In this document: positions 1 through 37,657 of the stretch, in pieces | How positions within the stretch are numbered: the stretch's first letter is position 1 | Layout of the letters: the number at the start of each line of letters is the position of its first letter | IMG/VR virus record: IMGVR_UViG_3300030419_005477 | Span: 1-37,657 of that record | From: a virus | DNA length: 37,657 nucleotides | Strand: one strand, 5' to 3' | Position numbers and translations under genes: made by a program | Notes under the pieces: model-generated | Database searches by the model: none | Seen by the model: the letters and a program-made list of their open reading frames with translations, nothing else | Told to the model about the DNA's origin: nothing

Positions 1-1452
1 CTAAGACTACTATTAGAAAGTTATTTTCATGGACAAGCACCTATGGAGTTTGATTACACAAAGATAAGACCTGCGGGAGCTCCTATAGCTGGTTTTGGTG
101 GTGTATCAAGTGGACATGAACCATTACAAGAAGTACACGAAGACATCAGAAAAGTTCTTGATAAAAATAGTGGAGAACCAATTACGATAACTACAATCGT
201 AGATATAATGAATCTAATTGGTAAGTGTGTTGTAGCGGGTAATGTAAGAAGAACCGCTGAAATTGTATTTGGTGACCCACATTCAGAAGAGTATTTAGAT
301 TTAAAGAATTACAAAGTAAATCCACATAGAGACCAATATGGTTGGACTTCCAATAATTCTATATTTGCAGAATTGGGAATGGATTATACAGAAACAGCAA
401 AAAGGATTGTAGATAATGGTGAACCAGGATTTGCTTGGTTAGATAATATGAGAATGTATTCGCGGATGAAAAATGGTGGGGATAATAAAGACCATAGAGT
501 TGCAGGTGGAAATCCCTGCTTAGAGCAATCACTGGAAAGTTATGAATTATGTTGTTTAGTAGAAACGTTTCCAAGTAATCACGATTCATTAGATGACTAT
601 AAAAAGACTTTAAAGTTTGCATATCTTTATGCAAAGACTGTCACATTAGGAAAAACGCATTGGGCTGATACTAATAGGGTTATGTTAAGAAATCGTAGAA
701 TTGGTTGCTCTGTTAGTGGAGTTGCTCAATTTATTACTAACCGTGGATTAGATGAATTGAAAAGATGGCTGAATGAGGGATATGATGTTATTCAACAATG
801 GGATAAACAATATTCAGATTGGATGGCAATTCCACGTTCCATTAAAACTACAAGTGTAAAACCAAGTGGGACAGTTTCTCTATTAGCTGGTGCAACTCCG
901 GGATTACATTATCCAGAATCTAGATTTTACATAAGAAGAATAAGATTATCAAAATATTCAGAATTAATACAACCTTTGGAAAAGGCTGGATATAAACTAG
1001 AACCAGCATTTGGTTCAGAGGACACAACGGTAGTAGTTGAAATACCCGTTGATGTTGGAGAGGGTATAAGAACAGCAGCTGAGCTTTCGATTTGGGAACA
1101 ATTCAGTTTAGCTGCTTTTCTTCAACGACATTGGGCTGATAATCAAGTTAGCTGTACAGTTACATTTGATCCCGAATTGGAAGCAAATCAGATTGCTCCG
1201 TGCTTAAATTACTACCAATATCATTTAAAAGGTATCTCTTTACTACCTAGACATGATTATGGAGCTTATCAACAAATGCCATATGAAGCTATAGACGAGG
1301 CTCAATATGAAGAGGAAAAAAATAACCTCGGGAGATTGACGTTTGGAGTAATAAAGAACGAAGAAGCAGAGGTTGATAAATTTTGTAACAATGACAGTTG
1401 TGAAATACCATCGTTTACTGGTGATAATGATGACCAGGAATATGCAAACTAA
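1..1452 (+). CDS. nrdJ: Adenosylcobalamin-dependent (class II) ribonucleoside-triphosphate reductase, 5'-truncated
   Basis: Reduces ribonucleotides to deoxyribonucleotides for phage DNA synthesis using coenzyme B12. The reading frame is open from base 1, so the N-terminal part lies outside the window and the first ATG at 43 is internal. Visible family motifs are the GFGG loop near 97, NPC-x-E at 511-525 (catalytic Cys and Glu; canonical NPCGE is here NPCLE), a second Cys exactly 11 residues later in ELCCLVE, which matches the active-site disulfide spacing of the Lactobacillus monomeric enzyme, and a C-terminal Cys-x4-Cys (CNNDSC) serving as the redox shuttle pair. This set points to the monomeric RTPR type rather than NrdA. 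It is followed by an 87-base gap and then a TonB-dependent receptor, which is an unusual neighbour. High confidence on family. Confidence 0.93.
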   Translation, partial: LRLLLESYFHGQAPMEFDYTKIRPAGAPIAGFGGVSSGHEPLQEVHEDIRKVLDKNSGEPITITTIVDIMNLIGKCVVAGNVRRTAEIVFGDPHSEEYLDLKNYKVNPHRDQYGWTSNNSIFAELGMDYTETAKRIVDNGEPGFAWLDNMRMYSRMKNGGDNKDHRVAGGNPCLEQSLESYELCCLVETFPSNHDSLDDYKKTLKFAYLYAKTVTLGKTHWADTNRVMLRNRRIGCSVSGVAQFITNRGLDELKRWLNEGYDVIQQWDKQYSDWMAIPRSIKTTSVKPSGTVSLLAGATPGLHYPESRFYIRRIRLSKYSELIQPLEKAGYKLEPAFGSEDTTVVVEIPVDVGEGIRTAAELSIWEQFSLAAFLQRHWADNQVSCTVTFDPELEANQIAPCLNYYQYHLKGISLLPRHDYGAYQQMPYEAIDEAQYEEEKNNLGRLTFGVIKNEEAEVDKFCNNDSCEIPSFTGDNDDQEYAN

Positions 1453-1482
1453 ACTTCACATACAAAAAGCGGACAGGCAGAC

Positions 1483-1506
1483 GACGCACCTGTAGAAAAA
1501 TGCGTC
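1483..1506 (+). other. Small inverted repeat upstream of the receptor gene
   Basis: GACGCA at 1483-1488 pairs with TGCGTC at 1501-1506 around a 12-base loop. It lies in the 87-base gap between the reductase stop and the receptor start. It could be a weak terminator, an mRNA hairpin or an operator half; there is no T-tract after it. Seen directly; function unknown. Confidence 0.4.
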
Positions 1507-1520
1507 ATTCATTAATGAAT
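1507..1520. promoter_or_regulatory. Perfect 14-bp palindrome before the receptor ribosome site
   Basis: ATTCATTAATGAAT is its own reverse complement and sits directly after the GACGCA/TGCGTC hairpin, 5 bases before the GAGGAG ribosome site (1525-1530) of the receptor gene. A perfect palindrome at this place could bind a dimeric regulator, but an AT-rich palindrome of this size can also arise by chance. Function is inference. Confidence 0.35.
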
Positions 1521-1539
1521 AAGCGAGGAGACGATAAAA

Positions 1540-4269
1540 ATGAAATATCGTAATCTAATCACATCATTTCTACTCATAACAGGATTATTTGCACAATCTA
1601 TCGTTGGAGTTGTGAATGATGGTAAAACGCCACTTCAAGGAGCGAATGTAGTTGTCGAGGGAACTGAGCTGGGATCAGTATCTGACAATGTAGGCAGCTA
1701 TGTTGTAATCAATGTACCAGCCGGTACGTATGATGTAACAGCTTCTTTTATTGGCTATTCTTCAGTGACTAAATCAGTAGTTGTTGGAGATGAAGATGCT
1801 GTAGTCGATTTCAATCTCGAGATTGATGTAGTGTCAATGTCAGAACTTGAAGTGTTAGCTTCACGTGCTGATGAAACAACACCCGTTGCCTATACTACTG
1901 TCAGTAAAGAGGAAATGGAAATACGTCTTGGATCACAAGACATTCCAATGGCACTTAACATGACACCATCTGTATATGCGACAGGACAAGGTGGTGGTGC
2001 GGGTGATGCTCGTATCAATGTAAGAGGTTTTAATCAAAGAAACGTAGCTGTTATGATAAACGGTGTTCCCCAAAATGATATGGAGAACGGATGGGTCTAT
2101 TGGTCTAACTGGGATGGTGTAGGTGATGCTACAGCTTCCATTCAGATGCAAAGAGGTCTATCAGCTGTTAATCTAGCAACTCCGTCAATTGGTGGAACAA
2201 TGAACATCATAACTGATCCTGCTGCACATGATAAAGGCGGAAAACTAAAACAAGAGATCGGTGAAGGTGGATTCTTGAAAACTACATTAAACTACAATTC
2301 CGGGTTAATAAATGATAAATTAGCTTTAAGTGGAACAATAGTACGTAAAACCGGTAACGGATTTATAGATGGAACTTGGACTGATGCCTGGGCCTATTAC
2401 TTCGGAGGTAGTTATGCAGTTAGTGATGAACAGAGGTTTGAACTCTATGCAATTGGAGCACCTCAACGTCATGGTCAAAACCTATATAAACAGAACATAG
2501 CAACTTATTCACAAGAATTAGCTGGTGACATTGATGGATATGACGTCAATGCATTTGCTGAAGGTGAAAAGTTCGAACATGAAGCTGGTAGGTTTTTTAA
2601 CCAAAACGTAGCACCAGTTGATGCATCTTATACAGGCCAACAATATTGGTATATGTATGGTGCAAGAACAACTGATAGGTATAGTTCTGATTTTCTAAAT
2701 GAAAGAGAGAACTTTTTTCATAAACCACTCGTAAACCTAAACCATTTCTTGACTCTAAATGATCAGATGACACTAAGTTCAGTGCTTTATTGGTCTGGTG
2801 GATCAGGAGGTGGAACAGGAACTTATGGGAGCGTTAAACGATTTCCTGCCATCGATGGTAATGCCTGGTACGCCAGCTCACCATGGACATGGGACTGGAA
2901 CGGTGAAATTGCTGAGAACTCAGACAACATCGACGCAGATTGGTCAGATACTGAGAATAGGTCTACAGGTATATTGCGTAATTCAATTAATCGACAAAAT
3001 ACCTACGGATTAATTTCTAAATTAAATTATGATGTTAGTGATGATTTAGAAATACAAGTTGGTATTGACTGGAGAACGGCTGGTATTGAACACGCACGTG
3101 AAGTTCGCGATCTACTAGGTGGTGATTACTATGTTGACTATGCTGATGACAATGCCGCTGATGGTAAGAAAGTTGGATTAGGCGATATAATTGCCTACCA
3201 CAATGAGACCACAGTTGATTGGTTCGGTACTTTTCTACAAGGCAAATACGCTACAGAAAAGATGAACCTATATGGTATGGGAGGTATATCTACAATTGGA
3301 TATACTTACCTAGATCACTTTGCAGTTGATGCTGATGTAGTTGAAGCAGATTGGATCACAACTTTTCAAGTGAAAGGTGGTGGTGTATATAACCTTGATG
3401 ATAGAATGTCCGGATTTGTTAATGCTGGATATGTTCAGAAACCACCAATTCTTGATAATGTGATTGCATATGATGGTACAGTTGCAACTAATCCTGATAA
3501 TGAGAAATTTACTAGTTTCGAGTTTGGTGGAAAGTATGCAAGTGATAAGGTTGGAATCAAGTTGAGTTCATACAATACTCAATGGAAAGATAGAAACCTT
3601 ACCAAATCTGTTGAAACAGGAGCAGGTGACTCAGGTGATACAGACATCATTTACCTCAAAGGTGTAAATCAAAGCCATACCGGTTTTGAAGTTGAAGGTA
3701 AAGTTGCATTACATGATATGGTTGATCTTGACTTAGCGTTTAGTAAAGGCACTTGGAAGTTTGATGGTGATTCTAAAGGTGATTATCAAGAAATGGAGTA
3801 TAATGAAGAAGGTCAAATTGTTGGACAAATGACTACTGAATATACTTATGCTCTTGATGGACTGATGGTTGGTGATATGCCACAAACAGCCTATGTTGGT
3901 GGTCTAACACTAAAACCAATTGCTGGTTTACAACTACAAGGTCTCTACAAAATGTATGATGACAACTATGCTGACTGGTCTCCAGATTCTCGAGAAGTTG
4001 ATGGAGATGAAGACAGAACACAGGTTTGGCAAGCTCCTGGCTATTCCAAACTTGATCTGCATGCATCATATAAACTACCAAAAATTGCAGGATTGGATAT
4101 GACAGTTAGTGCTCATATCTTTAATGCACTTGATGATGTTTATGTACAAGATGCTGTTGATAACTCAAAGTATAATGGGTATGGTGATAAAATGCACTTA
4201 GCTCATAATGCTGAAGTGTTCTTGGGTACACCAAGACATTATAATGTTGGCTTAACAGTCAATTTCTAA
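1540..4269 (+). CDS. TonB-dependent outer-membrane receptor (FCB type) carried by a phage
   Basis: A complete 909-residue TonB-dependent receptor, which would import a ligand through the outer membrane using host TonB/ExbBD energy. In order: a signal peptide at about 1-19 (KYRN then a hydrophobic core ending LFAQ), a carboxypeptidase-regulatory-like beta-sandwich at about 20-105 (GVVNDGKTPLQGANV, then GTYDVTASFIGY), a plug domain at about 115-225 (MNGVPQ-type loop read as MINGVPQNDME, and SIGGTMNI), and a beta barrel ending in an aromatic Phe (LTVNF), as outer-membrane proteins do. The N-terminal add-on domain is typical of Bacteroidota and relatives. The start is fixed by GAGGAG nine bases upstream. 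Hand-counted lines run about 37-50% G+C against roughly 27-31% in nearby phage genes, and CGT arginine codons are commoner, suggesting recent capture from a host. The substrate cannot be read from sequence. No SusD-like partner is present. Confidence 0.95.
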   Translation: MKYRNLITSFLLITGLFAQSIVGVVNDGKTPLQGANVVVEGTELGSVSDNVGSYVVINVPAGTYDVTASFIGYSSVTKSVVVGDEDAVVDFNLEIDVVSMSELEVLASRADETTPVAYTTVSKEEMEIRLGSQDIPMALNMTPSVYATGQGGGAGDARINVRGFNQRNVAVMINGVPQNDMENGWVYWSNWDGVGDATASIQMQRGLSAVNLATPSIGGTMNIITDPAAHDKGGKLKQEIGEGGFLKTTLNYNSGLINDKLALSGTIVRKTGNGFIDGTWTDAWAYYFGGSYAVSDEQRFELYAIGAPQRHGQNLYKQNIATYSQELAGDIDGYDVNAFAEGEKFEHEAGRFFNQNVAPVDASYTGQQYWYMYGARTTDRYSSDFLNERENFFHKPLVNLNHFLTLNDQMTLSSVLYWSGGSGGGTGTYGSVKRFPAIDGNAWYASSPWTWDWNGEIAENSDNIDADWSDTENRSTGILRNSINRQNTYGLISKLNYDVSDDLEIQVGIDWRTAGIEHAREVRDLLGGDYYVDYADDNAADGKKVGLGDIIAYHNETTVDWFGTFLQGKYATEKMNLYGMGGISTIGYTYLDHFAVDADVVEADWITTFQVKGGGVYNLDDRMSGFVNAGYVQKPPILDNVIAYDGTVATNPDNEKFTSFEFGGKYASDKVGIKLSSYNTQWKDRNLTKSVETGAGDSGDTDIIYLKGVNQSHTGFEVEGKVALHDMVDLDLAFSKGTWKFDGDSKGDYQEMEYNEEGQIVGQMTTEYTYALDGLMVGDMPQTAYVGGLTLKPIAGLQLQGLYKMYDDNYADWSPDSREVDGDEDRTQVWQAPGYSKLDLHASYKLPKIAGLDMTVSAHIFNALDDVYVQDAVDNSKYNGYGDKMHLAHNAEVFLGTPRHYNVGLTVNF

Positions 4270-4279
4270 AATAGAACGT

Positions 4280-4307
4280 TTAAGGGGCGAATTATTTCGC
4301 CCCTTAA
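4280..4307 (+). terminator. Strong hairpin terminator after the receptor gene
   Basis: A 12-bp perfect stem (4280-4291 with 4296-4307; core AAGGGGCGAA) closes a four-base TTAT loop, 10 bases after the receptor stop. It is followed by TTGTTGCCTTT, a broken T-run. Such a G+C-rich hairpin is unlike anything else in this AT-rich window and gives the receptor its own transcription end. Confidence 0.85.
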
Positions 4308-4344
4308 TTGTTGCCTTTAATAAAAAAAATTAGTAAGTTATAGT

Positions 4345-6849
4345 ATGTATCAAAACGTATACACAACCTGGACAAAGAAAGGACCTGTAGTTCACATATG
4401 GGATGATGAACGTGGTTACATTGTTCTCAAACATGATAGATATGCATATGCAAAATCACCAACCGGTAAACACATATCAATTTATGGTGATAAATTAAAA
4501 CGCATTCGGAAATGGGATGATGATGAACAAGATCAGTTATTTGAAGCTGATATACATCCAGAGATGAGAACTCTAATAGATTTGTATGCTGACTCTGATG
4601 AACCTTCGATTGGTCATAGAGTGGTGTTTTTTGATATTGAGGTAGAGATGAAGGGTGGATTTCCAAACAAAGATAATCCTAGACAAGCTATAACATCAAT
4701 ATCTATATATGATAAAACCACAGATAAGATGTATGCATTAGTTTGGGATCCACAAACAAGATTTACGCAACTAAATGATGATACAGTTGAAGTTCAATGT
4801 TACGAGACAGAATATGAATTACTGCAAGGATTTTTGCTATTAATGCAAACATTAAATCCTACAATTTTATCCGGATGGAATACAGATCTTTTTGATATAC
4901 CATATCTATACAACAGAATGTGTGCAGTAGTGGGAGAAGAACTAGCTAAAAGTATAAGTCCTATCAATAATATATTTTATAGAGAAGCGCAAGGAATATA
5001 CAAAATAGCTGGTGTTTCTAGTTTAGATTATCTAAAGCTATATAGAAAGTTTAGTATGGGTGATAGACCCTCTTATGCATTAGATGCAATTGGTGAACTT
5101 GAAGTGGGTATGAAAAAAATTAAGTATGAGGGTACCTTACAAGACTTATATGAAAGTGATATCACAAAGTATGTTGAATACAACGTCCGAGATGTTGAAT
5201 TATTAAAACAATTAGATGAGAAGCTCGGATATATTGAGACAGCTCGAGCTTTATGTCACAAGGGTCATATCCCATATGAAAATATTTATACACAAAGTCA
5301 GATATTAGATGGTGCAATATTAACTTATCTAAAGAGACGAAACATTGTAGCACCTTCTAAGAAGATTGGTAATAGTGCTAATTATAGTGGTGCTGGAAGA
5401 CAGCATATCAGTGGAGCATTCGTAAAAGATCCACAGTCCGGATTACATGAATGGGTTTTTGATATAGACGCAACGTCAATGTATCCTAGTATTATTATGT
5501 CACTAAATATAAGTCCGGAAACAAAGAGAGCTAAAATTATAGATTGGTCAGCAGATGAACGATTTAGAGAACCAACTAAGAAATGGTCTGTTGTAGAATC
5601 AAAAGGTAAAACACAATCACTAGATGGATCTCAGATAGATCAATATTTGGAAAAAAATAACTACAGTTTATCTGCAAATGGGATTATGTACTCAAAGGAT
5701 TATACAGGTGTGCTGGGATCGATTTTAAAAGAGTGGTTTGAAGAACGTGTATCATATAAAAAGAAGAGAGATGAGTTTCTAAAAGAGGGAGATACAGTCA
5801 GAGGTGGGTTTTATGATAGAAGACAATATGTACAAAAGATTTTATTGAACAGTTTATATGGAGTTCAAGCGCTTCCTACATTTAGATTTCATGATTTGGA
5901 AAATGCTGAAGCTACAACATCAACCGGACAAGCTATAATCAAATTTGCAGAAAAAGCGGGTAACCAATTTTATAATAAAGAATTAAATGATAATAAAGAT
6001 TGGTGTGTTTATATAGACACTGATAGCTTGTTCTTTAGCGCTAAACCTCTAGTATTGAAACGTCAACCAAATATAGATACAAATGATATTGACACAATGG
6101 TCGGACAAACAATTTCTATATGTCGAGAATTTGCGCAATATGTTAATGATGGATTAGATGTATTTGCTAAGAGAGCATGTAACTTGAATGAACATGGATT
6201 CTCGTTTAAACAAGAAGTTGTAGGCCGTGCTGGTTTATTTATAACTAAAAAGCGTTATGGTATGTGGTTGGTTGATAAGGAAGGTCACAGAGTCGATAAG
6301 TTAGATGTTAAAGGTATGGATATTATTAGATCTAATTTTCCAGAAGGATTCAAAACCTTGTTAAGTGATGTGTTGATGAAAATTTTAAAACTTGAAGATA
6401 AAGATGGAGTTGATCAAACTATACTTGATTATGAGAAGAAAGTTACAATGCTTCCTTTGGAACTAATTGCAATGCAAACGGGTGTAAAAGGAATTAAAAA
6501 ATATACGACTAAAGAAGGTCAACCATCAAAAGGTTGTCCGGTTCATGTACGTGGAGCAATTAATTATAATTTTCTGTTGACTCGTATGGGTTTAAGTGGT
6601 AAGATCGAACCGATCAAATCAAATGAAAAGATCTTTTGGGTATATCTAAAACAAAATCCGTATGGGTTTAATAACATCTCATTTAAGAAGGAAGATAATC
6701 CAAAAGAGATTGAAGAGTTTATAAAAACGTATGTCGATAGTAAAAAGAATTTTAAAAAAGCAGTTAATAATAAAGTGGAAGCATTCTATGGAGCACTTAA
6801 TTGGACATTACCAGTGGATAGTGTAAATACATTAGATGCTTTCTTCTAA
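4345..6849 (+). CDS. 43: Family-B DNA polymerase with 3'-5' exonuclease (T4 gp43-like)
   Basis: Replicative phage DNA polymerase, 834 residues. Exonuclease motifs are complete: Exo I D97-x-E99 (FFDIEVE), Exo II N179-T-D181 in GWNTDLFD, Exo III Y279-x3-D283 (YNVRD). Polymerase motifs follow: motif A D375-A-T-S-M-Y-P-S (canonical SLYPS, here SMYPS), motif B K498-x3-N502-S-L-Y-G, motif C Y556-I-D558-T-D560-S, then KKRYG for primer-template grip. All catalytic residues are intact. It acts with the clamp and clamp loader encoded at 11217-13419. The ATG has only a weak ribosome site in the 37 bases after the receptor terminator, so initiation may depend on an unseen promoter or translational signal. 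Confidence 0.97.
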   Translation: MYQNVYTTWTKKGPVVHIWDDERGYIVLKHDRYAYAKSPTGKHISIYGDKLKRIRKWDDDEQDQLFEADIHPEMRTLIDLYADSDEPSIGHRVVFFDIEVEMKGGFPNKDNPRQAITSISIYDKTTDKMYALVWDPQTRFTQLNDDTVEVQCYETEYELLQGFLLLMQTLNPTILSGWNTDLFDIPYLYNRMCAVVGEELAKSISPINNIFYREAQGIYKIAGVSSLDYLKLYRKFSMGDRPSYALDAIGELEVGMKKIKYEGTLQDLYESDITKYVEYNVRDVELLKQLDEKLGYIETARALCHKGHIPYENIYTQSQILDGAILTYLKRRNIVAPSKKIGNSANYSGAGRQHISGAFVKDPQSGLHEWVFDIDATSMYPSIIMSLNISPETKRAKIIDWSADERFREPTKKWSVVESKGKTQSLDGSQIDQYLEKNNYSLSANGIMYSKDYTGVLGSILKEWFEERVSYKKKRDEFLKEGDTVRGGFYDRRQYVQKILLNSLYGVQALPTFRFHDLENAEATTSTGQAIIKFAEKAGNQFYNKELNDNKDWCVYIDTDSLFFSAKPLVLKRQPNIDTNDIDTMVGQTISICREFAQYVNDGLDVFAKRACNLNEHGFSFKQEVVGRAGLFITKKRYGMWLVDKEGHRVDKLDVKGMDIIRSNFPEGFKTLLSDVLMKILKLEDKDGVDQTILDYEKKVTMLPLELIAMQTGVKGIKKYTTKEGQPSKGCPVHVRGAINYNFLLTRMGLSGKIEPIKSNEKIFWVYLKQNPYGFNNISFKKEDNPKEIEEFIKTYVDSKKNFKKAVNNKVEAFYGALNWTLPVDSVNTLDAFF

Positions 6850-6859
6850 GGAGAGAATA

Positions 6860-7303
6860 ATGGGTAAACATAGAAGTTATAAAAGATTTATAGGATATAG
6901 TACAGCATTTCGTCAATGGAAGGCTGATTCACATTGCAATATGATTCATGGTTATGCCTTTTGTTTTAAGGTATGGTTTGAAGGTGAATTAGATGATAGA
7001 GGCTGGGTTATAGATTTTGGGTGTTTTAAACGTAATGGAGTAAAAGAGTGGATGAAACATATGTTTGATCATACCACTTGTGTAGCAGCAGATGATCCGG
7101 AACTTGAATTGTTTGAAGAAATGTATAGACGTGGTATAATAGATCTTAGAGTGTTGGAAGATGGTGTAGGATGTGAAAAGTTTGCAGAACTAATTGGTAA
7201 CTACTTACAAGAAATAGTACACAAAGAAACAGATGGTAGAGTAAAGGTGCATAAATGTCAAGTGTGGGAACATAACGATAATATGGCTGAATACTATGTC
7301 TAA
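6860..7303 (+). CDS. queD: 6-carboxy-tetrahydropterin synthase (QueD-like)
   Basis: T-fold enzyme that turns dihydroneopterin triphosphate into 6-carboxy-tetrahydropterin, step 2 of 7-deazaguanine synthesis. The start at 6860 is chosen over an in-frame ATG 24 bases upstream because AAGGAG precedes it; it gives 147 residues. Visible motifs are C26-x3-H30-G (canonical CxxxHGH), WVIDFGCFK at 49-57, FDH at 69-71 and a late VWE at 135-136, equivalent to the catalytic Glu. Two usual zinc-binding histidines differ: the first is replaced in STAF, and HGH reads HGY. I recall HGY forms in phage relatives, so this is probably a phage subfamily and not a dead gene. It overlaps queE by 8 bases. Confidence 0.87.
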   Translation: MGKHRSYKRFIGYSTAFRQWKADSHCNMIHGYAFCFKVWFEGELDDRGWVIDFGCFKRNGVKEWMKHMFDHTTCVAADDPELELFEEMYRRGIIDLRVLEDGVGCEKFAELIGNYLQEIVHKETDGRVKVHKCQVWEHNDNMAEYYV

Positions 7304-8048
7304 AGTTCTTCCAATATTAGAATTATACAGATGCGTACAATCAGAAGGTAGTAGATTTGGAACTCCAACTATTGCTGTGAGAACAACAGGGTGTACTCAT
7401 CGATGTTATTTTGGTGAAGGTGGTTGGTGTGATAGTTGGTATACTAGCATTCATCCGGAGAAAGGAAAATATACTTGGGATGATATTCATAAAATTTATG
7501 ATGATAATCCACACATCAAGGAAATGATGTTGACAGGTGGATCACCAAGTATGCATAGAGATTTAGTAAATGATCTTACACAGTTTGCCCATCAGCGTGA
7601 AATATTTGTTACAATGGAAACAGAAGGTTCACATGTAATACAAACAGACATACCAATTGACCTAATAAGTCTAAGTCCAAAATTTAGTAATTCTGTTCCA
7701 GTGATTGGAGCTGTCACACCAAAAGGTCAAGTAGTTGATCAGAAATTTGTTGACGTACATAATAGAATGAGGCTAAATTTAGATACGATAGAAGAGTTAA
7801 TATCATACCATTCCGATTATCATTTCAAACCGGTTTGGGATGGGACAGAAGAAAATATTAATGAAATAGAAATGTTTCGAGTTGAATTGAATATACCAAA
7901 AAATAAAACTTATATCATGCCAGCAGGAGACACGAGAGAAACTTTGATAGAAATGTATCCAAAAGTGTTTGAACTCTGTGCTGAGAGAGGATATAGAATG
8001 ACTGGTAGAGATCATATAATTGCATTTGACACTGAAAGGGAGGTATAA
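7296..8048 (+). CDS. queE: 7-carboxy-7-deazaguanine synthase (QueE-like radical SAM)
   Basis: Radical SAM enzyme that contracts carboxy-tetrahydropterin to 7-carboxy-7-deazaguanine (CDG). Length is 250 residues. The N-terminus ELYRCVQSEGSRFGTP is the QueE signature, followed by the Fe-S cysteines C33-x3-C37-x7-C45 (GCTHRC, then FGEGGWC), and MLTGGSP at about 88-94, a SAM-binding GG(E/S)P motif. The last cysteine spacing is seven rather than the usual two residues, a loop variation discussed under findings. It is translationally coupled to queD upstream and to the kinase downstream, whose ATG overlaps this stop codon. Confidence 0.9.
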   Translation: MSKVLPILELYRCVQSEGSRFGTPTIAVRTTGCTHRCYFGEGGWCDSWYTSIHPEKGKYTWDDIHKIYDDNPHIKEMMLTGGSPSMHRDLVNDLTQFAHQREIFVTMETEGSHVIQTDIPIDLISLSPKFSNSVPVIGAVTPKGQVVDQKFVDVHNRMRLNLDTIEELISYHSDYHFKPVWDGTEENINEIEMFRVELNIPKNKTYIMPAGDTRETLIEMYPKVFELCAERGYRMTGRDHIIAFDTEREV

Positions 8049-8635
8049 TGAATATAATAGGTGTATGCGGTAAAGGTGGTTCAGGAAAAGATACTATAGC
8101 TAATTATTTAGTAGACTATCACCATTACAATAGAGTAGCAGCTGCTGATGCTATGAAAGTTGATTTGTGTAACTATCTTAATATGGACCTTGAAACATTA
8201 GAGAAGATAAAGAATAAAGAATTGACGCTTGTTGATGAGCTGTATCATGAAGAAGGATTTATGGATTATGGCACATTTTCAGTAAGAAGATTCCTACAGT
8301 TGTATGGTATGGATATGAGATATAGAATAGCAGATACTTACTGGTTAGAAAGATCAATCAAAGAAAAGGTAAAAGAACTTGGTACCAACGGTGAAACTAA
8401 TATAGTTGTATCTGATGTAAGATTTGAAATTGAATATGATTGGATAAAGTCTAATGGTGGTGATGTTATATATGTTGATGGTAGAACAGGATTGACTAAA
8501 CATCAAAGTGAACACGTGTCTGAAAATTTTGTAAATACAACTGCAAAAGAAAAGTGTGATTACATTATTAATAACATTGGTAGTTTAGAAACATTATTTA
8601 AACAAGTTGAGGATTATTTAAATGGCAAGAATTAG
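8048..8635 (+). CDS. Phage deoxynucleoside monophosphate kinase (T4 gp1-like)
   Basis: P-loop kinase that phosphorylates dNMPs to dNDPs from degraded host DNA or from the phage reductase route. The Walker A loop is GKGGSGKD at residues 8-15; VVSDVRFEIEYDWI at about 120-133 is the conserved substrate/Walker B region of phage dNMP kinases. 195 residues, usual length about 200-240. GGGAGG lies just upstream and the ATG overlaps the queE stop (TAATG). Its place inside a deazaguanine cluster may be ordinary nucleotide metabolism, or it may serve a modified nucleotide; the sequence cannot decide. Confidence 0.85.
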   Translation: MNIIGVCGKGGSGKDTIANYLVDYHHYNRVAAADAMKVDLCNYLNMDLETLEKIKNKELTLVDELYHEEGFMDYGTFSVRRFLQLYGMDMRYRIADTYWLERSIKEKVKELGTNGETNIVVSDVRFEIEYDWIKSNGGDVIYVDGRTGLTKHQSEHVSENFVNTTAKEKCDYIINNIGSLETLFKQVEDYLNGKN

Positions 8636-8978
8636 AGTAAAGCATATAGTATTAGGCACACATAATTGGCCTGGTGCTGATGAACATTTTCCTGAAGTAG
8701 GATTTTTAAAACATGAACATCATCATGATTTTCATTTTTATGTCGAGTGTGATGTTGAGCATCATGATAGAGAAGTAGAGTTCATAATGTTGAGAATGGA
8801 CTTGATGAGAATAATTGATACATGCTTTGAAGGTAAATATATGAAAAAATTTGGTGCTATGAGTTGTGAAATGATAGCGTCGAATGTATTGAAACATTTA
8901 ATTGATAAATACGGAGAGAGGAATTGGAAAGTTTCTGTCTTCGAAGACGACATACAAGGAGGTATAATTGAAGATTGA
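8622..8978 (+). CDS. Histidine-rich conserved phage protein of unknown function
   Basis: 118 residues, not assigned to a named family. It contains a striking His/acid stretch: HNWPGADEHFPEVGFL, then KHEHHHDFHF, then EHHDREVEF, with SCEMIA near residue 84. The pattern H-x-W, a FL-x(3-4)-HxH block, and HxDREVEF resembles uncharacterised phage proteins I have seen near queD-type genes. The histidines could bind a metal. It overlaps the kinase by 14 bases and the next gene by 11, so it is co-translated with the deazaguanine genes. Function unknown; a T-fold or metal-enzyme role is speculation. Confidence 0.75.
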   Translation: MARIRVKHIVLGTHNWPGADEHFPEVGFLKHEHHHDFHFYVECDVEHHDREVEFIMLRMDLMRIIDTCFEGKYMKKFGAMSCEMIASNVLKHLIDKYGERNWKVSVFEDDIQGGIIED

Positions 8979-9789
8979 TATTTGCTTTATTACAAGCACC
9001 CCACATTTAGAATCCCATGCTGCTTTGTCCAATAGACATATGGCATTAGCTCATCTTGTCTTGCAAGATAACAAGTATGCAAGATTTTATAAGAATACAA
9101 CAAAATATACGATAATGGATAATTCAGCTTTTGAGTTTGAAGAACAGGGTAGAGGAGTACCACGAGATATGGTATACAAAGCTGCAAAGAAAATAGAAGC
9201 TGATGAGATATGTGCTATTGATATATTGTTTGACGGTCCAGGTACTGTCGATAGTGTAAGAGACTTCACAAGTTATATTCTTCACAAAGATGTGTGGATG
9301 TTTGATAGTACCAAATTCATGGCTATACCACAAGGAAGAACAGCTGACGAATGGTTAGATTGCTACGAAGCTCTAGTTCAAATGAAAGAAATAGACGTTA
9401 TTGGTTTATCTAAATTATCTGTACCTGAATCGTTTGTTGGTAATCATCATGAAGAAGGTAATTGCACACGTGGTAGAATTAAGTGTATAGACTTTTTAGT
9501 TGATCACAAAATGACGCCTGATAAGTTTGGTAAGGAGACTCATTTACTCGGATCAGATAATGCTGGTATAAATGAGCTATCATACTATTATGATAACGAC
9601 TATAGCTTCATCAGATCTAATGACACATCTATGCCATTTGTTTATGGATATAGTGGTGAAAAGATAACAGATGGTTTTGTTGATAATATTGTGATGGAAA
9701 AATTAGATTTTAACAAACAATTATCTCATATTGAAATACAAACAGTTGATGATAATTTTATAGCTTGGAGAACACTACATGTCGATTGA
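8968..9789 (+). CDS. TGT/DpdA-like protein, candidate deazaguanine transglycosylase
   Basis: 273 residues starting at TTG, a choice supported by AAGGAGG seven bases upstream and by the absence of any ATG in the first 20 residues. The sequence reads as a TIM-barrel of the tRNA-guanine transglycosylase superfamily: IMDNSAFE at 49-56 (the DSGAF-type active-site loop), AIDILFDG at 83-90, IPQGRTADEWLDCYE at 120-134 (compare VQGG), IDVIGLSKLS at 142-151 (compare GYAIGGLSVG), HLLGSDNAGINEL at 192-204 and RSNDTS at 216-221. DpdA proteins of this superfamily insert deazaguanines into DNA. Sitting between queE and folE2, this fits a DNA-modifying role. The zinc-cysteine set of true TGTs is not evident. 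Confidence 0.6.
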   Translation: MKIDICFITSTPHLESHAALSNRHMALAHLVLQDNKYARFYKNTTKYTIMDNSAFEFEEQGRGVPRDMVYKAAKKIEADEICAIDILFDGPGTVDSVRDFTSYILHKDVWMFDSTKFMAIPQGRTADEWLDCYEALVQMKEIDVIGLSKLSVPESFVGNHHEEGNCTRGRIKCIDFLVDHKMTPDKFGKETHLLGSDNAGINELSYYYDNDYSFIRSNDTSMPFVYGYSGEKITDGFVDNIVMEKLDFNKQLSHIEIQTVDDNFIAWRTLHVD

Positions 9790-10693
9790 TTATTCAGAAA
9801 AGATGCCAGATCTCATATTCAAATATGACGATGAACACGTACCAAATGAACTACCTGATCCACAAATTGATCCAATTATACCAGGAGCCAGGGTACCGTT
9901 AAAGAAGGTTGGAATAGCACCAGTAGATCTTCCTGTTCGTTTAATGAGACGTGACGGAACAAGCCAAACGCTTCAGGCAGAAGCATCGTTATACTGTTCT
10001 TTAGATGATGTTAATGCAAAGGGGTTAAACCTATCTCGCTTATACTTATTAATGCATGATAAGATAAAAGATAAGCTGTCATTAGATGGAATCAAAGAAG
10101 CTCTTGCAGAGTTAGCTGATAGACAGGGATCAGACAATGCTTTTTGCAAATTGAGATTTAAGTACCCATGGACTCAGGATTCTTTGAGATCTGATTTACA
10201 AGGTCATATAGCTTATAAGACGGTACTTGATGGATCATATTCAAAAGATAGTGGATATAAATTTTATCTGACAGTTGAATATGTTTACTCATCAACATGT
10301 CCATGTAGTTTTGAATTAGCTTATGATGCAAGAACTAAACGAGATGCAGCCGCAAATGCACATAGTCAGAGGTCAATTGCAACTGTAACCGTTCAGTTTG
10401 ATCCGGATAAGATTGTGTGGATAGAAGATTTAGTAGAACTGTGTAGAAAGCATGTTCCAACGGAAGTGCAGATAGTAGTAAAGAGAAAAGATGAACAGGC
10501 TTTTGCAGAGTTAAATGGTTCAAATCTTTTGTTTAGTGAAGATGTAGCAAGAATATTACATCAAGCATTAGATGAATGGTATGAAGAAGAAAAGATTTTC
10601 GACTTTAGTGTCTCGATATCACATGAAGAAAGTTTGCATCCATGGAATGCTATCGCTGTGACAACAAAAGGCATTGAAGGTGGCTTAACCTAA
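9779..10693 (+). CDS. folE2: GTP cyclohydrolase IB (FolE2-type)
   Basis: Converts GTP to dihydroneopterin triphosphate, the entry step of 7-deazaguanine (and folate) synthesis. 304 residues. Family signatures: VGIAPVDLPVRL at 44-55, KGLNLSRLYLLM at 81-92, STCPCS with C174 and C176 at the metal site, HSQRS at 195-199, and EESLHPWNAIAV at 283-294 (compare the ESIHNHDA motif). This is the FolE2/MptA fold and not the common phage FolE type IA. The start overlaps the preceding stop region by 11 bases. Together with QueD and QueE it completes GTP to CDG. Confidence 0.88.
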   Translation: MSIDYSEKMPDLIFKYDDEHVPNELPDPQIDPIIPGARVPLKKVGIAPVDLPVRLMRRDGTSQTLQAEASLYCSLDDVNAKGLNLSRLYLLMHDKIKDKLSLDGIKEALAELADRQGSDNAFCKLRFKYPWTQDSLRSDLQGHIAYKTVLDGSYSKDSGYKFYLTVEYVYSSTCPCSFELAYDARTKRDAAANAHSQRSIATVTVQFDPDKIVWIEDLVELCRKHVPTEVQIVVKRKDEQAFAELNGSNLLFSEDVARILHQALDEWYEEEKIFDFSVSISHEESLHPWNAIAVTTKGIEGGLT

Positions 10694-10708
10694 TAATGGG
10701 AGATAAAC

Positions 10709-11203
10709 ATGTTTATTAATCCGAAGAAAGGTATAGAAGAAGGTTGGATAAAAAATGTCGATGAAAAGAACATCCAACCAAATGCTATAGATATAACTGC
10801 AGATCAGATATGGAAAGTGGCACAGCAAGAGGCAGATATTACAAGTAAAAGACATAGAAACAGAAACTCGGTAACTGTAAATGAAAAAGGTTTTTGGAAT
10901 TTATTTAATGGTGTATATGACTTTGCTTCTGAAACTTATATCGAAGTACCGGAAGGTTTAGTAGGCTGGTTGCATACACGATCCACATTGAATAGAAATG
11001 GTCTAATTGTACATTCTGGTTTATATGATAGTGGATTCAAAGGACCAATTTGTGGAATGATATACAATCTCGTTGCAGGAAATGTTTTTATGACACCAGG
11101 AACATGTGTGGCACAATTTATAATAGCTACGTCCGATTCAGCTGGAACGTATTCTGGAGGCTATAATGTAGAAGAAGGAAGTACCTGGTTTAATAGTAAA
11201 TAA
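10709..11203 (+). CDS. dCTP deaminase / dUTPase-superfamily protein
   Basis: 164 residues. A trimeric-dUTPase-fold protein that would act on dCTP or dUTP and feed dTTP synthesis. Motifs: QPNAIDITAD near residue 28 (compare QP.S.DL), HTRSTLNRNGLIVHSGLYDSGFKGPI at about 91-116, which is read in pieces as RST-x2-NGL then YDSGFKG, and a late EGSTWF. The RS-x-LNR motif is nearer to dCTP deaminase, but the catalytic Glu expected after the GF-x-G loop is not obvious, so deaminase and dUTPase cannot be separated by eye. GGGAG precedes the ATG. Confidence 0.75.
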   Translation: MFINPKKGIEEGWIKNVDEKNIQPNAIDITADQIWKVAQQEADITSKRHRNRNSVTVNEKGFWNLFNGVYDFASETYIEVPEGLVGWLHTRSTLNRNGLIVHSGLYDSGFKGPICGMIYNLVAGNVFMTPGTCVAQFIIATSDSAGTYSGGYNVEEGSTWFNSK

Positions 11204-11216
11204 TAAAAGGAATAAT

Positions 11217-11930
11217 ATGAATAAAAATAGGTTACAATCATTTATACAAAAGTACTATCTTAATGGATTAGTTGAAAGCACTGCTATAGTATGTAAAAAT
11301 AATACTATACAAACTGACTTCATTACTGAAGATAGATCAATGATGGGACACGTATCATATTCTGATGTTAGTATCGAAGATGGTACATATGGTATATTTG
11401 ATACTACCATGTTCTCAAGAATGTTATCTGTATTGAATAGTCCAATGGAGGTGCATGTTGTTAAGATAGATGAAAAACCAATCAACCTATCAATGCAATC
11501 GGACGGAACAGTTGTAACAGCTTTGTTAGCTGATATGTCTGTAATACCACAGGTACCTAAATTACAAAAGATACCTGAATTTGGTCTAAAAGTAAAGCTC
11601 ACGTCAGATTTTGTATCAACTTATATAAGATCCAAAACAGCATTACCTGAAGCAGATACATTTACTATAATCCCTGAGGAGACTTGTAAATTTGTATTGG
11701 GTATGAGCAATACTAACACGAATAGAATTAGCATTCCGGTAAACGCAGAAGTGACTGATCCGTTAATGGAACAGAAGGTTATAAATGCAAATGCATTCAA
11801 AGAGTTGTTAACAGCTAATAAGGAATGCGATGGAGTAGTAGAATTATCAGATGCAGGGTTGCTAAGAGTGACTTTCGAAAGTTCAGATTACACTGCAATT
11901 TATTATATGAAGACATTAGAAAATGAATAG
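11217..11930 (+). CDS. 45: Sliding clamp, DNA polymerase processivity factor (T4 gp45-like)
   Basis: 237 residues, the length of T4-type clamps (about 220-230). It forms a trimeric ring that tethers the polymerase and, in T4, also activates late transcription. Identification rests on the repeated beta-alpha-beta layout, VEDGTYGIFD-like strands (here VSIEDGTYGIFD), IIPEETCKFVL mid-protein and the final strand DYTAIYYMKTLE, plus its place directly before both clamp-loader genes. AAAGGAA precedes the ATG. The stop overlaps the gp44 start by 8 bases. Confidence 0.85.
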   Translation: MNKNRLQSFIQKYYLNGLVESTAIVCKNNTIQTDFITEDRSMMGHVSYSDVSIEDGTYGIFDTTMFSRMLSVLNSPMEVHVVKIDEKPINLSMQSDGTVVTALLADMSVIPQVPKLQKIPEFGLKVKLTSDFVSTYIRSKTALPEADTFTIIPEETCKFVLGMSNTNTNRISIPVNAEVTDPLMEQKVINANAFKELLTANKECDGVVELSDAGLLRVTFESSDYTAIYYMKTLENE

Positions 11931-12822
11931 TCTACTCGTTGAAAAATATAGACCGGTCAGGTTATCAGAATATATTGGATCTGATGAATTAATCAGAGCT
12001 TCAAAGACGTTTATAACCGATGGAGACATTCCACATCTTCTATTGTATGGAAAAGCAGGTACCGGTAAGACAACACTAGCAAAATTGCTTGTCAAGAATA
12101 TTGAATGTGATCATCTCTATGTAAATGCTTCAGATGAAAATTCAGTCGATTCGATACGATTTAAAATAAAAGCGTTTGTATCATCAGTAGGTTTTAGTAA
12201 TCTAAAAGTTGTCATATTAGATGAAGCTGATTTCCTTACACCCAATGCTCAAGCGGCATTACGTAATCTTATGGAAACTTTTAGTAAACATTCAAGATTT
12301 ATAATGACATGTAATTATGTAGAAAGAATTATTGATCCAATACAATCGCGATGTCAAACATTTCATGTTACCATCCCAACTAAATCAGATGCAGCTAGAA
12401 AAGTTGTAACAATATTGGATTCAGAGCGAGTAAAATATGAACTCGAAGATGTAAAAATAATAGTAGATAATTCATATCCGGACATGAGAAGGGTAATTAA
12501 CAATCTTCAAAAATCTATAACTGATAATCAATTGGTATTAGATACGAAGAGTCTACTAAACGTCGATTTTAAAAATAATATCTTGAAGGCTATTATAGAA
12601 AGGAGAGATGTAGCTCACGTACGACAGATTATTGCTGACAATGCAATAAGAGATTTTAGTGAGCTGTTCACTTTTTTATATGAAAACGTCGAACAAATTT
12701 CAGAAGAAAATGCTGACATGATTTTGTTAATAGTAGCACAGTATCAATATCAAGATGCGTTAGTCGTTGACAAGGAGATAAACTTTGCAGCAATGATTAG
12801 TGCATTGAAGGAGAAAATATAA
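11923..12822 (+). CDS. 44: Clamp loader ATPase subunit (T4 gp44-like, AAA+)
   Basis: 299-residue AAA+ ATPase that opens and loads the sliding clamp. It begins LLVEKYRPVRLSEYIG, the RFC-box start, then Walker A GKAGTGKTT at 43-51, Walker B VVILDEAD at 96-103, sensor-1 Asn131 in TCNY, and the arginine-finger SRC at 142-144. A complete, active-looking subunit. It partners with gp62 at 13039. Coupled by overlap to the clamp gene upstream and by TAATG to the zinc-ribbon gene downstream. Confidence 0.95.
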   Translation: MNSLLVEKYRPVRLSEYIGSDELIRASKTFITDGDIPHLLLYGKAGTGKTTLAKLLVKNIECDHLYVNASDENSVDSIRFKIKAFVSSVGFSNLKVVILDEADFLTPNAQAALRNLMETFSKHSRFIMTCNYVERIIDPIQSRCQTFHVTIPTKSDAARKVVTILDSERVKYELEDVKIIVDNSYPDMRRVINNLQKSITDNQLVLDTKSLLNVDFKNNILKAIIERRDVAHVRQIIADNAIRDFSELFTFLYENVEQISEENADMILLIVAQYQYQDALVVDKEINFAAMISALKEKI

Positions 12823-13052
12823 TGAAAGGTACTCAAATGGACCCAACCCAAGTCGCTGTTGACTTGGCAAAAGCAGAAACGATAAAATGTAAAGGATGTC
12901 AGAACGCATCATTTATAACAACGTTTATTTTAAAACGACTATCACCCATCGTTTCACCAACAGGACAAGAAGCTGTAATACCAGTTCAAGTCTATAGTTG
13001 TGGAAACTGTGGTGAGTTAGTAAAGAGCTTGATGCCAGATGACACTCTTTGA
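12822..13052 (+). CDS. Small zinc-ribbon protein between the clamp-loader genes
   Basis: 76 residues with two Cys pairs, CKGC near residue 23 and CGNC near 61, forming a classical four-cysteine zinc ribbon around a hydrophobic strand (SFITTFILKR). GGAG-A lies before the ATG. It is embedded between gp44 and gp62 with overlaps at both ends, so it is made together with the clamp loader and could be an accessory replication or late-transcription factor. That role is inference from position only. Confidence 0.75.
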   Translation: MKGTQMDPTQVAVDLAKAETIKCKGCQNASFITTFILKRLSPIVSPTGQEAVIPVQVYSCGNCGELVKSLMPDDTL

Positions 13053-13419
13053 TTGGCTAAAGGAAATTAATGTAACGAAAAGTAATCCTGATACGTTTAC
13101 AGATGAGGATTGGAAATCGTTTACACCTTACATGATACATAGATATTTATCTTTACATGAAGAGCTTTTAGATGTTGTCAACCACGTACAAAAGTTCGTA
13201 AGTTTTAGCAAGCCAGTGATCTATGATATGTACAGAAGAATGTTACCAAAACAACCTAGATTTGCAAAATATATAAAAGGCAAGAAAACTAAAGCTCAAA
13301 AGGATGTTGAGTTAGTTGCAAAGTATTTTGAGGTTAGTAAAAAAGAAGCCGCGCAATACTATAATTTTTTGACTGCAGCAGATATAAAGCAAATGAAAAC
13401 AATATACGGAATTAAATAA
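13039..13419 (+). CDS. 62: Clamp loader small subunit (T4 gp62-like)
   Basis: 126 residues. Starts TLFDWLKEINVTK and contains FTPYMIHRYLS, MLPKQPRFAKYIKGKK and EVSKKEAAQYYNFL, the pattern I recognise from gp62 of T4-like marine phages. It lacks an ATPase site and acts as the non-catalytic wedge of the gp44/gp62 loader. Shorter than T4 gp62 (187 residues), as in many marine relatives. It overlaps both neighbours. Confidence 0.82.
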   Translation: MTLFDWLKEINVTKSNPDTFTDEDWKSFTPYMIHRYLSLHEELLDVVNHVQKFVSFSKPVIYDMYRRMLPKQPRFAKYIKGKKTKAQKDVELVAKYFEVSKKEAAQYYNFLTAADIKQMKTIYGIK

Positions 13420-14276
13420 TGCCAAACATATCTTATTCACAGTTAAGTTTATTTGAAAATTGTCCTAAACAGTATAAGCTAAGATACGTTGATAAGAAAT
13501 CAACGTTTGTCAGCAATATTCATCTTATTTTCGGAAGTGCAATGCACACAGTAATTCAAACATGGTTAGATTGCATATATAATTCAACAGCTGTAGCAGC
13601 TGATAAAATGGATTTGAATGTTATGTTAAAGGATGAGTTGATAAGTGAATTTCTAAAAGCTCAAGAAAAGGATAATCAAGCTCCTTGTGATAAAAAACAG
13701 ATAGAAGAATTTTATGATGACGGGGTAGCAATTTTAGATTTCTTGAAAAAGAAGCGAGGTGACTATTTTTCAAAGCGTGAATGGAAATTACTTGGATGTG
13801 AAATACCATTGAATGTTAAGTTAAGAGATAAGATTCGAATGATAGGATTCTTAGATGTAGTATTACAACATTCAAGTGGTAGAATAAAGATTTTAGATTT
13901 AAAGACATCAACCATGGGATGGAATAAGTATGTAAAAGCTGATAAAATAAAAGCTGCGCAACTCTTATTGTATAAGATGTTTTATGCTGAACAAAAATTT
14001 GTAGCTCCGGAAGATATCGATATTGAATTTTTTATTTTAAAAAGACGTTTATATGAAAAAGCTGAGTTTCCTCAAAAACGAATTCAAAAATTTGTACCAG
14101 CTAACGGAAAGGTGTCTCTGAATAGGGCTAGGCAGTTATTAGATAATTTTGTTAAAACCACTTTTGATGAAGATGGTAAATACATTGTAGAAAATTTAAA
14201 AGCAACTCCATCAAAGAAAAGTTGCAAATTTTGTGAATTCTTAGATACAGAAGATTGTACAGAAGGAGTCAAATAA
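13419..14276 (+). CDS. PD-(D/E)XK nuclease with probable Fe-S cysteines (RecB/Cas4-like)
   Basis: 285 residues. Opens with SYSQLSLFENCPKQYKLRY, the usual RecB-family start with C15. The nuclease core is H43 in GSAMH, E129, D146 in IGFLDVV and D160-L-K162 in ILDLKTS, giving metal-binding acids plus the Lys. C269-x2-C272-x7-C280 near the C-terminus with C15 form a four-cysteine set like the AddB/Cas4 Fe-S cluster that staples the two ends together. Likely a single-strand exonuclease for recombination, repair or host DNA breakdown. Coupled to gp62. Confidence 0.88.
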   Translation: MPNISYSQLSLFENCPKQYKLRYVDKKSTFVSNIHLIFGSAMHTVIQTWLDCIYNSTAVAADKMDLNVMLKDELISEFLKAQEKDNQAPCDKKQIEEFYDDGVAILDFLKKKRGDYFSKREWKLLGCEIPLNVKLRDKIRMIGFLDVVLQHSSGRIKILDLKTSTMGWNKYVKADKIKAAQLLLYKMFYAEQKFVAPEDIDIEFFILKRRLYEKAEFPQKRIQKFVPANGKVSLNRARQLLDNFVKTTFDEDGKYIVENLKATPSKKSCKFCEFLDTEDCTEGVK

Positions 14277-14623
14277 TGAGGCTATTAGGATTGATGTTAG
14301 ATGACGTTTATGATAAAGATAAAGATGTTGATATTGTTTATGAATTCTTAAAAGATAATAAACGTGAGTTAAAATTAGTGTTATTCAATCAAAACGTAAC
14401 AGATGAAGACGTCGCTAAATTTGTAAAAAAACACGAAAAAAAACTTATCCATTTAGGTACAAAGATAACAAGAGATATGACTGAGGCTTGTTATTTTTTG
14501 ATATCTACAGAAGATATTGTGCATACCTATTTTATGAAATTTTCAGGTACCTTGCACAAAGGAATACAAGCATTACAAGAACTTTTATCAACCGTTGGGC
14601 ACAGAACAAAACACAACAGATAA
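14276..14623 (+). CDS. Hypothetical protein, acidic-basic alternating, 115 residues
   Basis: The start at 14276 overlaps the nuclease stop (TAATG) and has AAGGAG upstream; an in-frame codon at 14255 is less likely. The protein begins RLLGLMLDDVYDKDKDVDIVYEF and is rich in Lys and Asp with predicted helices and no membrane segment or cysteine cluster. I do not recognise a family. It ends in HRTKHNR inside the next gene. Confidence 0.65.
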   Translation: MRLLGLMLDDVYDKDKDVDIVYEFLKDNKRELKLVLFNQNVTDEDVAKFVKKHEKKLIHLGTKITRDMTEACYFLISTEDIVHTYFMKFSGTLHKGIQALQELLSTVGHRTKHNR

Positions 14624-15029
14624 ACCACTACGCGTTGCAATCATAGGAAGTAGAACTTATGAGAATAGACAGCGTATTAAGGATTTCTGTTTCCATTTAA
14701 AAACAAAGTATGGTGAAGATACTGTCGTAGTAAGTGGTGGATGTCCACAGGGCTCGGATAGATATGCTAAAAAATATGCTTTAGAATTAGGACTTCAATA
14801 TGAAGAATTTCCACCAGCACATCATCAACATAATTTATACTGTAGATTTGGTGAAGATCAATATGGGAAACCATATCATGTTTCAAACTTCTTCAAGCGT
14901 AATAAGCAGATAGCTATTTTTAGTGATATTGTGATAGCATTTATAACATACGGTGACGAATCACCAGGAAGTAATTATACAATTAATTATGCAAAAAAAC
15001 TTAACAAAAAAACAAAGGTTTTTCATTAG
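14595..15029 (+). CDS. SLOG / DprA-like nucleotide-binding protein (DUF2493 type)
   Basis: 144 residues. Rossmann-type SLOG motifs are clear: VAIIGSRTYENRQRI at about 14-28 and VVVSGGCPQGSDRYAKKYA at about 44-62, then a conserved FFKRN-x-IAIFSD and a terminal KKTKVF. This family binds nucleotides or nucleotide-derived ligands; members include DprA, LOG and stand-alone phage proteins of unknown role. No ATG occurs anywhere in the frame, so initiation must be at TTG 14595 or another non-ATG codon. It overlaps the upstream gene by 29 bases. Confidence 0.8.
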   Translation: MGTEQNTTDKPLRVAIIGSRTYENRQRIKDFCFHLKTKYGEDTVVVSGGCPQGSDRYAKKYALELGLQYEEFPPAHHQHNLYCRFGEDQYGKPYHVSNFFKRNKQIAIFSDIVIAFITYGDESPGSNYTINYAKKLNKKTKVFH

Positions 15030-15071
15030 TTCTATATACATATATACATATATGTTACATGGAGAAGTACA
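15030..15071. promoter_or_regulatory. AT-rich gap before the sugar module, possible promoter
   Basis: One of the few intergenic gaps. It holds TATATACATATATACATATATG (given here as the repeated unit TATATACATA at 15033 onwards). Fourteen bases at 15033-15046 occur on the other strand at 32367-32380, at the far end of the sugar module. The GGAG ribosome site of the next gene follows. A promoter or operator is plausible but the sequence is low-complexity. Confidence 0.35.
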
Positions 15072-15254
15072 ATGAAAACCAAACTAACTTCAGTCAAGGT
15101 TGTACAGGATTTTTATAATCAGTTTAAAATATTATGCGTTGGGTCACAAATGACACTACAGAAATTGACTAATAGAGCACTACACTTATATGCTGAAGAT
15201 GACACATTTAAAGATACTATTGACAATACACAGCTAAGCGGATCCTGCTTCTAA
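15072..15254 (+). CDS. Small ribbon-helix-helix-like protein
   Basis: 60 residues: KLTSVKVVQDFYNQFKILC followed by SQMTLQKLTNRALHLYAED. A short strand with alternating hydrophobic residues followed by two helices fits a CopG/Arc-type DNA-binding fold, which acts as a dimer on palindromic operators. It stands alone between an AT-rich gap and the sugar module, a sensible place for a regulator. GGAGA precedes the ATG. Fold assignment is by eye and moderate. Confidence 0.55.
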   Translation: MKTKLTSVKVVQDFYNQFKILCVGSQMTLQKLTNRALHLYAEDDTFKDTIDNTQLSGSCF

Positions 15255-15276
15255 TAAAATACTAAAAGAGGTTATA

Positions 15277-16665
15277 ATGTCTAAGAAAAAGATACTGTTG
15301 CTATCAGATGATTTAAGAATGCATTCCGGAGTTGCCGTAATGTCTCATGAAATAGTAAAAAACACACTACACCACTATGATTGGGTTCAGATTGCTGGAG
15401 CGATACAACATCCTGAAAAAGGTAAGATTTCTGACATGTCAGAGGTAGCAAAGAAGGATTGGGGAATAAAAAATCCATATTTAAAATTATATCCTGTGGA
15501 TGGTTACGGTGATCCAATGACCCTCCGTGAAGTAATTAAAATGGAAAAGCCTGATGCAATATTGCACTATACAGATCCACGTTTTTGGATATGGCTATAT
15601 CAAATGGAAGGTGAGTTGAGAAAAATTATGCCCATATTCTTTTATACTATTTGGGATGATTTACCATATCCAATGTATAATAGAAATTATTATAAGAGTT
15701 GTGATTTGATGATGGCAATATCAAAACAATCATATAATATCGTAAAGAAAGTTGTTCCGGAACTTGAAGATTGGCAGCTATCATATGTACCACATGGTAT
15801 CGATACAAAAAAATTCTTTCCAGTCAGTACAGTTAATACAGAATTTCTGCAATTCAAACAAAAATTTGGATTTGATAAATATGAATTTCTAGTTTTATAT
15901 TTAAATCGAAATATAAGACGTAAACAACCAGGTGATGTTGCTTTAGCATTTAAACATTTCGTCGATCAGCTACCAGAAGACAAGAAAGATAAAGTAGCAT
16001 TAATCTGGCACACTGCACCTGTAGATGAAAATGGTACAGATTTACCAAGAATGTGTAAGCATATAATACCAGATTGTAAAGTAATCTTTACATATCCAAT
16101 TAACAATGGTCCTTTTGATGATAAATCTATGAATTTCTTATACAATGCATCTGACATGTATATAAATCTCGCAAGTAATGAAGGATTTGGTTTGGGTTCA
16201 TGTCAGGCATTAGCAGTTGGTAAACCTATACTAATTAATGTTACTGGTGGATTGCAAGATCAATGTGGATTTAAGTTGAACGATAAATTCCTGGATGAAA
16301 AAGATTACTTAGAGATTGAATCATTACATAATAATAAAATGTGGAAGGACAATCCGGAACTTACTCATAGTAGCTGGGCATTTCCGGTTTGGCCTACAAA
16401 CAGATCTTTACAAGGATCACCACCTACTCCATACATTTTTGATGACAGGTGTCAGTATGATGATGCTGGAGATCAAATATTAAATATCTATAACCTAACT
16501 GAAGAAGAAAAGCAAACGATATCTACAGATGCTATGGACTGGATCAAGAAGAAAGAGACAGGTATGACAGCTGAGTTGATGGGACAGAGGTTTATTGATA
16601 GTATGGACAGAGCATTTGATAACTGGAAACCGGTTGATAATTTTAGATTGGAGGAAGTAGCATGA
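15277..16665 (+). CDS. GT4-like glycosyltransferase
   Basis: 462 residues, GT-B fold. N-terminal KKILLLSDDLRMHSGVAVMSHEIV is a Rossmann start with the glycine loop; YVPHGIDTKKFFP near residue 172 is the usual domain linker of GT4 enzymes; SNEGFGLGSCQALAVGKPILINV near 305 is the EGFG nucleotide-sugar phosphate-binding motif. It transfers a sugar from an NDP donor to an unknown acceptor. AGAGG precedes the ATG. First enzyme of the 17-kb sugar module and overlapped by a second GT4-like gene. Confidence 0.87.
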   Translation: MSKKKILLLSDDLRMHSGVAVMSHEIVKNTLHHYDWVQIAGAIQHPEKGKISDMSEVAKKDWGIKNPYLKLYPVDGYGDPMTLREVIKMEKPDAILHYTDPRFWIWLYQMEGELRKIMPIFFYTIWDDLPYPMYNRNYYKSCDLMMAISKQSYNIVKKVVPELEDWQLSYVPHGIDTKKFFPVSTVNTEFLQFKQKFGFDKYEFLVLYLNRNIRRKQPGDVALAFKHFVDQLPEDKKDKVALIWHTAPVDENGTDLPRMCKHIIPDCKVIFTYPINNGPFDDKSMNFLYNASDMYINLASNEGFGLGSCQALAVGKPILINVTGGLQDQCGFKLNDKFLDEKDYLEIESLHNNKMWKDNPELTHSSWAFPVWPTNRSLQGSPPTPYIFDDRCQYDDAGDQILNIYNLTEEEKQTISTDAMDWIKKKETGMTAELMGQRFIDSMDRAFDNWKPVDNFRLEEVA

Positions 16666-17948
16666 ATAAAGTTGTAATGTGTGGACCGTTTAGTTCGAGA
16701 TCTGGTTATGGAGATCATGCAAGATCAATTTTTGCATCATTAGTAACAATTGAAGATTTTGATATATTGATATTAGATGTTCGTTGGGGTGATACACCAC
16801 AAGATGCTTTAGAAAATGATGGCAAAATAGAAACGCAAATAAAAAAACGATTGACTAATCCATCAGAATTAAGTTTTCAACCTGATATCTATATAGATAT
16901 TCGAATACCAAATGAATTTATAACACCTGGAAAAATCAATGTTGGTATAACAGCTGGTATTGAAACAAATATAGTTTCCCCGGCATTTCTTCAAGGTGCA
17001 AATCAAATGGACTTATTAATAGTTCCATCAGAACATGCCAAGACGGGGTTTATGGAAACTACATATGAAATGGAACAAAATGGACAACCTACCCAACAAT
17101 CATTACAATGTACAGTACCAATTGAAGTTGTGCATGAAGGTTTAGATCCAAACATTTTTAGAAAACTTAGTAAAAAAGAAATTGATAAAAAATTTGCAAA
17201 TAAAATTAGTAATATTGTAAAACGACCAAGTGCATTATTTGTAGGTCAGTGGACTCAAGGTGGGTTTGGAAATGATAGAAAGGATATAGCACGACTAGTT
17301 AAATTGTATATTGAAACATTTGGAAATAAACCAAACCCACCCGGTTTATTAATGAAGACGAACGGAGCAACATATTCACAATTAGATTATCATGAAGTAA
17401 AAAAGAAAATAGCAGCAATAAAAGAGCAGTTTCCACCAGGCATAAAAGTACCACCAATTTATTTATTACATGCTAATTTAACTGAGGAAGAAATGAATCA
17501 GTTATACAACCATGATAAGATATTTGGATTGATAACATTGACACATGGAGAAGGATTTGGCCGACCAATGTTGGAAGCCACGTTTGCTGAACTTCCAGTG
17601 TGTGCTACTAAATGGTCCGGACAATTAGATTTTCTTCCGGAAGACAAATGTTGTTTAATTGAAGGTGAGATGACACAAGTACCCGATGATGTAGTGTGGG
17701 AAAATATCATCGTAAAAGAGTCATCATGGTTTACAGCTTCCGAGATGTCAGCTTATGAAAGATTTAGAAGTTTTTATAATGAGAATCACACTAAGTGGAA
17801 ACGTTTAGGAAAAGAGGTTTCAGAACAGAATAGAAAAGATTTTAGTTTGGATGCAATGACTGATAAACTTGTTAATATTTTTAGCGATTTAAAAAATAAA
17901 ATTCCTAAACCTATGCAGATCAAATTACCTAAACTGGAGACGATATAA
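16662..17948 (+). CDS. GT4-like glycosyltransferase
   Basis: 428 residues. Starts NKVVMCGPFSSRSGYGDHAR, which is the GT4 N-terminal glycine motif, followed by DPNIFRKL at the linker and THGEGFGRPMLEATFAELPVCAT near residue 292, the EGFGRPxLE donor site with E-x7-E geometry. Related in layout to the preceding gene, perhaps an old duplication. Probably adds a second sugar in the same glycan. ATGA overlap with the upstream stop. Confidence 0.87.
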   Translation: MNKVVMCGPFSSRSGYGDHARSIFASLVTIEDFDILILDVRWGDTPQDALENDGKIETQIKKRLTNPSELSFQPDIYIDIRIPNEFITPGKINVGITAGIETNIVSPAFLQGANQMDLLIVPSEHAKTGFMETTYEMEQNGQPTQQSLQCTVPIEVVHEGLDPNIFRKLSKKEIDKKFANKISNIVKRPSALFVGQWTQGGFGNDRKDIARLVKLYIETFGNKPNPPGLLMKTNGATYSQLDYHEVKKKIAAIKEQFPPGIKVPPIYLLHANLTEEEMNQLYNHDKIFGLITLTHGEGFGRPMLEATFAELPVCATKWSGQLDFLPEDKCCLIEGEMTQVPDDVVWENIIVKESSWFTASEMSAYERFRSFYNENHTKWKRLGKEVSEQNRKDFSLDAMTDKLVNIFSDLKNKIPKPMQIKLPKLETI

Positions 17949-18310
17949 TGGATGTTAAATTAGATTGTCCGCTATGTGGTACACATAACTTAAAAGTACA
18001 GGGTACTGCTATGCAATGTCAGCATTGTGGAATGGCAACAGATGAAGTATATAAGGACTTGGATGAACAATCTGAACCGTATGATGTATTGCAAGAGGAT
18101 ATGAAAACGTTTGTAAGATTTATAGACAATCAAATGTGGATACCATCACAAGTGCAATTTGAATTTGGTGCAATAACACCATACAATGATAATGGAGTGT
18201 TGATGTACGAAGCGGTTTTCGGTGAAGATAAAATTGAAAGTAAGTTGTTTTCTGAAGCACTTGGATTTGTAATAGAAAAGTTTCATGGCCAGGCTACGTC
18301 GCAGATATAG
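17948..18310 (+). CDS. Zinc-ribbon-headed hypothetical protein
   Basis: 120 residues. An N-terminal zinc ribbon, CPLCGTHNLKVQGTAMQCQHC at about 8-28 (two CxxC pairs), is followed by an acidic linker and a mixed alpha/beta region with FVRFIDNQMWIPSQVQ. No family recognised. Starts by TAATG overlap after GGAGACG. Its last 26 bases overlap the next gene in a different frame. Confidence 0.75.
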   Translation: MDVKLDCPLCGTHNLKVQGTAMQCQHCGMATDEVYKDLDEQSEPYDVLQEDMKTFVRFIDNQMWIPSQVQFEFGAITPYNDNGVLMYEAVFGEDKIESKLFSEALGFVIEKFHGQATSQI

Positions 18311-18764
18311 ACACGCGTTCCTAGGAGATGTTATAGACATAGCAGATGCTAGGGTGTTACCAGGAATGGTAGTAACCTTCTATTATAATGCTGTTGGTGT
18401 TTATGATAGAAATCCATCATGCTTCGTCATGCATAAAGATAAAGATTTTTTATATGGTTTCAATTTAAATTATTTACCAATTAATCAATGTAAGGATATT
18501 TTTCGTCGACTAAATGTTATGTTAGATTTTGTAACTGAAAATAGAGTACAAGCACCTAGACCGTATAATAGAATTGAAATGGCAACTAGATTTACACCAT
18601 CTGCATTTGATGGAAAAATGTTGTATAAAAACCTAAGTGTCAATCCAAAGGCAAAGGAAGCTTATAGAACATATAAGCAATTGAAGCTGTCAGCATTGAA
18701 AGTATTAAATATAGATTATACTAGTCTTGGTTTCACATTAGTTAATAAGGTAAAGGAAGATTAA
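18285..18764 (+). CDS. Conserved phage protein of unknown function
   Basis: 159 residues, basic N-terminus (MARLRRRYRH). The block GMVVTFYYNAVGVYDRNPSCFVMHKDKD then YGFNLNYLP resembles an uncharacterised family common in T4-like marine phages that carries a (F/Y)xYnA ... P ... G-NLHYLP pattern. No catalytic motif is visible. Sits among glycosyltransferases but may belong to virion or replication functions, as both flanking genes overlap it. Confidence 0.7.
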   Translation: MARLRRRYRHAFLGDVIDIADARVLPGMVVTFYYNAVGVYDRNPSCFVMHKDKDFLYGFNLNYLPINQCKDIFRRLNVMLDFVTENRVQAPRPYNRIEMATRFTPSAFDGKMLYKNLSVNPKAKEAYRTYKQLKLSALKVLNIDYTSLGFTLVNKVKED

Positions 18765-19390
18765 TGAAAATATCATATTCATTACTAACTCATAATGAAA
18801 CGGACAACTTAGAAAAGCTGTTACAGTTTTTAGTTGAACATAAAGATAAAGAGGATGAGATTGTTATATTAGATGATTACTCTACTAACGAAAAAACTAA
18901 AACTATATTAGATGGTTATGTGTCAATACATAACATGAAATTTGAACAGAGATATCTAAAAGGAGACTTTGCTGGACAAAAGAACGCACTCAGATTAATG
19001 TGCTCAGGGGATTGGATTTTTAATATAGATGCTGATGAACTACCACATAAGTTGATGTTTAAAAATCTAAAAACAATATTGGAACATAATAAAGATATTG
19101 AAATGTTTTATGTACCAAGAATCAATACAGTCAGTGGACTTACTCAGCGACATGTTATGAGATGGGGCTGGCAGGTTAATGATAAAGGTTACATCAATTG
19201 GCCTGATTGGCAGTCTAGGCTATGGCAGAATAAATCGCATATTTACTGGGACAGATCTGTGCACGAGACATTAACAGGATTCAAAAATTATTCCTTTCTA
19301 CCACAGGAAGAACGATTTGCTATCCAACATCCAAAAACTATTGAACAGCAAGAAAAACAAAATGAATTTTATTCCAAGATCCCAAGATAA
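18764..19390 (+). CDS. GT2-like glycosyltransferase
   Basis: 208 residues, GT-A fold. SYSLLTHNETDNLEKLL is the family-2 start, EIVILDDYSTNEKT supplies the uridine-binding Asp region, and WIFNIDADELPH near residue 86 contains the DxD metal motif. A WPDWQSRLW block follows, typical of small bacterial GT2 (WaaE-like) enzymes. The C-terminus overlaps the next gene. Confidence 0.85.
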   Translation: MKISYSLLTHNETDNLEKLLQFLVEHKDKEDEIVILDDYSTNEKTKTILDGYVSIHNMKFEQRYLKGDFAGQKNALRLMCSGDWIFNIDADELPHKLMFKNLKTILEHNKDIEMFYVPRINTVSGLTQRHVMRWGWQVNDKGYINWPDWQSRLWQNKSHIYWDRSVHETLTGFKNYSFLPQEERFAIQHPKTIEQQEKQNEFYSKIPR

Positions 19391-19976
19391 AGTACTTGTA
19401 ATTGGTAACGGACCAACTGTAGTTGACAAACTCAATCTAGATTTGATATCAAAATACGATATCATCGTCAGGATAAATAGGGGTTTTTTTGAGGGTGTTG
19501 AGCGATATAAAGATGTAATTGGAACTAGAACTGATTTGCTTTATATACATGATGGATTTTGCACCGGTGAATGGTTTGGTAAGAGATCAGTTGATGATGT
19601 TAAACAAGTGTTTGTGGTTATACCAAACTTCAAATACGGTATGATGAGACAACTGAAACACTCGTATCCAGATTTTGAAATTGTACCAAGAACAATAGAA
19701 GAAACTGTAACTGGGGAATATAATTTTGAAGGTAGGTGGCCTACTACAGGGTTAGAATGTTTATTACATTTGAAGGAAATGTATAGCGATGTAACGATTG
19801 TGGGGTTTGATAATAATACAAGTGAAGGTAAGAAATATACAAATTATCATTTCTATAAACATACTGATAAGAGAACAATGGAAGACATGCAGAAAAGTAG
19901 ACCAGATCATAAATTTAAATTGGAACGAGTAATTATAGATTCAATGATAAATGCAGGGGCATTAAAGGTTATATGA
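19362..19976 (+). CDS. GT29 sialyltransferase-like protein
   Basis: 204 residues from ATG 19362; an in-frame TTG at 19317 would lengthen it but lies deep inside the upstream gene. KVLVIGNGPTVVDKLNLDLI followed by YDIIVRINRG matches sialyl motif L of family 29 glycosyltransferases, and GRWPTTGLECLLHL followed by VTIVGFDN matches motif S (PTTG). These enzymes use CMP-sialic-acid-type donors, so this protein fits the two CMP-sugar synthetases encoded at 20878 and 30141. Membership is by motif; true donor unknown. Confidence 0.75.
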   Translation: MNFIPRSQDKVLVIGNGPTVVDKLNLDLISKYDIIVRINRGFFEGVERYKDVIGTRTDLLYIHDGFCTGEWFGKRSVDDVKQVFVVIPNFKYGMMRQLKHSYPDFEIVPRTIEETVTGEYNFEGRWPTTGLECLLHLKEMYSDVTIVGFDNNTSEGKKYTNYHFYKHTDKRTMEDMQKSRPDHKFKLERVIIDSMINAGALKVI

Positions 19977-20878
19977 AAACTATACAAATAGTGATACATG
20001 TGTTTGCACACGAGATGCATGATTTTCAAAGAGTAGTTGAGCAGCTAAAACGTAATTTAGAATTTACAGAAGCAAAGTCTTATGCCTTTGATATTACGTT
20101 AAATGTCAGCGAAGATAAATATAATTGGAAAGATTCAATATTACAACCGTCCTTTTTTATTCAACAGTTTGAAGATCTGTGTGCAATGCTTCCCAGCACA
20201 ACAACACAAGTTATTTACAGTGGTGACTATGGATGTAACAGTGTTAGGAGAAAAGCGGCTCGGACTAGTTCACATGACTATATTGGATACCTAGATTTGG
20301 ATTTGCATTTTAGTATGTACACATTACATTATATAGATAACGCAATACAAACACTTGGTGATAATCAAATAATAGTCAGCGGACAGATTCCAAGGTTGTG
20401 GGATGATAGTTGGAACGTAATTAGTAATGATGAATTTATCGATATGGGTGTGGAAAGTAAAATATGGTTAAGAATTGATCCGTATAGTATAGATAAACTC
20501 GTGTACAAAAGATTAAAAGATATTCAGTTGAAAGCATTGCCGTATGTTAAGATTGGTGGTGGGTGGATGAATTTTATTAATCAAGAATTATTAAATGAAA
20601 TAGATATTCCTGATTCATTAGGTGCATATGGAATGGATGATACTTATGTTGAAAACGCTTGTAACCTACTTGTACAACAGCATAACAGACAAATACAACA
20701 ATACGTTGTTGATAATTTGTTAGTATGTGAAAATAGAAAATATGAAAAGTTTGAACCATATTTGAATAATGGTTATCTTACAATGAATGGAGACTTAGAG
20801 TTTTACAAAAAAGATATGGCTTCAAAAGCACAAGATAACTGTCAAATTGAATTACAAAAGTTGATGGAAAAATATTAA
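19973..20878 (+). CDS. GT-A-like glycosyltransferase, putative
   Basis: 301 residues. TIQIVIHVFAHEMHDFQRVVEQL opens like a GT-A fold and HDYIGYLDLDLHFSM near residue 100 holds a DLDLH metal-binding-like motif. GAYGMDDTYVE near 221 is the usual downstream acid motif. Most probably a sugar transferase, although the fold call rests on few residues. ATGA coupled at both ends. Confidence 0.65.
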   Translation: MKTIQIVIHVFAHEMHDFQRVVEQLKRNLEFTEAKSYAFDITLNVSEDKYNWKDSILQPSFFIQQFEDLCAMLPSTTTQVIYSGDYGCNSVRRKAARTSSHDYIGYLDLDLHFSMYTLHYIDNAIQTLGDNQIIVSGQIPRLWDDSWNVISNDEFIDMGVESKIWLRIDPYSIDKLVYKRLKDIQLKALPYVKIGGGWMNFINQELLNEIDIPDSLGAYGMDDTYVENACNLLVQQHNRQIQQYVVDNLLVCENRKYEKFEPYLNNGYLTMNGDLEFYKKDMASKAQDNCQIELQKLMEKY

Positions 20879-22554
20879 TGTTGTTGGACTGTACATTTAG
20901 AGACGGTGGTTATTATACCAATTGGACTTTTGATAAAGATATGGTTCGTGAAACTGTACGAGCTCTGGATAACACTGATCGATTTGAATATATAGAACTT
21001 GGTTACAAAAGTCCATCTAAAGGTGGACCATATAAAAAATGTAATGAAAAATATATTAAAGCTGTTTTACAAAACAAACCAAACACTAAACTTGCTTTCA
21101 TGATAGACCTCAAGGAATTTTATAATGTAGTATTGGGAGGTCTCGATAAACAACTTGTTAATGATATCATACCACATAGTAAAGATAGCTGGTTTTCATT
21201 AGCACGAGTTGCACTTACAAAAGCCAATTTAAGTATACTACCTGATATGGTAAAAATTCTAAAACAGAAAAAATATACTGTTGGTGTTAATCTAATGCAA
21301 GTTGATTTATTAGATGAGCAAGAATTTATTAGAGCTGTTGAGGAGTTACGATTAATAAAAAATAGCATTGACTATTTTTATGTAGCTGATTCGTTTGGTA
21401 CAATCAAACCACAAAAGCTAGAATACTACAAGAGTCACTACAGCACACTTGGAAAGATTGGTTTCCATGCGCACGACAACATGGGTCTAGCATTTGCAAA
21501 TGTACTTGAAGCTGAAAGATTAGAATATGATTTAATTGATACAACAATGACTGGTATGGGTCGAGGTGTTGGCAACGCTAGGACAGAACAATATTTAATG
21601 TTAGATAAAGGTTTTCATCAAGAAGTATTTGATGTGGTTGATAAATGGTTTGTTCCTTTACAACGTAAATGTAAATGGGGTTGGAATAGACATTATATGC
21701 AAACAGCTCGCTACAAAACACATCCTAGTTATGCTCAAAGACTTCTCAATTCACATTTATCAGATGGACAGATCACTGATGTGCTTAGTGGTTTATATGA
21801 AGCAGCTTATAAAGAACGTGATATAGCTGATTTAGTGACACCAAGGACGTGCATAGTTATACCAGCACGTTACCAAAGTAGCAGGTTCCCGGGAAAACCA
21901 CTACAACCAATATTTGGTGAACCAATGATAAGTTACGTCGCAAGCACAGCCATAGAAGTTGTAGGACGTGAGCATGTATACATAGCAACAGAAAATAATG
22001 AAATACGACTGGTATGTAAAGAATTAGGTTACAATGTTATAATGACTAGTGACCAATGTCTTACAGGAACAGATAGAGTTGCTGAAGCTGCTATGGAACT
22101 TGATTATGATCATTTTGTCAATATACAAGGTGATGAACCAATGTTGAAAGAGCAAGATATTAGGAAAGCAATATATGCTAAAAACAAATATCATGATAAA
22201 GTTGTGAATTGCTACACATCTGTTTATGAGAATGAAGCTGCCAATCCAAATACGATAAAGATGGTAATGAAAAAGAACAGTGATCTAATGTATGCTTCCA
22301 GATCAACAATACCTGGTACTAAAACTGGTATAGGTGATAGATTACATAAACAAGTTTGTATATACGTTTTTAATAAACGTGAACTTGAAATGTTTAGTAG
22401 TAGAGATAAAACACCGGTTGAGTGGTATGAAGACATTGAGATATTAAGATTTCTTGAAATGAATTATCCTGTACATATGGTAAGGGTTAGCGCAAGCAGT
22501 CATGCAGTTGATACACCTGAAGATATAAAGATTGTAGAGGAGTTAATGTTATGA
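20878..22554 (+). CDS. Fusion of DRE-TIM aldolase and KdsB-like CMP-sugar synthetase
   Basis: 558 residues, two enzymes in one chain. Residues 1 to about 318 are a DRE-TIM metallolyase/HMGL-like aldolase: LLDCTFRDGGYYTNW with R8-D9, FHAHDNMGLAFAN with metal ligands H197 and H199, and MTGMGRGVGNARTE. From about 324 a complete CMP-ulosonate synthetase follows: VIPARYQSSRFPGKPL, TGTDRVAEAAM and NIQGDEPML, diagnostic of KdsB (CMP-Kdo synthetase). The aldolase would act on a keto acid and the second half activates an ulosonic acid with CTP. Start by TAATG overlap. No frameshift is needed: both domains are in one uninterrupted frame. Confidence 0.9.
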   Translation: MLLDCTFRDGGYYTNWTFDKDMVRETVRALDNTDRFEYIELGYKSPSKGGPYKKCNEKYIKAVLQNKPNTKLAFMIDLKEFYNVVLGGLDKQLVNDIIPHSKDSWFSLARVALTKANLSILPDMVKILKQKKYTVGVNLMQVDLLDEQEFIRAVEELRLIKNSIDYFYVADSFGTIKPQKLEYYKSHYSTLGKIGFHAHDNMGLAFANVLEAERLEYDLIDTTMTGMGRGVGNARTEQYLMLDKGFHQEVFDVVDKWFVPLQRKCKWGWNRHYMQTARYKTHPSYAQRLLNSHLSDGQITDVLSGLYEAAYKERDIADLVTPRTCIVIPARYQSSRFPGKPLQPIFGEPMISYVASTAIEVVGREHVYIATENNEIRLVCKELGYNVIMTSDQCLTGTDRVAEAAMELDYDHFVNIQGDEPMLKEQDIRKAIYAKNKYHDKVVNCYTSVYENEAANPNTIKMVMKKNSDLMYASRSTIPGTKTGIGDRLHKQVCIYVFNKRELEMFSSRDKTPVEWYEDIEILRFLEMNYPVHMVRVSASSHAVDTPEDIKIVEELML

Positions 22555-23336
22555 TTGATAAAACACCTTTCGTTGCAGAACAGATCAGAAAGCTACCTGA
22601 AATAAAAGATAGAGTTGATTATCTATGGGGCAAATATTATGATGAAGATTGTTTCATTCTAGCGGCTGGTCCATCATTGAAAAAATATTCTGTAGAATAT
22701 ATCAAAGAAAAATTAAAAGATAAGGTAGTAATTTGTATCAAACAAAGCATCAAAGATTTTTATGACGTAGCAGATTTTCATTGTTTGAATTTTACTAACT
22801 ATGAACCATATGATGGTTATAAAAATAATATTGTAGTGTGGGAAGTATTTGAACATTATCATCCAAATATGATTCTTGATAATAAAATACCATGTGATAT
22901 TATGTTACCTATTGAAGGTAATCATGGAACAGATACAGTTGATAAAATGAATGGCACACAAGCTAAGCTTGAAAATTTTAGTGACTGGGAACTTAATAAG
23001 ACATTAACAAGATGGTATGGTCCTGGCATCTTTTATGAAACTGTTATTCATTTATGCGTGCACCTAGGAGTTAAAAGCATTACCACGTTAGGTTGGGACA
23101 TTGGAGACCTTAGTAAGTTTGGTGACGATCCATATGAAGATGTTTGGCAGGATCATTCCTACGAAGGAAAAGAAAATATAGTATATGCACCAACACCAAT
23201 GAATAAATATGAGATTGAAGTAGTAAGAGATAGCACACCAGCACTTTATAAATATTTATCGTCTCGGGGAATTGATTTTAAAATTATATCTGATACTAAT
23301 CCTGCATCTGATATCATACCAAGAGTGGAATTGTGA
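22551..23336 (+). CDS. DUF115/MptE-like Rossmann protein, candidate ulosonic-acid transferase
   Basis: 261 residues. DEDCFILAAGPSLKKYSVEYI at about 31-51 is the AAGPSL nucleotide-binding loop of the DUF115 group, and VKSITTLGWDIGD near 182 is the usual second motif. That group includes Maf-type proteins that attach nonulosonic acids to bacterial flagellin. Directly follows the CMP-sugar synthetase fusion (ATGA overlap), which supports a transferase using a CMP-activated acid sugar. Family call moderate, activity inferred. Confidence 0.6.
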   Translation: MIDKTPFVAEQIRKLPEIKDRVDYLWGKYYDEDCFILAAGPSLKKYSVEYIKEKLKDKVVICIKQSIKDFYDVADFHCLNFTNYEPYDGYKNNIVVWEVFEHYHPNMILDNKIPCDIMLPIEGNHGTDTVDKMNGTQAKLENFSDWELNKTLTRWYGPGIFYETVIHLCVHLGVKSITTLGWDIGDLSKFGDDPYEDVWQDHSYEGKENIVYAPTPMNKYEIEVVRDSTPALYKYLSSRGIDFKIISDTNPASDIIPRVEL

Positions 23337-24124
23337 ATATCAATAAAGAGTTAAAATTATTATTTATTCACGTCCCTAAATGTGCTGGTAAGAGTATAGA
23401 AAAAGCATTTAATATACCAGCAGATCCGGATTTAAAAAGGAGTATCGTAGAAGGTCGAATGACTGAATTGACATTTAATAGATATGGATGGGACCTTAAT
23501 GATTACATAAAGTTTTGTGTTGTACGAAATCCGTGGGATAGATTGGTAAGTTTATATCACTTTCGGAAAAGAGAAAAAGATTTATACAATTTGTTTCCTG
23601 GAAATTATGTTTTTGGTGGGGACGAAACTCTACGTGATGGTACGACATTAAATTTCAAAGAATGGATTATGAACCCACATTCAAAAGGAGCGTCCTTTCC
23701 ACATTTAGAAATGGTTATGCATCCTAAAACACCATTAAAAGAACAGGAACTATTCGGTCCAAAATATCAACGGAAAGATCATTTCTACAGAATGACAAAA
23801 GAGCAAAATAATGATCTGTATCTATTCGAAAATAAATATTTGTGGTTGACTCATTTCCTAGATTGGATACAGCAAATTCATTTCATCACAAAAGAAGATG
23901 GAAGCCTTATAGTAGATGATGTGTTGCGCTTTGAAACATTGGAATCCGATTTAGATACATTTTGTGATAAGCATGACCTACCTAAAGTACAGCTACCACA
24001 TATAAATAAAAACCCAAGAAAAAAGAAAAATTATGTTGACTATTATGATGATGAGTTGTTAAGTTACATAGAAGATTATATGCAAGATGACATAGAACAT
24101 CTTGGATACAAGTTTGGAGATTGA
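23333..24124 (+). CDS. Sulfotransferase (Sulfotransfer_2-like)
   Basis: 263 residues starting at GTG; the preceding stop overlaps the codon. HVPKCAGKSIEKAF at 13-26 is the 5'-phosphosulfate loop and CVVRNPWDRLVSLYHF at 62-77 the 3'-phosphate motif of PAPS-dependent carbohydrate sulfotransferases. It would move a sulfate from PAPS to a sugar hydroxyl, so the module's glycan may be sulfated. No PAPS synthesis gene is in the window; the host would supply it. Confidence 0.87.
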   Translation: MNINKELKLLFIHVPKCAGKSIEKAFNIPADPDLKRSIVEGRMTELTFNRYGWDLNDYIKFCVVRNPWDRLVSLYHFRKREKDLYNLFPGNYVFGGDETLRDGTTLNFKEWIMNPHSKGASFPHLEMVMHPKTPLKEQELFGPKYQRKDHFYRMTKEQNNDLYLFENKYLWLTHFLDWIQQIHFITKEDGSLIVDDVLRFETLESDLDTFCDKHDLPKVQLPHINKNPRKKKNYVDYYDDELLSYIEDYMQDDIEHLGYKFGD

Positions 24125-24125
24125 A

Positions 24126-25019
24126 ATGAATAATGTTACGTTTTGTTTATCAGTATATAATAATTTAGAATATATGAAACTGTGTATAGAATCTGTACGA
24201 CAGAATTCTCACGATAAGGAAGCACCCTTCATAGTGTATGCAGAAAATTGTGCAGATGGTACTAATGAATGGTTACGACATAATAAGGAAAAATATAACT
24301 TAGATGTTTATATTGAGACAGAGAATAATCCAAAACGTGGTATTGGCGGAGGTATGAACTTTTGTGCTGATAAAGCTAAAACAAAATTTATAAATTTTTT
24401 ACAAGCGGATCTTTATTGTGCACCTAATTGGGATAAAGCATTGATGGACTGTTATTTGGAAAATGAAAGAGCAAATCCGGACACTAGATGGATGATATTT
24501 TCTTACAGAGTACAACCAGATATTTTTGGTGAAATAGGTACGGAGAGAGTTGGAACTATATTTGTTGAACAGGACATGTTTGGTGCGTATCATGACGATT
24601 TTGATTCACAATTATTCAATAGATGGGCTAATGCTTTTTGTGATCAGAATATGCATCAATATAGAAAAGCGGAAGGTGTTAGTGGTTTGGTCAAAAAAGC
24701 TGATTGGGATTATATAGGTGGTAATGATGATAGATTCGCTCCAGCTTATTGGGAAGATGCTGATTTATTTATTCGAATGATGAATGAAGGATTTGATTTT
24801 CGACTAACCACTCAATCGATGATGTACCATTTTGCTTCTCGTGCTAGCAGATTCCCCGATGACAATTTAAAACAAAGACCTCAACGTCTTGCAGATGTCG
24901 AAGCAAATAGCACAAATGAATTTATTAAAAAATATGGAAGGTTACCAAATAGAGATGAAAATGATATGGTAGTACCTTTGCCCATAATTGATGGATCACC
25001 CAATCGCATAAGGAGATGA
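24126..25019 (+). CDS. GT2-like glycosyltransferase
   Basis: 297 residues from ATG 24126, preferred over TTG 24102 because GGAG precedes it. NVTFCLSVYNNLEYMKLCIESV is the family-2 start, NFLQADLYCAPNWD near 99 holds the metal-site acids, and YIGGNDDRFAPAYWEDADLFIRM near 197 supplies the ED acceptor-base motif. Transfers a sugar to an unknown acceptor. Overlaps neither neighbour's core and is followed by GGAG for gmd. Confidence 0.85.
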   Translation: MNNVTFCLSVYNNLEYMKLCIESVRQNSHDKEAPFIVYAENCADGTNEWLRHNKEKYNLDVYIETENNPKRGIGGGMNFCADKAKTKFINFLQADLYCAPNWDKALMDCYLENERANPDTRWMIFSYRVQPDIFGEIGTERVGTIFVEQDMFGAYHDDFDSQLFNRWANAFCDQNMHQYRKAEGVSGLVKKADWDYIGGNDDRFAPAYWEDADLFIRMMNEGFDFRLTTQSMMYHFASRASRFPDDNLKQRPQRLADVEANSTNEFIKKYGRLPNRDENDMVVPLPIIDGSPNRIRR

Positions 25020-25023
25020 TATT

Positions 25024-25983
25024 ATGAAAGCACTCATTACAGGTATAAATGGTATGGATGGAAGCTATCTTGCTGATTTATTGCTATCAAAAGGATATGA
25101 AGTATTTGGTATGGAAAGAAGGACATCAAGTCCAAATCGTACAAATACAAAACACTTGGAAGGTAAGATTACTTTTCTAAATGGAGATCTCACAGATCAA
25201 AATTCATTAGTAAGATGTCTCAAAGAGTCAGATCCGGATGAAGTTTATAATCTAGCAGCTCAATCTTTTGTCGGTGAAAGTTGGAACACTCCTGAACAAA
25301 CTGGTGACGTCACTGGTCTCGGAGCTTTACGAATGCTGGAAGCTATAAGAGAGTATGGTAAATCTGTCAAATTTTACCAAGCATCAACTTCAGAAATGTT
25401 TGGTAGGATGGTAGAAAATCCAGCAAATGAAAACACACCATTTTATCCACGAAGCCCTTATGGAGTTGCCAAATTATATGGTCACTGGATTACAAAAAAT
25501 TATAGAGAATCATACGACATGTTTAATGTGAGCGGTATATTGTTTAATCACGAATCAGAAAGACGTGGTATCGAATTTGTGACACGTAAGATAACTAACG
25601 GGGTAGCTAAAATATCTCTTGGTCTTGAACCACATATCACATTAGGCAATTTAGATTCTAAAAGAGATTGGGGTTACTCCCCAGACTACGTGGAATGTAT
25701 GTGGTTAATGTTGCAACAAGAAACACCAGACGATTATGTTATAGCAACCGGTGTAGCTCATACGATAGGAGAATTTTTGGACATTGCTTTTAACCGTGTA
25801 GGAATCACAGATTGGGGTAACTATGTAAAACAGGATCCGAGATTTATGAGACCTGCTGAGGTTGCTGTGTTGTGTGGTGATTCTACAAAAGCAAGAGAGC
25901 AGCTGGGATGGGTACCAAGGACCACTTTTGAAGAGATGATAAATAGAATGGTTGATAATGATATCAAGTTGTTGGGAGGCTAA
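25024..25983 (+). CDS. gmd: GDP-mannose 4,6-dehydratase
   Basis: 319 residues, an extended short-chain dehydrogenase. TGINGMDGSYLA at 6-17 is the NADP-binding glycine loop, STSEMFG at 121-127 carries the Ser/Thr and Glu of the dehydratase triad, and Y146-x3-K150 (YGVAK) is catalytic. RDWGYSPDYVECMW is diagnostic of Gmd. Makes GDP-4-keto-6-deoxymannose, precursor of GDP-rhamnose, fucose or perosamine. The aminotransferase two genes on suggests the last. Slightly shorter than the usual 340-370. Confidence 0.92.
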   Translation: MKALITGINGMDGSYLADLLLSKGYEVFGMERRTSSPNRTNTKHLEGKITFLNGDLTDQNSLVRCLKESDPDEVYNLAAQSFVGESWNTPEQTGDVTGLGALRMLEAIREYGKSVKFYQASTSEMFGRMVENPANENTPFYPRSPYGVAKLYGHWITKNYRESYDMFNVSGILFNHESERRGIEFVTRKITNGVAKISLGLEPHITLGNLDSKRDWGYSPDYVECMWLMLQQETPDDYVIATGVAHTIGEFLDIAFNRVGITDWGNYVKQDPRFMRPAEVAVLCGDSTKAREQLGWVPRTTFEEMINRMVDNDIKLLGG

Positions 25984-26808
25984 ATGAAAAAACAGGTTAT
26001 AGTTTGTGGTTGGTACTTTGATAAATTTGATGATAAAGAGAACCAGACAGAATATATTGAAGGTCTTATAGAATTAAATAAGAGACCTGACGTTGATGTA
26101 TTTTATGCATGTCATAATGATCCACCTGAATTAGTAGAATCAAATTTTAGATATGAGCGATATGAAAATATAGGTTTAGAATGGGGTGCTTATGATAAAG
26201 CATGGCATTCACTAAAAGATGAATTAGATCCGGATACACATTTATTATTTATACAAGATGATATATTAATTAAGGACTGGTCTTTCGTAGATATCGTGTC
26301 AGCAGCATTATCACAAGGTGCAGCAGTTGTAGGTAATGGACCAGCCTATCCCTGGGACTTTGATCCAACAGAAGAAGCAAGATTAAGTTTTTGGTTGAAG
26401 ACTAATGACACTTGGGTCGACTACGTGAAAGAAGACAATAAGCATATGTACGATAGAAAACAAGTCACGTTTGGTGTACGAGGAAGTTTCGTCTCTCTGA
26501 AGTATGAAGATATGGTAAAGATTAACGGCTTTGATTACGTGAACAAACCCTTACAGACAGGTGTTAAAGAAGATGGAACTGAATTCTTATTAATCGATCC
26601 ATTTGGAAATACTAGTATGTATTTAAATGGATATAAATTTGGTCGTATATTAGGTAATGAGAAAGTTAAATATCTTGGTGATCACTATAGAAAGAGTAGA
26701 TGGATGATAGAGTGTGGAAGAGGGATGGTCGTGACACCCGCTGAGAAAGAAGGTAAAGAAGGTAAATTGAACATTCCAATTGAAATGGTATTGGAGATTA
26801 TAGAATGA
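25984..26808 (+). CDS. Putative GT-A-like glycosyltransferase
   Basis: 274 residues. QVIVCGWYFDKFDDKENQTEYI then DTHLLFIQDDILIKDWSFVD near 85-104, where FIQDDI looks like a DxD-type metal site, and NGFDYVNKPL further on. Located between gmd and an aminotransferase. A glycosyltransferase is likely from context and motif, but the family is not certain. Preceding stop and this start abut (TAAATG). Confidence 0.55.
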   Translation: MKKQVIVCGWYFDKFDDKENQTEYIEGLIELNKRPDVDVFYACHNDPPELVESNFRYERYENIGLEWGAYDKAWHSLKDELDPDTHLLFIQDDILIKDWSFVDIVSAALSQGAAVVGNGPAYPWDFDPTEEARLSFWLKTNDTWVDYVKEDNKHMYDRKQVTFGVRGSFVSLKYEDMVKINGFDYVNKPLQTGVKEDGTEFLLIDPFGNTSMYLNGYKFGRILGNEKVKYLGDHYRKSRWMIECGRGMVVTPAEKEGKEGKLNIPIEMVLEIIE

Positions 26809-27977
26809 GCATACAAGTCTTAAAACCAAAATACAAAACAGATGAGGTACTTGATGGTATCAAAGAATGTTTAGATAAACAGTGGACTGGTATGGGATAC
26901 AAGACTACTGAATTTGAAGAGGCTTGGAAGGAATACACCGGTGTGAACAACGCTCATTTTCTACATTCTTGTACAGCTGCATTACATATATCTCTAAATG
27001 TTTTCAAGCAGAGAGAGAAATGGAGAGATGGAGATGAGATTATTACATCACCACTTACTTTTGTATCCACAAACCATGCTATCATGTATGAAAAACTCAC
27101 ACCAATATTTGCTGATGTAGATAATACATTATGTTTAGATCCCAGATCAGTAGAACGGCTAATTACAAATAAAACACAAGCTGTCATTTATGTTGGACTT
27201 GGAGGAAATACTGGTAACTATCTTGCAATGAAAGAGCTCTGTAAAAAGTATGAACTCAAATTAATTTTGGACGGAGCACATATGTCAGGGACTCGAGTAA
27301 GAGAAATGAATTATGATGGATCCGGATTTGCTCACTGGCATGTTGGCAAAGATGTTGATGCAGCATGTTTTAGTTTTCAATCTGTAAAAAATTTACCAAC
27401 AGCGGATGGTGGTATGGTATGTTTTAAGGATGAAGAATGTGACAAATTAGCAAGAGAGATGAGTTGGTTAGGAATTAATAAAGATACATATTCAAGAACG
27501 CTACCGGACGGAAGTTATAAATGGAAATATGACGTTCCTAATATAGGTTTCAAGTATCATGGTAATAGTATAATGGCTGCTATAGGTTTAGTTCAATTGA
27601 AATATCTTGATGAGGAGAATGATAAACGAAATACAATAGCTGAATTATATGATTGGAAAATTCAAAATTCATTTGTAAATGATGTTGAGTTAATAAATAT
27701 ACCAAGTGAATGCTATAAGAATTCAAGACATATATATCAGATTTTAGTTCCAGAGCAAGATAGAGACCATATTATTAATGCGATGTACACAAATAATGTA
27801 TATCCAGGAGTTCATTATGTAACTAATACAGAATATCCAATGTATGCATATGGTAAAGAAGCAACCCCCAAAGCAACAGAATATAGTAACAGATTAATAA
27901 CATTACCAATTCACATGGGTGTAACACCAGATGATGTTGAAAAAGTAGTAATGGTTTTAAGGAGATATTTTACATGA
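26805..27977 (+). CDS. DegT/DnrJ/EryC1-type sugar aminotransferase, perosamine-synthase-like
   Basis: 390 residues, PLP-dependent fold type I. HFLHSCTAALHISL, then GDEIITSPLTFVSTNHAI and LILDGAHMSGTR with the PLP Asp, then CFSFQSVKNLPTADGGM with K195 as the Schiff-base lysine, and a late HIYQILVPE. All active residues are present. DegT enzymes aminate keto-sugars; with gmd close by, GDP-4-keto-6-deoxymannose to GDP-perosamine is the simplest reading, although other keto-sugars are possible. Confidence 0.88.
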   Translation: MSIQVLKPKYKTDEVLDGIKECLDKQWTGMGYKTTEFEEAWKEYTGVNNAHFLHSCTAALHISLNVFKQREKWRDGDEIITSPLTFVSTNHAIMYEKLTPIFADVDNTLCLDPRSVERLITNKTQAVIYVGLGGNTGNYLAMKELCKKYELKLILDGAHMSGTRVREMNYDGSGFAHWHVGKDVDAACFSFQSVKNLPTADGGMVCFKDEECDKLAREMSWLGINKDTYSRTLPDGSYKWKYDVPNIGFKYHGNSIMAAIGLVQLKYLDEENDKRNTIAELYDWKIQNSFVNDVELINIPSECYKNSRHIYQILVPEQDRDHIINAMYTNNVYPGVHYVTNTEYPMYAYGKEATPKATEYSNRLITLPIHMGVTPDDVEKVVMVLRRYFT

Positions 27978-29179
27978 TAACATTTTGCATTCCAAGTAAG
28001 AATAACAAACGATATCTTGAAGCGGCTATTCCTTCCATTAGAAAGAACAGTTTCTATAAGGATAATAAAATTAATATTTTCATCGATGCAGATGATGATG
28101 GTACGTTAGTATGGTGTGATTCCAACTATAAAAAATTAGATTTTGATTATTATGTAAATCCCAATGAAAATGGTGAACTATATGGTATTGGTAGAGCGTA
28201 TGACTATCTAATTGAAAAAGCAGAAACAGAAATGGTATGCGTATTTCATGCTGATATGATGCTAGCAAAACATGCAGATAAATATATGATGGACGAGTGG
28301 TCAGAAAAAACTGTTGTATGTGCTACTAGAATTGAACCACCATTACATCCAGAAGGTCCTGAAAAAATTGTGAGAGATTTTGGTATGTGGCCTGAAACAG
28401 ATGTAGAAGATGGGTTTAAAGAAGAAGAGTTTGATGAGTTTGTCGAAGAGGTAAGACAGCTACATGAGAATGATAAGGGTGTGACTGAGGGATTGTTTGC
28501 ACCATGGTTGGTATCTAAAAAAGATTTTAATGCAATAGGTGGACATGATTACAGGTTTAAATCTGCTCGAGAAGACAGTGATCTCTTCAACAGGTTTCAG
28601 TTGGCGGGGTATAAATTAAAACAAACATGGCAAGGATTTGTCTATCACCTCACAGCAAGAGGTGGTCAATTTGAACATGGAGTGCTTACAAAAGATCATT
28701 CTGCTAAGTCTAAAGATTGGCAAGTATTAATGGAAGCTTCAACGAAAGAGTTTTTTCGGAAATGGCATACTCCTGTACTACATGATGAGTATATGAAACC
28801 TATAATACCACCAGTCTATCATACAAGTATTATTGCTAAAAATTGTAATGAACAAATGATTGAGTTGCTTGAACCATGGTGTAATAGATTATATGTTGAT
28901 TGCGATATGAATACAATATTATCATATATCAGTAAGAATCAACAATACACTACAACTGAATTAGCTGATAAGATTTTATATTATAATGCTAAAATTAATG
29001 GTGATGTCATAGTCAATATCGATTGCACACAGCTCACAAATGAAAATTATAATTATATCCCAATGCTTTCACGTATAATTGAAGATAGTGGTCAAAAAGA
29101 AACAACACAGCGTTTGGATGTTTTTACGATACGGATAAATTATAAAGATGATATAAAGGAGAATCTAATAAAATGTTGA
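27974..29179 (+). CDS. GT2-like glycosyltransferase with extra C-terminal domain
   Basis: 401 residues. ITFCIPSKNNKRYLEAAIPSIR is a GT2 start; VCVFHADMMLAKHADKYM near residue 90 carries HADM, in the place of DxD; AIGGHDYRFKSAREDSDLFNRF near 191 gives the ED motif. About 130 residues after the catalytic domain (from about 270) show no recognised motif and may bind the acceptor. Similar in start and layout to the gene at 24126. Confidence 0.8.
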   Translation: MITFCIPSKNNKRYLEAAIPSIRKNSFYKDNKINIFIDADDDGTLVWCDSNYKKLDFDYYVNPNENGELYGIGRAYDYLIEKAETEMVCVFHADMMLAKHADKYMMDEWSEKTVVCATRIEPPLHPEGPEKIVRDFGMWPETDVEDGFKEEEFDEFVEEVRQLHENDKGVTEGLFAPWLVSKKDFNAIGGHDYRFKSAREDSDLFNRFQLAGYKLKQTWQGFVYHLTARGGQFEHGVLTKDHSAKSKDWQVLMEASTKEFFRKWHTPVLHDEYMKPIIPPVYHTSIIAKNCNEQMIELLEPWCNRLYVDCDMNTILSYISKNQQYTTTELADKILYYNAKINGDVIVNIDCTQLTNENYNYIPMLSRIIEDSGQKETTQRLDVFTIRINYKDDIKENLIKC

Positions 29180-30144
29180 GAATAGGAGTTATGACACCTG
29201 TTGATCACATTGAAGGTATCAACGAACTGTTAAAATCCATTGGACAGCCATTTGATGTACCGGATGTACCAAAGCATATGATTAGAAGATATTTAATTGA
29301 TCAGAAGATAGATGCAATAGTTTGTAATCCCAATAAACAGAGTTTTATAATAGATGAAGAGATATTAAAAGGTACGAAGATAAAGGTTATCAATAGTTGC
29401 TCTACGGGACTAAATCATATTGATATGAAATATTGTGAATCAAATAATATAGAAGTGCAGCATCATAAAAATGATATGGAACTCTTAGAACAATTACCTT
29501 CAACAGCTGAATTGGCTTTTTCATTACTTACGAATATTATCAGAAAGGTTAGTTTATCTCGGGAGCATATATTGGAAGGCGGATGGAGTTATACAGATTT
29601 TATGGGACATCAGATCAAGCATATGAACATAGGAATTGTTGGGTACGGCCGGTTGGGTAAAATGATGTATGATTTTTGTAATTGTTTTGGTGCAAATGTA
29701 AAGGTATTTGACCCGTATCTTGATTTGTCAAATATACCATTACATCAAAGAGATGCTTTTATGCTAAACCATTACAGTTCCGATATTAAAAAAATGTTTA
29801 AATGGGCCAAAGCTGTTAGCCTTCACATTCATGTGACTGATGAAACAAAAGAATTAGTTAATAAAGATTTATTGTCACAAGCTAATGGTTTGTATCTAGT
29901 CAACACTTCCAGAGGTGCTGTTGTAAATGAAGTAGATGTTTGCGAAGCATTAGTACAAGGTAACCTAGCTGGTTATGGCACAGATGTATTAGTTGATGAA
30001 TATACAAACGAATGGTCACCAATTGTTGAATTGATGAACGAAGAGTATAATGTAGTTGTGACACCACATGTAGGTGGAATGACCTGGGAAGGGCAACATA
30101 AAGCATATCATTGGTCGATTAATAAATTAAAGGAATACAAATGA
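29173..30144 (+). CDS. D-isomer-specific 2-hydroxyacid dehydrogenase
   Basis: 323 residues. NAD-binding GIVGYGRLGKMMYDF near 155-169, NTSRGAVVNEVDVCEAL with the catalytic Arg near 246, and VVTPHVGGMTWEGQ near 297 with the catalytic His are the hallmark of the family. It would interconvert a 2-keto acid and a D-2-hydroxy acid. In a module with ulosonic-acid-type enzymes, a keto-acid intermediate is a natural substrate, but this is inference. Coupled by overlap to both neighbours. Confidence 0.88.
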   Translation: MLRIGVMTPVDHIEGINELLKSIGQPFDVPDVPKHMIRRYLIDQKIDAIVCNPNKQSFIIDEEILKGTKIKVINSCSTGLNHIDMKYCESNNIEVQHHKNDMELLEQLPSTAELAFSLLTNIIRKVSLSREHILEGGWSYTDFMGHQIKHMNIGIVGYGRLGKMMYDFCNCFGANVKVFDPYLDLSNIPLHQRDAFMLNHYSSDIKKMFKWAKAVSLHIHVTDETKELVNKDLLSQANGLYLVNTSRGAVVNEVDVCEALVQGNLAGYGTDVLVDEYTNEWSPIVELMNEEYNVVVTPHVGGMTWEGQHKAYHWSINKLKEYK

Positions 30145-30869
30145 ATTACAAAAAAATATATGGAGTAGCTATTATTCCAGCTAAAACTGATTCAACTAGA
30201 TTGAAGAAGAAAAATTTGAGAGTCATTGCTGATAAGACTTTAGTCGAGCATTCAATATTACATGCAAAGCAATCAAAATATATAAAAGATATTATTGTCA
30301 CTAGCAATGATGAAAAGGTACAGGAAATAGCTAAAAAGTATGATTGTACTTTTTATTGGAGAGATGAAGATTATATGGGAGAAAGAGAAGTTGCAGATGT
30401 ATATGTGAATGTATTTCAAAACGATTTTAAAGATAATGGTGAATGGAGGATACCACAAATGGCAACTCATGTAGTAGGTATTCAACCAGATCATCCTGAT
30501 AGGACAAACAAATTGGATACGTTAATCGAGTATTTTGTGGATAATAAATATGATGATTTAGTAACCGTTGACAAAAACGGAACACGTAATGGTTCAATAC
30601 GAATATTGAAAGCTAAAGATGTAAAGCATGGAACGATCAGTAGAAGAGTTGGATCATATTTAGATGATTGCACCAATATACATTCAGAAGATGATTTAAA
30701 AAATGCTGAACAGAATATTTTACAGACTGATGCAAGAGATAGTTGGGTTTGTGAAGTATGTGATGGAAATACTTATGATGTAGATTGGGATTATATTGGT
30801 AGTGGAACAAATCATTTAGGATGTGATCTGGAACAAGAAGAGCAAAGACCACATGAAGAGGAAAGATAA
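30141..30869 (+). CDS. CMP-sugar synthetase (NeuA/CMP-sialic acid synthetase-like)
   Basis: 242 residues. AIIPAKTDSTRLKKKNL at 10-26 is the CTP-binding signature (canonical IPARxGSKRxPxKN). DIIVTSNDEKVQEIAKK and VVGIQPDHPDR complete the fold. It would activate a nonulosonic acid with CTP. It is a second CMP-sugar synthetase besides the KdsB half of 20878-22554, so two different acid sugars may be activated. The acidic C-terminal tail (EQEEQRPHEEER) and a CEVC pair are unusual extras. Confidence 0.82.
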   Translation: MNYKKIYGVAIIPAKTDSTRLKKKNLRVIADKTLVEHSILHAKQSKYIKDIIVTSNDEKVQEIAKKYDCTFYWRDEDYMGEREVADVYVNVFQNDFKDNGEWRIPQMATHVVGIQPDHPDRTNKLDTLIEYFVDNKYDDLVTVDKNGTRNGSIRILKAKDVKHGTISRRVGSYLDDCTNIHSEDDLKNAEQNILQTDARDSWVCEVCDGNTYDVDWDYIGSGTNHLGCDLEQEEQRPHEEER

Positions 30870-31699
30870 TGAATAGTTATATATCACAGTTGCAAAAGGA
30901 TGGTAAGTTAAATAAGGTATTACATAAAACACAATGGCAGTTTACTAAGAAACCGTTTATAATATCAGGACCATGTTCTGTGGAATCAGAAGACATGATT
31001 GTCAATTGGGCTTTAAAACTCAAAGAGCTTGGGGTCGATGCTTTAAGAGGTGGAGCATATAAACCTTGCACTTACCCAATCACTAGAACTATTGGTGATA
31101 ATGGTTGGAAAGAAGGATTGAGAGAAACAGGTTTGGAATTTCTTAAAACAGCGAGACAAGAATCTGGGTTACCCATCGTAAGTGAAATAATGGACGTGCA
31201 ACAGATTAACAATTTGTCTATGGATGCTATTGATATGATTCAAGTTGGTACAAGAAATTTTCAAAATTATACACTATTAGATGAGCTTGGTAAATTAGAT
31301 AAAAATGTTTTATTGAAGAGAGGTACGTGGGGAACTATAGATGAGATACTTGGAGCTGTAGAGAGATTATTAGTAGGTGGTAAAGCAAGAGTAGCCATTT
31401 GTTTGAGAGGAGTCGTAGGAGCACCTAGTTATAGACACGTGTTTCCTCAGATTAGATGGGCACCTGACATCATGATGATACCAGCATTAAAAGAACTGTG
31501 CAATATTCCTATCATATATGATCCAAGTCATTCAACAGGATATAGAAATTTTGTACCAGCTATCTCGAGAGCAGCCATGGCTGCTGGTGCTGATGGTCTA
31601 GCACTTGAATCCCATCCAGATCCAGATAATAGTATCAGTGATCCGGATCAAGCCATTACTATAGAAACACTACAAGAAATTATGGAGTCAATTAAATGA
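30869..31699 (+). CDS. DAHP synthase type I-beta / Kdo8P-synthase-family enzyme
   Basis: 276 residues. GPCSVES at 34-40, RGGAYKPCTYPI at 60-71, IQVGTRNFQNYTLLDEL, VLLKRGTWGTIDEILGA and YDPSHSTGYR match the PEP-condensing DAHP/Kdo8P synthase superfamily, closest by these blocks to type I-beta DAHP synthases (RGGAYKPRT; here Cys replaces the Arg). It joins PEP to an aldose phosphate. In this context the product may be a surface ulosonic-acid precursor and not an aromatic-pathway intermediate, since no other shikimate gene is present. TAATG start. Confidence 0.88.
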   Translation: MNSYISQLQKDGKLNKVLHKTQWQFTKKPFIISGPCSVESEDMIVNWALKLKELGVDALRGGAYKPCTYPITRTIGDNGWKEGLRETGLEFLKTARQESGLPIVSEIMDVQQINNLSMDAIDMIQVGTRNFQNYTLLDELGKLDKNVLLKRGTWGTIDEILGAVERLLVGGKARVAICLRGVVGAPSYRHVFPQIRWAPDIMMIPALKELCNIPIIYDPSHSTGYRNFVPAISRAAMAAGADGLALESHPDPDNSISDPDQAITIETLQEIMESIK

Positions 31700-32337
31700 T
31701 ATCAGTATTATTGAGAGTACGTAACGAACAAGAGCATATTGGATTTTGTTTACAATCAATTAATGATGTATTAGGTAGAAATACTGAAATATTAATAGCC
31801 AATAATAATTCAACAGATGACACAATGAATATTATTCAAATGTTTGATTGGTTGGATATTGAAGTGTTTGATATAAATTCTTACACTCCTGGCAAGACAT
31901 TAAATTATTTAGCTAAGAAATCGACAAACAGTGTTTTGTTGACATTATCAGCTCATTGTAAATTACTACCAAATGAAAATATTGGACCTATTGTATTCAC
32001 AAACTTTGAAGGCTGTGAAGCTGTATTTGGAAAACAGATTCCAATATATAAAGGGAAACGAATTACACCACGTTACATATGGTCACATTTTGGAGATAAG
32101 TTAGAAACTAATATGTATTCGAACATTGAAGATAGATATTTTTTACATAATGCATTTTGTTTTTATAGTAGAGACTATCTAATAGAACATCCATTTAATG
32201 AACAGCTGTCTGGAAAGGAAGATAGATATTGGGCTAAGGACATTGCTGATAGAGGAGATTTATATTTATACGAACCACAGCTACAAGTAGAACATTACTA
32301 TACAAAGAACGGAGCTACGTGGAAGGGTCTCGGTTAA
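31696..32337 (+). CDS. GT2-like glycosyltransferase
   Basis: 213 residues. ISVLLRVRNEQEHIGFCLQSI is the family-2 start, EILIANNNSTDDTMNII the nucleotide-binding region, LSAHCKLLPNENI occupies the metal-site position without a clean DxD, and LSGKEDRYWAKDIADRG near 173 carries the ED acid pair. Last gene of the sugar module; coupled to the DAHP synthase by ATGA. Confidence 0.82.
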   Translation: MISVLLRVRNEQEHIGFCLQSINDVLGRNTEILIANNNSTDDTMNIIQMFDWLDIEVFDINSYTPGKTLNYLAKKSTNSVLLTLSAHCKLLPNENIGPIVFTNFEGCEAVFGKQIPIYKGKRITPRYIWSHFGDKLETNMYSNIEDRYFLHNAFCFYSRDYLIEHPFNEQLSGKEDRYWAKDIADRGDLYLYEPQLQVEHYYTKNGATWKGLG

Positions 32338-32393
32338 AAAAATGACATGTTTTCTTTTAAACTTAATATATATGTATATACAAGGAATTGGTT
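32338..32393. promoter_or_regulatory. AT-rich gap after the sugar module, possible promoter
   Basis: A 56-base gap with TATATATGTATATA at 32367-32380, the reverse complement of 15033-15046 at the other edge of the module, followed by AAGGAA, the ribosome site for 32394. May be a promoter or boundary; low-complexity sequence limits confidence. Confidence 0.35.
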
Positions 32394-32585
32394 ATGGAAA
32401 ATAAATTTGGTAAATATATAAATGAGCTCATGCTTATGGTTATCGAGAAAAGAGAAGGAACAATTGTTCATCAACTAGCAGTTGACGAACTTCGAAAACT
32501 CGCAAATGATATTTTAGATTTTTTAGAAAAGCAGACAGAAAAAGAAACGAAGTCTGAGAAAACATTACTACAGGAGAATAAATAA
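32394..32585 (+). CDS. Small hypothetical protein, helical
   Basis: 63 residues from ATG 32394, chosen because AAGGAA lies 6-8 bases upstream. ENKFGKYINELMLMVIEKREG then ELRKLANDILDFLEKQTEKETK look like two amphipathic helices, possibly coiled-coil. No family recognised. First gene of a new small-gene run. Confidence 0.65.
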   Translation: MENKFGKYINELMLMVIEKREGTIVHQLAVDELRKLANDILDFLEKQTEKETKSEKTLLQENK

Positions 32586-32755
32586 TGAACCGTATATCAC
32601 AAGAAGGTGCTAATCATATAGCACGTTTGTTGGATGGAGTCGTCGATTCCATAACAAAAAAGCTTACAGGTCCACAAATAAAGAAGGTAGAAGATGAAAT
32701 GGCTACTATCGTTCAACTATGGAAGCAGATCCAAGATGAATGGGAGAAAGTATAA
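32585..32755 (+). CDS. Small hypothetical protein, helical, 56 residues
   Basis: Starts by TAATG overlap with the previous stop after GGAG. Sequence begins MNRISQEGANHIARLL and ends WKQIQDEWEKV. Helical and charged, no recognised family. Its stop overlaps the next ATG, which supports its being a real gene in a coupled series. Confidence 0.6.
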   Translation: MNRISQEGANHIARLLDGVVDSITKKLTGPQIKKVEDEMATIVQLWKQIQDEWEKV

Positions 32756-32967
32756 TGGGTTATGATCCATCATCACCAACCGCTAAAATGACAGATTATG
32801 AAGATCGTAAATTTGAAGATGTAAACATCGATGAATTGTTCTACTTATCTGATAATCTAAATGACGTAAATTCATTTAGAAAAATTTCTGAAGAAGAAGC
32901 TATGAATATCAGGACAAGAGAGGTTGAAATGGTTCAACCAAAAACTAAGGTCTATGTTAAAAACTAA
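32755..32967 (+). CDS. Small acidic hypothetical protein
   Basis: 70 residues from ATG 32755, preceded by GGGAGAAA; an in-frame ATG at 32740 is inside the previous gene and lacks a ribosome site. GYDPSSPTAKMTDYEDRKFEDV then DELFYLSDNL. Acidic, no cysteine or membrane segment, no family recognised. Confidence 0.62.
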   Translation: MGYDPSSPTAKMTDYEDRKFEDVNIDELFYLSDNLNDVNSFRKISEEEAMNIRTREVEMVQPKTKVYVKN

Positions 32968-33469
32968 CATGGATAAACCAGCCCATAAACCATTAAAGAT
33001 ACCAGGTCGTAGAACAGTCATAACAAAGTCAATGGTTGAGACTGCTATCCAAAATACTAAATCTCAGTCAGAAGCTGCGAGATGGATAGGAGTATCTTAT
33101 AACACATATAAAAAATGGGCTAAATTTTACAAGCTATGGGAAGGACATTTAAATCCACAAGGTAAGGGAATAAAAAAGATTTCTGCTAATTGGTCAATAC
33201 CTTTAGATAAGATTTTAAATGGTGAGTTAGAATATAAATTACCATATAAAATGTTCCGGAAAAGATTAGTTGATGAAGGATATAAAGAAAATGAATGCGA
33301 ACAGTGTGGATATGCAGAACATCATATAGGACTAGATGTCGTTCCTTTGTTGATTGAATTTAGTGATGGAAATGAGAATAATTGTACATTTGATAACTTA
33401 CGTTTGCTATGCCCTAACTGCTTTTTATCTTTTAACGGTTTTTTACCAAATAGTAGAAAATTCTGTTGA
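32954..33469 (+). CDS. HTH plus degenerate HNH-like zinc-finger protein
   Basis: About 171 residues from ATG 32954 (AAGG just upstream; ATG 32969 is the alternative). An N-terminal helix-turn-helix, SQSEAARWIGVSYNTYKKWA, precedes a treble-clef module with CEQC, ENNCTFDNLRLLCPNC. HNH nucleases of this type normally carry a DH pair (e.g. VDH) where this protein has LDVV, so the catalytic His appears lost while the Asn and the zinc cysteines remain. It is therefore likelier a DNA-binding regulator than an active endonuclease. Similar proteins occur in T4-like marine phages. Confidence 0.75.
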   Translation: MLKTNMDKPAHKPLKIPGRRTVITKSMVETAIQNTKSQSEAARWIGVSYNTYKKWAKFYKLWEGHLNPQGKGIKKISANWSIPLDKILNGELEYKLPYKMFRKRLVDEGYKENECEQCGYAEHHIGLDVVPLLIEFSDGNENNCTFDNLRLLCPNCFLSFNGFLPNSRKFC

Positions 33470-33494
33470 CTCGCGTTGCCTTTTTGTGTAATAT
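33466..33494 (+). promoter_or_regulatory. Sigma70-like promoter for peptide deformylase, possibly leaderless
   Basis: TTGACT at 33466-33471 and TAATAT at 33489-33494 are separated by exactly 17 bases. A start of transcription about seven bases on would fall at the deformylase ATG (33501), and no ribosome site is visible before that ATG. A GTGTA/TACAC inverted repeat (33486-33490, 33496-33500) overlaps the -10 box. Seen directly; activity inferred. Confidence 0.6.
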
Positions 33495-33500
33495 CTACAC

Positions 33501-34088
33501 ATGAAAAAGGTAATAAATTGTTTAAAACATACAAATCCAGTAATACATAAACCGTGTAGAGAAGTTTCAATTGAGGAAGGTGAGCAAATTGCAGCAGAAC
33601 TGTTTGAAATACTCAACAAGAGAAAAGATGGCATTGGCTTGGCTGCTAACCAAGTCGGTATTGACGCTGCTGTTGCTGTGGTCAATGTAAGAGAGCCACT
33701 TGTCTTAATCAATCCAAAGATTGAAGATCAATGGGAAGAAATAAATTATCATGAAGCTTGTTTAAGTTTTCCTGGTGATCACAAGCATACAAAAAGATAT
33801 CAAAATATTATAATCAAAACTGCTCAGTCAGAAAGTAGTTGGTATTTCAGTGGTACACCAGCTCATGGTGATCACAAAGGTTCGTGGGAGGACAGACAAA
33901 AAGCTGAAAATGATACTGAATTAAGATTATTAGAAGCTGTATGTGTCCAGCATGAAATTGACCATTTAATGGGAAAAACTGTTCACGATAGACAAATTGA
34001 TACTACAATCGTTGTAGAGAAAAAGGTTGGTAGAAATGAACCATGTCCATGTAGTAGTGGAAAAAAATATAAAAAGTGTTGTATATAA
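33501..34088 (+). CDS. def: Peptide deformylase fused to a C-terminal SEC-C zinc motif
   Basis: 195 residues. Removes the formyl group from nascent proteins. All three deformylase motifs are present: [10 protein letters not shown] with Q51, EACLSFPG with C87 (canonical EGCLS), and HEIDH with H151, E152, H155. Between motifs II and III an extra loop at about 110-140 ([15 protein letters not shown]) is longer than usual. The last 19 residues, [18 protein letters not shown], are a textbook SEC-C motif (C182, C184, C193, C194) like that of SecA tails, which binds zinc and ribosomes or SecB. I know of no common phage deformylase with this tail. Followed by TAATG overlap. Confidence 0.95.
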
Positions 34089-34567
34089 TGCAAACGTTCT
34101 TGCCATACAAAGATTTCAAAAAAACTGCTAAGGTCTTAGACTATAAGAGACTTGGGAAGCAGAGAGTAGAAGCTACTCAAATTATTAATGCCATAGAAGG
34201 TAACCCACGTAAGGATGGTAAACCATACAAAGGATGGGTACATCATCCTTGCAGCGTTATGTGGAAAAAGTATGTGCCAGCTCTAAAATATTATACGAAT
34301 ATTATGATACAAGAATGGAAGGATAGAGGATATAATAATACAATGGAGAAGTATGATATCAAGCATTGGATAGTTATGCCAAGCTGGTTAGGTAAAAAAG
34401 AATTTCATTCATCACACAGAGCTAACTTATTGAGAAAAGATTATGAATATTATTCTCAGTTCAAATGGAAAGAAGATCCAAAGGATCCGTATGTATGGCA
34501 CGATATAGAAGATAAGTGGTACAAGCAGATAGTAGCATCAGGAGAACGTATTTACTACGGAACATAA
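34088..34567 (+). CDS. Pyrimidine-dimer DNA glycosylase-family protein (MSMEG_6728-like)
   Basis: 159 residues from ATG 34088, overlapping the deformylase stop; upstream GTG 34076 is unlikely. QTFLPYKDFKKTAKVLDYKRLGKQRVEATQII is the family start, then HHPCSVMWKKYVPALKYYTN and EWKDRGYNNTMEKY. This family is related to T4 endonuclease V, which cuts at UV-induced dimers, although most members are untested. A role in repair of phage DNA is plausible for a surface-ocean virus. Confidence 0.72.
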   Translation: MQTFLPYKDFKKTAKVLDYKRLGKQRVEATQIINAIEGNPRKDGKPYKGWVHHPCSVMWKKYVPALKYYTNIMIQEWKDRGYNNTMEKYDIKHWIVMPSWLGKKEFHSSHRANLLRKDYEYYSQFKWKEDPKDPYVWHDIEDKWYKQIVASGERIYYGT

Positions 34568-34569
34568 TT

Positions 34570-34761
34570 ATGAAAAAGATTAGACACAGCAAATTACCAA
34601 TTACATTGGAATCTTGGGATACTTTAGATTTGAATATGTTACAGGCAATAGAGATACAGATGACAGCGTATGGGTGGAATAATTGGATAGATGAGTACGG
34701 CAATTGGTTCAGACCTATGAAATCAAATCCAAGACAATTGGAAATATTTAGTGAAATATAA
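34570..34761 (+). CDS. Small hypothetical protein
   Basis: 63 residues from ATG 34570, taken because the ORF upstream of it runs inside the previous gene. KKIRHSKLPITLESWDTLDLNML then WNNWIDEYGNWFRP, tryptophan-rich. Family not recognised. Weak ribosome site. Confidence 0.55.
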   Translation: MKKIRHSKLPITLESWDTLDLNMLQAIEIQMTAYGWNNWIDEYGNWFRPMKSNPRQLEIFSEI

Positions 34762-34948
34762 AGACAAAGAAGTGGAAAATTGGATACATGGAATGTCTTT
34801 AGAATTAAAGGATAAAGATATGAAAACACCTTTACAAGTAATAGAACGAATGGTCAAGGACTATCCAAATGATATGCAATTAGGTAGTAAGGTACGATGG
34901 TATATACATTGGTTGAGAGAATCTAAAAAAGATAAGAAAGATGGCTAG
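34751..34948 (+). CDS. Small lysine-rich hypothetical protein
   Basis: 65 residues with GTG start (34751) or a shorter form from ATG 34793. KTPLQVIERMVKDYPNDMQ then RWYIHWLRESKKDKKDG. Helical, charged, no family recognised. Overlaps both neighbours by a few bases, as real genes here do. Confidence 0.5.
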   Translation: MKYKDKEVENWIHGMSLELKDKDMKTPLQVIERMVKDYPNDMQLGSKVRWYIHWLRESKKDKKDG

Positions 34949-35099
34949 AGATATATTTGGAAATAAAAAAACCACCACAGAAGATATGTACACTAAGTCA
35001 AAAGTAACACATGCAGATGTTAGATGGGAATATGTCAAAGCAGTGTGTTGGCTTGTCCTTGGATACATGTACTTTCACTTTGTTATAATGGGATGGTAA
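34941..35099 (+). CDS. Single-pass small membrane protein
   Basis: 52 residues starting MARDIFGNKKTTTEDMY and ending in a hydrophobic stretch of about 18 residues (AVCWLVLGYMYFHFVIMG). One membrane segment with a short hydrophilic N-terminus. Too short for confident homology. It sits in a run of very small genes with membrane or secreted features. Confidence 0.55.
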   Translation: MARDIFGNKKTTTEDMYTKSKVTHADVRWEYVKAVCWLVLGYMYFHFVIMGW

Positions 35100-35218
35100 A
35101 AAAACATACAAATGGCAAGGGTGACAAGGACAGGGTCACTGATTATAAAAAATATTCCAAAAATTGGGAAAAGATTTTTGGTAAAAAGAAAAAGGATAAA
35201 AATGAGAAGAGCGACTAG
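35093..35218 (+). CDS. Very small basic protein, uncertain
   Basis: 41 residues from ATG 35093, which overlaps the previous stop (ATGGTAA). VKKHTNGKGDKDRVTDYKKYSKNWEK then a lysine-rich tail. Highly basic. Real expression is uncertain; it could be a chance ORF in an AT-rich region, but it fills the gap in the overlapping series. Confidence 0.35.
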   Translation: MVKKHTNGKGDKDRVTDYKKYSKNWEKIFGKKKKDKNEKSD

Positions 35219-35537
35219 AATACATATATTGATTGTGTTTTTAACATTGTTGTGGGTAACGACATTACGCGGACAACAGCAAGTAGAAATTATACCATAT
35301 CAAATTATTCCTGGATATGGAATCGATTGCCCACTTGAAATCCAATTAATAAAACCCATCACAACACAGGGGATTGTTCGAGCTTACGAGGAAGAACTTG
35401 TTGAAATATTTATCGATAGAATCATTTTCGAAAACACAAATCAGTGGGCTGTAAATGAAACTTTTATAGTAGATGGTAAGCATTATCATTTATTGAGATT
35501 GCCATACACAGGTTATAATGGTTGGTATATTCCGTAG
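35202..35537 (+). CDS. Secreted/exported small protein with signal peptide
   Basis: 111 residues from ATG 35202, chosen since AAAAGGA lies upstream. RRATRIHILIVFLTLLWVTTLRGQQQ is a signal peptide (basic start, hydrophobic core at about 7-20) with likely cleavage after LRG or nearby. The mature part (EIIPYQIIPGYGIDCPLEIQL) is beta-rich, has one cysteine and ends GYNGWYIP. Family not recognised; would be exported to the periplasm or envelope. Confidence 0.62.
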   Translation: MRRATRIHILIVFLTLLWVTTLRGQQQVEIIPYQIIPGYGIDCPLEIQLIKPITTQGIVRAYEEELVEIFIDRIIFENTNQWAVNETFIVDGKHYHLLRLPYTGYNGWYIP

Positions 35538-35661
35538 ATTATATAAAAAAATAAAACAATATTTTAAAAGAGATCAGTATATAATTCGAGAAGTCTATAG
35601 TGCTGATACTAATAAAGTAGATGATAATGGAGGACCATATAAAGTGAGGATTAAAAAATGA
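35518..35661 (+). CDS. Small basic hypothetical protein, 47 residues
   Basis: Starts by overlap with the preceding gene (ATG 35518). MVGIFRRLYKKIKQYFKRD is strongly basic and amphipathic, then REVYSADTNKVDDNGGPYK. The arginine/lysine helix could sit at a membrane. Its stop overlaps the next gene start. Family not recognised. Confidence 0.5.
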   Translation: MVGIFRRLYKKIKQYFKRDQYIIREVYSADTNKVDDNGGPYKVRIKK

Positions 35662-36053
35662 TGTATTTTGTATTAGGAATACTAGCACCAATTATATTAA
35701 ATTTAATGCATTTAGTCGTAGGTGTGTATGTTGTAATGCAACGAGGAAATCTATATTCATTAGGATTTACCGGTATGGGATTTCTAACAAAAACAGTAGG
35801 AATGTTATTTCTAACCTGGTTGGGTGTAGGATATTTCAATTTAGATTTTAGAATATATGTACCATTGCTTACATTTTTTTGGTTTTTTACTCATTTGGTA
35901 GAAGCATTTGTTATTGATCATTATATGAAACAAAAGCATTCATATAAGTATCCGACGTTAAAAGATGAAGATAATATTGGTAACTATGCTTCAATACGAT
36001 ACTCCGATGGATCATATCCAGCAACTTATAGTAAAGAAAATACAATAGGTTAA
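35658..36053 (+). CDS. Three-segment membrane protein
   Basis: 131 residues with three hydrophobic segments at about 3-27, 37-60 and 65-87, then a soluble C-terminal tail of about 40 residues (KYPTLKDEDNIGNYAS). No family recognised. Inner-membrane placement is likely. Holin, superinfection-exclusion or envelope roles are all possible; none is shown by sequence. Confidence 0.7.
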   Translation: MMYFVLGILAPIILNLMHLVVGVYVVMQRGNLYSLGFTGMGFLTKTVGMLFLTWLGVGYFNLDFRIYVPLLTFFWFFTHLVEAFVIDHYMKQKHSYKYPTLKDEDNIGNYASIRYSDGSYPATYSKENTIG

Positions 36054-36058
36054 TATTT

Positions 36059-36076
36059 ATGTATGAGAAAATACAT
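36059..36076. other. Short inverted repeat before gene 36087
   Basis: ATGTAT (36059-36064) and ATACAT (36071-36076) around a six-base GAGAAA loop, in the 33-base gap before the next ATG and directly before its GGAA ribosome site. It may fold in the leader or be a small operator; AT-rich, so chance is possible. Confidence 0.3.
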
Positions 36077-36086
36077 GGAAACTTAA

Positions 36087-36488
36087 ATGATTAAATTAAA
36101 ATCACTTATTAATCTAAGAGAGAAGCTTGATACCGAACCAGCACATTTTGGTTCAGGTGAAAATATAGATGTTCATGGGTATATGACTAATCATTTTGAT
36201 ATATGTGGATCAGCTACTAAATTATATAAATTATTAGCAGATGCCAGGGGACCAGATGCTCAACAACAGATTGCAGCATCAGCAAAAGTATTAGACGGTT
36301 TATTTGAGATTGAAAAAGAAGTAGTTCAAAGTGGACAAGCAAGTCCTGATCAAGCATCAAATGCCGCTGACATATTAGTAGAATACAGCTTTGTTATGGG
36401 TCAGGTAAGTATGAAACTCAATGAAGATTTGCTTCCACAAATAGCATTTCTAAATACACATATGAAAGTAATAATGGAGAAAGGATAA
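36087..36488 (+). CDS. Conserved phage-like hypothetical protein
   Basis: 133 residues. IKLKSLINLREKLDTEPAHFGSGENID then helical segments with KVLDGLFEIEKEVV and ADILVEYSFVMGQ. No cysteine cluster or membrane segment. Helical protein, family not recognised. ATG and GGAA ribosome site are clear and the stop overlaps the next gene start (TAATG). Confidence 0.7.
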   Translation: MIKLKSLINLREKLDTEPAHFGSGENIDVHGYMTNHFDICGSATKLYKLLADARGPDAQQQIAASAKVLDGLFEIEKEVVQSGQASPDQASNAADILVEYSFVMGQVSMKLNEDLLPQIAFLNTHMKVIMEKG

Positions 36489-37630
36489 TGTCTACCAAAT
36501 CATGGGAAGATTCCCTACGCAAAATGGCAAAAGATAAACAATTAAAAATGTTATCCAAGAAGGATAAAGAATCATTAATTAAAATTGCTAATCTAATGAA
36601 AAGAGCTAATGAGGGTTCGAAAGTAAATGAACGTATGCCATATAAAGGTTCCTTTAAAGGACAAAGGAAAACGGGTGACAATTATAAAGGTGGTTATAGT
36701 GATAACAGAGGAAATAGAAGTGAACTATATCAAGCTAAGAACGGAACATTTTATATTTGGATAAAAAGTGGTGGTGCAGAGGCTTACATGGACTTGCCTA
36801 AAAATATAAAAGATAGAGATAAAGCTGATGACATACATCTCAAGCTTCGTGATAATTTTAGAAGCAAGAAACCAATTAAGGTTAAAGGCAAAACTCTCAA
36901 GCCTGAATCAGTAAGGGAAGCTACTGTATATCAATTCAAAGGATTTACTAACAAAGATATGGATGAGCTAGATGCTACTTTAAGTAGAAATCGTATAATA
37001 GGAACACCTGATTTTAATAAGATGACTTGGACTGTGAAAAAATATCCAAAGGGGTGGGGTTCTTATGATCAAAAACAATTGGACCACTATATGTTAAAAT
37101 CAAAACGCGGAAAGAAAATCAGTGAGGCTCTGGATCCATATAAAGATTTTGGAACAGACAATTCTTGGGAAAAAGAATATGACCTCAATCTTGGATCATT
37201 CGTAGATCATTATCAGAAGTTTATGAAATTTGTAAAAAAGTATAAAGAAGTTCCTGATAAGAATAAAAGAGCATGGGCCCATGCAATAAGAAAAAAGGTT
37301 GGTCAAGGTATGTTCAATGGTCATATGAACCAAATGAGAAACATAACGGACCTACTTCAAATGGGTGATAAGTATAGAAAATTAAAAGATGAAGCTGGCT
37401 ATGTTTATGAATCCAAAAAACCCATAAAAGAATCAACCGACGTGTTTGATTATAATGAAATAATAATTGAGCAGTTAATAGATACAGTTCAAGCTGATGC
37501 TAGGTCATGGATGCGCACTACTGCTATCATGGAAAATAAACATACATATACAATCGTCAAGAAGGCTTTGAAGACGTTTGAGAAGCAAATGAAAAATCTT
37601 GGTAATGCATTGAAAAGATTACCAAAATAA
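36488..37630 (+). CDS. Large basic uncharacterised phage protein
   Basis: 380 residues, lysine-rich. N-terminus STKSWEDSLRKMAKDKQLKML, a GxYKGG-type region (RKTGDNYKGGYSDNRGNRSE) near 60-80, YQAKNGTFYIWIK, and a helical C-terminus. No domain recognised. Charge suggests nucleic-acid binding or a virion-internal role, but this is inference. Ends 27 bases before the window end; those last bases hold nothing recognisable. Confidence 0.7.
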   Translation: MSTKSWEDSLRKMAKDKQLKMLSKKDKESLIKIANLMKRANEGSKVNERMPYKGSFKGQRKTGDNYKGGYSDNRGNRSELYQAKNGTFYIWIKSGGAEAYMDLPKNIKDRDKADDIHLKLRDNFRSKKPIKVKGKTLKPESVREATVYQFKGFTNKDMDELDATLSRNRIIGTPDFNKMTWTVKKYPKGWGSYDQKQLDHYMLKSKRGKKISEALDPYKDFGTDNSWEKEYDLNLGSFVDHYQKFMKFVKKYKEVPDKNKRAWAHAIRKKVGQGMFNGHMNQMRNITDLLQMGDKYRKLKDEAGYVYESKKPIKESTDVFDYNEIIIEQLIDTVQADARSWMRTTAIMENKHTYTIVKKALKTFEKQMKNLGNALKRLPK

Positions 37631-37657
37631 TAGTTGTCTCATATAAAGAAGGTTTTG

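Follow-up and report, generated by a model that had tools for sequence, protein, structure and literature searches.

A TonB-dependent receptor gene with an RNA pseudoknot leader between nrdJ and polB in uncultured ocean phages

The window, a linear IMG/VR virus record of 37,657 bases, contains an intact gene for a TonB-dependent receptor (TBDR) between nrdJ and polB and on the same strand (Table 1). Together with an RNA pseudoknot, a Shine-Dalgarno sequence and, usually, a terminator, this gene forms a cassette. We read it, at an even balance of belief and doubt, as a cassette of T4-like phages for an auxiliary importer that would be co-transcribed with nrdJ and whose cargo is perhaps nucleotide-derived. 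Hundreds of uncultured ocean virus contigs carry such a receptor beside a gene for an enzyme of DNA building blocks, which suggests that infected cells are made to import raw material, possibly nucleotides. Known phage auxiliary genes mostly rewire intracellular metabolism; with a conserved outer-membrane importer, a phage would alter what the infected cell takes up, and this would matter for the question of which organisms use up the ocean's dissolved organic phosphorus and DNA. In the window, polB is followed by queD, queE and genes for a dNMP kinase, FolE2, a clamp loader and an exonuclease.

Table 1. Features of the receptor locus (positions in the window, or receptor residues where indicated)
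Feature	Position	Strand	Description
nrdJ, class II (adenosylcobalamin) ribonucleoside-triphosphate reductase	1..1452	+	5' part cut by contig start; TIGR02505 E 2.2e-79, phrog_367 E 8e-102
H-type RNA pseudoknot, receptor leader	1473..1506	+	S1 1473-1477/1489-1493; S2 1483-1488/1501-1506; A-rich loop 1494-1500
Receptor Shine-Dalgarno GAGGAG	1525..1530	+	Direct sequence reading
TonB-dependent receptor (TBDR) ORF	1540..4269	+	909 aa, no internal stop
Receptor domain layout (residues)			Putative signal peptide ~1-19; carboxypeptidase-regulatory-like domain 20-103; plug 112-230; barrel 231-909
Receptor linker, TonB-box-like ELEVLASRA (residues)	~102-110		By eye
12-bp GC-rich inverted repeat, likely terminator	4280..4307	+	Just 3' of receptor stop; T-run weak in window, better in most relatives
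polB, T4-type family-B DNA polymerase	4345..6849	+	phrog_262 E 2.9e-184

The sequence-only reading of this frame as an intact TBDR between nrdJ and polB is borne out by its 909 residues, its Pfam domains and a predicted barrel. CarbopepD_reg_2 was found at residues 22-103 (E 2.5e-15) and Plug, the domain expected of a TonB-dependent receptor, at residues 112-220 (E 1.8e-13; PF07715, 51.3 bits versus a cut-off of 23.9); the Pfam barrel model PF00593 gave no match to the ORF. The AlphaFold2 model, built on 56 homologues (mean pLDDT 80.8, pTM 0.77), is a plugged beta-barrel, for which Foldseek retrieved PqqU/YncD, Fiu and FhuA from the PDB (E down to 1.8e-36); the large C-terminal barrel of the class, normally of about 22 strands, is predicted here from the match of the whole modelled fold to FhuA and PqqU. 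The N-terminus is of the Sec type, with a putative signal peptide (MKYRNLITSFLLITGLFAQ) ending in LFAQ, and the last residue is a terminal aromatic, Phe909 (both by eye). A SusC-type glycan transporter was rejected, as no SusC model (NCBIfam) matched the receptor and SusD was absent among the families listed for the same-strand neighbours of its cellular orthologues.

The proposed search of phage genomes for TonB-receptor genes found relatives encoded in 322 viral stretches (scan of viral contigs), the best 80 of the 322 at 75-86% identity. With a second scan, started from a diverged member, 129 contigs were examined in total. The order nrdJ-TBDR-polB is kept in most of these, with a median gap of 84 bp between nrdJ and the receptor (<200 bp in 118 of 124 contigs) and with polB <300 bp downstream of the receptor in 69 of 112; the long contigs (14 of 14) have exactly one receptor each, and two receptor contigs (130 and 57 kb) encode a T4-type major capsid Gp23. 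Identical junctions in many independent contigs rule out an assembly chimera, and the concern raised earlier over both ends of the gene is thereby removed.

Annotated GenBank phages gave no DNA-level match to the receptor, and protein-level matches there do not exceed about 29% identity and lie mostly in short gut virome contigs and megaphages. Two gut virome 'phage' records (GenBank MT837399 and MT837128) contain full-length TBDRs at about 29% identity; these are short unannotated contigs that may be bacterial. In a viral protein structure library the single strong full-length match, at 12% identity, was to a receptor annotated as SusC from an uncultured marine phage. In four contigs (L027, L030, L031 and L052) the same nrdJ-receptor cassette is followed by a very different polB (24-26% identity to that of the window), which suggests modular exchange. 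The gap between receptor and polB is an insertion hotspot, which in relatives holds genes that by eye are dUTPase-like and glutamine synthetase-like (L019, 12836-13354; L073, 12811-13833).

The locus is variable. Of the 67 viral loci that combine a closely related nrdJ with sufficient downstream sequence, 24 contain the receptor and 43 lack it. In many receptor-less loci about 80 bp separate nrdJ from the start of polB. Several empty sites have a polB promoter-like TTGAC...TATATT into which the nrdJ end leads, and at several filled sites the same type of promoter lies 3' of the receptor and its hairpin. On the nrdJ tree, receptor presence requires at least six changes, two of them forced by well-supported branches. 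As it is present or absent among close relatives, the receptor is dispensable cargo. The sequence-only reading had missed these empty sites, as well as the pseudoknot leader and the terminator.

Where present, the receptor is under strong purifying selection, with a median pairwise dN/dS of 0.14 among phage copies and regional values of 0.35 (N-terminal domain), 0.07 (plug) and 0.14 (barrel); the pre-plug linker, the expected place of the TonB box, is 98% identical over 81 phage copies. Plug and linker, the most constrained parts, are what energised transport would need, and energised ligand import by the receptor is predicted as likely. The GC content of the gene (~0.39-0.40 versus ~0.33 for the rest of the window) is raised mostly at codon positions 1 and 2; its GC3 of 0.24 matches that of phage genes, and the receptor is therefore no fresh, unadapted import. 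The gene is host-derived, fixed in a phage lineage, selected, and outside the virion and replication core, as is characteristic of phage auxiliary metabolic genes, with a putative metabolic effect.

These data bear on two other explanations. The patchy presence in close relatives might be taken for a passenger gene or an assembly artefact; this is most improbable in the face of the recurring junctions, the strong purifying selection and a dedicated, covarying leader, and the earlier suggestion of a recent passenger is rejected for a gene that is lineage-wide and has the above dN/dS and a phage-like GC3. Phages classically use TBDRs, FhuA for instance, as their receptors, and pb5-FhuA structures were among the structure-search matches of the receptor model; a diverged copy of the host receptor might thus stop competing phages from binding, or change the infected surface, and such receptor swapping or superinfection exclusion is conceivable, as many genomes of the Marinimicrobia, the probable host phylum, have an orthologue. 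A decoy, however, needs neither the plug constraint (dN/dS 0.07) nor the linker identity (0.98), and with the periplasm-facing plug and the TonB linker as the most constrained parts, the superinfection block is disfavoured and considered unlikely.

Of 127 phage leaders, 125 accommodate both stems of the pseudoknot; one more leader, that of L006, shows it by eye with a shorter loop. In the alignment of 44 distinct sequences, standard pairs fill 96.9% of cells, whereas slid controls are paired to at most 50.8%. Six of the 11 pairs are altered on both sides and the remaining five are invariant; double-sided changes amount to 35 cells versus 7.2 in shuffles, and both stems show compensatory changes (e.g. 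GACACA/TGTGTC, GGCACA/TGTGCC and GACGCA/TGCGTC; ACAGG/CCTGT, ACTGG/CCAGT and ATAGG/CCTAT). No Rfam family matched the pseudoknot at gathering or relaxed thresholds, with chance-level matches only at E<=10, and a known Rfam riboswitch or cis-regulatory element as the identity of the leader was rejected accordingly. The covarying pseudoknot is thus a compact, testable RNA regulator that has no Rfam family. The motif AGGAGA of the ribosome-binding site is likewise kept across aligned phage receptor leaders.

In a pattern scan of viral contigs, one pseudoknot per contig was found among the matches listed, also in the two longest contigs, where it occurs once each. Among the matches listed it precedes this receptor in 103 of the 103 with enough downstream sequence, five of which have no nrdJ match upstream; these five, and the empty sites, which have no pseudoknot, exclude a 3' element of nrdJ. 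The pattern was found in none of 245 Marinimicrobia genomes (one mismatch allowed; a diverged form could be missed), and with this reservation an inheritance from the host was rejected as well. Because all 103 of these matches precede the receptor and none of the 245 genomes has the pattern, the pseudoknot belongs to the phage receptor gene.

The position of the pseudoknot resembles that in the gene 32 leaders of T4, T2 and RB69, in which an AU-rich leader follows an H-type pseudoknot that lies some 67 nt ahead of the start codon (PMC3014915). Stem S1 of the receptor leader likewise begins 67 nt before the ATG; the likeness is one of position and pseudoknot topology alone, and the gene 32 element controls a single-strand-binding protein, whereas that of the window precedes a receptor. 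Since the spacing equals that of the T4 gene 32 operator (67 nt from the start codon; PMC3014915), binding of a phage protein is one possible mode of action; ligand sensing is another. The T4-type gene 32 pseudoknot was described in a 2010 review as possibly the only viral pseudoknot that serves translational autoregulation (PMC3014915).

A GC-rich stem lies within 70 nt after the receptor stop in 67 of 80 relatives, versus 1% in random windows, and a sigma-70-like promoter match within 200 nt after the receptor, i.e. on the polB side, in 33 of 79 versus 2.9% in controls; no such promoter was found in any of 78 leaders over the 120 nt up to the receptor ATG. As the leaders gave no promoter match and both the stem and the promoter match follow the receptor, nrdJ and the receptor are probably on one transcript.

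The best cellular matches of the receptor are from Neomarinimicrobiota (59-68% identity). Orthologues in the FCB group (Marinimicrobia, Balneolota, Bacteroidota, Calditrichota and others) have the same domain order at 45-68% identity, and their plugs are 77-88% identical to that of the phage receptor (88% for Marinimicrobia, 77% for the other FCB orthologues). A tree of 161 sequences places the phage copies on one side of a branch with a support of only 50, and one sequence from a Marinimicrobia MAG joins them with a support of 100. Under a strict search, an orthologue is present in 124 of 244 Marinimicrobia genomes; for the phylum to which the Bacteroidales MAG L143 belongs, the figure is 34 of the 296 genomes sampled. 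The phage host is thus probably a member of the Marinimicrobia (SAR406), a prediction resting mainly on the phylogeny of one gene. A gene for an SOS-response-associated peptidase (SRAP) is located directly upstream of the Marinimicrobia orthologue in L082, L085, L089, L090, L097 and L100.

A vitamin B12 importer that serves the adjoining cobalamin-dependent reductase had been suggested as a ligand assignment, and the 84-bp linkage to nrdJ in most carriers would agree with it. A cobalamin riboswitch is present in nine of 12 Marinimicrobia genomes; however, in the four genomes with both features listed on one contig the gene that closely follows it encodes another TBDR, of 664-711 aa, and none was found near the true receptor orthologues, where one would be expected for a BtuB in the host phylum. 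The receptor has the TBDR fold in common with BtuB, and the riboswitch-linked candidate in Marinimicrobia is a separate, shorter TBDR. There are also close relatives with nrdJ and without the receptor, and a few carriers have no nrdJ match upstream. B12 as the ligand is therefore not supported, and this explanation is held to be very unlikely. The broader proposal of a nutrient receptor installed by the phage fares better: the gene is intact, selected and transport-competent in appearance, and import could occur.

A different hint comes from the cellular orthologues, which outside Marinimicrobia are often located upstream of a nucleotide pyrophosphatase. Of 76 non-Marinimicrobia loci long enough to judge (three genomes counted twice), 25 have such a gene (PF01663) directly downstream and in the same orientation; these loci come from KSB1, Calditrichia, Balneolota, Ignavibacteria and Bacteroidales, and in the checked genomes with this adjacency the enzyme class has one strong member only. 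Among solved structures, ENPPs and bacterial nucleotide pyrophosphatases come closest to this enzyme; members of PF01663 also cut other phosphodiesters. Other neighbours at single loci are S1/P1 nuclease (L085, L099), e(P4) acid phosphatase (L115, L142, L147) and deoxynucleoside kinase (L082, L123). In Marinimicrobia, the pyrophosphatase is directly downstream in none of 47 loci, and one locus (L085) has a pyrophosphatase and the S1/P1 nuclease about 4 kb upstream of the orthologue. Nucleotide-salvage enzymes of these kinds were not found in the phage loci, and the genes beyond the pyrophosphatase in the cellular loci do not narrow the ligand.

Because the link is not seen directly downstream in Marinimicrobia, the ligand is a carry-over from orthologues at about 45-55% identity, many of which lack the pyrophosphatase. 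Energised import of some other nutrient (siderophore-metal, peptide, phospholipid or sugar-phosphate) is a possible though somewhat doubtful reading, in which the pyrophosphatase would reflect phosphorus or lipid scavenging and the cassette would relieve a different limitation. It is compatible with the generic fold, which among solved structures comes nearest to PqqU/YncD, siderophore receptors and FhuA, with the nucleotide-enzyme link being mostly missing in Marinimicrobia, and with FetAB-like genes (ABC ATPase and UPF0014) near two Marinimicrobia orthologues (L085 and L094); yet FetAB-like permeases and SRAP are neighbours without substrate specificity, and genes for siderophores, haem or glycans are not a recurring feature of the orthologue neighbourhoods. 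Nucleotide-derived cargo is considered the likeliest single ligand class from these gene neighbourhoods; it is a lead rather than a result, and the weakest part of the explanation.

For the preferred reading, i.e. an auxiliary importer of T4-like phages, the following course may be envisaged. A T4-like lineage, which probably infects Marinimicrobia (SAR406), would carry a self-contained receptor cassette between nrdJ and polB; the receptor message would be made together with that of nrdJ, and its translation tuned separately by the pseudoknot. The receptor would be exported, built into the outer membrane and energised by TonB-ExbBD of the host, and would bring an additional nutrient into the cell during infection, most likely nucleosides, nucleotides, NAD-like or other phosphodiester breakdown products, and the imported compound would feed the phage DNA precursor pathway next door. 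More tentatively still, the phage may make the infected cell feed on extracellular nucleotides and nucleic-acid breakdown products via its own TonB receptor, with translation set by the dedicated pseudoknot as a new riboswitch-like or protein-bound operator, and may thereby couple import to DNA replication.

TBDRs in phages are not wholly new. In the literature on phage-encoded TonB receptors, the sole relevant find was a SusC-annotated TBDR in the marine megaphage Mar_Mega_1 and in LR745206, which was proposed as an auxiliary uptake gene (PMC9723777). The receptor of the window is similarly phage-borne and proposed for uptake; that of Mar_Mega_1, however, is located in a megaphage of >650 kb, and the available part of that paper describes no dedicated RNA leader (PMC9723777), whereas the receptor of the window belongs to a lineage-wide cassette adjoining nrdJ in T4-like phages. 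Both the cassette, as a lineage-wide unit, and its RNA leader appear new, and the cassette opens a way to study by experiment a phage and host that are otherwise uncultured.

Further genes of the window were observed outside the cassette. The genes queD, queE and folE2 (6836-10693) are also located 3' of polB in L001 and L022, and queD and queE also in L020, and are absent after polB from most other receptor-bearing contigs; 7-deazaguanine DNA modification is possible. A long run of glycosyltransferase, GDP-mannose-dehydratase-like, aminotransferase, cytidylyltransferase-like and DAHP/NeuB-like genes at 15277-32337 (assigned partly by eye) represents a surface-sugar or glycan-synthesis cluster in a phage, and a peptide deformylase-like gene was recognised by eye, from a motif, at 33501-34088.

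What the first reader, a model, noticed from the sequence alone, without database searches (positions are those of the whole stretch)
6860..10693. A phage 7-deazaguanine gene set with FolE2, QueD, QueE and a DpdA-like protein but no QueC in view
Known: FolE, QueD and QueE turn GTP into CDG; QueC makes preQ0; DpdA-type proteins place deazaguanines in DNA, protecting it from restriction. Seen: all except QueC. Inference: if QueC is missing from the whole genome, the modified base could be the carboxy form (dCDG) or a derivative. FolE2 in place of FolE is also unusual in phages.
Basis: partly seen in the sequence, partly recalled or inferred. Interest (0 to 1): 0.76.

Follow-up and report, generated by a model that had tools for sequence, protein, structure and literature searches.

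The report
QueC-less deazaguanine DNA-modification gene set
This uncultivated T4-like virus carries a compact set of genes that very probably replaces some guanines in its DNA with a 7-deazaguanine base; instead of the usual enzyme QueC it has a small unnamed relative of QueD, a swap that recurs in many environmental viruses and points to an end product other than the standard preQ0 base.

Summary
Six overlapping genes at 6836-10693 encode QueD, QueE, a dNMP kinase, an unnamed 118-aa protein, a TGT-fold (DpdA-like) protein and FolE2. No QueC is in the record, a 37.7-kb fragment, so absence here proves little; relatives settle it better. It sits beside other deazaguanine genes in 65 of 71 independently found viral loci, never with QueC; 12 complete phage genomes that have it lack a canonical QueC, while 9 QueE-bearing phage genomes without it all have one. 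Best reading: FolE2-QueD-QueE make CDG, the 118-aa protein takes CDG in QueC's place (best guess: decarboxylation to 7-deazaguanine), and DpdA puts the product into DNA. dCDG remains a live rival. FolE2 is absent from credible isolated-phage records but common in uncultivated viruses (374 loci), nearly always in this cassette, never with FolE. dCDG, dDG and a decarboxylase DpdL are, from memory, already published (Cui 2023, not held), so this is a new variant of a known kind.

The parts
6836..7303 (+). QueD (6-carboxytetrahydropterin synthase), phage type: catalytic Cys34, Asp78-His79 and Glu145 kept; zinc-ligand positions altered (Phe for the first His, HGY for HGH)
   Evidence: Pfam PTPS 4e-17, PHROG 2389 3e-34; alignment A3 invariants; profile nearest solved structure is Acinetobacter QueD2 7v0f, 2.5e-11
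7296..8048 (+). QueE (CDG synthase, radical SAM), CX3C...C cluster motif with a 5-residue insert (GCTHRCYFGEGGWCDSW)
   Evidence: PHROG 2076 7e-47; NCBIfam QueE models (below cut-offs); aligns to QueE 5tgs; 61-62% identical to phiST and immuto QueE
8048..8635 (+). Deoxynucleoside monophosphate kinase (T4 gene 1 type); link to the pathway unproven
   Evidence: Pfam DNMK 5e-21, PHROG 139 9e-43
8622..8978 (+). 118-aa T-fold protein: QueD-superfamily paralogue that replaces QueC in these cassettes; candidate CDG-processing enzyme
   Evidence: AlphaFold pLDDT 94.7; E. coli QueD top hit, VIA Z 12.8, rmsd 2.2 over 108; invariant H14, H33, H35, D49, R50, E53, S81-C82-E83, E108, D109; QueC exclusion
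8968..9789 (+). Small DpdA-like (TGT-fold) base-exchange enzyme, TTG start; invariant D51, D85, D219
   Evidence: PHROG 20335 'unknown function' 6e-20
9779..10693 (+). FolE2 (GTP cyclohydrolase I type IB) replacing FolE
   Evidence: NCBIfam NF010200 over cut-off, Pfam PF02649 1e-61; 2r5r, 8g6c and 3d2o in the PDB; CPCS, HSQRS, KRxDE and ESLH motifs invariant in nine viral FolE2
10709..11203 (+). dCTP deaminase/dUTPase-like gene next to the cassette (boundary; also flanks it in most relatives)
   Evidence: Pfam DCD 1e-15; synteny

Best explanation
A QueC-less 7-deazaguanine DNA-modification cassette. FolE2 turns GTP into dihydroneopterin triphosphate, QueD makes CPH4 and QueE makes CDG (inferred from family membership with conserved catalytic residues). 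The 118-aa T-fold protein then acts on CDG at the step where QueC normally acts; the most likely chemistry is zinc-assisted decarboxylation to plain 7-deazaguanine (inferred; about 40% for this particular reaction). The small DpdA exchanges guanine in phage DNA for the finished base (inferred from fold and conserved Asp residues). The modified DNA probably resists host restriction enzymes, as shown for other 7-deazaguanine phages (PMC6884629). Shown here: the genes, their operon-like overlap, the folds as predictions, the conserved residues, and the mutual exclusion of the T-fold protein with QueC and of FolE2 with FolE. Not shown: any enzyme activity, or the base in the DNA.
For: Operon-like overlaps of 1-14 bases through all six genes. 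Family calls for QueD, QueE, FolE2. TGT fold for DpdA with D51, D85, D219 invariant; hhalign to the large phage TGT group puts D51 on the DSGG Asp and D219 on the SYDST Asp. T-fold protein: QueD fold; its HMM also recognises the window's own QueD (7.7e-6) and hhalign matches its E83 and E108 to QueD E114 and E145. Exclusion: 12 complete phage genomes with it have no canonical QueC, 9 QueE-bearing phage genomes without it all have QueC (Fisher 3e-6); 23 large uncultivated contigs with it have none. Context: 65 of 71 loci found with this protein alone hold other deazaguanine genes, QueC in none. 18 of 21 long FolE2 contigs carry it and none carries FolE; the only one with QueC lacks it. Same set in Cellulophaga phage phiST, with FolE for FolE2.
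Against: No activity or mass-spectrometry data. The window is a fragment. In 45 of 45 loci where the T-fold protein goes with a large TGT there is also a GT-B glycosyltransferase, which fits poorly with plain 7-deazaguanine as its product unless the sugar goes elsewhere. Mutual exclusion could partly reflect shared ancestry among the phages compared. D479, counted as lacking QueC, has a PF06508 match over the cut-off (33 bits), set aside because it lacks SGGxDS and lies beside a nicotinamide phosphoribosyltransferase gene. Small DpdA has no Pfam or NCBIfam family and about 10% identity to TGT.
Confidence: 0.6

Rival explanations
1. CDG itself is inserted, giving dCDG; the T-fold protein binds or delivers CDG, or has another role.
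For: CDG is the last product that known enzymes of the cassette can make; no QueC. dCDG in phage DNA is, from memory, reported by Cui et al. 2023 (paper not held).
Against: The T-fold protein is nearly always present when QueC is absent and keeps a full enzyme-like metal triad and anchor Glu; a pathway ending at CDG would not need it.
Confidence: 0.2
2. Host QueC finishes the pathway: phage enzymes raise CDG, host QueC makes preQ0, DpdA inserts preQ0.
For: Most bacteria have QueC (12 of 14 control genomes); 9g DpdA used host preQ0 in E. coli (PMC6884629).
Against: Does not explain the T-fold protein or its strict exclusion with QueC in 12 versus 9 complete genomes.
Confidence: 0.1
3. Base exchange happens on the nucleotide pool: the small DpdA swaps guanine in dGMP or dGTP and the neighbouring kinase phosphorylates the modified dNMP for the polymerase.
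For: A kinase gene lies inside the operon; a small P-loop kinase is within 1.5 kb of small DpdA in 19 of 57 loci versus 4 of 489 control positions, in unrelated phages (phiST, Youna2, MA9V-3, immuto, D479); MazG or PRA-PH pyrophosphatase genes in phiST and immuto.
Against: T4-like phages carry dNMP kinases anyway; 38 of 57 loci lack the neighbour; DNA-level exchange is established for other DpdA proteins (PMC6884629).
Confidence: 0.06
4. The cassette serves host tRNA queuosine or folate metabolism (an ordinary auxiliary metabolic gene set).
For: Viral folE2 has been assigned to folate metabolism in a viromics study (PMC13288924).
Against: FolE2 loci carry the T-fold protein and DpdA (63 and 59 of 73 unique loci); QueC, needed for queuosine, is the gene that is missing.
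Confidence: 0.04

Closest known systems
Cellulophaga phage phiST 7-deazaguanine gene cluster
   Same: QueD, QueE, T-fold protein (34% identical), P-loop kinase and DpdA-like protein (25%), no QueC in the complete genome
   Different: FolE instead of FolE2; MazG-like gene present; T4-like replication genes not seen nearby
Phage DpdA DNA-modification systems (9g, CAjan, Rosebush, nt-1; Hutinet 2019, PMC6884629)
   Same: Base-synthesis genes plus a TGT-fold transglycosylase
   Different: Those make preQ0 or G+ with QueC or Gat-QueC; the DpdA here is a small, divergent group seen by no Pfam or NCBIfam model
DpdL, the CDG decarboxylase giving dDG (Cui et al. 2023, from memory; paper not held)
   Same: Would act on CDG in QueC-less phages, the role proposed here for the T-fold protein
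   Different: Sequence not available here; identity of the two is untested
QueD / PTPS T-fold family (E. coli QueD 4ntm)
   Same: T-fold, His...HxH triad, anchoring Glu
   Different: T-fold protein lacks the catalytic Cys and Asp-His dyad; it occurs beside a separate QueD
FolE2 (GTP cyclohydrolase IB, COG1469)
   Same: Passes the NCBIfam equivalog cut-off; active-site motifs conserved
   Different: Here part of a viral DNA-modification cassette rather than of bacterial folate or queuosine metabolism

Membership tests
Phage 7-deazaguanine DNA-modification (Dpd) systems | Genes for CDG synthesis (FolE or FolE2, QueD, QueE) clustered with a transglycosylase | tested here: met
Phage 7-deazaguanine DNA-modification (Dpd) systems | DpdA with TGT fold and conserved catalytic Asp residues | tested here: met
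   (predicted structure)
Phage 7-deazaguanine DNA-modification (Dpd) systems | 7-deazaguanine present in virion DNA | not testable with these tools
   needs LC-MS
preQ0/G+ type (QueC or Gat-QueC containing) phages | QueC or Gat-QueC encoded | tested here: not met
   none in the record or in relatives with the T-fold protein; the record itself is a fragment
QueD (for the 118-aa protein) | T-fold with His and HxH metal triad | tested here: met
QueD (for the 118-aa protein) | Catalytic Cys and Asp-His dyad | tested here: not met
   Leu at the Cys position, no DH motif in 25 sequences
DpdL CDG decarboxylase | Sequence homology to published DpdL and conversion of CDG to 7-deazaguanine | not testable with these tools
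   paper not held
FolE2 | Equivalog-level sequence match with active-site motifs | tested here: met
   NF010200 242 bits over 215
DpdA2 (Vibrio phage nt-1 type) | Sequence similarity to nt-1 DpdA2 | not tested
   nt-1 did not appear among the 14 isolate hits of the small DpdA, which does not exclude kinship

The most novel reading that the evidence does not exclude
The 118-aa T-fold family (PHROG 17812, 'unknown function', at least 556 loci in IMG/VR) is an undescribed CDG-processing enzyme that defines a QueC-independent branch of viral DNA modification. It comes in two forms: with small DpdA and FolE or FolE2 (this window), and with a large TGT plus a GT-B glycosyltransferase (45 of 45 loci), the latter implying a glycosylated 7-deazaguanine in jumbo phages such as PA5oct.
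Probability: 0.3. Interest if true: 0.78.

Novelty: new variant of a known kind. Interest (0 to 1): 0.55.

Why it matters
It turns a missing gene into a rule that can be tested: wherever viruses carry this small T-fold protein they lack QueC, so their DNA should carry a base other than preQ0 or its derivatives. Isolated phages with the protein exist (Cellulophaga phage phiST, Pseudomonas phage PA5oct, Acidovorax phage ACP17), so one mass-spectrometry run can decide. It also suggests that viral folE2 genes, filed under folate metabolism in viromics, mostly belong to DNA modification.

Tried and rejected
(1) A zinc-free pathway (FolE2 plus a QueD with altered zinc ligands): the same QueD variant occurs in FolE phages (phiST, immuto), so it does not track FolE2. 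(2) FolE2 being a misread QueF: it passes the FolE2 equivalog cut-off with FolE2 motifs conserved. (3) The two isolate FolE2 hits: 'Staphylococcus phage SA 1306/1298 Kay', unannotated; the one opened is an UNVERIFIED assembly; both about 23% identical; treated as probable bacterial contamination. (4) QueC in D479: lacks SGGxDS and lies beside a nicotinamide phosphoribosyltransferase; in X1: a below-cut-off hit that looks like an NAD-synthetase-type protein. (5) Sequence search of the PDB with the T-fold and DpdA profiles found nothing reliable; only fold comparison did. (6) Cui 2023 (PMC10516641) and the 2024 review (PMC10966956) are not held, so DpdL could not be compared. (7) Nearest isolate by DNA polymerase, Microcystis phage Mel-JY01 (40%): no deazaguanine genes annotated near its polymerase and no QueC; uninformative.
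Full report
Observation. The window is one whole IMG/VR record, a 37,657-base fragment of a T4-like virus, with family-B DNA polymerase, sliding clamp region and clamp loader around the finding. Genes at 6836-10693 overlap by 1 to 14 bases without a break: QueD, QueE, a deoxynucleoside monophosphate kinase, a 118-aa protein of unknown function, a DpdA-like protein and FolE2. Family matches are strong for QueD, QueE and FolE2. QueC (PF06508) is absent from the record.

The DpdA-like protein. No Pfam or NCBIfam model sees it and its PHROG is unnamed. A model built on 26 viral relatives is confident (pLDDT 91, pTM 0.90), and its best PDB matches are tRNA-guanine transglycosylases (Foldseek 1e-7; VIA Z 19.1, rmsd 3.0 A over 237 residues). 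Three Asp residues are invariant (D51, D85, D219); profile comparison with the large phage TGT group puts D51 at the DSGG Asp and D219 at the SYDST Asp, positions that in TGT (general knowledge) bind the base and form the covalent link. At 273 aa it is short.

The 118-aa protein. It is 34% identical to a protein of Cellulophaga phage phiST encoded between QueE and DpdA. The model is very confident (pLDDT 94.7) and is a T-fold of the QueD/PTPS family: E. coli QueD is the best match (Foldseek 2.5e-5; VIA Z 12.8, rmsd 2.2 over 108 residues). H14, H33 and H35 are invariant, in the pattern of the QueD zinc ligands. E108 matches the QueD Glu that, by general knowledge, anchors the 2-amino-4-oxo-pyrimidine ring shared by pterins and 7-deazaguanines. 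QueD's catalytic Cys and Asp-His dyad are missing. Since the cassette has a separate QueD with its catalytic residues in place, the second T-fold protein most likely binds a related molecule and does other chemistry.

It takes the place of QueC. In isolates, 12 complete genomes with the protein (phiST, D479, Ahp1, RHph_I1_18, MA9V-3, Bakedbeans, BUCT-ZZ01, X1, Phosso, ACP17, PA5oct, Roos) have no canonical QueC, while 9 QueE-bearing genomes without it (CP220, HVTV-1, phi38:2, Godines, Dp-1, MaInes, NCTB, immuto, Youna2) all have one (Fisher 3e-6, which ignores shared ancestry). D479 has a weak PF06508 match without the ATP motif and is counted as lacking QueC; NCTB's QueC match is also weak (36 bits). 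In 71 unique loci found with it alone, 65 hold other deazaguanine genes and none holds QueC; 23 contigs of 28-182 kb with it hold no QueC.

FolE2. In 50,697 phage records the only FolE2 hits are two unannotated S. aureus-linked records, probably contamination. In IMG/VR a FolE2 profile confirms 374 loci. Of 73 unique loci, 68 hold other deazaguanine genes, 63 the T-fold protein, none FolE or QueC. In 21 contigs of 26-350 kb with FolE2, none has FolE and 18 have the T-fold protein; the one QueC (among 20 tested) is in a contig that lacks the T-fold protein. FolE2 is therefore a regular stand-in for FolE in this viral pathway. A recent viromics paper filed viral folE2 under folate metabolism (PMC13288924).

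Two architectures. The T-fold protein occurs either with a small DpdA (96 unique loci, no GT-B glycosyltransferase) or with a large TGT-like protein (45 loci, each with a GT-B glycosyltransferase), and FolE2 only with the first (in the independently found subset 35 of 35 versus 0 of 23). The glycosyltransferase profile was seeded from five loci of the jumbo-phage type, so its completeness there is partly expected, but its absence from the small-DpdA loci is not. Neither this nor the kinase beside small DpdA (19 of 57 loci against 4 of 489 control positions) is explained.

Mechanism. FolE2, QueD and QueE make CDG (well supported by homology). The T-fold protein probably acts on CDG in place of QueC; loss of the carboxyl group to give 7-deazaguanine is the simplest chemistry, needs no extra cofactor, and agrees with my memory that dCDG, dDG and a decarboxylase called DpdL were described in 2023. 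That paper is not held, so whether this protein is DpdL is open. DpdA then exchanges the base in DNA. Activity and product are untested.

Verdict. QueC-less phages that might use CDG were already foreseen in 2019 (PMC6884629).

Noticed in passing
window 15277-32337: A large phage-borne glycan cluster: two phrog_2170 glycosyltransferases, several GT2 glycosyltransferases, a GT29 sialyltransferase-like protein, two cytidylyltransferases (one fused to an HMGL-like domain), MptE-like, sulfotransferase, GDP-mannose 4,6-dehydratase, DegT aminotransferase, 2-hydroxyacid dehydrogenase and a DAHP-synthase/NeuB-like protein. Target of the sugar unknown.
   Followed up: partly
L057 6182-7333 (Vibrio phage Bakedbeans gp176) and L051 6653-7534 (MA9V-3): The T-fold protein appears as the C-terminal part of longer ORFs with unrelated N-terminal parts; possible fusions or misannotation.
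   Followed up: no
L008 207-1126 and L011 4191-5101: Relatives of the window carry two tandem QueD genes, one 80-81% and one 36-37% identical to the window's, and a different FolE2 (46%) at the same place: cassette parts are being swapped.
   Followed up: no
window 6836-7303 and phage QueD family: The phage QueD group replaces the HGH zinc motif with HGY and usually the first zinc His with Phe, while keeping the catalytic residues; nearest solved structure is the QueD paralogue QueD2 of Acinetobacter.
   Followed up: partly
L153-L162: T-fold protein, mostly with deazaguanine genes, also in contigs binned as archaeal and bacterial MAGs (Nitrosarchaeum, Pacearchaeota, Heimdallarchaeota, Rickettsiales and others); probably viral contigs mis-binned or proviruses.
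   Followed up: no
window 34076-34567 and 33501-34088: Pyrimidine dimer DNA glycosylase (T4 DenV type) and a peptide deformylase with a SEC-C tail.
   Followed up: no
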